Origin: a virus | DNA: 35,850 nucleotides | Reading direction: 5' to 3' (one strand) | IMG/VR virus record: IMGVR_UViG_3300025646_000158 | Location: 1-35,850 of that record | Shown here: in pieces, positions 1 through 35,850 of the stretch | How positions within the stretch are numbered: the stretch's first letter is position 1 | How the letters are laid out: the number at the start of each line of letters is the position of its first letter | Program-made: the position numbers and the translations under genes | Notes under the pieces: generated by a model | Told to the model about the DNA's origin: nothing | The model's database searches: none | Seen by the model: only the letters and a program-made list of their open reading frames with translations

Positions 1-102
1 CAGACAGTCTCTGGATTCCTTTATACCAAAGAAAGCAGAGAGGTTCTTTTGTCTGTTGTTGGATTCTACTTTGGTGCAGCGGCAGCAGGAAATAAAACAT
101 GA
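1..102 (+). CDS. 3' end of a hydrophobic, possibly holin-like protein (partial)
   Basis: The frame is open from base 1 and encodes 33 residues ending in a hydrophobic, Gly/Ala-rich stretch (roughly LLSVVGFYFGAAAAGNKT) before TGA at 100-102. The stop overlaps the next start as ATGA, the coupling style used throughout this genome, so it is a real gene end and not noise. A membrane segment with an FYFG-type ending next to a spanin-like lipoprotein gene fits a small holin or another phage membrane protein. The 5' part lies outside the window, so the function is inference only. Confidence 0.6.
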   Translation, partial: QTVSGFLYTKESREVLLSVVGFYFGAAAAGNKT

Positions 103-602
103 AATCATTCAAACAATATCTCAGGGAAAATGAATCACAATTAATGCTCAGGAATGATGGTCATTATGATGTTCATGGACTAACTCCTGAACATCTATCT
201 TGGTTGGGTTCTCATCCAGAAGTATTGGCAGCAAAAGGTCCAGTAACATTAACTCTACCTGAACATTTACCACCATTGCCTGTTGGTATAATTGGTCCAT
301 CTCTTGGAGACAATCCTGTCGGGGAGGACCAAGTTCACTATGCCAATAGAGGGGGAGGTAGACCATATGAGTCAAGAATGGTTCATTATGGGGGACCAGA
401 TAAAACTACCAGAATGATAACTGCAATATCCAGACCACATGCCGAAACAGGAAAACCATTTCTTATTACAGCATTTGGTGGACCACTTGCACCAAAGGAA
501 GTAAATGACCCTTCCCACACAGAAGAAAGTAGAGCAGAATCTCAAAAATTCTGGAGTCAACATGCTTTAATTGCAAAAAGTGATAAGGAAAATCAACGAT
601 GA
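99..602 (+). CDS. Putative head-cargo protein with capsid-targeting-like N-terminus, function unknown
   Basis: 167 aa, starting in an ATGA overlap with the preceding gene and ending in an overlap with the following one (ATG at 599). The N-terminus MKSFKQYLRE resembles the capsid-targeting sequences of T4 internal proteins: a short amphipathic Lys/Phe/Tyr helix ending in L-x-E, the site type cut by the T4 prohead protease gp21 (here L8-R9-E10). The remaining about 155 residues are soluble, with a Pro/Gly-rich middle and a conserved-looking stretch around residues 120-160 (ITAFGGPLAPKEVNDP, then SQKFWSQHALIAK). I do not recognise this domain. If the N-terminus is a true targeting peptide the protein would be packaged in the head and possibly injected. 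That is inference from motif and from two neighbours with similar N-termini. Confidence 0.75.
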   Translation: MKSFKQYLRENESQLMLRNDGHYDVHGLTPEHLSWLGSHPEVLAAKGPVTLTLPEHLPPLPVGIIGPSLGDNPVGEDQVHYANRGGGRPYESRMVHYGGPDKTTRMITAISRPHAETGKPFLITAFGGPLAPKEVNDPSHTEESRAESQKFWSQHALIAKSDKENQR

Positions 603-1015
603 AAAAACTATTGACCTATACATTAATATTGATTGTATTTTTCCTTGCTTCGTGTAAGTCATTATTTCCCAACGATCCACCAATCACTAAAACAGTAATA
701 GACACAATTCAAGAACCAGTGGAAGTTTCTCTTCCTCTAGAAACTGAAGTGCTCGTTCCTGCTTTAACAAAAGTAAAGACTGTGAAAGAAACACCAGCAC
801 TCACCTCAAATCAAGAAGAAATCATTCTTCCCCCTAAAACAGAAGTAGTTCTGAAAGACCAGACACCAGTAGAATTGCTTAAAACTGAGTCTATAGTTCT
901 TCCAGTAGGAACAAAAGTAGAAACTCAAAAGACTAACTTGTATGCTGTTTTATTATATGCAGGATTAATATTATCTGGAATCTGGTTTTTCATAAATAAA
1001 AAAGAGGTAAAGTAA
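599..1015 (+). CDS. Lipoprotein with C-terminal membrane anchor, candidate unimolecular spanin
   Basis: 138 aa. The N-terminus is a lipoprotein signal: K2-K3, a hydrophobic core of residues 4-17, and lipobox L16-A17-S18-C19. Residues 114-132 form a single transmembrane segment followed by a Lys-rich tail (NKKEVK), so the C-terminus should sit in the cytoplasm. The roughly 95 residues between are Pro/Val/Thr-rich with repeated 'LPxxTEV'-like strands. A lipid-anchored N-terminus plus a C-terminal inner-membrane anchor in about 130 aa is the architecture of u-spanins such as T1 gp11, which link outer and inner membranes and fuse them at lysis. This implies a diderm host. The preceding hydrophobic gene may be its holin partner. 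Its last 41 bases (SGIWFFINKKEVK) are duplicated at 2398-2438. It could instead be an unrelated phage lipoprotein. Confidence 0.75.
   Translation: MKKLLTYTLILIVFFLASCKSLFPNDPPITKTVIDTIQEPVEVSLPLETEVLVPALTKVKTVKETPALTSNQEEIILPPKTEVVLKDQTPVELLKTESIVLPVGTKVETQKTNLYAVLLYAGLILSGIWFFINKKEVK
975..1015 (+). repeat. Direct repeat A, copy 1: 3' end of the spanin-like gene
   Basis: 41 bases covering the last codons of the lipoprotein gene, a CATAAATA box (991-998) and the GAGG ribosome-binding site of the next gene. A near-identical copy lies at 2398-2438, differing only by one missing C and one extra A. Confidence 0.9.
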
Positions 1016-2353
1016 ATGAAATACGAAATTAAAGAGTATTACAAGCAACAACTAATAGATCAGATGATTGAAGAAGGTCGTCTACGAGACATGGTAGGTT
1101 CTGCAATTGAAAAAGGAGCAGAGGTAGTAGGTAAATTTGTCCCACCCATTGCACTATCAGCTGCACTTATCGCTAGTCCACACCTTGCCACACAACCCCA
1201 AGGACGAACGAATGTTGGAAGATCACAAATTAAACAAGTAGAAAAAGAAGGAACACCAGCATCTACTACAACTTCTACTAAAATAACTCAAGGAAAACCA
1301 GGCACTCCTGGAACTGCCGATGACCCAGGAGTACCAGATCTGACTATTAAAATTCCTGATATTCCATCATTAAAAATTCCTTCTTTTAAGATTCCAGGAA
1401 CAGGTTCAAAAGGAAAAGCAGGAACCCCAGCGACTCCAGATACAGTACAAACTGGAACATTTGAAGGATCTTTTACAGGACAAAAAGATCCAAAAACAGG
1501 TGAAGCAAAAGTTAGAGATGGAAGTATTTTACCTGGAGCAGATACATTTCACGTTAAAACTAATGACCGTGGTATGATTGATATGATTCAAAAAAGATCA
1601 GTTCCTGGTTCTATAACACACAAAGCAGCGTCTGAAGCACTCAAGGGTACTGTTGTTCCAGGATCTCCAGCAACTCCTGGTACACCAGCAACTCCTCCAC
1701 TTGCCACTCCATCATTTGAATTGTTTGGTGGCATGAAAGGCAGAACAATTACTATTCAAGGAAGAGAAGCAAAAGCAGGCACTCCTGGAACACCTGGGAC
1801 TCCTAGTACCATGGAAATATCAACAACTACCACTCCTGGCACACCAGCAACTCCTGGTGTCAGGACCGCAGATCATACCAGAGGTATTCCTGATGCGTCT
1901 CTTCATCTGGTTCCAAATCGTTCAGAATATATCAAACCAGAAGAAATTGAACCAGTAGGAACCAAACGAAGAAGAGGATCAACAACTCAACCCCCACAAA
2001 CATCAAACGATGGATCTGTAAGAGTTCCTCCACAAACATCAAACGATGGATCTGTAAGAGTTCCTTCGCCAAGACCAACACCATCACCTACACCATCACC
2101 TACACCATCACCTACACCATCACCATCTCCTACACCAACACCAGAAGATGAAGGAGTCGAAGTGCAGTCGTCTAGGCTAGGTCGTGTTCCCGTAAATAGA
2201 AATCTACTGACTGGTAAAATAACAAGACCAGGAGGAAGAGGAGTAGGATCAAGAACAGTTCCTAGTGGATCATCTGCCGCGAGGCGTGGAAGTGCTCCTT
2301 CAATCATGGATGACTTTGACGTGGTGAATTGGTTTAAAGAAAGATTAAAATAG
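1016..2353 (+). CDS. Pro/Thr/Gly-rich low-complexity protein with capsid-targeting-like N-terminus
   Basis: 445 aa; GAGG lies 8 bases before the ATG, inside repeat A. The N-terminal about 20 residues (KEYYKQQLIDQMIEEG) form an amphipathic helix with an I-x-E site (I18-E19-E20), similar to the next gene's start. Residues about 26-50 are hydrophobic (GAEVVGKFVPPIALSAALIA). Most of the rest is disordered: repeated PGTPGTPATP-like segments, paired 'KIPxxPSLKIPSFKIP' units, two copies of a 12-residue PPQTSNDGSVRV repeat and a (TPSP)n run, then a compact end (MDDFDVVNWFKERLK). I infer a head-packaged or membrane-interacting virion protein; the long Pro/Thr spacer suggests a flexible tether. No enzyme motif is visible. 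The gene is flanked by repeats A and B. Confidence 0.8.
   Translation: MKYEIKEYYKQQLIDQMIEEGRLRDMVGSAIEKGAEVVGKFVPPIALSAALIASPHLATQPQGRTNVGRSQIKQVEKEGTPASTTTSTKITQGKPGTPGTADDPGVPDLTIKIPDIPSLKIPSFKIPGTGSKGKAGTPATPDTVQTGTFEGSFTGQKDPKTGEAKVRDGSILPGADTFHVKTNDRGMIDMIQKRSVPGSITHKAASEALKGTVVPGSPATPGTPATPPLATPSFELFGGMKGRTITIQGREAKAGTPGTPGTPSTMEISTTTTPGTPATPGVRTADHTRGIPDASLHLVPNRSEYIKPEEIEPVGTKRRRGSTTQPPQTSNDGSVRVPPQTSNDGSVRVPSPRPTPSPTPSPTPSPTPSPSPTPTPEDEGVEVQSSRLGRVPVNRNLLTGKITRPGGRGVGSRTVPSGSSAARRGSAPSIMDDFDVVNWFKERLK
1994..2065 (+). repeat. 36-bp tandem repeat, two copies, in coding sequence
   Basis: Two perfect 36-base units (1994-2029, 2030-2065) encode the 12-residue repeat PPQTSNDGSVRV in the low-complexity protein. 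Confidence 0.9.
2081..2122 (+). repeat. 12-bp tandem repeat encoding (TPSP)n
   Basis: About 3.5 copies of the unit ccatcacctaca, coding for alternating Thr-Pro/Ser-Pro. It is a simple-sequence tract likely to vary in length by slippage. Confidence 0.85.
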
Positions 2354-2393
2354 TTAAACAGGAAATATAGTCTTATATAGCGCCGTACACAAA
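2354..2393 (-). repeat. Repeat B, copy 1: displaced 3' end of the ruvC-like gene
   Basis: 40 bases matching 3163-3202 at 39 of 40 positions. Read on the minus strand it encodes CTALYKTIFPV-stop, the same C-terminus (CKALYKTIFPV-stop) as the convergent RuvC-like gene. It is a remnant of that gene's 3' end placed between two plus-strand genes. Confidence 0.9.
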
Positions 2394-2397
2394 CTGG

Positions 2398-2438
2398 CTG
2401 GAATCTGGTTTTTATAAATAAAAAAAGAGGTAAAGTAA
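2398..2438 (+). repeat. Repeat A, copy 2: displaced 3' end of the spanin-like gene
   Basis: 41 bases duplicating 975-1015. Loss of one C turns the CATAAATA box of copy 1 into a perfect TATAAATA late-promoter box here, so the remnant now acts as the leader of the next gene. Confidence 0.9.
2413..2420 (+). promoter_or_regulatory. T4-type late promoter (TATAAATA)
   Basis: An exact TATAAATA box 32 bases upstream of the ATG at 2453. It is followed by a strong AAGGAG ribosome-binding site (2441-2446), six bases from the start codon. It should drive the 237-aa gene late in infection. Confidence 0.75.
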
Positions 2439-2452
2439 TAAAGGAGTCAATT

Positions 2453-3166
2453 ATGAATTACAAAGAATATTTCAAAGAACAATTAGTTGAAGCAATTATG
2501 AAAGATGCATTACCGTTAAACGAATTAAATGTCATGGGTGCATTTAGACAAGGACGGGAATCTGGCGGCATTTTGGGTGGATTGAAAAGTGCATCTTCAG
2601 CATTTGCATCCAATGTAAAATCTAGAGGAGTGGCAGGAGCATTATTACCAAGTGCCGCAATCCGAAGTACTGCCGAAAAAGTAGGCGAAGTAATACAAAG
2701 AGGAGATACGTTAAGCAATGCTGGTAGATCTGGTTTTGTTGATCGTGGTAGATTGGATCAATTTAATAGGCCTGTAGCTAGTAAAAATCCTCTAGAACCA
2801 CAATCTAGACATAAAGGATTTGTAACCCCAACAGGCATTGAACAACGCGGTGCAAATATCAGTGCTACCGATAGGAAACGCGATGAAAATATTAGAGATA
2901 CTGATAAACAAGCAAATGCTTGGTTGCAAACAAAAGGTAGTCAAATACGCAGCGCGGGATTTGGTGCTTTTGATAGATTATCTAAAATAGCAAGTTCTAA
3001 GGGAATAGATCCCAGTGTGGTGGAATCTGGAATACAAACTGGACGAAAAGCACATTACGCTACTAATACATTAAGTACTCCTATGGGCCTTCGACGCGGG
3101 GAACGGACTCCTATGGGGGGAACTGCTGTAAGAATGATGAGAGCAGACAGACAGCAGAATGGTTAA
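2453..3166 (+). CDS. Putative head-cargo protein in the second cassette, function unknown
   Basis: 237 aa, with AAGGAG six bases before the ATG and a TATAAATA late promoter upstream. The first residues (MNYKEYFKEQLVEAIM) align with the previous gene's KEYYKQQLIDQMI, while the bodies share nothing obvious. This N-terminus contains an L-x-E site (L11-V12-E13), as cut by T4-type prohead proteases. The rest is basic, Gly/Ser/Arg-rich and mostly soluble, with no catalytic motif I recognise. I infer a late protein targeted to the prohead and possibly DNA-binding. Its stop codon (3164-3166) overlaps the stop of the convergent RuvC-like gene, and the shared bases belong to repeat B. Confidence 0.8.
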   Translation: MNYKEYFKEQLVEAIMKDALPLNELNVMGAFRQGRESGGILGGLKSASSAFASNVKSRGVAGALLPSAAIRSTAEKVGEVIQRGDTLSNAGRSGFVDRGRLDQFNRPVASKNPLEPQSRHKGFVTPTGIEQRGANISATDRKRDENIRDTDKQANAWLQTKGSQIRSAGFGAFDRLSKIASSKGIDPSVVESGIQTGRKAHYATNTLSTPMGLRRGERTPMGGTAVRMMRADRQQNG

Positions 3167-3202
3167 ACAGGAAATATAGTCTTATATAGCGCCTTACACA
3201 AA
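3163..3202 (-). repeat. Repeat B, copy 2: native 3' end of the ruvC-like gene
   Basis: This is the functional 3' end of the minus-strand RuvC-like gene (encoding KALYKTIFPV-stop); the other copy is at 2354-2393. One mismatch in 40 bases suggests a fairly recent duplication or ongoing homogenisation. Confidence 0.9.
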
Positions 3203-3717
3203 TAGTAAGCATCCACTATATCGGTCACTGGACTCCCAACGTGCGTTTTGTTGGGAGTTATTTCTTGGTGAAGATCAATTCCAGTCTCTTCGTGAAATGC
3301 CTTAACCATTGTTTCCTTGTCGGCATTTCCTTTTCCAGTTGCCAGTTTCTTTGATTTGCTGGGTTCTATGATCTCAACGGGAATGCTCTGTTGGTATAGT
3401 TTATACTTCAGGACTCCAGTATTCTCGGCAATATTAAATACTCTTCCTGTCGCATTGTAGGCATATCCCTCAAGTCCAACTTGATCACATCCAATACAAA
3501 TACGCATTACCCATTCGGATATAGAATCATACCTTTCTGAGTCCTGTGAATAGGGTTCAAATAGTTCCCCATGCACATTCTTCAGAAAGGTCTGACCGTA
3601 CTTCTTTACGTCTGTGAGAAAGTAGCAATTACAATTAGCGAACTTCAACTCTCTCTTTGTATCATATACACAGATTGCTGGACCATTTAAAGAGTAATCA
3701 ATTCCTGCTAGGATCAT
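3163..3717 (-). CDS. RuvC-like Holliday-junction/branch nuclease
   Basis: 184 aa from the ATG at 3717; an upstream extension would add about 27 residues that overlap the neighbouring gene and do not look coding. It shows the RNase-H-fold resolvase pattern: a first-strand Asp in AGIDYSLNGPAICVYD (D7), a Glu in GLEGYAYNATGRV (E83) and a closing Asp pair in SPVTDIVDAYYL (D166, D169), the usual metal-binding acidic residues of RuvC. In T4-like phages such an enzyme would resolve branched DNA before packaging, a role T4 itself gives to the unrelated gp49. It is the last gene of the late minus-strand unit and converges with the plus-strand cassette. A CATAAATA box lies five bases before the ATG and no ribosome-binding site is visible, so the message may be leaderless. 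Confidence 0.85.
   Translation of the reverse strand: MILAGIDYSLNGPAICVYDTKRELKFANCNCYFLTDVKKYGQTFLKNVHGELFEPYSQDSERYDSISEWVMRICIGCDQVGLEGYAYNATGRVFNIAENTGVLKYKLYQQSIPVEIIEPSKSKKLATGKGNADKETMVKAFHEETGIDLHQEITPNKTHVGSPVTDIVDAYYLCKALYKTIFPV
3232..3258 (+). terminator. Possible terminator for the plus-strand operon, inside the antisense ruvC-like gene
   Basis: A perfect 9-bp inverted repeat (ACTCCCAAC / GTTGGGAGT) with a 9-base loop, followed on the plus strand by TATTTCTT. It lies about 65 bases past the last plus-strand stop. On the minus strand there is no following T-run. The tail is only moderately T-rich, so efficiency is uncertain. Confidence 0.4.
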
Positions 3718-3722
3718 ACATG

Positions 3723-3730
3723 TATTTATG
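3723..3730 (-). promoter_or_regulatory. Late-type promoter box (CATAAATA)
   Basis: A one-base variant of TATAAATA with five bases between the box and the ATG at 3717. By T4 late-promoter geometry the transcript would start on that ATG. Confidence 0.45.
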
Positions 3731-3739
3731 ATTCTAACA

Positions 3740-5812
3740 TTATTCCCAGTTGTTAAGTATAAAAGATAAATCCATCGAATCGGTGGTTCCATCTCCATTA
3801 AGGTCGGTTCCCCCAGCCTTACCCCAATTTCCCATTATTTTTGACATCCCTGAAGCATCAAACTTTAGTTCAAATCCAGGAATTCTATCGTAATGTGATT
3901 TTGCTTCAGTTCCTAACCACTTAGTTAGCATACCCAACCTTGCTTGATTGAGTCCATGTCTTGACGGCGAAACCGTATCGTCCCATCCAAGGTGCTGTAT
4001 ACGCTCCTCGTCAGGACACTCACCAAACCTAGTGCTGTAGTCGGATACGGATGTTCCGCTTCCAAGAAGAATCTCACTCAACCATCCCCATGTCTCTCCA
4101 CTCACATAGCGCACATCTCCTGTCGTGTCACGGAGACGCTTGAGAGCGGCATATGGCATCAGGAACGCTCCCGCTGCAATCATGGAGTATATGTCGTTGT
4201 AGAATGACATATCGTCCCAACGAAGGTTCTCGGGTAGCAATACTTTTCCATTCCTGCTGTAGTAATATCTGCCTATGTCGGAGCGATCCTCGTCCACAGT
4301 TCCATTTCTTGCTGCGAAGAGTTCGATGGTCGATGACGCATCAGGTGTTCCGTTGATCCAAGGTCTGTCAAGGATCAAGAAGTCGATGGGATACGATCCA
4401 TTCTTTCCAACGGTGAGAACCTTGTAGTGGGTTGATCCCGCTCCTGCTCCTCCCGTAATCTTAAGATATGCTCCGTAGTAGTTCTCTCTTTTCGTGTGAT
4501 GGTTTGCTGTTGGAATCCAAAACTTGCTCACATTCAACTTGGCGAACTTACCTGTCATTGGAACATAGTCGAACAGGTTTACGCTCTCCACAGTTTCAGC
4601 GGAAGTTACGGTGTACTCTGATTCGGGTTTCCATGTCTGTCGAATGTAGTATCCGAAGTCGGGTTCGTCTGTCACCTGACGGCAAACAAAGTCATCACAG
4701 AACATCAAGTACCCAATGTCTTTATCTGAAAGGTTTGAAACTGCGGTTCCTGTGTGGTGGTTGCGAATGCTAGCATATAGGCTCTTCATTGGTTCGTTAT
4801 TTAACCACCAACCAGCAAGAAGAACCCACGGTTTGATTTCCGCACAACGATGCCCTGCTCCAGATGAGGTATCAATCAGAGATAAAGCACAACCCCATGC
4901 ATCTATTGAATATTGAATCAGTCGATTTCTTGCAAGATCACGCTGCTCTCTGGTATTGCGAGTATTTGTGGCATCTCGTAAAAGAACTGCAAGATATCTT
5001 GAAGCACCATTTCCATAGTATGTTACTGTTGATGTATTAACATTTGGTGCTGTTGAAATTCCATATTGTCCAGCCGAACTTTGGTTGGAAACCACTTCTC
5101 CTTCGTGATATGTTGGAGATGAGAAGTAGTGGTGTGATTCATATGGAATATTTGAGTTGTGTTCCAGATCTGTTTCATCTGTTCTCACGGAAGACAAAGG
5201 AATCGGGTCTGGTCGAGTTGAACCCATCCACTGGAAAGGAGGTCTAAAACAAGGCTCAGATGGGGCTTCAGCAAGCACGGTAAGAACACCGATCCGCTTG
5301 ATTCCTGTTCTCCATCTTCCAATTGAGTTGGGAATGAAGTCGTTTATTGCTTCTCCTTCACTTGGTTCATGCCACATAGATGCTGCGGTGACAATGACAT
5401 CACCCGCAACGAGTGGAGTAGGCAGAACGAGTGCCTGATCATTGTCGTAGTCAGCATCCACCTTTTGTTGTGTTCCAGTATTGTTTCCTGGATAACAGAC
5501 ACGACCATCAAGAAAGTATTTCTGTGAACCCAAGGTTGCAATCTGCTCGTAAGGTCTTGGATCGTTTGGATCGTGATATCTCGACGGCAAGGGATTCTTT
5601 GCCGATCCGTTGATCCATACATCTACAGGTGCAGGGAATCGGGAATTGGTGTGTGTGGTTGTCTTTCTCTCCCGTGCAGGGGAAACTGCGGTAAGAACCG
5701 CACCTTCCTGAACAACTACCCAAGGACTGCCATCCACAAATGTTCCTGAAGAAACCACACCTTCGATGTCCCACTCAAAAAGTGAATCGCCGTAATCTAG
5801 AGTTATCTTCAT
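3740..5812 (-). CDS. Large dockerin-ended virion or surface-acting protein, function unknown
   Basis: 690 aa, starting in an ATGA overlap with the protease gene, with AAAGGA as ribosome-binding site. The N-terminal about 250 residues look beta-rich; the centre (about 265-370) is helical with conserved-looking Trp/His/Cys (AWGCALSLIDTSSGAGHRC, then KPWVLLAGWWL), followed by another mixed region. The C-terminus (about 650-690) is a dockerin-like calcium-binding unit: a degenerate first repeat ending in MGNWG, then DLNGDGTTDSMDLSFILNNW with the D-x-N-x-D-G loop. I do not recognise the main body; a glycan lyase or surface-adhesion protein is a guess. It appears more GC-rich than the flanking fibre genes and may be host-derived. 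Sharing a dockerin with the next gene suggests the two act together or bind the same calcium-dependent partner. Confidence 0.8.
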   Translation of the reverse strand: MKITLDYGDSLFEWDIEGVVSSGTFVDGSPWVVVQEGAVLTAVSPARERKTTTHTNSRFPAPVDVWINGSAKNPLPSRYHDPNDPRPYEQIATLGSQKYFLDGRVCYPGNNTGTQQKVDADYDNDQALVLPTPLVAGDVIVTAASMWHEPSEGEAINDFIPNSIGRWRTGIKRIGVLTVLAEAPSEPCFRPPFQWMGSTRPDPIPLSSVRTDETDLEHNSNIPYESHHYFSSPTYHEGEVVSNQSSAGQYGISTAPNVNTSTVTYYGNGASRYLAVLLRDATNTRNTREQRDLARNRLIQYSIDAWGCALSLIDTSSGAGHRCAEIKPWVLLAGWWLNNEPMKSLYASIRNHHTGTAVSNLSDKDIGYLMFCDDFVCRQVTDEPDFGYYIRQTWKPESEYTVTSAETVESVNLFDYVPMTGKFAKLNVSKFWIPTANHHTKRENYYGAYLKITGGAGAGSTHYKVLTVGKNGSYPIDFLILDRPWINGTPDASSTIELFAARNGTVDEDRSDIGRYYYSRNGKVLLPENLRWDDMSFYNDIYSMIAAGAFLMPYAALKRLRDTTGDVRYVSGETWGWLSEILLGSGTSVSDYSTRFGECPDEERIQHLGWDDTVSPSRHGLNQARLGMLTKWLGTEAKSHYDRIPGFELKFDASGMSKIMGNWGKAGGTDLNGDGTTDSMDLSFILNNWE

Positions 5813-6858
5813 GCTCGTCCTTTCGTGTTGTTGGGATCAATCGGATCCACCGTAGTGGTGTTGAACACAGCATTGGGAGAGAGATCGTAACTTCCCCATT
5901 GTGCTAGTAGTTCTGCCATGTCTGCGGCATCAACCTTTCCATCTCCGTTGAAATCACCAATCTCTGGATTCACTCCCCACGATGCCATGAAGATCGCCAG
6001 ATCCTCTCCGTCCACTACACCGTCTTGATTGAGATCCTGCGGAATGGCTGTCATCTTGTCGTAGGAAACGCTGTATCCGTGTGGAGCCAACTTCTCGTTG
6101 ATATTGTCGATTGTCTCTTGAGGGAATGAAGACCCACCGAACATGAGTCCAAGAAGCAAGGTTTCTCCCTTGTCATTCACCACGAAAGCGGGTGAACCCG
6201 AATCGCCAACGAACACCGCAGGATCTCCCGTGGTAGCATATGCTCCATCGTTCACTCCATCTAGACTGGGGTCGCTGTTCCAACCGATGAATTTCCCATC
6301 AACGAATCTTGCCTGTTTGAAGAGCCTCTTGTAAATCTTGCCATTGGAGTCCTGAACCCAGATTGGAGTTCCACGGGGAATGTAGGCGGCATCCGCGATC
6401 TTGTTGTAGATGTAGAACTCACCCTCTGGAACAGGCTGATCGAACTCAAGAAGTGTCTGATCCCCACCGATGCTCAAGGTCACACCAACAACCTTGACTG
6501 TATGGCGAAGTCCTGACTTGCCAAGAAGAACGATACCACCCGTATTGTCATTTGGATCGGGTCTTGGACCACGGAAGTGCTGACAAACAATCATGTGCTT
6601 TGGAGAAACCAAAACACCACCGTAGGTGCAACAATTCCAGAAGTTTACATTCTCACGGTCAAATTCAAGACCATAAGCAGATCCAGCCAGAGTACAGAAA
6701 TGTCGATTTCTTGCCCGACATCCTGAGAAGTCAGCAATCCCATATGCTTGGCAATCTGGATTATAACCAATAGGTGCTGCTGTTTGAGTTGTCGATGCTA
6801 CTCGGTTGTATTTGTATAGATCGTGAACCTGTGAATTATAGTATTTCAGTATTGCCAT
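5809..6858 (-). CDS. Trypsin-like serine protease with C-terminal dockerin repeats
   Basis: 349 aa. The N-terminal about 270 residues carry a chymotrypsin-fold pattern: GGVLVSPKHMIVCQHF (catalytic His94 in place of the usual AAHC), GGDQTLLEFD (Asp133) and VGDSGSPAFV (Ser220 in GDSGSP). All three triad residues are therefore in order. Residues 275-322 hold two EF-hand-like dockerin repeats (DLNQDGVVDGEDLAIFMASWG and DFNGDGKVDAADMAELLAQWG), each with a D-x-N-x-D-G loop and ending in WG. No signal peptide is visible, so it is probably delivered as a virion component or released at lysis. It could process virion proteins or degrade host surface proteins. It starts within the 3' end of speD, with AGAGGA as ribosome-binding site, and overlaps the 690-aa gene by ATGA. 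Dockerins of this style are common in planctomycete proteins. Confidence 0.85.
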   Translation of the reverse strand: MAILKYYNSQVHDLYKYNRVASTTQTAAPIGYNPDCQAYGIADFSGCRARNRHFCTLAGSAYGLEFDRENVNFWNCCTYGGVLVSPKHMIVCQHFRGPRPDPNDNTGGIVLLGKSGLRHTVKVVGVTLSIGGDQTLLEFDQPVPEGEFYIYNKIADAAYIPRGTPIWVQDSNGKIYKRLFKQARFVDGKFIGWNSDPSLDGVNDGAYATTGDPAVFVGDSGSPAFVVNDKGETLLLGLMFGGSSFPQETIDNINEKLAPHGYSVSYDKMTAIPQDLNQDGVVDGEDLAIFMASWGVNPEIGDFNGDGKVDAADMAELLAQWGSYDLSPNAVFNTTTVDPIDPNNTKGRA

Positions 6859-7237
6859 AAAACATTCCTCTTTCTATAAAGTGTTCTTCGCTAGTTGTAA
6901 ATTCAAAATACTTCTTTGCAAAATTGTAAATTGTAGTTTGATCAAACTTATTACACGAATACACATCTAGGGTAATAAATCTGGAAGGTTCAAGTGAATG
7001 AATTTGTATACCCGATTTGATTAGAGGAACCCAACCACTCACTCCTGCTTTCTCTGGGTATATTTCAACACCTTTATTTCTTGGTCCGTGCATGACTACT
7101 GGCTGACTCATTCTAGTCATACCAATTTCATCTACAAGATTTTCCAAGAATCTATAATGTAGTTCTAAATCATCCGCTGCACCTTCACGACAATGATACA
7201 TGTCTAACAAATAAGAATATCCAAATGGTTTTTTCAT
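6836..7237 (-). CDS. speD: S-adenosylmethionine decarboxylase proenzyme
   Basis: 133 aa, the size of small prokaryotic AdoMet decarboxylases. The proenzyme self-cleaves at a Ser to create a pyruvoyl group, then decarboxylates AdoMet to supply aminopropyl groups for spermidine. The active-site array is intact: S75 in PLIKSGIQIHSLEP, H80, and C95 in LDVYSC. The spacings of 5 and 15 are exactly those of S63/H68/C83 in the Thermotoga maritima enzyme. The residue before the cleavage Ser is Lys instead of the usual Glu. The C-terminus carries the FIERG typical of the family. TTAGGAAA precedes the ATG. It is an auxiliary metabolic gene among structural genes, possibly serving polyamine neutralisation of packaged DNA. 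Its 3' end overlaps the protease start by 23 bases and is partly duplicated at 8945-8971. Confidence 0.85.
   Translation of the reverse strand: MKKPFGYSYLLDMYHCREGAADDLELHYRFLENLVDEIGMTRMSQPVVMHGPRNKGVEIYPEKAGVSGWVPLIKSGIQIHSLEPSRFITLDVYSCNKFDQTTIYNFAKKYFEFTTSEEHFIERGMFYGNTEIL
6869..6895 (-). repeat. speD 3'-end repeat, native copy
   Basis: 27 bases encoding TSEEHFIER near the end of speD and also serving as leader of the protease gene. It matches 8945-8971 at 25 of 27 positions. Confidence 0.85.
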
Positions 7238-7245
7238 AAAATTTC

Positions 7246-8934
7246 CTAAATATAAGTCACTCCGAGAGGAGGTGTTCCCAAATCGTTCAGGAATGAATCA
7301 CCTCTGATATATGAATCTTCTACCACAACATTACTATATGTTCTTCCAGCAAGGAATTCTGTTCTCCAGACGACTCCAGGTCCATTGAAAGAGCATCCCT
7401 TTATATAAACATTGGTTGCTGTTGCACCAAACGTAACTACATTCTGATCGTCACCAACTCCTGTTGATTTATCAATCGTAACTCCTATTATAGCACAATC
7501 TACTACCCCTGCACCTACTCCTGCAAAGATTCCTTGGAAATCTTGAGTAGAATCTGCATTGTAAAGATTCTGAAGAATTCTATTCTTAAAGGACTTGGAA
7601 GCACCACCCGCATCAAATTGGTAGAAGTCTGGGTGGTTTCCTGTGCCAGAAAAGTCTAATACATCTGCCATAGAATCAATTACAAGACCACCCTTACTAT
7701 AGGCATCTCCAGAGATAATACCAACAGTACAACCTCTTGCAATCTCAGTATCAACAAATCCGTTTAACGAACCAGTAAGACCACAGTGTGTAACCCATTG
7801 TAATCTAAATCCGTTTGTCCAGTTACCACTTGTTAATCTTCCCATTCCATTGAACTGACAATCGTTTACCCACAACATTGCATACTCTGTGGTGTTTGGT
7901 TGTGTTGCTGTATATAGAATCGTATTACTTGCCATTGCTCCTGCATATGGAGCAACAGTTACATTGTCTAGTTTTATCTTGGTGACTCTTGCTCCACCCG
8001 TATCTGTTGACTTCTGTGTGATAGGAGCAGATGATGATTCTATTCCTTCTTGTGGAGCAACTGTCAACCAAGAGTACTTCGTGTGTACAAAATTTCCGAA
8101 GGTATAATTTGCGTATGTGTGACCAATTGTTACACCTTCTGGAAGAGACATAAGTCTTACAATTCCACCGTCAACAAAAGTAGTTCCCATAAGAGAAAAG
8201 TATTCATTTGATATAAGTTTAGATGCTTTAGCAATTGTTAGTACTGGATTTTCTTCTGACCCATCATTTGAATCGCTACCCTGTACACTGACGAATTTTT
8301 CTACTACTGGATATGTCTGGCCAGCATCGGAAAGGAAGAACATACCATGAATACCATCAGAATCCGCAATGCTGTCATAAGTACCAAAAGATGGCAATGT
8401 TCCACCAAGAACTAACGGTACACCTACGTTTGGATATACGATTGCTCTGATCTCTGCATAATCACTAGATGCTGGATGATAATTACTCATTCCAGTCGTG
8501 TCAACTGTTGCAAAGTATTCTACAGTCTTGCTGTCAGAGTTATAACTAACACCTGATACAGATTCCCAAGTTCCTCCATTCAGAGAGAAGTCTATGTGAG
8601 AAATTCCTCTAAAGTGATGAGCAACTACACCGACATTAAATGTTCCACCGAGTATTTGATATGGAACAAAATTCCAACGAGCAATTGCATTTGCATCATA
8701 CCCCCAATCTTCAGGATCCCCAACGGCAGAAGGTTGTTCCGTTGGTCCTTCAAATCCAAGACCTGAATATATTATAGGAGTCGATGTTTGTATAGGAGAT
8801 TCTGGAACAATAATTTCATTATCATTCGAATTTAAAGATCTCATAGCAATTTCTTGTAAAGCATAAAATAATGCTCCAGTTGTAGGAATTGCCCTGAATT
8901 TAGAATTTAAGTATTTTCCTTGTTCGTATGCCAT
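7246..8934 (-). CDS. Beta-helix (pectin-lyase-fold-like) virion protein, possible tailspike or depolymerase
   Basis: 562 aa. The N-terminal about 230 residues are beta-rich and may anchor the protein to the virion. At about residue 220-245 it has VEKFVSVQGSDSNDGSEENP followed by VLTIAKAS, the 'G-x-D-x-N-D-G-S-x-x-x-P' entry motif that precedes right-handed parallel beta-helices in many carbohydrate-active and tailspike proteins. The following about 300 residues are regular short strands rich in Gly/Asn/Asp/Val, as expected for helix rungs. A catalytic residue cannot be assigned. The gene lies next to speD and the dockerin proteins in a late unit; a CATAAATA box lies 36 bases upstream. The start (MAYEQGKYLNS) follows a copy of the speD 3' end and loosely resembles the start of the protease gene (MAILKYYNS). 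Confidence 0.75.
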   Translation of the reverse strand: MAYEQGKYLNSKFRAIPTTGALFYALQEIAMRSLNSNDNEIIVPESPIQTSTPIIYSGLGFEGPTEQPSAVGDPEDWGYDANAIARWNFVPYQILGGTFNVGVVAHHFRGISHIDFSLNGGTWESVSGVSYNSDSKTVEYFATVDTTGMSNYHPASSDYAEIRAIVYPNVGVPLVLGGTLPSFGTYDSIADSDGIHGMFFLSDAGQTYPVVEKFVSVQGSDSNDGSEENPVLTIAKASKLISNEYFSLMGTTFVDGGIVRLMSLPEGVTIGHTYANYTFGNFVHTKYSWLTVAPQEGIESSSAPITQKSTDTGGARVTKIKLDNVTVAPYAGAMASNTILYTATQPNTTEYAMLWVNDCQFNGMGRLTSGNWTNGFRLQWVTHCGLTGSLNGFVDTEIARGCTVGIISGDAYSKGGLVIDSMADVLDFSGTGNHPDFYQFDAGGASKSFKNRILQNLYNADSTQDFQGIFAGVGAGVVDCAIIGVTIDKSTGVGDDQNVVTFGATATNVYIKGCSFNGPGVVWRTEFLAGRTYSNVVVEDSYIRGDSFLNDLGTPPLGVTYI

Positions 8935-8944
8935 AGGATATTTT

Positions 8945-8971
8945 TCTTTCTATAAAGTATTCTTCACTAGT
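8945..8971 (-). repeat. speD 3'-end repeat, displaced copy in the leader of the beta-helix gene
   Basis: Encodes TSEEYFIER in a frame with no gene start upstream. It is a remnant of a speD 3' end now serving as 5' leader for the 562-aa gene. Confidence 0.85.
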
Positions 8972-8978
8972 ATTTATG
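8971..8978 (-). promoter_or_regulatory. Late-type promoter box (CATAAATA)
   Basis: A one-base variant of TATAAATA, 36 bases before the ATG of the beta-helix gene. It overlaps the stop codon of the small upstream ORF. Confidence 0.45.
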
Positions 8979-9060
8979 GATTGGTCTTTTTTCTGGCATC
9001 CTCAATTTCTTGAGCTCTTTTTTGAACATTTTCACTTGGATCTTCAAGAGACATTAGCAT
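8974..9060 (-). CDS. Small charged ORF, 28 aa, directly under a late promoter
   Basis: ATG at 9060, TAA at 8976-8974. The product (MLMSLEDPSENVQ, then KRAQEIEDARKKTNP) is charged and predicted helical. A perfect TATAAATA box ends five bases before the ATG, so a T4-style late transcript would start exactly on this codon; there is no ribosome-binding site. It may be a real leaderless microprotein or just the leader of the downstream late genes. No function is recognised. Confidence 0.4.
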   Translation of the reverse strand: MLMSLEDPSENVQKRAQEIEDARKKTNP

Positions 9061-9065
9061 ATCTG

Positions 9066-9073
9066 TATTTATA
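9066..9073 (-). promoter_or_regulatory. T4-type late promoter (TATAAATA)
   Basis: An exact TATAAATA on the minus strand, just past the terminator of the replication operon, positioned to start the late unit running to 3163. Confidence 0.75.
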
Positions 9074-9080
9074 TAAAGAA

Positions 9081-9105
9081 ACAACCCCCACTAGTAGGGG
9101 GTTGT
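9081..9105 (-). terminator. Rho-independent terminator of the replication/nucleotide operon
   Basis: A perfect 9-bp stem (ACAACCCCC / GGGGGTTGT) with a 7-base loop, followed on the minus strand by TTCTTTAT. It sits 29 bases beyond the ribonucleotide reductase stop. A second, weaker 6-bp hairpin (TGAGAT/ATCTCA) lies just upstream at about 9112-9126. Confidence 0.85.
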
Positions 9106-9133
9106 CGGACCTGAGATGCTATCTCAAGTGGGG

Positions 9134-11053
9134 TTAATTTGTCAGGTCAACTAGTTCACACTTGTCACCAGAACAAGCAAATGTCTGGGTTCCCTTGGTG
9201 TTGTCTTCCTTTTCATAATTCACAAGAAGACTCCAGTCAACATTCTTGGGCATTTGCGAAAGTGCTGTCTCGTATTCTTCTTTGCTGCAATCCTGATAAG
9301 GTGCTTGACGATACGAGTGATCGGAGTGTGGTAGGAACGAGATGCCGCTGATCTCATCAAAGTGCTTATAAACCCATGCACCAACCTCCATCCACTCATG
9401 CTCACGCACGGTGATGGTGATCGAAGGCTTGTGTTCGCACCAGTGACGCTGATATGTCAACCAAAGTTCAAGATGCTCAATCGCAGTCAAATCATTACGA
9501 GTTACAGATCCTTCTGCCTTCATTGGGAATGAGAAGACCATCGTGTGATCTGGTTTCATGACACATGGTTCGTGTGGGAATCCCATCTCTACCATCATCT
9601 GACAAAGTGGATCCTTGCGGTCTGCGCGAACGGTACGAATGTAATATTCGTTGTGTCGTGCATGAATACCAGATGCCGCATCGGTAAGTTGTGAAACTGT
9701 ACCAGATGGTTTGACGCAAGTAATTGCAGCAGCAGGATTGATACCAATACGAGCAGACCATTCGGTATTCGTGATGACTGCGATCTTCTTTAGTCCTTCA
9801 AGAACATCAGCAAGATTTGGAGACTTGCTCAACATTCTGTTGTCAAGAATTCCAGTCAACGAAACACCAAGCAATGCTTCCTCTTCACAATTCTTTCTCC
9901 ATTCCGATGAGAGATATGGGAAGTGAGTGAGTGATGCTTGCCATGTACCAAGAATGGATGCCAACTTCACCTTACGAGCAAGGGACTCCATTGTGTCGTC
10001 TGGACGAACCACAACCTCTGTCAGATTACAGAACTCACGATCACGAAGAATGATCTCTGAGCACGGATTAGTACCAAACTCATACGAAGAGTTGCGACGA
10101 TCACCAAGTTTCTCTACTGTTCTTCTACATGCGTCTCTGTTGAAGATTCCTCGTTCTCCTGACTTTGACTTGTAGAGGGAAACCCATTCTTCCATGAAGA
10201 CTCCGATCTCTGGTTTCTCCTTGAACGCGACCGAGTTGTTCGCGAGTGCTCTTTGCGGATTCGCCTCCCACCATGCTCCAGACTTGGCATCACGCATACG
10301 CTCGTCAGTGAGGTTTGATAAGCTAATAAGAGCAGATCTACGGACTCCTCCCACCACGACAATTTCCGCAATCTTACATACGACATCGTGGCACTCAATG
10401 GATGTGAGTTTCCTGCCTGCTGCTCTCTTAAAAGTATCACTGGTGAAACGGAAAAGATCCTCAAGAGGTCTTGGTCCACTTGCCCTTCCACCGAAAGTCT
10501 TGAGTCGTGCGCCAGCAGCACGAACCTTTGATAAATCCCACTTGGGAATCTGACCTCCAATGAGTAAGGATATAAGTTCTTTGTATGCCTTAGCCCAACC
10601 AGCCTTGCTATCTTCCACAATGATCGTGGTATCAGTAGAAGAGAAGTGTTCAGCAATCGTAGGAAGTTTCTCAACATATTGTCTCTCCACAGAGAATCCT
10701 ACACCCGTTCCACACATGAGGATGTAGAGAATCTCATCAAATGCTCTTACACGATTCACAGCAACATAGGAACAGTTGTATCCTGCGGTATTGTCTCTTG
10801 AGAGAGCGGGCCCAGCAGTCATCAATGCTCTCATGCTTGGCATGATTTCAAGATTGAGTACTGCACTCTCCAACTCAGAGCGAAGTTCTGGTGTTAACTC
10901 GTACTTATGCTTGTCAGAGAGATGAGTTTCAAAGAAATCAAAATAACGCTTTACCGTTTCTTCCCAAGTCTCTCGTCTCTTCTCTTTCTCCAACCAACGA
11001 GCATATCGTGACGTGTGAATAAACTTCTGGTAATCCGAAGGCAACTCTTTCAT
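9134..11053 (-). CDS. nrdJ: Adenosylcobalamin-dependent ribonucleoside-triphosphate reductase (class II)
   Basis: 639 aa, shorter than the about 739-aa Lactobacillus leichmannii enzyme but with every key residue. The radical-site motif is NPCSEI (N329, C331, E333). The redox Cys pair is C94 (AGYNCSYVAV) and C342 (REFCNLTEV), and C331 to C342 is 11 residues as between C408 and C419 in L. leichmannii. The C-terminal shuttle pair C627/C632 (ACSGDKC) has the right spacing of five. MPSMRALMTAGP is a further family signature. It reduces NTPs to dNTPs without oxygen, using B12 made or taken up by the host; T4 instead encodes class I NrdAB. GGAG precedes the ATG. It is the last gene of the early operon, after thyX. 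Confidence 0.93.
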   Translation of the reverse strand: MKELPSDYQKFIHTSRYARWLEKEKRRETWEETVKRYFDFFETHLSDKHKYELTPELRSELESAVLNLEIMPSMRALMTAGPALSRDNTAGYNCSYVAVNRVRAFDEILYILMCGTGVGFSVERQYVEKLPTIAEHFSSTDTTIIVEDSKAGWAKAYKELISLLIGGQIPKWDLSKVRAAGARLKTFGGRASGPRPLEDLFRFTSDTFKRAAGRKLTSIECHDVVCKIAEIVVVGGVRRSALISLSNLTDERMRDAKSGAWWEANPQRALANNSVAFKEKPEIGVFMEEWVSLYKSKSGERGIFNRDACRRTVEKLGDRRNSSYEFGTNPCSEIILRDREFCNLTEVVVRPDDTMESLARKVKLASILGTWQASLTHFPYLSSEWRKNCEEEALLGVSLTGILDNRMLSKSPNLADVLEGLKKIAVITNTEWSARIGINPAAAITCVKPSGTVSQLTDAASGIHARHNEYYIRTVRADRKDPLCQMMVEMGFPHEPCVMKPDHTMVFSFPMKAEGSVTRNDLTAIEHLELWLTYQRHWCEHKPSITITVREHEWMEVGAWVYKHFDEISGISFLPHSDHSYRQAPYQDCSKEEYETALSQMPKNVDWSLLVNYEKEDNTKGTQTFACSGDKCELVDLTN

Positions 11054-11083
11054 ATTTTCTCCTGTATTGTTTAGGGTTGTATC

Positions 11084-11770
11084 TTATGTATTCGTCGTAA
11101 GGACGTACCAAGATTCAGGAAAAAGTGGTTCGACTATTTCCGAAATTGCCTTGGCATATTCCCTTACTTCCCATTGGGCATGTGGATCAATTCTTTGCTT
11201 GTACACTCTCGCAAATCCCGAAAGAGATCCAGTCCAATACCATTCTGTATATGCTCCTTGTGGGAGAATAAATCTTGCTTGCTCTGGCGCAATTCCCTTG
11301 GAAATCATCTCTTCATATGCTTCCATACATGCGTCAGTAATTGCTTTATACTTGTCTGTACAGTTCTTATTCAGATTGCCTTCTTCAATAAAGTCTTCAG
11401 ATCCCTGCTTTGCTCCACCAGTTGGTTTTCCTCTCCAATATGGTTGATATACATCTGGGGTATAAGAAACATAACGACGAGAAATCTCGTTCTCAGTAAA
11501 TCCAACCTTATGCTTGAAGAGTTGTGTGCGAATTGAGATTGGTGCTTTGATTCGTAGAGTGATCTGTGGATGAGCAAATGGCGTCCAGTGATTGTGCTCT
11601 GCGAGATACTTGATCAGTCTATAGTCCTTCTCTGAAAGTTCTCCACCCTTGTCAAATGTGGATGCTTTATCAAACGACACACGCGCAGAGTTGACCACCG
11701 TGAGATCAGATCCCATGTGGTCAATGTATTCCACGAAACCAGAATCTAGAACATTAACTCTCTTGCTCAT
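11084..11770 (-). CDS. thyX: Flavin-dependent thymidylate synthase
   Basis: 228 aa; AAGGAG lies eight bases before the ATG. It converts dUMP to dTMP using methylenetetrahydrofolate and FAD. The family core is visible: HNHWTPFAHPQITLRIKAPI, then RTQLFKHKVGFTENEISRRYVSYTP, the ThyX-motif region (normally R-H-R-x7/8-S; here K-H-K with the Ser eight residues later), and the C-terminal QGAYTEWYWTGSLSGFARVYKQR region that binds substrate. The Lys-His-Lys variant deviates from the textbook motif but the surroundings are clearly family-like. It supplies dTMP alongside the dUTPase and reductase of the same operon. Confidence 0.92.
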   Translation of the reverse strand: MSKRVNVLDSGFVEYIDHMGSDLTVVNSARVSFDKASTFDKGGELSEKDYRLIKYLAEHNHWTPFAHPQITLRIKAPISIRTQLFKHKVGFTENEISRRYVSYTPDVYQPYWRGKPTGGAKQGSEDFIEEGNLNKNCTDKYKAITDACMEAYEEMISKGIAPEQARFILPQGAYTEWYWTGSLSGFARVYKQRIDPHAQWEVREYAKAISEIVEPLFPESWYVLTTNT

Positions 11771-12281
11771 TCTTCAACTCCTTGTATAGTTCACTCTCTA
11801 TTGTATAGTAATGCGCGATCTTGGCAAGAGCAAATTCAATGAACTTATCATTGTTCTTTACATACTTACAGATCTTCACAAAGTTTACCCAGTCATCCAT
11901 GTCAAACTTATCATATTCCAACTTGGCAGCGTGACGGGTAAAGTTCTTGAAGTAACCAGAGAATCCAAAGAAATCATCATCTGTTGTATTCTTCTTTTTC
12001 TTCCAGATGGTTCTTGCTTTTGCTTCATCTTGAGTCTTCTCTACCAGGCGATTGAAACTTGCTTTCTTTCGTTCAAGTTTACGAATCAGTTCATCAAGAA
12101 ACTTCTTGTTGTCTTCATGCCAATATCCAAATTCCATTCCAGGAACATTTGTAAATGTCTTGGCATAATCAACTGCGCGGAAAAACAATTCCTCGTCTGT
12201 CTCACGAATATACTCACTGAACTTAAAGTGAAATTCAATTACACCAGTCATCAACAAATAATCTTGTTTTGAAATTTCCAT
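11754..12281 (-). CDS. Conserved-context protein of unknown function in the replication operon
   Basis: 175 aa from the ATG at 12281, chosen because it forms a TAATG overlap with the primase stop and has GGAG upstream; a longer in-frame start at 12296 is possible. The product is highly charged and helical, rich in Lys/Glu/Phe/Tyr, with a Lys run (WKKKKN) near the middle and no Cys pairs or nucleotide-binding motif. Position after primase and before thyX suggests a replication or nucleotide role, such as a helicase loader or DNA-binding factor, but there is no sequence support. It overlaps thyX by 17 bases. Confidence 0.7.
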   Translation of the reverse strand: MEISKQDYLLMTGVIEFHFKFSEYIRETDEELFFRAVDYAKTFTNVPGMEFGYWHEDNKKFLDELIRKLERKKASFNRLVEKTQDEAKARTIWKKKKNTTDDDFFGFSGYFKNFTRHAAKLEYDKFDMDDWVNFVKICKYVKNNDKFIEFALAKIAHYYTIESELYKELKNEQES

Positions 12282-13261
12282 TAGCACTTTCTCCATGAAT
12301 TAAAAGCGAGCATCGCTGCTACACCACTATATGTGTTTTCTTGTATAATATTCTTCGCATCAATATCAGAAAGCACCATATCATTTATGTCTTTCTGACG
12401 GATGAACGAAGGCCAAATCACTACTTTTTCATTATTGTCAATCAATTGCTTTAAAATATCAACTGTATTTCTATTTCTTGGTTCATTATCCAGAACGAAG
12501 ATTAAGTTGTCGTTCTGGAGTCTTTCTCTAATTTCTAGGAAATTACCTGAACCCATGCAGGCAATACCGTTGTCGAGGAACATGCTGTCAATCGGACCCT
12601 CCACAACAAAGATCTCCTTGCTTCTATTGATATTGTTCAACCCATAAGTCATGCGAATATTATCATCTTTCTTGATGGTGATATACCGTGGTTTAACATT
12701 ACCAAAAGATCTACCCTGAACTCCTATTAATTGGTTGTGCTCATCAAATACTGGAATGACTACTCGTTCGTCATCAATCAGATTGTACTTGCTATTAATT
12801 TCCTTCGCAAGATCTGAGAAATGTTCCGCATAATAAAAGTCAGTCCATCTTTTCTCTGGTATTCTTCTTGTCTTGAGGAAATCCAATACCTTATGTCCAT
12901 GTGGAAGTTCATCAATCGTGACATATGAATAGATCTTTGGTTCTGGAACATCAAGAACGAATTCAACTTGTGGATAATCCTCTTTCTTGTTTATCCAAGT
13001 CTCAAGGCAATACTCCTTGAAGAGAGAAGGAGAAACGATTTCAAGAAACTTGTAGACATTATGTGCTGCTCCACAATTGTGACACTTGTAAAAATAAGAA
13101 TCCTTTCCTGCGAAGAAGTATCCTCTTGCCTTTGTTCTGTTTGATTCAGAATCTCCGCAAAGTGGACAACGACAATTCGCAAGATTGTTCTTCTTCCACT
13201 TGAACTTCTCAAGCGAAGAAGAAACCAGATTAATATATTTCATGTCAACGTGAAGAGACAT
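12281..13261 (-). CDS. 61: DNA primase, T4 gp61/DnaG type
   Basis: 326 aa from the ATG at 13261, which overlaps the helicase stop as TGATG; a TTG start four codons upstream is less likely. The N-terminal zinc ribbon has C32-P-L-C35 and C60-H-N-C63. The toprim domain begins with IFVVEGPIDSMF, containing the metal-binding Glu, and FVLDNEPRNRNT supplies the following acidic motif. It makes RNA primers for lagging-strand synthesis with the gp41-type helicase encoded directly upstream. The size matches T4 gp61 (342 aa). The tight overlap suggests coupled translation of helicase and primase. Confidence 0.92.
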   Translation of the reverse strand: MSLHVDMKYINLVSSSLEKFKWKKNNLANCRCPLCGDSESNRTKARGYFFAGKDSYFYKCHNCGAAHNVYKFLEIVSPSLFKEYCLETWINKKEDYPQVEFVLDVPEPKIYSYVTIDELPHGHKVLDFLKTRRIPEKRWTDFYYAEHFSDLAKEINSKYNLIDDERVVIPVFDEHNQLIGVQGRSFGNVKPRYITIKKDDNIRMTYGLNNINRSKEIFVVEGPIDSMFLDNGIACMGSGNFLEIRERLQNDNLIFVLDNEPRNRNTVDILKQLIDNNEKVVIWPSFIRQKDINDMVLSDIDAKNIIQENTYSGVAAMLAFNSWRKC

Positions 13262-14622
13262 CAGAAGTTCCAATTCTCAAATTTGTTTTGCTTCTTTTGA
13301 TTTTCAGTTGGTACAGGAATTACAGTATTATCTGAACTATTATTGATGTCGTAGAGTTTCATCTTCGCACGATTAATGTTCTGAAGAAACTTACGATTTG
13401 ATGCTGCGTCATTGTAGCGATTCTTCAACTGCTTGACCATGATCTGATTCAGTTCTGCCAATTCCTCAGTAGAGATCAGCGCAAACATGAAGTCAGCAGT
13501 CGCGGGAAGACCGAACGATTCAGAAGTATCTTCAAGACCAATATCTGTATTTGAATATCCAGATCGTGTTGTCTGAGTTGCGGAGAAGATCGGTACTCCA
13601 TACTCCACAGCAAGTCCACGAAGTTCTTCAGCGATGGACTTGATGTAGGTGTAGGAGTTTGTATTTCCTCCTGCCTTCATTCTTGCCGAAGCACAGATGT
13701 TCAGATAATCAATGAAGATGATATCTGGTTTGAACTTTCGCTTGAGTGCCAATTCATCAAGAAGAAATCGGAAATGATTGACATTCGCGGTAGCAGTTGG
13801 ATATTCCTTGATAATCAACTTACCAGTAACACCAGCACTGAGATTCTTGATCTTACTTTCATATACAACCTGTGGAAGATGACGAAGATAATCAAGAGTC
13901 ACATCAAGAAGATTCGCGTCAATTCGTTCTGCGATTCTCTCCTCTGCCATCTCGCATGTGATGTAGAGAACATTGTAATTCTTCTTCAGACAATTGGCAG
14001 CATGGTGGCAAAGGAACAGAGACTTACCAACACCCGTACCTGCCATGACGATATTCAAAGTCTTGGTAGGTGTACCACCACCAGTGATCTGATTGAAGTT
14101 CTCCAGATCAAATGGAATTCGCTTCTCTACCGTGTGATAGAAATCATATCGTCTCTGGTAGTCTTCAATGTAATCGTGACCGATGTGAACATCAAAGGAA
14201 ATAGCGAGTGCCTTTGAAAGAATATCAGGAATTGATCCCTGGGATTGCTGCGACTTTCCATCAATGATCTGAATGGATTCCATGATGGCATTATAGACTG
14301 CCTTCTCCTTACAGAAGTTTTCAGTCTCACTTAGCAACCATTCTTGATCGCATGGATCCTTGGTCGTAGAAATTTCCTCAAGGACTTCTCCGACCCTCTT
14401 CATCTCTTCCTGACCGATTGCCTTGTTCTTATCAAGAATGATGTACAGTGCCTCCTTGGTGGGTAGGTTGCTGTACTTCAGAATAAAGTCATGAATTCCC
14501 TCAAAAACAAATCGCACTGACCGATCATGAAAATACTCCCTCTTGAGGAAGGGAGTAACTTTTCGTGAATATGATTCGTTTTTGAGAAGATTGTGTAGGA
14601 TGATCTTCTCAATGTCTGTCAT
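13261..14622 (-). CDS. 41: Replicative DNA helicase, T4 gp41/DnaB family
   Basis: 453 aa, near T4 gp41 (475 aa). An N-terminal helical domain (1-170) is followed by a RecA-like ATPase: Walker A GTGVGKS (195-201), an [14 protein letters not shown] segment typical of DnaB helicases, Walker [14 protein letters not shown], then TQTTRSGY and the [11 protein letters not shown] end. It is a hexameric 5'-3' helicase that loads on the lagging strand and works with gp61. The start is ATGA-coupled to the end of uvsX and its end is TGATG-coupled to primase. Confidence 0.93.
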
Positions 14623-15668
14623 TCGGTATCCTCTTCACTAGACGGTTCTACTCCACCGTAACTGAACTCATTATACACTGCCTTGTCCAGTAGGTCAAGT
14701 ACTTCCTTGGTGAAGTATTTTTCAGGATTATCGTAAATTGTCTTTTCAAAAACCTTTGTTCCATCGGGCAATTCTACTCTTGTTGAATTCTTCTTAAATA
14801 GACCCGACTTAATGGCAATATCCACAAGACCATAATATGGATCAATGCCTGTGTCATAATTAAGACGGACATCTACCACCTTATTTTCTTTTGTAAACCT
14901 TCCCTTGTAAAGTTTACAATGAATAATATTACCAACAATTGCTCCTGCCGAATCCTTATCCTTCTTCTTTGAAAGATAGAGAATTGTAGATGCTGCGTAC
15001 TTAAGACCAGTACCACCACCCATCTCTGACATCGGAACATAAGCACCGACAACTTGATAAGTGTGGTTGGTCATGATCATTGGAATCTTCGCGATACCCA
15101 ACTTCACAGTAAGAACGCGGAAGGTTGACTTGACAACCTGTGCGCGAGTCATGTCGCGTGTTTCCTTGCCATCGGCAGTATCAGTCATCTCCTTGGTAGT
15201 TGACAACATTCCAAGAGAATCAAGAACGATCATGGTTGGTTTACGATCTTCCTTGTCAAGTTCAAGATACTTGTCTACGATTGTGATTGCCTGATGTCGG
15301 AACTCCTCAATCGTAGAGACTGGAAATACTGCCACTCTCTTTGGATCAATTCCACGATCCTTGAACATCTCCGACGTGACTGCTTGCTCTGAATCAAAGT
15401 AAAGAACGACAGCATCAGGGTTGTCATTGAGGAACTTAGAAACGATTCCAAGAGTAAAGTAAGTCTTACCAGTTGAAGATTCACCTGCGAGTGCGAGAAT
15501 CTTGTTATTCGGCAGACCACCATAGATTGATGCTGAGAGTAGACCATTCAGCATGTAGCATCCTGTGTCTACAAACCCACCAACATCACTTCCCTCAAGA
15601 CCATCGTCTACAATGGAAGCATATTTATTACCTGAAGTCTTTACCAACGACGATAAAAAATCACTCAT
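14619..15668 (-). CDS. uvsX: UvsX-type RecA-like recombinase
   Basis: 349 aa from the ATG at 15668, chosen because AAAGGAAT lies just upstream; an ATG six codons earlier overlaps that site. Walker A is GESSTGKT (62-69), Walker B is [12 protein letters not shown], and [21 protein letters not shown] matches the loop region of UvsX/RecA. It is slightly shorter than T4 UvsX (391 aa) and ends in an acidic tail (PSSEEDTE) as RecA proteins do. It catalyses strand exchange for recombination-dependent replication and repair. The order polymerase-uvsX-helicase-primase agrees with T4 relatives. Confidence 0.93.
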
Positions 15669-15678
15669 AATATTCCTT

Positions 15679-16791
15679 TCATCCAAATAGGGATTCTAGT
15701 GTTGCTTTTCTTTCGTGCGACCAACCGATTGTATCTAGGATATTGCTCAGTGGGTCAATAAATGCTTTTTCAAATTGTGTTTTGTAATCAATAAACTTAT
15801 CAAGACCAAACTCTTTTGGAAGAACATTGGGAAAGGCAATTACCTGATCCTCTCCTTTGTTTCCTCCAAGTGGATTTGGTTTCTTCAAGTGAAGATACTT
15901 GATCTTATCACCTTCAATGATATCGCGATACTTCTTGTCCAACTTGAATCGCGAGAGATAGTGATTATAGATCAGAGATCCCTTCACATGCATCGGAGTT
16001 GACTTGCGGTAGATTGTCAACTTATCGCGATACTTGTTTAATCCATTCACCGAACGAGGAAATGCGATCTCTTCGGGAGACAGGGAATAGAATTCAGTTT
16101 TACACTTATCCACAAACTCAATCATCTCATCTTCCGTGCTGTTGAGAATGAGATCAATTGCTTCCTTCAGTCTCTTGCGAACTATCTCTGGAGTTGAAGA
16201 ACGAGTCGTTTCAATTCCCATGATTTTGAGTTTTGGTTCAGAATATCTTACTCCTTCTGAATCCAGAACATTCAACATGTACCGTTTCTTCGCAGTCCAG
16301 ATTCCCTTGTCGGCAATCACCTCTCTACCCATGAACATCTTCTGATCATAGGCATTCATGATATCTGAGAGTTCTTCAAACTTCTTTTGAATGAATGGGA
16401 GAATGATCTTCTCACATGCGGTGTCAATGTAATTGATCTTCTTGTCTTTTGGAGCATTCGCTACAAACTTCTTCACCAGACAGTTCAAATTCAGATAGAC
16501 AGAATCTGTATCGGACGCAATGACATAATCAACACCATCCGTTCCCACGGTAGTGTTGATGAAGTCGTTCAACTTTTGACCAATCCACTGAATTGCCAAC
16601 TGACCAGAAAGTGTAATTGCCTCTGCCAATTCGGTGGAATAATATCGGAAGTATTCGTTTCCAATCGCACCATAAGCAGAATTCAGTTGAATCTTTCTTA
16701 CAAGTTGGAAATTATGATACTTGGCAATGTCTTTTTCTGTTTGCTCTTTGAGAGCGAAAAGTTGTTCATCTGTCAGTTTGGTAAGGGTCAC
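15679..16791 (-). CDS. 43B: DNA polymerase (family B, gp43), C-terminal part of a split gene
   Basis: 370 aa, GTG start overlapping the upstream stop as TAGTG. It contains polymerase motif B ([15 protein letters not shown], 32-45) and motif C (ASDTDSVY, catalytic D94 and D96), the KKRYMLN region and the thumb. It ends in KATLESLFG, equivalent to T4 gp43's KASLDFLFG clamp-binding tail. The exonuclease domain and motif A are missing; they are on the gene at 19693-21174, 2.9 kb upstream in the same operon. Together the halves total 863 residues (T4 gp43 is 898), so little is lost. The cut is in the fingers domain between motifs A and B. The two chains must associate to form the active site. Confidence 0.93.
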
Positions 16792-17096
16792 TAATCTGCT
16801 CCATGCTTGATGGGAAGTTTATCAGAAAAGTAGGGAATGTCAAGATCTTTCTTTACCAGAACTGGACCTGCATCTCCATACTTTATCCAATACCCCCGTC
16901 GTATAAGTTCACACATTGCATTGAATTGGTTTATAGTAAATAAGTCCTTGGCATAATCCTTTTCATGAAGGACTATTTCAAGGACTTTATTTTCTATATC
17001 TTTATACCAACTTGTTAGGTAAAAGTATTCGGAATAGCTTATAATCGCCTGCTCCGTCAACCTCTTCAGAACCATCATTTCATATTCAATAGGCAT
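16791..17096 (-). CDS. Hypothetical protein inside the split-polymerase island
   Basis: 101 aa, starting three bases after the Dps-like gene's stop and ending in a TAGTG overlap with the polymerase C-terminal gene. It is rich in Tyr/Leu/Lys with a helical N-terminal two thirds and a short C-terminal segment (WIKYGDAGPVLVKKDLDIPYF). I do not recognise it. It is the gene immediately before the polymerase fragment, so it may be coupled to its translation. Confidence 0.65.
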   Translation of the reverse strand: MPIEYEMMVLKRLTEQAIISYSEYFYLTSWYKDIENKVLEIVLHEKDYAKDLFTINQFNAMCELIRRGYWIKYGDAGPVLVKKDLDIPYFSDKLPIKHGAD

Positions 17097-17098
17097 AA

Positions 17099-17458
17099 TC
17101 AGTGTAGAGTGAGTAGATACTTGGTCTTATTCAATAGTGCCAACATCTCGTCACGAATATTTAAAAGGTCAGTATCTTCTTCTTTGAGATCATTTGGAAG
17201 TTCATTGACTAGATAATTTTCAAAATACTTTATTACTTGCATTGGATGTGCTTTTTCAAATCCAAAGAGTTCTAAAGTTCTTTTTGCTTCTGTATCCTTT
17301 CCGTAGATTCCCATATAGGTTTCAACGAAAGTGTCAATTAAAGCGTCCAATCCTTCATATGCATTTCCAAGTGCTTTGTGTTCCGCATATGAAGCAGTTT
17401 GCCAGTGATGAATTCTTAATTGATTCTGTAAAGTCAAAAGTTTAGTAATACACTCCAT
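17099..17458 (-). CDS. Dps/ferritin-like four-helix protein (DUF5856-like)
   Basis: 119 aa. The N-terminal LLTLQNQLRIHHWQTASYAEHKALG followed by LDALIDTFVETYMG matches the first two helices of small phage Dps-like proteins, with the HHWQT and ID-FVE pattern I associate with DUF5856. Ferritin-fold metal sites (His and Glu in these helices) are plausible, but the chain is too short for a full Dps and its role is unknown. It may bind DNA or metals, or protect DNA during infection. It has its own TATAAATA box 19 bases upstream and a GGAGA ribosome-binding site, so it may be expressed late as well as from the operon. Confidence 0.7.
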   Translation of the reverse strand: MECITKLLTLQNQLRIHHWQTASYAEHKALGNAYEGLDALIDTFVETYMGIYGKDTEAKRTLELFGFEKAHPMQVIKYFENYLVNELPNDLKEEDTDLLNIRDEMLALLNKTKYLLTLH

Positions 17459-17476
17459 AGATCTCTCCTATAGATG

Positions 17477-17484
17477 TATTTATA
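17477..17484 (-). promoter_or_regulatory. T4-type late promoter (TATAAATA)
   Basis: An exact TATAAATA, followed by GGAGA and the ATG at 17458. It overlaps the 3' end of the preceding small ORF and could add late expression of the Dps-like gene and of the polymerase C-terminal half downstream. Confidence 0.65.
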
Positions 17485-17728
17485 ATTTCTTTTTCCAGAC
17501 TCCATCCAAAATAATACCAGAATCGGTAATATCCTCCTGGGTGAACTCTGAGACTTTATAATCGGGTTTGCGCTTAAGACTCTTTGCCAGTTCGTTCATC
17601 TCGTCGCAGCATTCTAGCGCATTTCTTTTCTTTTTGTAGACCAAAGCACCCTTGAATGACTCATTGTTCTTACTGAAATTATCTTCCACAAAAAGATCAG
17701 ATGGGGTCTTTACCGCGTAGTACTTCAA
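17480..17728 (-). CDS. Small hypothetical protein
   Basis: 82 aa with a TTG start that overlaps the upstream stop as TTGA; the first in-frame ATG is about 43 codons later. It is charged, Lys-rich and ends in WKKKL. Not recognised. The compact overlap supports it as a gene. Confidence 0.55.
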   Translation of the reverse strand: MKYYAVKTPSDLFVEDNFSKNNESFKGALVYKKKRNALECCDEMNELAKSLKRKPDYKVSEFTQEDITDSGIILDGVWKKKL

Positions 17729-17976
17729 AGTCCAAGTTCCTCATCAAGTTCAGAAAGACGATCCATTGCCGCGTTTCTCTTTTCTTCTTGTATCTCATCA
17801 AAGCAGTCCCAACCACGCGATTCCGCAATCGCACGGGGATCACCGTACTTTGGGTTATCAAACATCATGGAGTTAAGACGTGCTTCATTTCTACACGCAA
17901 TCCGCCTTGCTTCGTCGCGTTCTGCGGTACGAAACTCCAACTCTTGAACTAATCGTGAAAATGGATCGTCGCTCAC
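17725..17976 (-). CDS. Small helical protein, paralogue of its upstream neighbour
   Basis: 83 aa, GTG start overlapping the upstream stop as GTGA. It contains TAERDEARRIAC and, near the C-terminus, AESRGWDCFDEI. Both motifs recur in the upstream gene (TEERDEARRSCC and MKSRGWDCFKED), so the pair arose by duplication. The N-terminal half is predicted coiled-coil. Function unknown. Confidence 0.65.
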   Translation of the reverse strand: MSDDPFSRLVQELEFRTAERDEARRIACRNEARLNSMMFDNPKYGDPRAIAESRGWDCFDEIQEEKRNAAMDRLSELDEELGL

Positions 17977-18308
17977 TTGCCGTCCTCCTTGAAGCAGTCC
18001 CAGCCACGGGATTTCATGTACTTCATGGCGATATTGTAAAAACGACCGCTCTCCATGCCATCTTTGGTGTCGGCTCCATCAACAATCGCTGCGAACTCAC
18101 AGCAAGAACGCCTCGCCTCGTCGCGTTCTTCGGTGAGTTCTAGAACCTTTTCCGAACGCATATCGCACATGTGGATACGCTCGCTCAACTCATTGCGGAG
18201 GAGTTCGATTGCTCCATATGCCTCGGAGATCAATCGCACAATTTCGTCGGGAAGATCGGTGCGCTTGGTTGCACAACGGAGTTCGTATGCGAGATCTGAA
18301 GTTTTCAT
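17973..18308 (-). CDS. Small helical protein with ERDEARR and SRGWDCF motifs
   Basis: 111 aa from the ATG at 18308, two bases after the 3' end of a tRNA gene. An earlier in-frame start would read through the tRNA (giving 'GSNPTRAI', the T-arm) and is rejected. The middle is helical (IHMCDMRSEKVLELTEERD). The C-terminal SRGWDCFKEDGK and the ERDEARRSCC stretch are shared with the next gene. Function unknown. Confidence 0.65.
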   Translation of the reverse strand: MKTSDLAYELRCATKRTDLPDEIVRLISEAYGAIELLRNELSERIHMCDMRSEKVLELTEERDEARRSCCEFAAIVDGADTKDGMESGRFYNIAMKYMKSRGWDCFKEDGK

Positions 18309-18310
18309 AA

Positions 18311-18383
18311 TAGCGCGAGTGGGATTCGAACCCACACTGTGCTGGACTTGAATCAGCTGACTCTGCCGTTGGTCTACCGCGCC
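18311..18383 (-). tRNA. tRNA with apparent anticodon CAA (Leu by anticodon; identity uncertain)
   Basis: 73 bases fold as a cloverleaf: acceptor GGCGCGG/TCGCGCT (two G-U pairs) with discriminator A, a 3-bp D-stem with GG in the loop, anticodon stem GCTGA/CCAGC with an A-C mismatch next to the loop, loop TTCAAGT, a 5-base variable loop and T-arm GTGGG TTCGAAT CCCAC. CAA would be Leu, but a Leu tRNA should have a long variable arm and A at position 37; here the arm is short and position 37 is G. The HNH gene's last codons lie in its 5' end. Confidence 0.75.
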
Positions 18384-18820
18384 GTGTTTTTATTTTTACC
18401 TTTCCAATTATCAGTCAAAGAATGACAATTTGGACAAAGTAATTGTAAGTTATCGTATTCATTATTTGTTCTATTGCCGTCTTTATGATGAACTTCTAGT
18501 GGAATAACAGATTCACGCCACTCGGTCAATCCACATAATTCACATTTATGTGTTCTTTCTGATATTAGATGTTTTTTGGAACTCTTGTAGGAGTTATATT
18601 GCGACCAATCTTTTAGTTGTTGTCCTTTACTCCACCCCTGTCCAGTCCAATGAGAAGTATCTATTTGATATTCTTGTAAATATTTTTTTACCACATGATA
18701 TGATCCACCAGCTTTATTACTATAACCAAGTTTTTCTAACATTTGTGCTATAGAAAAAACTTGATTTGCATATTCCTGAAATTTATCTTTACCTAATTGT
18801 TTTATTCTATTGTATCTCAT
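18374..18820 (-). CDS. HNH endonuclease, probable homing enzyme in the split-polymerase island
   Basis: 148 aa from the ATG at 18820, with GGAG eight bases upstream; longer starts run into a tRNA. The N-terminal about 80 residues resemble the DNA-binding part of phage HNH enzymes (MLEKLGYSNKAGGSYHVVKK, then IDTSHWTGQGW). The HNH domain has CELCG, PLEVHHKDGNRTNNEYDNL and LCPNCHSLT, that is a zinc-binding Cys set, the catalytic HH-x-DG and the final N/H residues. Such enzymes nick or cut DNA and spread their own gene. Its position between tRNAs inside a split polymerase suggests it caused or exploited the split. Its final codons GCG CGG TAG are also the 5' end of the adjacent tRNA. Confidence 0.88.
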   Translation of the reverse strand: MRYNRIKQLGKDKFQEYANQVFSIAQMLEKLGYSNKAGGSYHVVKKYLQEYQIDTSHWTGQGWSKGQQLKDWSQYNSYKSSKKHLISERTHKCELCGLTEWRESVIPLEVHHKDGNRTNNEYDNLQLLCPNCHSLTDNWKGKNKNTAR

Positions 18821-18862
18821 AGCAGACGCTCCTATACTATATATATTTCGTCTGCTTTTAAG

Positions 18863-18947
18863 TGGGATTGGTGGGATTCGAACCCACAATGTTTCTTATG
18901 TGAGGCATTTTAAGTGCCTTGCGTTTCGCCAGTTTCGCCACAATCCC
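18863..18947 (-). tRNA. tRNA-Leu, anticodon TAA
   Basis: 85 bases: acceptor GGGATTG/CAATCCC with discriminator A, anticodon stem AGGCA/TGCCT with loop CTTAAAA (anticodon TAA, A37), an extended variable arm of about 15 bases as expected for Leu, and T-arm GTGGG TTCGAAT CCCAC. It reads UUA/UUG codons. Confidence 0.92.
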
Positions 18948-18951
18948 GTAA

Positions 18952-19022
18952 CTACCCCGCCTAGATTCGAACTAGGAAAAAGAGAACCAAAATCTCCTGT
19001 GATACCGTTTCACCACGGGGTA
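18952..19022 (-). tRNA. tRNA-Gln, anticodon TTG
   Basis: 71 bases: acceptor TACCCCG/CGGGGTA with discriminator G, D-stem GTG/CAC, anticodon stem GGAGA/TCTCT with loop TTTTGGT (anticodon TTG), a 4-base variable loop and T-arm CCTAG TTCGAAT CTAGG. It reads CAA/CAG. Confidence 0.92.
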
Positions 19023-19028
19023 ACTTTA

Positions 19029-19118
19029 TTATGCTCTTGCCAACTTACGAGCTCTTCGCTTACGACTTCCCAACTTACGTCTACGACCAAATTTACGATG
19101 TGGTGTTTTTCTACTCAT
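19029..19118 (-). CDS. Tiny Arg/Lys-rich basic protein (29 aa)
   Basis: 29 aa (MSRKTPHRKFGRR, then RKLGSRKRRARKLARA), about half Arg/Lys. AGGA, located at the end of the TrmH-family gene, is correctly spaced eight bases before the ATG. The protein contains three CGT-AAG (Arg-Lys) pairs. The composition is like a small ribosomal protein or a nucleic-acid-binding peptide. Its place between an RNA methyltransferase and a tRNA cluster suggests an RNA- or ribosome-related role. No family can be named. Confidence 0.6.
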   Translation of the reverse strand: MSRKTPHRKFGRRRKLGSRKRRARKLARA

Positions 19119-19123
19119 AATAA

Positions 19124-19669
19124 TTATCCTACTGTGTTTGAAACGAGTGAGTACATTGCGATTCCACTCGCAGTACCTACATTCAGACTTCTGACACTTC
19201 CGTATTGCTTAATATATAGCAGATCATCACAGATGTCAAGAAGTTCCTTTGGAATTCCAAATTGTTCCTGTCCAAGAACAAGAACATAATGAGCGTTTGA
19301 GTTCCAACTATATTCATCAATTGGAAACGAACCAGGAATGTTATCCATTCCTATAATTCTGACTGTACCGTAGGTTCCTTTGAGGATCTTGATTTCGTTC
19401 TCAAGATCCTCAAAGGTACGGCAATGTCCAAAATGCGTATAGTGATGAGTTCCAACCGTACCACGGCGGTCGTACTTCTTTGAACCGTAAAGAATTACCT
19501 TCTTCGCAAGGAACGCATTGGCATTGCGAATAACTGTAGCAATGTTGAAATCATTATAAAGATTGCTACAAACAACAGAAAAATTATTCCGTCTTGTATC
19601 CAAGTCCGCAAGTATCGCTTCATGCTTCCAGTAGTGGTAATGGTCAATCACGTTACGGGTTTCCGACAT
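19124..19669 (-). CDS. SpoU/TrmH-family RNA 2'-O-methyltransferase
   Basis: 181 aa from the ATG at 19669; a longer TTG start would lie inside the promoter. All three SPOUT signatures are present: motif 1 FNIATVIRNANAF (Asn/Arg), motif 2 HYVLVLGQEQFGIPKELL (the Glu-x-x-G-x-P segment), and motif 3 LNVGTASGIAMYSL, which form the trefoil-knot AdoMet site. These enzymes methylate ribose in tRNA (for example Gm18 or position 34) or rRNA. It is immediately upstream of three tRNA genes, so phage tRNAs are an attractive substrate, although host RNA is equally possible. A perfect sigma-70 promoter ends six bases before the ATG. Confidence 0.88.
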   Translation of the reverse strand: MSETRNVIDHYHYWKHEAILADLDTRRNNFSVVCSNLYNDFNIATVIRNANAFLAKKVILYGSKKYDRRGTVGTHHYTHFGHCRTFEDLENEIKILKGTYGTVRIIGMDNIPGSFPIDEYSWNSNAHYVLVLGQEQFGIPKELLDICDDLLYIKQYGSVRSLNVGTASGIAMYSLVSNTVG

Positions 19670-19675
19670 GCGTAT

Positions 19676-19704
19676 ATTATACCACAAATGGGTCAGTCTG
19701 TCAA
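19676..19704 (-). promoter_or_regulatory. Perfect consensus sigma-70 promoter at the polymerase split
   Basis: TTGACA (19704-19699), a 17-base spacer and TATAAT (19681-19676) on the minus strand, an exact match to consensus. The -35 box lies in the final codons of the polymerase N-terminal gene. Standard geometry puts +1 at 19669, the A of the TrmH-family gene's ATG. Confidence 0.9.
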
Positions 19705-21174
19705 GCCCCTACGGCGCAATTCCTCGTTGATGTCTTCGAGCATTTTCTTTGACTCAATCATTTTGTTTTTGAACATTTTACGATCTTTGTACATGCTGTC
19801 CATGAGTTCAGGAAGAAATCCCCGAATATCTTTTCGGTATGTGGTTCCGTTGGCAGCAGTTGACAGATTCTTCTTCTTATTATCTTCAAGAATTTCTGTA
19901 CATACGCTAGATTGCTTCAACAGACCCTCTGGGGAAATTGAAGCACGAATTCCATCATCTGTCATCGTCTCTGGAGAGATATTATACTGCATGATGAGAT
20001 GTGGATACAGAGAGTTCAAGTCAAAACTCACCACCCAGTCATGGAATCCAACGATTGGTTCCTTGACATATGCACCCGCATATTGCTCATTCTTTCTTGA
20101 TTTCTTCTTTGGTGGAATCGCAATTCCTCTCTGAAGCAGATCGTTGTAGATAATGACATCCCATGTACGAACCTGAGAAAAGACATCTGAATAATTCACA
20201 CCCGCAGAATATGCAAGTGCGATTGCGAGTTCAATCAGACGAAGTTTATCTTCCAGTTTCTGAACCAGTTCAACGTCGCGAATATTATAGGCAATGAACT
20301 TCTGAAAGTCCTTCTTGTAGAACTCTGTAATACTTTCGAACTCTGCATATGAGAGTTTCTTCTCTCCAAGTTCTACATACGAAATATGATTCAGACTGTA
20401 CGATTCTTGATTCGTATATGTAAAGGTCTTGTAGACCTCGTAATAGTCAAGAGTGGAAATGCCGATCAGATCGAACGCACTCTCTTCCTTACCCTTGCGA
20501 TTGATTCTCTTTTCTTTGATAATACCCCAAGGAGAAAGCAACTTGACATACTTTCGTCCAAGCACCTTTCCGATGCGATTTACAAGATAGGGAATGTCAA
20601 AGAAACGAATGTTCCAACCCGATATGACATCAGGATAATTGTCGCTGAAATACTTGACAAAATCTCTGAGAAGTTTTGCTTCTTCCTGATACTCAAAGAC
20701 CTTGATGTCTTCTTCGGTGGAGAATGTACCCAAGCAGAATGTTGCTTTTCCTGTTCTAGTTGACGATACAGTGATTGCAAGGACTTCCTCTTCTGGATTG
20801 TCAATGGACGGAAACCCGTTCTCTGACGCAGTTTCAATGTCGATGTACATGATGTCGATCTTGGAGAAGTCATAGTTATGCGTACCACCGTAGTGCTTTG
20901 CTAGAAACTGATACTCTTGTTGAATCTCACCGTGAATTTCAAATCCAGGAATTGTCGCATACTTCTCAACGAACTCTTTGTATTGTTCGTGATTATCAAA
21001 CCTCATCTCCATCAGAGGATCACCAATGATGGATTTGAGATCGCATCTTCCACTTGACGGAAGATAAACAGAAGGACTGTGTTCCTTCTCAGAATACACA
21101 GTCTTTCCGTTTTCATCCTTCTCAGCAAGAAGGATCCCTTTATAGTTGTAATATGCGTTTGTGTAAAATCTCAT
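19693..21174 (-). CDS. 43A: DNA polymerase (family B, gp43), N-terminal part of a split gene
   Basis: 493 aa, starting in an ATGA overlap with the upstream gene. It holds the 3'-5' exonuclease motifs: Exo I MYIDIETASENG (D112, E114), Exo II GWNIRFFDIPYL (N188, D193) and Exo III YNIRDVELV (Y296, D300). Polymerase motif A FDLNSLYPHLI (D385) follows, and the chain ends at RRRGLTD in the fingers region. Motifs B and C are on the gene at 15679-16791. No intein-like sequence is present at the junction, so the parts are expected to assemble non-covalently. Split gp43 genes are known in some T4 relatives, typically with homing endonucleases nearby, as here. Confidence 0.93.
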   Translation of the reverse strand: MRFYTNAYYNYKGILLAEKDENGKTVYSEKEHSPSVYLPSSGRCDLKSIIGDPLMEMRFDNHEQYKEFVEKYATIPGFEIHGEIQQEYQFLAKHYGGTHNYDFSKIDIMYIDIETASENGFPSIDNPEEEVLAITVSSTRTGKATFCLGTFSTEEDIKVFEYQEEAKLLRDFVKYFSDNYPDVISGWNIRFFDIPYLVNRIGKVLGRKYVKLLSPWGIIKEKRINRKGKEESAFDLIGISTLDYYEVYKTFTYTNQESYSLNHISYVELGEKKLSYAEFESITEFYKKDFQKFIAYNIRDVELVQKLEDKLRLIELAIALAYSAGVNYSDVFSQVRTWDVIIYNDLLQRGIAIPPKKKSRKNEQYAGAYVKEPIVGFHDWVVSFDLNSLYPHLIMQYNISPETMTDDGIRASISPEGLLKQSSVCTEILEDNKKKNLSTAANGTTYRKDIRGFLPELMDSMYKDRKMFKNKMIESKKMLEDINEELRRRGLTD

Positions 21175-21485
21175 TTTTTATCTTTAAGAAATGCTGCCAG
21201 TAGCACCGAATAATTGATCAGGTCTACCAGAGTATCATACACCGATTCGTCCTCCACGTCAAGTTTTCCTTTTGAAGCAAAGGAAGAAAGTCGTGACATT
21301 TTATCGGTCATGCGAACTAAAAATGCCTGTTCGGTCGAGCAAATTCCTAAAGATTCAGCGCGAGTAAAATTAGCAAATGGATTTGCGCCATCGCTTCCAG
21401 CGTAATCTGAATTTTTCTTTTTCATCAAATCCAAAGCAAAGGTACACATTTCCTTGTGCATATTAAAAAGTTCTTCACGGTTCAT
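21171..21485 (-). CDS. MazG-like/DUF1599 nucleotide-handling protein
   Basis: 104 aa from the ATG at 21485, with GGAG six bases upstream. An all-helical protein with KKKNSDYAG, then PFANF, VRMTDKMSRL and VEDESVYDTLVDLINY. The acidic E-S-x-x-D-T-x-x-D-L-x-N-Y pattern matches the MazG-like DUF1599 (nucleotide-modification-associated) family, which is thought to bind or hydrolyse nucleotides. Standing between the DNA methyltransferase and the polymerase, it may clean the dNTP pool or act on modified nucleotides. It is ATGA-coupled to the polymerase N-terminal gene. Confidence 0.75.
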   Translation of the reverse strand: MNREELFNMHKEMCTFALDLMKKKNSDYAGSDGANPFANFTRAESLGICSTEQAFLVRMTDKMSRLSSFASKGKLDVEDESVYDTLVDLINYSVLLAAFLKDKK

Positions 21486-21486
21486 G

Positions 21487-22827
21487 TTATTCTCCAAAAA
21501 GTGATTCTAGTGTAGCAGGTTTATTTGAAAGGTCAAATCCATTCTTTGAGAAGCACCAGACATTCTCAATGTATGTCGTGACCAAAAACTTCTTCAGTTC
21601 TTCTGTATCTATATCCTTTGGTCGTTGCTTGATTCGCATACCAATTTGCCCATCAAACTTACCACCAAGTTCAAGGATATGATCTACCATCTGATCGCAT
21701 GTCTTGAATCTCTTTGACTTGATTTGTGGATCCATAATATTGATCATCATTGATCCATTGTCCTTCAGAGATTCGTAACAAGCAGTCAGTACTGGTTTGA
21801 AGAAATCCTCCCACCACTTCTCATAATCAGAGTAACGAAACCATGATTGCTTCCAGTCGTCTCCACCTTCGTCGTATAGTTCAGTAGAAAAGTATGGAGG
21901 AGATGTGAAGATACAGTCATACTTGTTCTTCTTGATCTCGTCAAGAATATCTTCTGCGGGAGCATTGTATGCTGTTACTGTCTTTCCAGATCTTCCGACA
22001 CAACGGAATGCTTCATAGAAATGGTCCTTGACCTGAACCTGAAAGAATTCAATCTCTGGTTCTTCTCCACTCAACAGTTTCTCATATTGCTTACATTGTT
22101 CTTTATATACAGCAAATACACTTGGGTTGGGATCTGTTCCAACATAGTGCTTTGCTTTTGATGTATAGAACCCTGCGAGACGATCACCCCAACCCATGCT
22201 GAAGTCAAGGACTCTCATCTCGTCATTTCTTACACGACTGTTTACGAAATCATAAATTGACTTCGCAACATGTGGTTTAAACTGAGTCGCAACATATGCT
22301 CCAAGACGGAAAGAACCACGAAGAGTAATCGGAGTAATTCCATCATTGTCAAGCCTCCAGAATGTCCAGTTCATCTTCTTCAGAAGATCTGGTGAATACC
22401 AGTATTCACTCGGAGACGGAAACCCATGCGATCCACAGTCATAGCGATTTCTCTGTTGAAAGAAATTACTGATGTCATTGTGATAATGACCGTAGAAGAT
22501 TACAAACTTTCCACAGTCTCTGAATGGATACTTGTAGTCTGTATACTTCTCAGTGACTTCACCCGCATCTGCCATGATGAAATCGTTGTGTGTCTTTGAC
22601 TTTAGATCATAGAACTTTCGCTTTACACCATCGTCAAAATCAATCTTTCGGTATGGAAAGAGAGGAAACTTGGTCCCAATGTATTCAGCAAGACCTTCCT
22701 TGATTTCTTGCTTAGTAAACTTGGAATTGAATTCTTCCCAATCCTTACCAATGATTGTTGGAACACCTTCTTCATCAGCGAACTGTGTGATGAAGTCTAC
22801 TACTTCTTGCGTTTTTGTCTGTGTCAT
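21487..22827 (-). CDS. SAM-dependent DNA amino-methyltransferase with clamp-binding-like tail
   Basis: 446 aa from the ATG at 22827, two bases after the dUTPase stop. AdoMet motif I is VLDFSMGWGDRLAG (207-219) with TDPNP for the adenosine-binding acidic residue. The catalytic motif IV is CIFTSPPYF (TSPPY at 308-312), the S/D-P-P-Y type that methylates exocyclic amino groups (N4-cytosine or N6-adenine). An N-terminal about 190-residue region may recognise target or substrate. The last residues, ATLESLFGE, repeat the polymerase's C-terminal ATLESLFG, which in T4 gp43 binds the sliding clamp. No restriction partner is nearby, so this is likely genome self-protection or regulation. Confidence 0.88.
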   Translation of the reverse strand: MTQTKTQEVVDFITQFADEEGVPTIIGKDWEEFNSKFTKQEIKEGLAEYIGTKFPLFPYRKIDFDDGVKRKFYDLKSKTHNDFIMADAGEVTEKYTDYKYPFRDCGKFVIFYGHYHNDISNFFQQRNRYDCGSHGFPSPSEYWYSPDLLKKMNWTFWRLDNDGITPITLRGSFRLGAYVATQFKPHVAKSIYDFVNSRVRNDEMRVLDFSMGWGDRLAGFYTSKAKHYVGTDPNPSVFAVYKEQCKQYEKLLSGEEPEIEFFQVQVKDHFYEAFRCVGRSGKTVTAYNAPAEDILDEIKKNKYDCIFTSPPYFSTELYDEGGDDWKQSWFRYSDYEKWWEDFFKPVLTACYESLKDNGSMMINIMDPQIKSKRFKTCDQMVDHILELGGKFDGQIGMRIKQRPKDIDTEELKKFLVTTYIENVWCFSKNGFDLSNKPATLESLFGE

Positions 22828-22828
22828 T

Positions 22829-23350
22829 CTATACTCCAGTAGATCCGAAACCACCTGTACGATCACCTTTTAGTTGTGGCCTCTCATCTATGTAGCTGAA
22901 ATTAACACGGGGTTCGCAAGCAACCATCTCTGCTTGAGCAATTCTTAGTCCACTATAGATACGAATCTTTTCCTGAGAATTATTGTATAGAGGAATAAAA
23001 ACTTCATTGGTATAATCTGCGTCAATTATGCCAACAGAGTTAATTAGATTCAATCCACTCTTCGTGGAAAGACCCGAACGAGCATAAATTCGTATGTAAT
23101 GATTTTCTGGAATATCAAAAATTAAACCAGTCGGAACCATCACTCTCCACTCGGATGGAATTTCAATATAATTTCCAGCATCATCCTGTGATGCTAGAAT
23201 TTCTAATTTTTGATTTGTCTTGGAATATGCTAATATTGCAGACCCATATCCAATCGCAGATGACAGATCAAAACATGCTGCTTGCTCTGTCCCGTATGTT
23301 GGTTCAATGGCATAATGCCTGTGTTTAAAGATTTTTAGATTCATATTCAT
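22829..23350 (-). CDS. dut: dUTP diphosphatase
   Basis: 173 aa from the first ATG, or 171 aa from the second (23344), where the predicted transcript starts. The trimeric dUTPase motifs are in order: CFDLSSAIGY (motif 1), YARSGLSTKSGLNLINS (motifs 2-3, uracil-binding region), VGIIDADYTNEVFIPLYN, RIAQAEMV (motif 4) and the Gly-rich closing tail GDRTGGFGSTGV (motif 5). It cleaves dUTP to dUMP and PPi, keeping uracil out of DNA and feeding ThyX. It is the first gene of the early operon, behind a sigma-70 promoter. Confidence 0.93.
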   Translation of the reverse strand: MNMNLKIFKHRHYAIEPTYGTEQAACFDLSSAIGYGSAILAYSKTNQKLEILASQDDAGNYIEIPSEWRVMVPTGLIFDIPENHYIRIYARSGLSTKSGLNLINSVGIIDADYTNEVFIPLYNNSQEKIRIYSGLRIAQAEMVACEPRVNFSYIDERPQLKGDRTGGFGSTGV

Positions 23351-23378
23351 AGTATACCATATTAAAAACTAGTGTCAA
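23351..23378 (-). promoter_or_regulatory. Sigma-70-type early promoter of the replication operon
   Basis: TTGACA (23378-23373), a 16-base spacer and TATACT (23356-23351) on the minus strand, in the gap between the fibre cluster and dut. The second ATG of dut (23344) lies exactly six bases after the -10 box, at the canonical +1. Confidence 0.75.
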
Positions 23379-23380
23379 GC

Positions 23381-23749
23381 TCAACTCACTGCCAGTATTT
23401 CATCTCGTCTCGCCTGCGTGAGCAGACCCTGTGATACTAGGTAATCCATTCCAGCAATTGTCATTGGATCGTTGCTTATTATTTCTTGTGCTGCTTGTGC
23501 CAAATTCAGAAAGTCTGCTACGAGATCATCTGTTTTTGCCGCATTTCTATAGGCAATTCGTTCATCTGGAGTAAATCGATTCAGGAACTCATATGCAGTC
23601 CATCTTGGTGCATCGAACTCCCAACCATTCCACTTCCATCCGATTTGCACTTCCACTCCCTGTGGAACCTTTACAGAATTTTGTGGTCGTTCTTGGGATT
23701 GAACAACCGACGAAACTATTCCCAGTTCATCTACAATTGCCCACATCAT
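23381..23749 (-). CDS. Small tail-fibre-associated protein
   Basis: 122 aa, coupled to the upstream fibre gene by an ATGATG overlap. An N-terminal segment (MWAIVDELGIVSSVV) is followed by a Trp-rich strand region (GWKWNGWEF) and a helical C-terminal half (FLNRFTPDERIAYR, then DFLNLAQAAQEI and YLVSQGLLTQARRDEIL). This C-terminal pattern is seen in small proteins next to tail-fibre genes in many phages. It may be a fibre chaperone or tip protein. It is the last gene of the fibre cluster and stops just upstream of the early promoter. Confidence 0.65.
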   Translation of the reverse strand: MMWAIVDELGIVSSVVQSQERPQNSVKVPQGVEVQIGWKWNGWEFDAPRWTAYEFLNRFTPDERIAYRNAAKTDDLVADFLNLAQAAQEIISNDPMTIAGMDYLVSQGLLTQARRDEILAVS

Positions 23750-24561
23750 CGCGAAACCTCCTTGGATATTCCGAAGTAGTCCACATGGAGATTTCTACTT
23801 GTGGTTCCAATAGTCTTGAACAATCCTACTCCTGCTCCAGTAGCCTCTGAAGTTCCCGATGGAATCGTTGTGGTTTCAGTATGCACCACAGTTCCATCAT
23901 AGTAGAACTTTGCTTCCGATGCATCTGCATTGACTTCTATTTCAAGTGTTGCCCATGTGTTTGCTTCGCCTGTGATTCCAGTATCAATGACGGATCCTGA
24001 TCCACCAACAACCACTTCTGCCGACCAGTTTCCAGAGTTCACCGTGTCCGTGTAGGAGAAAAACAATCCATCTGTAACAGATCCACTGTTTCTTGTATCC
24101 AACAGACCAAACCTAACAAAGTAACCATTCGTTCCATCGGACAGATTGTTTGGAAGTTTTAGAACACAGGTGGTTCTGACTGTTCCTCCAGCAAGTTCAA
24201 TCTGATCGGATGATGCAATACCAATGAAAGATCTTCCCGTGCTTGTCGTGCCACAGTTTACAGACGCAACTCCTATAGTGTTTACATCCGACAATGCAGC
24301 AACGCTGTTGAATGTCGTTGCTGCACCCGTTCCGCTGTTTGCAACGGTAAGTTCTCCCTCATTATTCATCTCGCTCTGAACTAATGCCAATGTTCTTGGT
24401 CCTACTGAACCATCAAGTCCGTTGAAAAAAGAAACACCATAGGATGGGATTAATGCGAGAGTGCTTGAGTTCCAAGCAGTTCCGTCCCATGTCCATGTGG
24501 TGGTTCCAACGGTATACTTGGCATCAACGGACGGGGTAGGGGGAAAGTTCAATGCTGCCAT
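23746..24561 (-). CDS. Tail-fibre-like protein with lectin-like beta-sandwich
   Basis: 271 aa. The N-terminal module (FPPTPSVDAKYTVG, then WTWDGTAWN) is the 'FP-x-x-P … W-x-WDG-x-AW' attachment motif seen again in the gene at 33180-34223. The rest is Gly/Thr/Ser-rich beta-sandwich sequence (residues about 60-271) with a ConA/LamG-like end: WATLEIEVNADASEAKFYYDG, then VHTETTTIPSG. This is compatible with a carbohydrate-binding fibre. A perfect late promoter lies 26 bases before the ATG and AAGGACTG provides a ribosome-binding site. Confidence 0.75.
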   Translation of the reverse strand: MAALNFPPTPSVDAKYTVGTTTWTWDGTAWNSSTLALIPSYGVSFFNGLDGSVGPRTLALVQSEMNNEGELTVANSGTGAATTFNSVAALSDVNTIGVASVNCGTTSTGRSFIGIASSDQIELAGGTVRTTCVLKLPNNLSDGTNGYFVRFGLLDTRNSGSVTDGLFFSYTDTVNSGNWSAEVVVGGSGSVIDTGITGEANTWATLEIEVNADASEAKFYYDGTVVHTETTTIPSGTSEATGAGVGLFKTIGTTSRNLHVDYFGISKEVSR

Positions 24562-24587
24562 GAGTTCAGTCCTTAACTGATATTAAG

Positions 24588-24595
24588 TATTTATA
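24588..24595 (-). promoter_or_regulatory. T4-type late promoter (TATAAATA)
   Basis: An exact TATAAATA on the minus strand in the short gap between two fibre genes, 26 bases upstream of the ATG at 24561. Confidence 0.75.
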
Positions 24596-24601
24596 GTAGC
24601 A

Positions 24602-24925
24602 TTACGCAGTTATTTCTAGAGCCGATACAATCACTTCAATATCGTTTGCGCTTGTCGCTGTAGCAGTAATTGTATCGCCCGACTCACATACAATTGGTGC
24701 GTCTAGAATCTGTAATGTTGATCCAACAGGAACTTCAACATTTGAAAGAATGCTATATGAAGTTGCTGACTTTACAAGATACACACTCACTACACTTGAT
24801 GAGTATAAATCAACATTTGACAAGTTGATACTGTTGACGATTGCTGTTCCTACTACACCGTCATATACGGTAGTGTTACTGGTTGATGTTAATTTTGTCG
24901 CTTGACTTATATAAGTTTCTGCCAT
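24602..24925 (-). CDS. Small virion structural protein, paralogue of the gene at 32837-33157
   Basis: 107 aa, GGAG seven bases before the ATG. An all-beta sequence sharing with the 106-aa protein at 32837-33157 the pattern TxIYxGxxGTAIVNxIxxxN, a central VPVGSTLQxLDxPI, then SGDTITATA and a closing VIVSALE. The pair are duplicated small virion proteins, probably neck, tail or fibre decorations. The function is not known further. Confidence 0.7.
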   Translation of the reverse strand: MAETYISQATKLTSTSNTTVYDGVVGTAIVNSINLSNVDLYSSSVVSVYLVKSATSYSILSNVEVPVGSTLQILDAPIVCESGDTITATATSANDIEVIVSALEITA

Positions 24926-24927
24926 GA

Positions 24928-25149
24928 TTATTCTCCAAGTGGTAATTCTGGTTGTTCTGGTGGAATGTATTCTAAACCAAAGAAGGAATATGCCTCTTCT
25001 ATTGTATCAAACCAATACCACCCATCTGTGGGATATGTATGATTGTCTTTTGTTTCTCGTCTAAGTTCGTAATTTGCATTTAATACGAAATTAGGTCCAT
25101 GTAAAACATATCCGTCGTCGTTTTTGTAAAATCCTGATGTGTCTTCCAT
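24928..25149 (-). CDS. Small acidic hypothetical protein of the fibre cluster
   Basis: 73 aa, AGGA upstream; rich in aromatic and acidic residues (YPTDGWYWFDTIEEAYSFFG) and ending in a Pro/Glu tail. It lies between two structural genes with minimal spacing. Not recognised; possibly a small fibre chaperone or accessory. Confidence 0.6.
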   Translation of the reverse strand: MEDTSGFYKNDDGYVLHGPNFVLNANYELRRETKDNHTYPTDGWYWFDTIEEAYSFFGLEYIPPEQPELPLGE

Positions 25150-25155
25150 AATATA

Positions 25156-27720
25156 TTATCCTGTTACTGTCCATCCCTTTGCGGTTGCAATTGACGGATC
25201 GTCCGATGCAGTTCCCCAATTGTTTGTTACTGTGATTGTTTTTCCTGTCACCGTTGGCAGATTTGTATAAATTTCATTCAATTCGGTTGCTCCCAAAAAA
25301 CAACCAGTAACGGAAATATTCTGATTGAATCCAGTTGCTCTAACTCTGGATAATGATCTACAAGTATTGAATATACTAGAATACACAGTTGTACCCGATG
25401 ATCCTGAAAATTGGTAATCTGGTATTTCTTGTAAACTTGTACAGCCAGTAAACATACTTTGGTATCCAGTCGATATTATTGAACCCGTTCTAGGGGTTAA
25501 TTTTCCTAAAGATGGTGCTTTTCTTAAATTACTACAGTTACCAAATATTCCAGAAAAGTTACCACATACTTCAAAATTTAAATTTGGAATATTTGTCAAA
25601 GAAGAACAATTATAAAACATGTTATTAGCACTAGTAACTCTGCCCACATCCAAAAATGGCAAATGTTTCAACGAATAACAACTATTAAACATACTAGTAG
25701 CAGTCGTTACCAAACTAATGTCTAAATTAGGTAGTTCTTGTAAAGAACTACAACCTTGAAACATCTGAGTAGCAGTTGTTACCTTTGAAGTATCCAAATT
25801 TGGTATTCTTGTCAAAGAATAACAATTATAAAACATACCTGACATACTAGTAGCATTTGTTGTGATTAGTTCTTCAATTTCTGTAAGTTTCGAACACCCA
25901 TATAGCATAAAAAAACAATTAGTACTTTTCCCTACATTAAGTTTTCCTATTCTTCTCAAAGAAGAACAACCATAAAACATATTACTAGTATTGGTACAAT
26001 TGCAGAGATTGAGTTCGTTGATTGTTTCTAGGGAAAAACAATTATAAAACCCTCTGATTGCAGTTGATATTTTACTTCCATCAATAACAGGAATTTGAGT
26101 TAAAGAGTAACAGGAATCAAATGCGTTATCAAAACTAGACGGGGATGCTTGTGGAAGTATTGGAGATACTTCCAGTAAAGAATAGCAATTTCTGAATGTA
26201 CCACTCATGGTGGTAGCACTGCTAAAATCCACATTTATTTTTTGTAATTTATAACAATTAAAAAATGTTTGACTAAAATTAGTAACATTACTGGTATCCA
26301 TTTCTGGAAGTTTTAATAGTGCATAACAATAGGCAAATGTGTTACTTAAAATAGTCGCACTGCCAGTATACAAAGAAACTATTCTTTTCAAAGAAGTACA
26401 ATAATGAAATACACTAGAGTATGAAGTTACAGAATTGGTTCCTATCATTTCAAACTGTAAAAGATTATTATGATATGGAGGAGATCCCGATCCCATCTGT
26501 ATAGTAGTCAAATTTGGCGCAGATATTCTTATATCAAGCCATTTGGTAGTTTGATATGTACTAGTACTAAATCCTGACGGAAATTCATAATTTAAATCCA
26601 TAGTAGTCAGATTTTGTCCTGCTTGTGGAGTGACTGTAATGATAACGGATTTCATGTTATCATATGGATCATCCGCAATTGCAGCATATTCTGTGGTCGT
26701 ATATTGATGACTTACTGATGTACCCGATGCAACATTTTGAGGAGAACTTCCATCACCCCAATCAACGGTATATGCTCCTAGAAATCTTAAAGTAACCCAA
26801 TTACTATCTGTATCTGTAATACCATACAATCCTACAAACTTTTGTTCTCCTTCAGAAACACTGGGAAGAGGTTTCCATCCTCCTATGGTTACGGTTACTG
26901 GTGTGCTGAACAATTCAGATGTAGTTGCTGTAATCCCAGTAACAGCACCACCAGAGATGGTTGCGGTTGTTACTGTAACATGCTTATTTTCTCCAGAAAC
27001 ATGAACAGTTGGTACTTCAGTATATCCTGTTCCTCCACTAGTCACTGTGAAAGAACCGAGTGATCCAGTTACGGTTGCTGTTGCTGCTGCTCCTGTTCCT
27101 GGTCCACCAATACTTATGGTCGGCGCACCAGTATATCCAGTACCACAAACAACGGTACTTACACCAGAAGCCTGTCGTGTTCCCCCTCCACCAGAAAAAG
27201 TAACTGTTGGATTTGATGTATAATTACTTCCTACATTTGTAATTGTTACAGAAACGACTCTTCCGTTGTCTATTACTGCGGTTCCTGCTGCTCCAGATCC
27301 ACCCCCAGAAGAAAATGCAACCGTAGGAGCAGATGTATAACCTTCTCCTCCGTCTAGAATTATTACAGAAGAAACTGTGTATCTAAGAGTAATATTAGTA
27401 ATTGCTCCACCAGAAACTGTTGCGACTGCTGCTGCTCCTGATCCTCCTCCACCAGAAAAGGTGATCGTGGGAGCGACACCATACCCAGAACCACCAGCAT
27501 TTAAAGTTACGGCAGTTACAGATCCGTCTACAATATCTACCGTTGCTGTTGCTCCATTTCCGTTTCCATTTGATGGACGAATATATTCTTCTGTGTCATA
27601 TAATCCTCTGTCAGAAAATTTATTTCTGTTATAAATCTTTGAAGAAGAAATCATACCTTCTGATACATTTACAGCACGATTTACTCCAATATATCCGTTG
27701 TTTAATCTTTGCTTTCTCAT
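25156..27720 (-). CDS. Large tail-fibre protein with Gly-rich repeats, PKD-like domain and BspA-type leucine-rich repeats
   Basis: 854 aa from the ATG at 27720, which overlaps the previous stop as ATGA. Layout: an N-terminal MRKQRLNNGYIG segment; residues about 50-290 with repeated 'GGSGYGVAPTITFSGGGGSG' type units (about five); a PKD-like piece containing YTVDWGDGSSP; then from about 380 some twelve repeats of about 22-24 residues of the form MFxxCxSLxxIPxLDxSxVTxAT, the BspA/DUF285 leucine-rich repeat type. A C-terminal strand-rich cap follows. Such repeats form solenoids that bind proteins or glycans. I infer a receptor-binding fibre. Repeats of this kind are readily exchanged, and the sequence is AT-rich and Cys-rich compared with neighbours. 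Confidence 0.8.
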   Translation of the reverse strand: MRKQRLNNGYIGVNRAVNVSEGMISSSKIYNRNKFSDRGLYDTEEYIRPSNGNGNGATATVDIVDGSVTAVTLNAGGSGYGVAPTITFSGGGGSGAAAVATVSGGAITNITLRYTVSSVIILDGGEGYTSAPTVAFSSGGGSGAAGTAVIDNGRVVSVTITNVGSNYTSNPTVTFSGGGGTRQASGVSTVVCGTGYTGAPTISIGGPGTGAAATATVTGSLGSFTVTSGGTGYTEVPTVHVSGENKHVTVTTATISGGAVTGITATTSELFSTPVTVTIGGWKPLPSVSEGEQKFVGLYGITDTDSNWVTLRFLGAYTVDWGDGSSPQNVASGTSVSHQYTTTEYAAIADDPYDNMKSVIITVTPQAGQNLTTMDLNYEFPSGFSTSTYQTTKWLDIRISAPNLTTIQMGSGSPPYHNNLLQFEMIGTNSVTSYSSVFHYCTSLKRIVSLYTGSATILSNTFAYCYALLKLPEMDTSNVTNFSQTFFNCYKLQKINVDFSSATTMSGTFRNCYSLLEVSPILPQASPSSFDNAFDSCYSLTQIPVIDGSKISTAIRGFYNCFSLETINELNLCNCTNTSNMFYGCSSLRRIGKLNVGKSTNCFFMLYGCSKLTEIEELITTNATSMSGMFYNCYSLTRIPNLDTSKVTTATQMFQGCSSLQELPNLDISLVTTATSMFNSCYSLKHLPFLDVGRVTSANNMFYNCSSLTNIPNLNFEVCGNFSGIFGNCSNLRKAPSLGKLTPRTGSIISTGYQSMFTGCTSLQEIPDYQFSGSSGTTVYSSIFNTCRSLSRVRATGFNQNISVTGCFLGATELNEIYTNLPTVTGKTITVTNNWGTASDDPSIATAKGWTVTG

Positions 27721-27914
27721 CTGATGAACCAACCTCTCGCAGTTGTCTCTATTGTAGTTGATGTTGTATCGTATCTATTCACGATTACTTCATTATCCCA
27801 AAAAATATTAAATACATAAACCGTTGATTTTTCTGATGGTGGTTCTGGTGGTTCTGTAAGTTTTCTAGGAAATGAAGATGCAATCACACCGTGGGATTGA
27901 CTTGGAATTATCAT
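27717..27914 (-). CDS. Short fibre-cluster ORF ending in RGWFIR
   Basis: 65 aa, coupled on both sides by ATGA overlaps. It has a Pro-rich patch (TEPPEPPSEK), a strand segment (VYVFNIFWDNEVIVNRYD) and the end TTARGWFIR. The end and the following gene's start (MRKQRLNNGYIG) match the junction at 35086-35089 (RGWFFL, then [12 protein letters not shown]). It may therefore be the N-terminal domain of a fibre protein made as two chains, or joined by frameshifting. Confidence 0.6.
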   Translation of the reverse strand: MIIPSQSHGVIASSFPRKLTEPPEPPSEKSTVYVFNIFWDNEVIVNRYDTTSTTIETTARGWFIR

Positions 27915-28648
27915 CCCGTCAACCCTCCAGCGATATTGAACACATTGCTGCTGTAGGAGATAAGGCTGACCGCAGCATGTTGTCCTGCCGTTGTCAACTT
28001 GCCTTCAAAACTATTTAGTGTAGTTCCAGATCCCGTTATACCGATTCCACCAGATCCAGTCTGTATTACCGTTGTATTGTATCCAACTGCCAATCCACTT
28101 GGAACCGTCAATGTGGCACTGCTCGCGGTATTCCATACAATAACTTTACCATTATCAGATCCGAGTAAAGTATAGGTAGTTCCACTTTGTGAGTTTATCG
28201 CACCAGAGGTTATCTGAAATCCCGTATCTGAACTCACATATCCCTGTATCTCAATATTTGCATCCACTTCATATGTTTCTGTATTTGAGTCATATGTGAC
28301 ACCGACAAGTCCATTTGAAGATACGGGTTGTATCCATTGAGACGATACTCCATCATAGATGTAGATATATTCCTTGCCTGTATCGGAGTCCATCCATCTG
28401 TCACCTACTTCTGGACTACCAGGAGGAGATGAAGTATAAGTAAAACCCGAAGCAGAAATGGTGACATCACCAGTTGTGCCATTTACACTCAACACACCTT
28501 GATTTGTCAACTCAACAGGATCACCAGAAGCATTACCAACAAATAGTTTCTTGTCTGAAATATTTACAGCAAGTTCCCCCTGCGACAAAGATGCCGCAGA
28601 AGGAACCGAACTTGGTGTTGTGCTATTTTTGATCTTGATCGTTGACAT
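27911..28648 (-). CDS. Tail-fibre protein with MSTIKIK-type N-terminus
   Basis: 245 aa. The N-terminus (MSTIKIKNSTTPSSVPSAA, then SLSQGELAVNISDKKLFVG) is the attachment module common in fibres of T4-like environmental phages and is shared with the gene at 29191-30909 (MSTIKVK). A middle 'SPPGSPEVGDRWMDSDTGKE' unit and a Gly/Thr/Ser beta-rich C-terminus follow. Probably a short fibre or fibre adaptor. It is a late structural gene by context. Confidence 0.75.
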   Translation of the reverse strand: MSTIKIKNSTTPSSVPSAASLSQGELAVNISDKKLFVGNASGDPVELTNQGVLSVNGTTGDVTISASGFTYTSSPPGSPEVGDRWMDSDTGKEYIYIYDGVSSQWIQPVSSNGLVGVTYDSNTETYEVDANIEIQGYVSSDTGFQITSGAINSQSGTTYTLLGSDNGKVIVWNTASSATLTVPSGLAVGYNTTVIQTGSGGIGITGSGTTLNSFEGKLTTAGQHAAVSLISYSSNVFNIAGGLTG

Positions 28649-28658
28649 AATTTAATAC

Positions 28659-29168
28659 TCAGAATACGCCACCCTCAAGCTCTACTGTTTTCCTTTGCTT
28701 CTTTGCTGGTTTTGAAACAGTCTTGAGAACTCGTATTTCATCTTCTAGAGTATTTATCTTACTTTCAAATACCTTTTGAATCTGAGATGATTGTATCTCG
28801 ACATTTTGCTTTTCTCTTTTGAGATCTACAATCTTTCCGTGTGCTGATCTTAGTTGCTCTTCTAATTCATTAACTCTAGAACTTGTCGAAGTATTGTTTA
28901 CGATCTTTTCATTTGCAGATCTTAGTTGCTCTTCTAAATCTCTAATTTTAGAATTCAAACTAGCTTCCATATCCTTTGCTCTATTCTCAACATCAATAAC
29001 TTTTTTAGCATCAGATGAAGATGTGTTTGAAAGTTTCTCTGTTAAATCTTTTACCTTCGCCTGCTCAATCTGAAGATTGATATCCAGAATTACACTTGAA
29101 TTTAATAATTCTTGTGTTTTCTTTAAAAGTGAAGGCACAACGATAGAATCTGTATAGTTCGTTTCCAT
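28659..29168 (-). CDS. Coiled-coil virion protein
   Basis: 169 aa; AAGGAG precedes the ATG. Almost the whole length (20-150) is heptad-rich, with a duplicated unit LEEQLRSANEKIV / LEEQLRSAHGKIV about 28 residues apart and a basic C-terminus (KPAKKQRKTVELEGGVF). It could act as a fibre whisker, trimeric stalk or length-setting protein. No named family. Confidence 0.7.
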   Translation of the reverse strand: METNYTDSIVVPSLLKKTQELLNSSVILDINLQIEQAKVKDLTEKLSNTSSSDAKKVIDVENRAKDMEASLNSKIRDLEEQLRSANEKIVNNTSTSSRVNELEEQLRSAHGKIVDLKREKQNVEIQSSQIQKVFESKINTLEDEIRVLKTVSKPAKKQRKTVELEGGVF

Positions 29169-29190
29169 AATATAAACTCCTTATGTTTAT

Positions 29191-30909
29191 TTAGTAAGAT
29201 CCACCATCAACTGTATCAATAGTAATTAGACCAGATGATGCATTAAAATTAGTCGCATCAAAGGTTGCCAAACCTTTAGTTGAACCATCGGCAGCTGCGT
29301 TCTGAACTGCAAGTGTGAGAGTTCCAGAACCAGAAGTAACTGAACCGTTTGTGAGCGATATTACCTTGTATTCTGGTGCAGCTCCAGATCCTGTGCTTGC
29401 TACAACTGCTCCCGCAGTTGCTGATGTAGTCAAGAAAGTAGTACTTCCAGCTGCTGATTGATACGCAATTTGTCCCGTACCACCGTTTGCAAGATGTGTT
29501 GCAGTTGTTGCAGAACCGACCGAAAGTGAAGATTGACTTGTCCATGTTGGAGCAGAAGTACCAGCAGATGTAAGAACTTGACCTGAAGATCCTACTGATG
29601 TAAATTCAAAACTGTCTGAGTCTGAATAAACCACTGCACCAGCAGAAGCGGTTAGATTCTTACCAGAACCACCGTAGGCAAGACCGACTACAGTTCCGTT
29701 CCAAGTACCAGAAGTAATTGTTCCGACTTGGGTAAGTGAAGATCCTGTAACTCCAGAACCAAGAGCAGAAGCACTCAAAACTTCTGTGTTATTGATCTTG
29801 AAGACTTTACCAGTTGCCAAGTTCCAGTGTTCACTTGAGGTCCAGTTGCTATTTGCACTATCCCAAATGATGCTCTTATCGTTACCAGTACCACCTCTAA
29901 GGGTGATACCACCACCATTTGCGGTAGTATCATCTGGAGATGCAACAGAACCCAATTCGATGTTCTTGTCATCAACTGTAATCGTTGTTGCATTGATTGT
30001 CGTGGTTGTTCCGTTTACTGTAAAATCACCAGAAACAACCAGATCTTTATTGACGGTAACAGTTCCGCCTTCAGAAGAACCAAGATTGATATTTGTAGTC
30101 GAACCAGCAGCACCGCCAGTACCGATATTAAGTGTTTTGGTATTTCCAGAAGCAACAGCACCAATATTAAAATTTGTAGTGGATGTTGCCGTTGAATCAT
30201 AACCAAGATTTAGTGTTGTGGCATCACCAAACGCATCAACCGTGGTAGAAGTAGCATCAAATACTTTTTGTGTTGTTGTGCCTCTAATGACACCATTAGC
30301 AGTAATTACTGATCCGTATAGTGCGATATCTGTTGAAGCATCATTTTTTCCGATGGAAATCTGTTCTCCGTCTGTTGTTCCAATATCAATATTTGATGCA
30401 TTTGATATAAAAATATTTGCAGTGTTGTTGGTTGTTGTGATATCACCACCATTTACAGCAAGATTGCCAGCGATTGTGACATCGTTTGGGAGTCCTATGG
30501 TGACTGCGCCAGTAGCACCAGAAACTTCAATTTCATTGGCAGTTCCAGAAACAGATTGAACACCAACATTTGTAAATGTAATATCTTGTCCAGCAGTTAC
30601 AATTGCAATTCCAGTACCAGCTTCAAGATTTACAGCACCAGTAAGACCTTCAATGGTCGATACCGCGCCGCCACCAATTGCACCATCAACATAAGTCTTT
30701 ACTGCATTTTGTGTTGGTATTTTATTATCGCTGGCACTGCCACCACCAAGAGTAGCATTAGTATCTACTTCCGCACCAACACGAACCGAAGTTCCGTTGT
30801 TCTTTGTGACATAGAATGAATTTAGATTATCTACGAAAGCTGGTTCACCAAAGGTCAATCCAGTTGGAGGTGTAGATCCTGTTGTTCTCTTGACTTTAAT
30901 TGTTGACAT
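29191..30909 (-). CDS. Large repetitive tail-fibre protein
   Basis: 572 aa. It starts with MSTIKVKRTTGSTPPTGLTF, then GEPAFVDNLNSFYV, the module shared with the 245-aa fibre, followed by regular short beta repeats rich in Gly/Thr/Asn/Ala (AGNLAVNGGDITTTNNTANI and similar; TLNIGTGGAAGSTTNINLG). This is typical of trimeric beta-structured fibre shafts of cyanophage-like viruses. It ends in ITIDTVDGGSY, similar to the INIDGGIY end of the next fibre. Probably a long fibre shaft. Confidence 0.8.
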   Translation of the reverse strand: MSTIKVKRTTGSTPPTGLTFGEPAFVDNLNSFYVTKNNGTSVRVGAEVDTNATLGGGSASDNKIPTQNAVKTYVDGAIGGGAVSTIEGLTGAVNLEAGTGIAIVTAGQDITFTNVGVQSVSGTANEIEVSGATGAVTIGLPNDVTIAGNLAVNGGDITTTNNTANIFISNASNIDIGTTDGEQISIGKNDASTDIALYGSVITANGVIRGTTTQKVFDATSTTVDAFGDATTLNLGYDSTATSTTNFNIGAVASGNTKTLNIGTGGAAGSTTNINLGSSEGGTVTVNKDLVVSGDFTVNGTTTTINATTITVDDKNIELGSVASPDDTTANGGGITLRGGTGNDKSIIWDSANSNWTSSEHWNLATGKVFKINNTEVLSASALGSGVTGSSLTQVGTITSGTWNGTVVGLAYGGSGKNLTASAGAVVYSDSDSFEFTSVGSSGQVLTSAGTSAPTWTSQSSLSVGSATTATHLANGGTGQIAYQSAAGSTTFLTTSATAGAVVASTGSGAAPEYKVISLTNGSVTSGSGTLTLAVQNAAADGSTKGLATFDATNFNASSGLITIDTVDGGSY

Positions 30910-30923
30910 AGTTTATCCCCAGA

Positions 30924-32084
30924 TTAATAAATACCACCGTCTATATTGATGGTTCCTAAGTTATTTATATTTCCTTGAACTTCCAGATTTCCTGAAATTA
31001 TTACATTATCTGGAAGACCAATAATAATATTTGGACATGCCCCTGTGACCTCAATTTCACCAGTGGTTCCTAAAATATTTATATTTCCAGTACATCCGTT
31101 GATTGTTTCAACATAATTTGGAATATTTTCAAGAAATAAATCAGATCCTGAAATTATTTTTTCTGTTCCATCAGCAGCAAGAACTTTAACATTTCCGCTA
31201 ACTGAAGAGACAGTTGTAATTAAACCTGGAAAGTCTAGAACTGGTACTGGTATTTGAAGAAGATCGATCACTCGGATTAAATCCATAGTAGCACCAACTC
31301 CTTTGGATTGAACCATTAAATAGTCAGCACCAGAACCTACTGATTTAATTCTAATCGGCCTTCCACCGAATCTATAATTTATAGAATATTCATCAGAACC
31401 ATCAATATTTGAATATGTTAATCCATAACCAACTGGTATAAATTCACCAGTTGGTCCAGTAGCACCCGTTGGTCCCACATCTCCTTGTGGACCACGGACA
31501 TTTCCAATTGAATATTGACTTCCAATTACTCCATCTGGATCTATTTGTGAAATATAGAGTTCATCGCCTATGACTTCGGCAGCTGTATATCCATATCCAG
31601 AAATACCATCTGCTCCAGTTGGACCAGTATTTCCAGTTGATCCTTGAATTCCCTGATCTCCCTGTGGACCACGAACATTGCCAATTGAATAAGAAACACC
31701 AACAACACCATCTGGATCTATTTGTGAAATGTAAAGAAAATCACCATCTACAGTTGCTCCAGTATATCCATACCCAGAAATACCAGCTATGCCCTGTGGT
31801 CCAATTGGTCCTGTTGGTCCCGTTGGTCCAGTATTTCCTTGAATGCCTTGGATGCCCTGTGGACCCGAAAGTGCCACACCAGGATACGAAGGGTATAAAA
31901 CTGTAGAACTTAATGTTTTTTCAATTACTAAGTTTGTAACTGTTCCTGGAGTTACATTTATAGTAGAAGATGTTTGATTGTTTACTACTAAATTTGTTGT
32001 TTGTGGAAAAGAAGTAATAGATAACTCACCAACACCTTGGAATGCGGTAATTGTTAGCGTAGCTATATTACTTGCATCTGACAT
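30924..32084 (-). CDS. Collagen-like tail-fibre protein
   Basis: 386 aa, ATG directly after the upstream stop. An N-terminal beta domain (1-70), then three Gly-x-y collagen-like stretches ([19 protein letters not shown] and others) separated by a duplicated module of about 45 residues: GYGYTGATVDGDFLYISQID / GYGYTAAEVIGDELYISQID, each followed by SIGNVRGPQGD. The C-terminal 190 residues are beta-rich and end in GTINIDGGIY. Collagen-like triple helices give thin, stiff fibres. Confidence 0.8.
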   Translation of the reverse strand: MSDASNIATLTITAFQGVGELSITSFPQTTNLVVNNQTSSTINVTPGTVTNLVIEKTLSSTVLYPSYPGVALSGPQGIQGIQGNTGPTGPTGPIGPQGIAGISGYGYTGATVDGDFLYISQIDPDGVVGVSYSIGNVRGPQGDQGIQGSTGNTGPTGADGISGYGYTAAEVIGDELYISQIDPDGVIGSQYSIGNVRGPQGDVGPTGATGPTGEFIPVGYGLTYSNIDGSDEYSINYRFGGRPIRIKSVGSGADYLMVQSKGVGATMDLIRVIDLLQIPVPVLDFPGLITTVSSVSGNVKVLAADGTEKIISGSDLFLENIPNYVETINGCTGNINILGTTGEIEVTGACPNIIIGLPDNVIISGNLEVQGNINNLGTINIDGGIY

Positions 32085-32516
32085 TTATCGTGTTATTTCC
32101 CTTGAAACTTCAAATGTTCCTTCTATTAGTCTTGAGACTTCACCTAAAGTATTTGTCATTTCAAAGTCATAAAAATGCTTACCATATGGAATAGTTTTCA
32201 TTGTAGTTGCGTCTACTCTGAATAAAATTCCACCAGTATATCCATCAGATCCATCAATTGCTGTATTGAAACTAATTCCACCAACACCAGCAATTCCACC
32301 AACACCAGCAGTAAATTCACCTGTGATGCCACCACCAGTTACTCCATTGTCACTAAGGAATAAAAGAACACCAGAATCTTTTGATGACCTTCTTACTTGA
32401 AGTTCTCCAGTAAAATTTGCTAGATCAATTCCAGTTCCACCTTGATATTTGTAATCAAGATGAAGCTTAAATGTTGTTCCTTGTTCTGCATATATGTCGT
32501 ATCTTGATGCTGGCAT
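32085..32516 (-). CDS. Virion structural protein of the fibre/neck region
   Basis: 143 aa. The start (MPASRYDIYAEQGTTFKLHL, then DYKYQGGTGIDLANF) and ELQVRRSSKDSG match a conserved small structural protein of T4-like cyanophage-type viruses. A Gly-rich middle (GVGGIAGVGG) and a beta-rich end (YGKHFYDFEMTN) follow. Probably a fibre attachment or baseplate-wedge accessory. Confidence 0.7.
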   Translation of the reverse strand: MPASRYDIYAEQGTTFKLHLDYKYQGGTGIDLANFTGELQVRRSSKDSGVLLFLSDNGVTGGGITGEFTAGVGGIAGVGGISFNTAIDGSDGYTGGILFRVDATTMKTIPYGKHFYDFEMTNTLGEVSRLIEGTFEVSREITR

Positions 32517-32528
32517 TTTTTATTTCCT

Positions 32529-32837
32529 TTAAACATCTGTAGCTGTCGAAAATTCTCCACCACTAATTCCCTTTATATACAAATATGAATTCTTTACTTG
32601 GTTTATATCTTGTGGATCTATTGCACTCGGTATGAAATAAGTTGTAAAATCTGGATCTTGGACTGTAAATGTTCTTTTATCCAATCTAGTTTTTCCATTT
32701 TCTCTTGCTTCTTGATTAACATATCCCCATAGAACAATTTCACCAGATAAATTCTCATAGTCTAAATTTGTGTTTACAATTCGCCAATACTGCGAATAGG
32801 CTCCAGTTTCGTGTTGTATGATTTGTTGTAGTGCCAT
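32529..32837 (-). CDS. Small virion structural protein
   Basis: 102 aa, beginning MALQQIIQHETGAYSQYWRI and rich in aromatic residues and strands (LSGEIVLWGYVNQEAR, then KNSYLYIKGI). It overlaps the upstream gene by one base. The 'HETGAYSQYWRIVN' start is typical of small structural proteins in phage fibre clusters. Its precise role is unknown. Confidence 0.65.
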   Translation of the reverse strand: MALQQIIQHETGAYSQYWRIVNTNLDYENLSGEIVLWGYVNQEARENGKTRLDKRTFTVQDPDFTTYFIPSAIDPQDINQVKNSYLYIKGISGGEFSTATDV

Positions 32838-33157
32838 TAGGTTGACTCCAATACTGATACGATGACATCAAGTCCCGCTGTTACTCCTGCCGTTGCCTTG
32901 AGGGTATCTCCCGTGGTCAGGGGAATCGGCGTGTCGAGTGCCTGATATGTGGACTGAATCGGAACAGCAGCACCTCTGACGATGTAGTATCCCGTAGCAC
33001 CCTTGAACAACTGAATGGACACGGAGTTTGCCGTGTCGGTGCTTGTGTTTGCCACATGGATGCCGTTGACAATGGCAGTACCCGTGATGCCAGCATAGAT
33101 CTGCGTGTCACCTGTGGTTCCGATTGATGTTGCGTAGTTGAGGTATATGTCGGGCAT
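32837..33157 (-). CDS. Small virion structural protein, paralogue of the gene at 24602-24925
   Basis: 106 aa with GGAG before the ATG. All-beta, sharing TQIYAGITGTAIVNGIHVAN, VPIQSTYQALDTPIPL and VIVSVLES with the 107-aa protein at 24602-24925. The region appears more GC-rich than the other copy. Duplicated copies flank the fibre cluster, suggesting the cluster grew by duplication or acquired modules from related phages. Confidence 0.7.
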   Translation of the reverse strand: MPDIYLNYATSIGTTGDTQIYAGITGTAIVNGIHVANTSTDTANSVSIQLFKGATGYYIVRGAAVPIQSTYQALDTPIPLTTGDTLKATAGVTAGLDVIVSVLEST

Positions 33158-33179
33158 GAATGTCTCCGTTTATTATTTA

Positions 33180-34223
33180 TCAGGGTGCTACACTCTTGTA
33201 TGGATGGTCTACTGGCAGATCGCCTTCAAGTCCCCACTTGTGGGCAAGGTATCCTTCTACTCGTTGTCTAGTTTCCGTATCCCAAGTTTCATTTGAGACT
33301 ATTATCTCAGCGATCCTTCCATTATAGTTGTACGATGCGCTAGAATAACTTCCGATCAAGAAGTTTGAAGTCATTGTTGGTGTTGCCCCAAAGTTTACAC
33401 TATAAGAGGAAACCAAAGATCCTGCGGAATAAGCATCACCCGTGCTGCTGCCACTTTTAGTCAGTACGAAGAATGTTGGTTTGGTTATGGAAACAAAGTC
33501 TCCTGTGCTGTATGTTCTGTAGGCACTAGTAGTATATCCCCAATACAATCCCCCACCAGAAGCATTGATTTCTATGAGAAACTCCCAAGATGATTCTGGT
33601 ACATGGAAGATGACTGGAGAGTTTGAAATGACATCTGCCTCAAGCACCATTGCGACGCTGTGAGTATCGTCTCCCGACATTACACTCTGAAGTGATGTGG
33701 ATATTGCACCACTTACTTCCATGCTGTCATCCACGCCATCCCAATCCAATGCATATCTTCCGTTTATGCTATTCGCAATGTATTCTGGTCTTTTGGAATT
33801 GTCACTTTGAGTTGCATTTCTTCCATTGCCACTCTTATCGTTCCATTGAGAGACAACCGAACCGTTCAATGTGATCGTAGAAGCATCAGCCCCATCCAAC
33901 CAAAGTTCCGTGGTGATTGCTTCTGGTGTCCATGATCCTTCGATGACAAACAGGAACTGACCAAGATCCCTCTCCATGTAGTGTTTTGCTGAATTTATTG
34001 TTCCTGCCTGTGTTCGGCGTTGATCCGTTGCTCCGTTGTAACCAGAGTTCAACCCAAAGCCACGCTTGGGTATGAGTAGGTTCTGCTTCGACCAAATGTT
34101 GCTGCGTTGGATGCCTGTCTCCTGACGCACACCCACCCACGCAGAACCATCCCATTGCCACACCTTTCCTTCGTAGGTGTACTCTTGGTTTACTTCGGGG
34201 TTGGTTGGAAATTGAATAGGCAT
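33180..34223 (-). CDS. LamG/ConA-like tail-fibre protein
   Basis: 347 aa from the ATG at 34223, just after the upstream stop; a longer start would overlap it by 60 bases. The N-terminal attachment module is FPTNPEVNQEYTYEGKVW then QWDGSAW. RGFGLNSGYNGATDQRRTQ and HYMERDLGQFLF link to a LamG-like sandwich: [46 protein letters not shown], and the closing [20 protein letters not shown] typical of LamG-3-like modules. It is probably a glycan-binding fibre tip. It is closely related to the next gene. Confidence 0.78.
   Translation of the reverse strand: MPIQFPTNPEVNQEYTYEGKVWQWDGSAWVGVRQETGIQRSNIWSKQNLLIPKRGFGLNSGYNGATDQRRTQAGTINSAKHYMERDLGQFLFVIEGSWTPEAITTELWLDGADASTITLNGSVVSQWNDKSGNGRNATQSDNSKRPEYIANSINGRYALDWDGVDDSMEVSGAISTSLQSVMSGDDTHSVAMVLEADVISNSPVIFHVPESSWEFLIEINASGGGLYWGYTTSAYRTYSTGDFVSITKPTFFVLTKSGSSTGDAYSAGSLVSSYSVNFGATPTMTSNFLIGSYSSASYNYNGRIAEIIVSNETWDTETRQRVEGYLAHKWGLEGDLPVDHPYKSVAP
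33188..33217 (-). repeat. 30-bp direct repeat in paralogous fibre genes (copy 1)
   Basis: Identical to 34234-34263. It encodes the shared [10 protein letters not shown] end of both LamG-like proteins and could be a recombination point for swapping fibre tips. Confidence 0.85.
34000..34040 (-). repeat. 41-bp direct repeat in paralogous fibre genes (copy 1)
   Basis: Matches 35022-35062 with one difference. It encodes the shared YNG(A/T)[10 protein letters not shown] segment before the LamG-like domain. Confidence 0.85.
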
Positions 34224-34225
34224 GG

Positions 34226-35089
34226 TTATGGTACTACACTCTTGTATGGATGGTCTACTGGCAAGTTTGATGTCAATCCCCATTTGTGGGCAAGATAGCC
34301 TTCTATGAGTTGGCGGTCTTGCGTCGTAGCGACTGACGGAACAATAATTAACTCAGAAATCTTTCCATCAAAGTATCGGCCAAAAAATGACATGGCTCTG
34401 CCGCTTCCAACATACCCGCCGTCCAATACTGAAAAATTCGACAAACTTTGCGTGGTTCCAGTACCGATTAGTGTGCCGTTTGTATAAGATAACTGTACAG
34501 CACCACCTGTAACACAGTTAATATAGGGGGCATCTGAGATTACGCTTACTGGCGATGGGCGATTTGCTACATATCCAAGCTGGCTGTACATTTTATTATC
34601 AGTCCATCTAGGTATATCCGCCAAACCATTGCTCTCTTGTTGGTTTCCTATACCAAATGAAATTTCAGTACGACCGTTTGCATTATCTCGCTTTGCAACA
34701 ATAAACCAACTCTGACTTACAGAATTAAGATCTGATACGCTAGACAATACCAGATCGTCATCAGCACCGTCAAAGTCCAACGCAGGCTTGTTATTTAATC
34801 CAGTCGAGGAGTACAGGGGTTGTGCAGTACCTGTTTGCGTTGCATTTCTGCCATTCCCACTCTTGTCATTCCATTGACTTACATTGCTTCCGTTCAATGT
34901 AATTGTAGAAGCATCAGCAGCATCAAACCACAATGCTGTTGTAATTTCTGCGGGAGTCCATGTCGAAGAATAGAAGAAATTATCGAGATTCCTCTCCATG
35001 TAATGCTTGAGCATCGGGATCGTTCCTGCCTGTGTTCGGCGTTGATCCGTTGTTCCGTTGTATCCTGAATTGAGTCTCCATCTTCTCAT
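34226..35089 (-). CDS. LamG/ConA-like tail-fibre protein, second paralogue
   Basis: 287 aa from the ATG at 35089, which overlaps the collagen gene's stop as ATGA. It lacks the FP…WDG attachment module of its paralogue and begins at [20 protein letters not shown], the equivalent of the paralogue's residue about 50. [44 protein letters not shown] and [20 protein letters not shown] follow, again a LamG-like sandwich. The missing N-terminal part may be supplied by the collagen-like protein encoded just upstream. Confidence 0.75.
34234..34263 (-). repeat. 30-bp direct repeat in paralogous fibre genes (copy 2)
   Basis: Identical to 33188-33217, at the 3' end of the second LamG-like gene. Confidence 0.85.
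35022..35062 (-). repeat. 41-bp direct repeat in paralogous fibre genes (copy 2)
   Basis: Matches 34000-34040 with one difference, near the 5' end of the second LamG-like gene. Confidence 0.85.
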
Positions 35090-35850
35090 AGGAAGAACCA
35101 TCCTCTCTTGTAGTCAACGATGGAGACAACCGCACCCGTCACTCCATTGACGGACTCGACATAATCACCGACTGGGCCTGTTGCTCCTGTTGCTCCTGTG
35201 GCTCCATTAGCACCATCGACACCCGTAGCACCTTGTGGTCCAAATGGTTCTACCCAATAGTCACCCACACCATCGGTGATGTATACGAATACATTTCCTG
35301 ATGTGGTGTTGAACCACATATCTCCATAAGTTGCTCCTGAAGGGGCAGAACCAGATGCGGTGAATGTTATTGCTCCATCAACACCAGTTGGACCTTGAAT
35401 CCCCTGAATACCTTGTTCTCCAGTAGCACCAGTTGGACCTTGAATTCCTTGAATTCCTTGATCGCCTTGAGGACCAGTAGCACCAGTTACACCTTGAATA
35501 CCTTGTTCACCAGTTGGACCCGTTGGTCCAGTTGCTCCAGTAGCACCAGTTGGACCTTGAATTCCTTGATCACCAGTTGGACCTTGAATTCCTTGATCGC
35601 CTTGAGGACCAGTTGCTCCAGTAGCACCAGTTGGACCTTGAATTCCTTGTTCTCCAGTAGCACCAGTTGGACCTTGAATTCCTTGTTCTCCAGTAGCACC
35701 AGTTGGACCTTGAATTCCTTGTTCTCCAGTAGCACCAGTTGGACCTTGAATTCCTTGTTCTCCAGTAGCACCAGTTGGACCTTGAATTCCTTGTTCTCCA
35801 GTAGCACCAGTTGGACCTTGAATTCCTTGTTCTCCAGTAGCACCAGTTGG
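35086..35850 (-). CDS. Collagen-like tail-fibre protein (5' end beyond the window)
   Basis: Open in one frame from the window edge to the stop at 35088-35086 (254 codons plus stop seen). From base 35850 it reads [12 protein letters not shown] repeats (Gly-x-y), then less regular collagen units, a spacer ([20 protein letters not shown]), [20 protein letters not shown], a further Gly-x-y run ([14 protein letters not shown]) and the end [20 protein letters not shown] then WFFL. The '[15 protein letters not shown]' unit is common in phage fibres. An internal ATG at 35319 is not the true start because the frame continues upstream. It is coupled by ATGA to the LamG-like gene, which may complete the fibre. 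Confidence 0.8.
35635..35850 (-). repeat. Six perfect 36-bp tandem repeats coding for collagen-like units
   Basis: Units start at 35635, 35671, 35707, 35743, 35779 and 35815, all identical, each encoding [12 protein letters not shown]. The array runs off the window end, so the true copy number is unknown. Degenerate copies continue down to about 35400. Confidence 0.95.

Follow-up and report, generated by a model that had tools for sequence, protein, structure and literature searches.

The stretch analysed here (the window) is a 35.85-kb piece of a T4-like phage encoding a RuvC-like resolvase, a DnaB-like helicase, a family B DNA polymerase and ribonucleotide reductase. Nucleotide comparison with named phages revealed no close relative of the window and no similarity to any of them in the interval described below. 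Its left end carries, on the plus strand, the 3′ end of a holin-like gene (1–102), which ends in ...SVVGFYFGAAAAGNKT, a motif that also terminates a gene of about 144 aa upstream of the spanin gene in relatives. A 167-aa gene (99–602, +) occupies the gap between the holin-like and spanin-like genes. It is followed by the gene for a 138-aa u-spanin-like lipoprotein (599–1015, +), with the lipobox LASC and a C-terminal membrane helix. Profile searches with this protein gave no match; homologs were found with E values down to 1.5e-15, a holin-like gene lies nearby and the neighbourhood is conserved. Two cargo genes follow, one of 445 aa with Pro/Thr-rich repeats (cargo 1; 1016–2353, +) and one of 237 aa (cargo 2; 2453–3166, +). 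The right anchor is the convergent gene for the RuvC-like resolvase (3163–3798, −; real start probably 3717), whose match to phrog_159 (E = 1.3e-32) spans most of the protein and whose stop overlaps that of cargo 2 in TTAA.

The minus strand of the window holds several other features. A 349-aa protein (5809–6858) combines a GDSGSP serine-protease-like motif with a dockerin type I domain at its C-terminus (above the cut-off for PF00404, E = 9.1e-07), and the adjacent 690-aa gene (3740–5812) has a similar ending, DLNGDG..DSMDLSFILNNW. Such dockerin-type endings are unusual for a phage and may hint at a planctomycete-like host. An S-adenosylmethionine decarboxylase gene (6836–7237; PF02675, E = 2.4e-15) adjoins the dockerin and tail-like genes. 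The DNA polymerase (15679–21174) is encoded in two ORFs (19693–21174 and 15679–16791), split by about 2.9 kb holding an HNH endonuclease (18374–18889) and a SpoU-type RNA methylase (19124–19687). A gene with collagen-like repeats (35086–35850) runs past the window end.

The two cargo genes are bracketed by copies of the neighbouring gene ends. The 3′ end of the spanin-like gene (A1, 975–1015, +) recurs between them as A2 (2398–2438, +), with 40 of 42 aligned positions identical (95%), one base lost and one gained; without gaps, identity is 88%. Likewise, the 3′ end of ruvC (B2, 3158–3202, +) recurs as B1 (2349–2393, +), identical at 43 of 45 positions and at 39 of 40 in the core. B1 and A2 are separated by four bases, CTGG (2394–2397, no strand), which may be filler or a slippage copy. 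When repeats were scored with the low-complexity part of the 445-aa gene omitted, the top direct repeat here reached 41 and the highest value among 100 dinucleotide-preserving shuffles was 18. The A and B repeats are real and far above chance, and the alignments and shuffles bear out the initial annotation, which had put A at about 95% and B at 39/40. When A, B and the junction were folded as RNA, no structure was better than in shuffles, and A and B contain no inverted repeat, ruling out a stem-loop or terminator role.

Native and displaced copies can be told apart. A Lys kept by all aligned RuvC relatives is encoded at CTT in B2; B1 reads CGT there, indicating that B2 is the authentic end of ruvC. 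A1 completes the lipoprotein reading frame, and in A2 the loss of a C breaks that frame and leaves the copy noncoding. A1 and B2 are therefore native, and B1 and A2 displaced. The same lost C converts CATAAATA, found at 991–998 in A1, into an exact TATAAATA (2413–2420, +), 40 nt before the start of the 237-aa gene. These details bear on whether the tandem is an assembly or amplification chimera of two strain variants, as might be feared of a metagenome contig whose junction recurs in no relative. We consider this very improbable: the copies differ at several positions and the B1–A2 junction contains at most 4 bp of shared sequence, so that a k-mer assembler would not misjoin them, and the decay of the A2 frame, which yields a perfect promoter motif, fits evolution in place.

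The motif TATAAATA, which we take to be the T4 late promoter consensus, occurs exactly six times in the window against 1.64 expected, a count reached by none of 100 shuffles. Exact or one-off sites lie 24–60 nt upstream of several putative minus-strand tail/structural genes and also precede both cargo genes; from the T4 consensus, we infer that these sites have promoter activity. A2 had been proposed to be a functional leader carrying a perfect late promoter: the motif is indeed exact, and its function would follow from the consensus. Exact copies also stand ahead of cargo genes in relatives (L071, L075, L127, L135, L136, L138, L148 and L151). In L127, the motif lies within the last spanin-like codons, and a 219-aa gene starts 27 nt farther on; this placement parallels A1 of the window with its CATAAATA. 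In the L071 clade, one copy follows the spanin stop and lies 13 nt ahead of the cargo start, and a second lies before or within the end of the gene that precedes the second cargo. Overall, an exact motif accompanied 10 of 42 non-lysis genes in such intervals compared with 11 of 198 genes elsewhere, a descriptive count since the motif was picked with the data in view and the loci are related.

As the initial annotation had stated, the two cargo proteins resemble each other only at their starts; the resemblance covers about the first 20 residues (about 16 in that annotation). At the DNA level, similarity runs from A into both gene starts (72% over 109 bp), and beyond A it amounts to a weak likeness of the leader peptides. 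The gene starts differ: the ATG of the 445-aa gene immediately follows the stop codon of the spanin-like gene; the 237-aa gene has its own ribosome site, TAAAGGAG. Starts resembling a capsid-targeting sequence (CTS-like) are present in the 167-aa protein (MKSFKQYLRE/N), in cargo 1 (MKYEIKEYYKQQLIDQMIEE, an atypical leader) and in cargo 2 (MNYKEYFKEQLVE/A), and putative L/I-x-E-type sites lie near each N-terminus (slashes): LRE/N in the 167-aa, LVE/A in the 237-aa and IEE/G or IKE/Y in the 445-aa protein. Neither cargo protein had relatives in scans of viral contigs, in tblastn against named phages, in Pfam or in PHROGs, and phmmer found no homolog among 6988 ORFs of the relatives; the role proposed below thus draws on about 20 residues of each. 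An AF2 model of the 237-aa protein alone was uninformative (pLDDT 47.5, pTM 0.21), and no fold search was based on it. Residues 64–159 of the 167-aa protein match phrog_23674 (E = 2.8e-10). The body of this protein (residues 64–158) is common to jumbo phages of 355–378 kb infecting Erwinia, Serratia and Cronobacter, where it lacks the leader region.

To compare the interval across relatives, we gathered contigs by a ribonucleotide reductase scan and a RuvC alignment scan. Together these yielded some 100 distinct stretches that lie downstream of ruvC; a holin-like gene was recognisable in 62 of them and in the window. The distance from the holin-like stop to the ruvC stop ranged from 248 to 2880 bp in the relatives and was 3060 bp in the window. 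In most relatives, the spanin-like lipoprotein gene abuts or overlaps ruvC, leaving the slot empty; in a minority of the roughly 60 related contigs, one to three additional genes separate the u-spanin-like gene from the convergent ruvC. In L071, L135, L136, L138, L146, L148 and L151, the occupants are a DUF6321-type gene, whose leader reads MRSFLEFLIE or MRSFLQYLTE, followed by a repeat-rich gene of 58–579 aa. Further occupied slots include those of L074, L078, L163, L114, L119, L127, L038 and L139, with three leader genes in tandem in L119. The same neighbours thus enclose zero, one, two or three different genes, which gives good support to the exchangeable slot postulated initially. Many of the occupants open with a CTS-like peptide that ends in L/I-x-E. 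Relatives with the same two cargo genes and no A2 or B1 remnant were also looked for, and neither gene was found elsewhere. The A–B bracket, predicted to recur together with a variable gene number, did not: copies of the ruvC end were sought in 100 other intervals, and the window alone has one. A scan with the A element gave no match, and the exact matches of the B element, in five contigs, were all discarded as unrelated.

Several occupants are noteworthy in their own right. The ruvC-abutting gene of L071, L135, L138, L141, L146, L148 and L151 belongs to one family whose members vary in length between 58 and 579 aa because internal repeats have expanded. The genes abutting ruvC in L038 and L139 encode secreted-looking proteins of 208–211 aa with a hydrophobic C-terminal stretch and RRR, a PEP-CTERM-like sorting signal; they had no Pfam or NCBIfam match. 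In L047, L121 and L122, the last 570–590 bp or so before the ruvC stop, after the lipoprotein gene, hold no convincing gene on either strand and are possibly a decayed slot occupant.

We mapped occupancy onto a RuvC tree of 67 rows (23 occupied, 41 empty), a quick tree that does not separate gain from loss. Nine changes were needed, at least six of them forced by well-supported (starred) branches. The window groups with seven empty relatives, the nearest being L023, and nests among loci whose slot is empty (L016–L024). Its cargo was most simply gained in its own lineage.

Such a pattern might also be produced by unrelated late genes piling up in a tolerant gap between convergent genes, with an incidental likeness of leaders and proteins that are not packaged. 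Some occupants do lack a CTS-like start (L038, L139, L171 and the second gene of the L071 clade), and the regular expression used for the leader is loose: it matched 14 of 42 non-lysis interval genes and 28 of 198 genes elsewhere, counts that are descriptive only, because the pattern was chosen after viewing the data and the members are related. We nevertheless regard incidental accumulation as rather unlikely, given the strong starts of the MKSF/MRSF-xxYLTE type joined to unrelated bodies in L071, L074, L078, L114, L119, L149 and L151, and given that the tandem members are alike in their leader only. Other CTS-like genes occur in the holin–spanin gap of L127, L134 and L149.

Pairs of full and empty loci place the apparent joins at gene ends. 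L114 is collinear at 78% with L035/L112 up to the spanin end, where it has about 390 bp of extra DNA with a 136-aa CTS-like gene (MKTFKQYLYE...), after which ruvC resumes at 89–91%. Over the 2.8 kb that lead to the holin end, L149 and L026 share 99% identity; L149 then has a clean 1.45-kb insert between holin and spanin genes, carrying a 386-aa CTS-like gene and a 95-aa gene. Because this insert sits in the holin–spanin gap, which in the window holds the 167-aa gene, that gap is a second slot. L127 forms another such pair with L149/L026. Repeats were seen in two relatives: compared with L078, L074 has an additional CTS-like gene with a 32-nt copy of the leader-coding start on either side, in direct repeat, and L119 has 30–38-nt direct repeats of gene starts. 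Together with the full and empty pairs, these loci support exchange by recombination in relatives, here via repeated gene starts. The window repeats are instead the neighbours' gene ends, a form absent from the 100 other intervals.

Taken together, the data show a polymorphic slot that lies between the u-spanin-like gene and ruvC, with content that varies among relatives, late-promoter motifs and, in the window, bracket repeats. We think it likely that this slot carries late-expressed cargo genes whose products probably enter the head through a CTS-like leader and are injected, and that the tandem in the window arose by an out-of-register join. In the proposed scheme, the 3′ end of the preceding gene would hold a late promoter, the prohead protease would cut the leader at L/I-x-E, and the cargo would travel in the head and be delivered with the DNA, perhaps to act against host defence. 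The join would have placed the ruvC end of one unit (B1) beside the spanin end of another (A2), and the A2 copy, freed of coding constraint, could then have become the exact late promoter serving cargo 2.

The event behind this arrangement was most likely either recombination of two genomes with one cargo each, or a tandem duplication after which one body was exchanged; either origin requires that a ruvC end was once joined illegitimately to a spanin end. The initial annotation proposed a tandem duplication with replaced bodies or serial cargo capture at a fixed site. The bracket copies are there, and a two-genome, out-of-register join accounts for them in fewer steps. In its strict form, the duplication would have copied the whole A–gene–B interval within one genome, after which one body was replaced through flanking homology. 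The about equal divergence of the A and B copies (4–5%), as expected from one event, and the matching end points of the unit in both copies speak for it. We nevertheless doubt it, since it invokes two events where one suffices and no trace of a common body is left; moreover, homology ends with A and cargo 2 is preceded by a ribosome site of its own, both pointing to a gene that arrived separately. Had duplication occurred, these last two features would mark where the body exchange ended. We therefore favour the join of two genomes, a single event that yields the gene order, the different bodies and the slightly different A and B alleles. As no relative carries the A–B bracket, the mechanism of the tandem is drawn from one genome. 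More speculatively, A–cargo–B might form a self-contained late-expression cassette in which the neighbours' ends provide homology arms and the spanin end doubles as promoter; a large uncultured branch of T4-like phages could in this way swap and stack injected-protein cargo where the lysis genes meet ruvC. We put this forward tentatively.

The packaging step is modelled on T4, whose internal proteins carry a short capsid-targeting sequence at the N-terminus; it takes them into the prohead and is cleaved off by gp21 after L/I-x-E (PMC9026906). The T4 proteins Ip1, Ip2 and Ip3 are restriction inhibitors with mutually unrelated bodies, each blocking a different GmrSD restriction enzyme (PMC12373910). 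No prohead protease was found in the 36-kb window, as expected with the head genes lying outside it; the prohead protease family PF03420 is present in the three longest-covered relatives, those in which head genes are covered. With this protease in relatives and L/I-x-E-type sites near the N-termini, packaging and injection of the 167-, 237- and 445-aa proteins are plausible. If this is true, a large uncultured group of T4-like phages would have exchangeable internal head proteins as T-even phages do, and a simple neighbourhood search at one fixed place, the gap separating the u-spanin-like gene from ruvC, would collect proteins that are probably injected for host takeover or counter-defence. 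The window would then be a likely intermediate of gene stacking, with a scar composed of gene ends from both neighbours, of which one is now promoter-like.

The slot extends a known kind of locus, the polymorphic internal-protein loci; the B1–A2 scar is seen in no relative. As described in two papers (PMC12373910, PMC3012670), the T-even loci are, like the slot, polymorphic in T4-like phages, varying in gene number and identity; their members share only a short N-terminal leader joined to unrelated bodies, to which the CTS-like starts with putative L/I-x-E sites may correspond; and repeats around the genes can serve recombination, for which A/B and the start repeats of L074 and L119 are the counterparts here. 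The slot differs in sitting at the holin/u-spanin/ruvC boundary, in having a late-type promoter motif within the upstream gene end and no early promoter with an inverted repeat, and, in the window, in having bracket repeats made of neighbouring gene ends. The T-even loci are reportedly flanked by an early promoter with an inverted repeat. The window had also been likened to mobile regulatory cassettes, the PeSL cassettes of T4-type phages (early promoter plus stem-loop). It shares with them a short regulatory sequence repeated beside exchangeable genes; the likeness stops there, because A and B form no stable stem-loop and the motif is of the late rather than the early type. Finally, the slot resembles the accessory-gene hotspots of tailed phages (anti-defence islands) in its fixed anchors and variable ORFan content but, unlike in those hotspots, many of its occupants carry a packaging-like leader and would thus act from the virion instead of being expressed after infection.

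Follow-up and report, generated by a model that had tools for sequence, protein, structure and literature searches.

An RNA methyltransferase gene linked to tRNA genes in the split DNA polymerase gene of an uncultivated T4-like virus

Organization of the island

The island described here is best explained as a tRNA transcription unit that is headed by an RNA methyltransferase (MTase) gene and lies where a T4-type DNA polymerase gene is split, a reading that we consider fairly probable as a whole. It belongs to an uncultivated T4-like virus; the window, i.e., the whole stretch of DNA that was analyzed, is the 35.85-kb virus record IMGVR_UViG_3300025646_000158 of IMG/VR. An earlier note on this DNA had named an exact promoter, the MTase, a 29-amino-acid open reading frame (ORF), and three tRNAs, all on the minus strand of the window. 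Each of these features is confirmed, and the 29-amino-acid ORF is also conserved in relatives. The observation thus proved stronger than stated, and its interpretation is supported in part. Two features had been overlooked, namely, an HNH endonuclease gene between both Leu tRNAs and the position of the island between the polymerase halves. The same insertion contains a DUF5856 protein (17099..17458, minus strand), copies of which occur in the insertion of many related loci, and small ORFs of 82, 83, and 120 amino acids (17480..18335, minus strand), which recur in relatives.

The N-terminal half of the polymerase (gp43A-like, 493 amino acids; 19693..21174, minus strand) matches PF03104 and PF00136, and the C-terminal half (gp43B-like, 370 amino acids; 15679..16791, minus strand) matches PF00136 and keeps the DTDS motif. 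The two halves align to phrog_262 at positions 7-496 and 498-852, respectively, so that gp43 is covered without overlap, as expected of a split 43A/43B pair, and they match the half-length polymerase families phrog_2062 and phrog_1918 nearly end to end. The gap between them is 2.9 kb. Among polymerases of cultured phages, the closest (Synechococcus phage S-WAM2) share only about 50% identity with them. A T4-type polymerase in two polypeptides is likewise described for Aeromonas phages 25 and 44RR (PMC2988022), and the gp43 halves of phage 25 co-purify with polymerase activity. According to the same account, gene 43 is split by a seg endonuclease in phage 25 and by an untranslated spacer in 44RR, whereas the gap in the window holds the MTase, tRNAs, the 29-residue protein, the HNH gene, and small ORFs. 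In two related loci (L028:5220-6364 and L030:5891-7035), the C-terminal half is read in two adjoining frames, which suggests a frameshift or a further split.

Linkage of the MTase to tRNA genes

A scan of IMG/VR gave 156 stretches encoding MTase relatives, and 80 loci were retained. Of the 49 distinct MTases that are complete, 41 are near a tRNA gene (at most 60 nt after it or 200 nt before it; Gln, Leu, or Asp, or after tRNA-Ile), and 8 fall outside these limits. The figure is a count and not a probability, since loci from a single virus lineage cannot be treated as independent. The tie between a phage methyltransferase and phage tRNAs that the earlier note had pointed to is co-conserved across many phages. 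The polymerase-linked group usually has the order polA, MTase, tRNA-Gln, tRNA-Leu, tRNA-Leu, small ORFs, and polB; at least two kinds of HNH gene interrupt this order at various positions. In 14 distinct loci the MTase stop codon abuts the 5' end of tRNA-Gln with a gap of 0 nt. Islands flanked by both polymerase halves that have the MTase and no tRNA-Leu were also found: L039 carries only tRNA-Gln, and L049 carries tRNAs for Asp, Asn, Thr, Gly, and Tyr. In a second group, away from the polymerase, the MTase gene is located between tRNA-Ile(UAU) and tRNA-Glu(UUC) in long tRNA arrays. At two loci (L050:4349-4358 and L060:5375-5384), the MTase gene runs 10 nt into the 5' end of tRNA-Glu with its last codons and stop, and RNase P cleavage there would sever the MTase frame from its stop.

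Fold and family of the MTase

The MTase (181 amino acids; 19124..19669, minus strand) is a SpoU/SPOUT-class RNA 2'-O-methyltransferase, which scores 84.1 bits against Pfam SpoU_methylase (PF00588; cut-off, 29.7 bits). In the family alignment of 25 sequences, Asn42, Arg48, Glu135, Ser161, and Asn163 of motifs 1 to 3, which comprise the catalytic residues and the AdoMet knot, are invariant and align to the same residues in TrmH. The earlier note had named an MTase missing its knot residues in a proper alignment as evidence against its proposal; these residues are present and invariant. The AlphaFold2 model (pLDDT, 87; pTM, 0.84) has Aquifex aeolicus TrmH as its top solved structure in Foldseek (E = 5e-11), and VIA-align, in which rows less than 1 Z apart count as tied, gives Z-scores of 16 to 20 to many SpoU 2'-O-MTases. 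TrmH structures align residues 9-181 or 11-181 of the model, including the N-terminal helix, while most others align from about residue 28. These matches to solved knotted SpoU enzymes support a trefoil-knot SPOUT fold, the knot itself being predicted.

Of four E. coli 2'-O-MTases, TrmH is closest by the family profile (43.9 bits), followed by RlmB (26.0 bits), TrmJ (21.5 bits), and TrmL (14.7 bits). TrmH methylates G18 of tRNA, RlmB makes Gm2251 in 23S rRNA, and TrmL makes Nm34. The MTase reaches no NCBIfam cut-off: the top model is RlmB (TIGR00186; 49.7 of 160 bits, with a match that begins at position 73 of 240), and the TrmH equivalog and TrmL models give 39.5 of 227 and 24.7 of 190.6 bits, respectively. 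No PHROGs family is convincingly matched. Like TrmH and Trm3-TARBP1 (Gm18), the MTase has the SPOUT fold, the catalytic Asn/Arg/Glu/Ser/Asn set, and an N-terminal helix ahead of the core. Unlike TrmH, it has no C-terminal tRNA-binding extension, since its chain stops with the last SPOUT helix at residue 181 and its matches extend no further than TrmH residues 163-183, and it has its own unusually conserved N-terminal motif, RN[VI]IDHYHYW..E.I..DL. An L30e-like N-terminal RNA-binding domain is also absent. In the tree, the phage family forms a clade apart from the E. coli enzymes and groups with a bacterial subfamily (support, 97/89), a placement that long branches make unsure. Members of that subfamily (L134, L135, and L136; about 185 amino acids) have the motif RNVIDxYxW at the N terminus, as does the phage family, of which this subfamily may be the cellular source. 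On sequence and model, the MTase is best called a separate SPOUT subfamily that would work like TrmH and is not a TrmH.

Promoter and predicted leaderless start

The sigma-70-type promoter (19676..19704, minus strand) consists of TTGACA (19704-19699), a 17-nt spacer ending in TGG, and TATAAT (19681-19676), and it has an extended -10 element, TGGTATAAT. The arrangement TTGACA-N17-TATAAT has a single exact match in the window, with 0.12 expected in shuffles of the window. When the regions preceding the MTase ATG are aligned among relatives, 29 distinct sequences from 50 loci have a -10 hexamer that ends 6 to 7 nt before this codon, and this conservation led us to reject a chance match. In the 26 upstream sequences with a distance of 6 nt, the -10 columns are 85 to 100% conserved and the TG of the extended -10 is 92% conserved, compared with mostly 46 to 77% for the spacer. 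The description of a perfect sigma-70 promoter in the earlier note was thus accurate, being exact in the window and held at a fixed distance from the MTase ATG. In the polA-adjacent type, the -35 element overlaps the last polA codons, and the coding constraint on polA could therefore preserve it. At L011, L014, and L019-L021, polA and the MTase are separated by 0.2 to 1.0 kb of other DNA, and both TTGACA and TGGTATAAT are still present; since the promoter is retained away from polA, its origin as a by-product of polA coding was rejected.

The MTase start at ATG 19669 agrees better with conservation than does TTG 19687, and no Shine-Dalgarno sequence is visible between the promoter and this ATG. 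Given the usual sigma-70 geometry, the +1 position is predicted to be the A of the ATG (19669), and because the -10 element ends 6 to 7 nt before the ATG, a leaderless MTase mRNA is predicted. In the second lineage, the ATG follows the 3' end of tRNA-Ile by 1 to 2 nt in nine distinct loci and by 15 nt in three others; at the former, tRNA 3' processing would again give an almost leaderless mRNA. We propose that the strong host-type promoter of the window would produce an RNA starting at, or within a base of, the MTase ATG, and that the same transcript would continue through the 29-residue ORF into the tRNAs for Gln and Leu, to be excised by RNases.

The tRNA-linked microprotein S29

The 29-amino-acid protein, which we term S29 (MSRKTPHRKFGRRRKLGSRKRRARKLARA; 19029..19118, minus strand), is rich in Arg and Lys. 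Two iterative scans collected relatives at 31 loci, giving 25 distinct proteins of 28 to 32 amino acids, most of which contain the invariant core MSxKxxHRKFxRxRKxGS. The pN/pS ratio, calculated from 12 of the distinct proteins, is 0.23, which indicates that the protein sequence is under selection; S29 is thus, as judged from its sequences, a real, selected microprotein. It lies within 30 nt of a tRNA in 14 of the 25 distinct cases, several of which share a lineage; random placement within these loci would give 0.37. S29 has a near-consensus promoter of its own at two loci (L104 and L112). Searches of PDB sequences, Pfam, and PHROGs gave no match even at an E value of 10, although composition filters weaken such searches, and identity with a known ribosomal protein was rejected on the same filtered searches. 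From its composition and tRNA linkage, S29 is most likely an RNA-binding microprotein, and it would travel with phage tRNA genes as a separate component.

The earlier note had suggested that this protein partners the MTase, an idea that was not borne out. Of 14 contigs with S29, 2 also have the MTase, and of 18 contigs with the MTase, 1 also has S29, many of these contigs being fragments; S29 as an obligate partner was rejected because 12 and 17 contigs, respectively, have one gene without the other. S29 and the MTase are each linked to tRNAs and mostly not to each other. The earlier proposal, which had staked itself on co-conservation and on the knot residues, therefore stands for the MTase with its tRNAs and for those residues, and falls for the MTase with the 29-amino-acid ORF.

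The tRNA genes and the HNH endonuclease

ARAGORN and Rfam identify tRNA-Gln(UUG) (18951..19023, minus strand; 55.6 bits), tRNA-Leu(UAA) with a long variable arm (18862..18947, minus strand; 59.4 bits), and tRNA-Leu(CAA) of 73 nt with a short variable loop (18311..18383, minus strand; 43.8 bits, compared with 55.5 bits for a relative, L024). The 3' end of the HNH ORF (148 amino acids; 18374..18820, minus strand), which encodes a probable free-standing homing endonuclease (Pfam HNH, 26.3 bits; PHROG 10822, 116 bits), overlaps the 5' end of tRNA-Leu(CAA) by 10 nt. Copies with 74 to 79% identity occur in L004, L017, L018, L023, and L052-L054. Such HNH endonucleases, presumably mobile, would shift the tRNA region between phages. 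The tRNA-Leu(CAA) of the window has an imperfect anticodon stem (A31-C39) and G37/U38 in place of A37/A38, while every other Leu-CAA tRNA seen retains A37-A38. The mismatched stem, G37/U38, and the HNH overlap indicate that this tRNA may be decaying. Codon use was counted to see whether codon supply might by itself account for the tRNAs: in the window it is 8.9 per 1000 for UUA and 13.5 for UUG, both below CUU (22.7), and 17.8 for CAA.

Bacterial tRNA-Leu has a long variable arm. Among distinct phage tRNA-Leu(UAA/CAA) sequences, almost half are class-I sized (73 to 76 nt with a 4- to 5-nt variable loop), and A73 appears to be kept; they were seen in the window (18311-18383), L003, L004, L023-L027, L031, L037, L041, L045, L050, L067-L069, L076, and L080. 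Septu is reported to cut variable loops (PMC13096335), which makes these short loops of interest.

Possible functions of the MTase

We consider it reasonably probable that the phage uses the MTase to 2'-O-methylate tRNAs at a site like that of TrmH, its own tRNAs being the most likely targets, with activity, substrate, site, and benefit deduced from sequences and the model. An intact SPOUT-like enzyme with a conserved promoter and tRNA linkage fits the modification of phage tRNAs, and because this little-known viral enzyme family keeps close company with tRNA genes, the viruses that carry it probably modify their tRNAs themselves. The MTase would use AdoMet to place a 2'-O-methyl group on phage tRNAs, and perhaps also on those of the host, at a position in the tRNA body like G18 of TrmH, and this would aid maturation, folding, and persistence of the phage tRNAs during the takeover of host translation. 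Its own clade with long branches, the missing C-terminal extension, and the score of 39.5 of 227 bits speak against a TrmH-like enzyme, and the gene neighborhood is linkage, not substrate.

An enzyme like RlmB or AviRb would instead act on host rRNA or tRNA, altering ribosomes or dodging defenses that target ribosomes or tRNAs, and its proximity to tRNAs would reflect only the clustering of translation genes. By fold, the MTase is just as close to AviRb, RlmB, and RlmR (Z = 18 to 20), and RlmB is the top NCBIfam model, but the absence of an L30e-like domain, the match that starts at RlmB position 73, and the tight abutment of MTase and tRNA in independent contexts, which favors tRNA, make a host target unlikely. 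The E. coli TrmL substrates are tRNA-Leu CAA and UAA, and exactly these two tRNAs stand beside the MTase in the window and many relatives; methylation at position 34 of both would alter decoding or block anticodon cleavage. Retention of A37-A38 in all other Leu-CAA tRNAs fits this role. It is weakened, and quite unlikely in our estimation, since TrmL scores worst of the four E. coli profiles, L039 and L049 have the MTase and both polymerase halves without a tRNA-Leu, and the Leu-CAA tRNA of the window itself has lost A37/A38.

The split polymerase could also be a hotspot for homing endonucleases on which the MTase, S29, and tRNAs ride as passengers, without acting together. The two kinds of HNH gene, found at several places in the island, would suit such passive transport, as would the free-standing endonucleases of T4-like phages, which adjoin tRNA genes (SegB) and occupy split genes such as 43A/43B (PMC2988022). 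This is nevertheless highly improbable given that in the second lineage the MTase lies off the polymerase and again flush with tRNAs (tRNA-Ile, MTase, tRNA-Glu), and that promoter and active site are strongly constrained. Modification of tRNAs at a TrmH-like site is thus the reading that we prefer.

Comparison with known systems

Rhodococcus phage NiceHouse gp33 and the "tRNA-methyltransferase" of phage Trina are phage SpoU proteins that are 33% and 28% identical to the MTase, respectively. Both differ from it in lying outside any split polymerase, and gp33 has no annotated tRNA gene within 3 kb. The SegB region of T4/T6 resembles the island in having a free-standing endonuclease gene among phage tRNA genes (PMC2988022, PMC13096335), and the latter reports that SegB amplifies tRNA genes against Septu. 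The GIY-YIG domain of the SegB type is absent from the window endonuclease, which has an HNH domain in its place, and the sections of PMC2988022 and PMC13096335 considered here describe no MTase or S29 in that region.

Phage tRNAs can evade tRNA-targeting defenses via changes in the anticodon loop (PMC10264068) and are now regarded as weapons against tRNA-targeting immunity (PMC10264068, PMC11555353, PMC13096335). A 2026 review notes that phage tRNAs carry modifications that also occur in their host analogs and suggests host enzymes as the source (PMC13191261). In the openly licensed literature, we found no account of a phage SpoU MTase within tRNA operons; with a family that lies flush in such operons, some phages would themselves supply the modification of their tRNAs. 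S29, for which no annotation was found, is likewise a tRNA-linked microprotein family. The abutting arrangement of MTase and tRNA and the promoter with the ATG on the start site yield testable predictions. A broader proposal, which we offer as speculative and somewhat unlikely, is that uncultivated T4-like phages, along with other large phages, modify their own tRNAs and so shield them from defenses that cut tRNA, for which they would maintain a dedicated 2'-O-MTase and, as a separate component, the Arg/Lys-rich microprotein linked to tRNA genes. The MTase would be made from a leaderless mRNA that heads, or is excised from, the tRNA transcript, and the strategy as a whole would be widespread and undescribed.

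A scan of bacterial contigs for the MTase gave only two loci, one of which is a short, tRNA-bearing, phage-like contig. In a large bacterial contig (L083; 1.36 Mb, from an Armatimonadetes MAG), an MTase with 51% identity lies among phage-like genes, and the region is possibly a prophage. The tRNA array of a 118-kb phage contig (L067) contains a permuted, two-piece tmRNA (9662-9851; 87.6 bits).

Follow-up and report, generated by a model that had tools for sequence, protein, structure and literature searches.

The replication block of an uncultured T4-like phage, available to us as a 35,850-base IMG/VR fragment (the window), raises the question of why a methyltransferase should end in the same peptide as the phage's own DNA polymerase. 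The first-pass annotation had pointed out this likeness, and both tails were present as it claimed, with the C-terminal half of the polymerase ending in KATLESLFG and the methyltransferase in ATLESLFGE, and with the octapeptide ATLESLFG common to the two; the interval 21487-21516 likewise consists of a stop codon, a Glu codon and the octapeptide. The annotation went on to propose that the enzyme has acquired tethering to the sliding clamp, citing the DNA similarity of the two tails, and of that proposal the resemblance of the tail to a T4-type clamp motif held, while the DNA similarity failed as a sign of acquisition. We consider it likely that the gene encodes a clamp-tethered orphan amino-methyltransferase with a genuine C-terminal clamp-binding motif, which modifies DNA at or just behind the replication fork. 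The sequence evidence is strong that the enzyme probably travels with the clamp, marking newly made phage DNA during copying, and it is from sequence that we infer physical gp45 binding, the DNA substrate, the target base, the coupling to replication and the biological purpose.

Features of the methyltransferase locus and the neighbouring replication genes (window coordinates)
Feature	Position	Strand	Basis or remark
UvsX/RecA-like recombinase, downstream of the polymerase C-terminal half	14619..15668	-	
Gene 43 DNA polymerase, C-terminal half	15679..16791	-	phrog_262 (E=1e-143); tblastn to cyanophage polymerases (54%)
Polymerase clamp-binding tail ATLESLFG	15682..15705	-	Equivalent of T4 gp43 SLDFLFG
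HNH endonuclease, between the polymerase halves	18374..18889	-	Profile search
Gene 43 DNA polymerase, N-terminal half	19693..21174	-	Profile searches
Nmad1 (DUF1599, nucleotide modification associated domain 1), next downstream gene in most relatives	21171..21485	-	Profile, relatives
Amino-methyltransferase gene, orphan	21487..22827	-	446 aa from ATG at 22827; ORF open to GTG at 22866
GGAGAA, Gly-Glu codons and Shine-Dalgarno of the downstream Nmad1 gene	21490..21495	-	Sequence
C-terminal clamp-binding-like tail ATLESLFGE	21490..21516	-	Sequence, homologue comparison
Variable linker NGFDLSNKP, last beta strand to tail	21517..21543	-	Entropy, pLDDT
dUTPase, upstream of the methyltransferase	22829..23350	-	phrog_135

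The methyltransferase matched the Pfam family N6_N4_Mtase above the cut-off (E=1.1e-9), and across 41 homologues the TSPPY motif was invariant and an SMGWGD-type SAM motif conserved, giving the protein the family profile, the catalytic (T)SPPY and the SAM motif of the N4-cytosine/N6-adenine amino-methyltransferases. The AlphaFold2 model has a SAM-methyltransferase fold (pLDDT 86) and is confident up to a beta strand at residues 417–427, with the last block falling to a pLDDT of 52 and containing a short helix at 440–444. A fold search with this model returned mostly generic SAM methyltransferases, with the RNA enzymes TrmN, Trm11 and METTL5 among the best, and since the fold is thus also like that of RNA methyltransferases it leaves the target class unassigned; it is the Pfam and PHROG profiles, and the tail itself, that point to a putative DNA enzyme. 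None of 50,697 phage records matched the family over most of its length, a search of solved structures by sequence gave no relative, and the genome collection contained no bacterial homologue, with patterns matching there and tblastn giving no relative. No restriction endonuclease adjoins the gene, which is flanked by the dUTPase and Nmad1 genes (the HNH enzyme lies between the polymerase halves), and the methyltransferase is therefore an orphan and not part of a restriction-modification system.

The replication block lies on the minus strand in the order dUTPase, methyltransferase, Nmad1, gene 43 N-terminal half, SpoU-type methylase, HNH endonuclease with small ORFs, gene 43 C-terminal half and UvsX/RecA-like recombinase, beyond which follow more replication and nucleotide-metabolism genes. 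Gene 43 (15679–21174) thus consists of two ORFs, and the gap of about 2.9 kb between them holds the HNH endonuclease and the SpoU-family methylase. The methyltransferase usually adjoins Nmad1 in lineages with a split polymerase, and in those with an unsplit polymerase (L107, L110, L114, L115, L119, L120 and L123) its frame has its start, possibly a TTG, among the last codons of gene 43, an arrangement that suggests translational coupling; in five of these groups (L107, L110, L115, L119 and L123) the methyltransferase is followed by what looks like the beginning of the recombinase. Elsewhere in the window, the protein at 5809–6858 has a C-terminal Dockerin type I domain (Pfam E=9.1e-7), which is unusual in a phage, and the protein at 3740–5812 has a similar-looking DLNGDGTTDSMDLSFILNNWE at its end, without a Pfam match. 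An 858-aa protein with BspA-type leucine-rich/DUF285 repeats (25156–27732) is possibly a host-binding structural protein, and two low-complexity stretches lie near the window end, one with collagen-like GPTG repeats (30924–32084) and the other an ORF built of a repeated 12-residue unit (35487–35843).

The tail is a property of the whole methyltransferase family. Among 55 distinct C-termini from the collected homologous loci, 53 fit the pattern [ST]L[EDVN]x(hydrophobic)(F/M/L), against 0.4 matches expected after shuffling of each tail, and the remaining two are near misses (TLQTLWT and NLERFFP). Within these 53 tails the Leu never varies and the Thr/Ser and Glu/Asp hardly do, but the 9–13 residues that separate the motif from the last conserved stretch (ENIWCFSK) are almost unconserved, with a column entropy of 2.1–3.5 bits just before the motif versus 0.66 (T), 0 (L) and 0.52 bits (E) at its first three positions. 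Together with the low pLDDT at the end of the model, these divergent residues describe a variable, flexible linker to the folded body. Tail-less homologues, which the annotation had named as the observation that would count against it, were not found (0/55 distinct C-termini, with two near misses). Outgroup methyltransferases from a Bacteroides phage and Twort-like Staphylococcus phages (25–38% partial identity) end at or just past the catalytic fold and have no such tail. The tail is old in this methyltransferase family. In 22/53 motif-bearing methyltransferase tails the terminal aromatic residue gives way to Met or Leu, unlike the polymerase tails, every one of which that was read keeps the Phe, and the clamp affinity of the methyltransferase tails may accordingly vary or be weak. 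We also matched the residue types of polymerase and methyltransferase ends, but the polymerase always finishes in F plus one residue and the methyltransferase varies, and no covariation is claimed.

Such a motif is rarely found at a protein end by chance. We counted [ST]L[ED]x[LIVMFY][FLMYI] followed by two residues at most across the 1124 proteins 60 aa or longer in the window and 16 relatives (17 records in all), where its generic density of 6.0e-5 per internal position corresponds to approximately 1.8e-4 per protein in the C-terminal register. There were 28 terminal matches versus about 0.2 expected, although several of the 17 records are near-identical and the 28 are not independent events. 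All 28 were polymerases or methyltransferases, with both proteins matching in a record if both genes are complete with the short tail, and one otherwise; the exact string TLExLFG had zero internal occurrences in the proteins of these records. The methyltransferase is the only non-polymerase protein in the genomes examined with a polymerase-type terminal clamp tail. As a control, a search of the same type in phage T4 with a slightly looser pattern recovered three established clamp-binding tails, those of gp43 (SLDFLFG), gp55 (SLDFLYEAND) and gp33 (TLDFLL), all of them named in the annotation, plus two chance matches, and T4 ligase has GLDFLFDAY at an internal position. The terminal S/T-L-D/E-x-hydrophobic-F/Y/L arrangement of the T4-type SCBM is therefore present in 53/55 methyltransferase termini as well as in the T4 control.

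The final codons of the gene have a second function, as the GGAGAA encoding Gly-Glu doubles as the Shine-Dalgarno sequence of the next gene, and the 'LFGE' ending is consequently a clamp signal only in part. A GGAG is located 6–7 bases ahead of the Nmad1 ATG in most relatives, lineages ending in LME supply the same GGAG at the same place through ATGGAG, and ILL and ILT endings overlap the start codon of the next gene. These observations would fit a conserved ending dictated by translation signals, with the peptide as a by-product, but we regard this as improbable, since the signals cover the last two or three residues only and TLExL lies upstream of them. Furthermore, LFI, LFV and NFF endings retain the motif and the Phe with the Shine-Dalgarno sequence outside the gene, L075 keeps ATLESLFGE despite a GGTGAA site and a different next gene, and the codons for Leu (CTA, CTT, TTA, CTG and others) and Phe (TTT, TTC) are free to vary synonymously, which indicates selection on the protein. 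Translation signals as the full explanation are thus refuted for the TLExL core and stand for the terminal residues, where on present comparisons the Shine-Dalgarno overlap accounts for the Gly-Glu and for the Phe-to-Met changes of other lineages; the core is, as we read it, held by protein-level selection and the last residues are a compromise. The sequence ACACTAGA, conserved in the methyltransferase tail codons, is scattered elsewhere and not located upstream of genes, and was rejected as a shared promoter-like signal.

The similarity between the two tails at the DNA level, which the annotation had taken to indicate acquisition, does exist (21/24 identical bases), but the quoted pairing was off by 3 bases, the true one being 15682–15705 versus 21493–21516. 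Given codon usage, the probability of at least 21/24 matches is 0.047, and there was no within-genome excess: over nine genomes, polymerase and methyltransferase tail DNA agreed at 15.2 of 21 bases within genomes versus 15.2 between genomes (permutation P = 0.58). The high identity in this genome would suit a recent, functionless transfer in which the methyltransferase gene took over a copy of the polymerase 3′ end, but such gene conversion was rejected for lack of a within-genome excess of identity, and as homologues down to ~50% identity retain the motif, the chance of it is practically negligible.

The annotation had also called for a clamp gene in this genome, and although the window, being a fragment, contains none, the clamp and its loader are encoded in relatives. 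We detected gp45 in seven of the relatives' fragments (G005, G006, G009, G019, G021, G028 and G030), along with gp44 in all seven and gp62 in all except G028. A profile of 27 gp45 homologues matched RB69 gp45 (1b77, 1b8h) at 6.7e-36 and T4 gp45 at 6.6e-32, and the predicted fold resembled the T4/RB69 gp45 structures 6drt, 1czd and 1b77 (TM 0.86–0.89), of which 6drt is the solved complex of T4 gp45 with the ligase peptide. The methyltransferase thus has the same peptide as the polymerase of its own genome, and the lineage encodes a gp45-type clamp, as seen in the relatives of this fragment. Overall, the tail behaves as a T4-type clamp-binding motif, being terminal, attached by an unconserved linker, matched by the polymerase, family-wide, missing from outgroups, and accompanied by gp45 and a loader in relatives. 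The clamp-binding C-termini of T4 gp43, gp55 and gp33 are freely interchangeable (PMC2988020, a review of late transcription), and since the methyltransferase has the polymerase's own tail, the simplest reading is that it would be a client of the same clamp.

The tail might also be imagined to bind a different partner, for instance a protease adaptor or the beta clamp of the host. The bacterial clamp motif is xLxLF, which the tail partly resembles; we nevertheless think another partner very unlikely, as the same tail is found on the phage polymerase, gp45 and its loader are both encoded within the phage lineage, and the residues are spaced as in T4 SLDFLF. Separately, in a 485 kb uncultured phage (L327, LR745208.1) we noted an open frame of 1014 aa that combines a TSPPY methyltransferase region with a Cys-rich zinc-finger-like stretch and ends in SSVLDLFS, like a bacterial beta-clamp motif; it could be an independent case. 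The gp55 homologues of these phages (L038:15357-15929, L044:1855-2442, L167:872-1447, L150:2872-3477 and L170:15496-16038) have Lys/Arg-run ends and not the T4 SLDFLYEAND, some of them with NYFD or NIDLFDGDVA after the run, and the gp33-like proteins have short LPFx ends; the clamp contact of late transcription in these phages may differ from that of T4.

The folded SAM-dependent body of the methyltransferase ends at the beta strand at residues 417–427, and the flexible linker would then present [ST]-L-[ED]-x-L-[F/M/L], the same type of peptide as the one attaching the phage polymerase to the gp45 trimer. The enzyme could occupy vacant sites of the three-fold clamp or clamps that stay behind on completed duplex, and tethering would keep it on newly replicated phage DNA, leading to modification soon after synthesis. 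This may serve for protection against host nucleases, or belong to a base-modification pathway hinted at by the neighbouring Nmad1 gene. A genuine clamp-binding motif could alternatively function in storage, stability or competition with the polymerase and not in modification of nascent DNA, and T4 alpha-glucosyltransferase offers a parallel, as it co-purifies with gp45, yet its share of glucosylation is mostly set by expression (PMC13216743). By that analogy, with a gp45 contact that is not the main determinant of glucosylation, tethering need not matter much for the methyltransferase (PMC13216743). However, all well-studied gp45 clients (polymerase, ligase and late transcription factors) act on DNA through their tails (PMC7892883, PMC2988020), and we judge a role confined to storage or competition rather unlikely. 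Should tethered modification be confirmed, DNA methylation would join the activities that phages couple to replication via the sliding clamp, and deletion of the nine-residue tail would provide a simple genetic handle on whether it is through early modification of nascent DNA that a phage overcomes restriction. The polymerase tails (always Phe) and the methyltransferase tails (Phe, Met or Leu) would also form a natural series of clamp-affinity variants.

The literature searched, which was non-exhaustive and had subscription papers outside its reach, contained no earlier case of a phage or bacterial DNA methyltransferase with a clamp motif. T4 Dam and other orphan phage amino-methyltransferases belong to the same orphan DNA amino-methyltransferase class, but T4 Dam has no clamp-like tail. 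The motifs of T4 gp43, gp55, gp33 and ligase gp30 are similar in being short hydrophobic-acidic sequences (S/T-L-D/E-x-L-F/Y/L) behind a flexible linker, and those of gp43, gp55 and gp33 are terminal, as in the methyltransferase; the differences are that the carrier here is a methyltransferase, and that the gp55 homologues of this lineage lack the tail and have basic-run ends. The nearest functional precedent is T4 alpha-glucosyltransferase, also a DNA-modifying phage enzyme associated with the clamp (PMC13216743), but it is an unrelated enzyme that transfers glucose onto hmC and does not methylate, and its sequence has no such C-terminal motif. DNMT1, also a DNA methyltransferase, is held on the sliding clamp PCNA, where it methylates new DNA (PMC9690074), but this eukaryotic enzyme acts on cytosine C5, binds by a PIP box and is unrelated in both fold family and clamp peptide. 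The clamp-tailed phage methyltransferase is distinct from both of these cases and apparently so far undescribed, and we lean towards the view that this T4-like lineage has a gp45-tethered DNA methyltransferase that modifies DNA in step with replication, as a phage counterpart of DNMT1 on PCNA.
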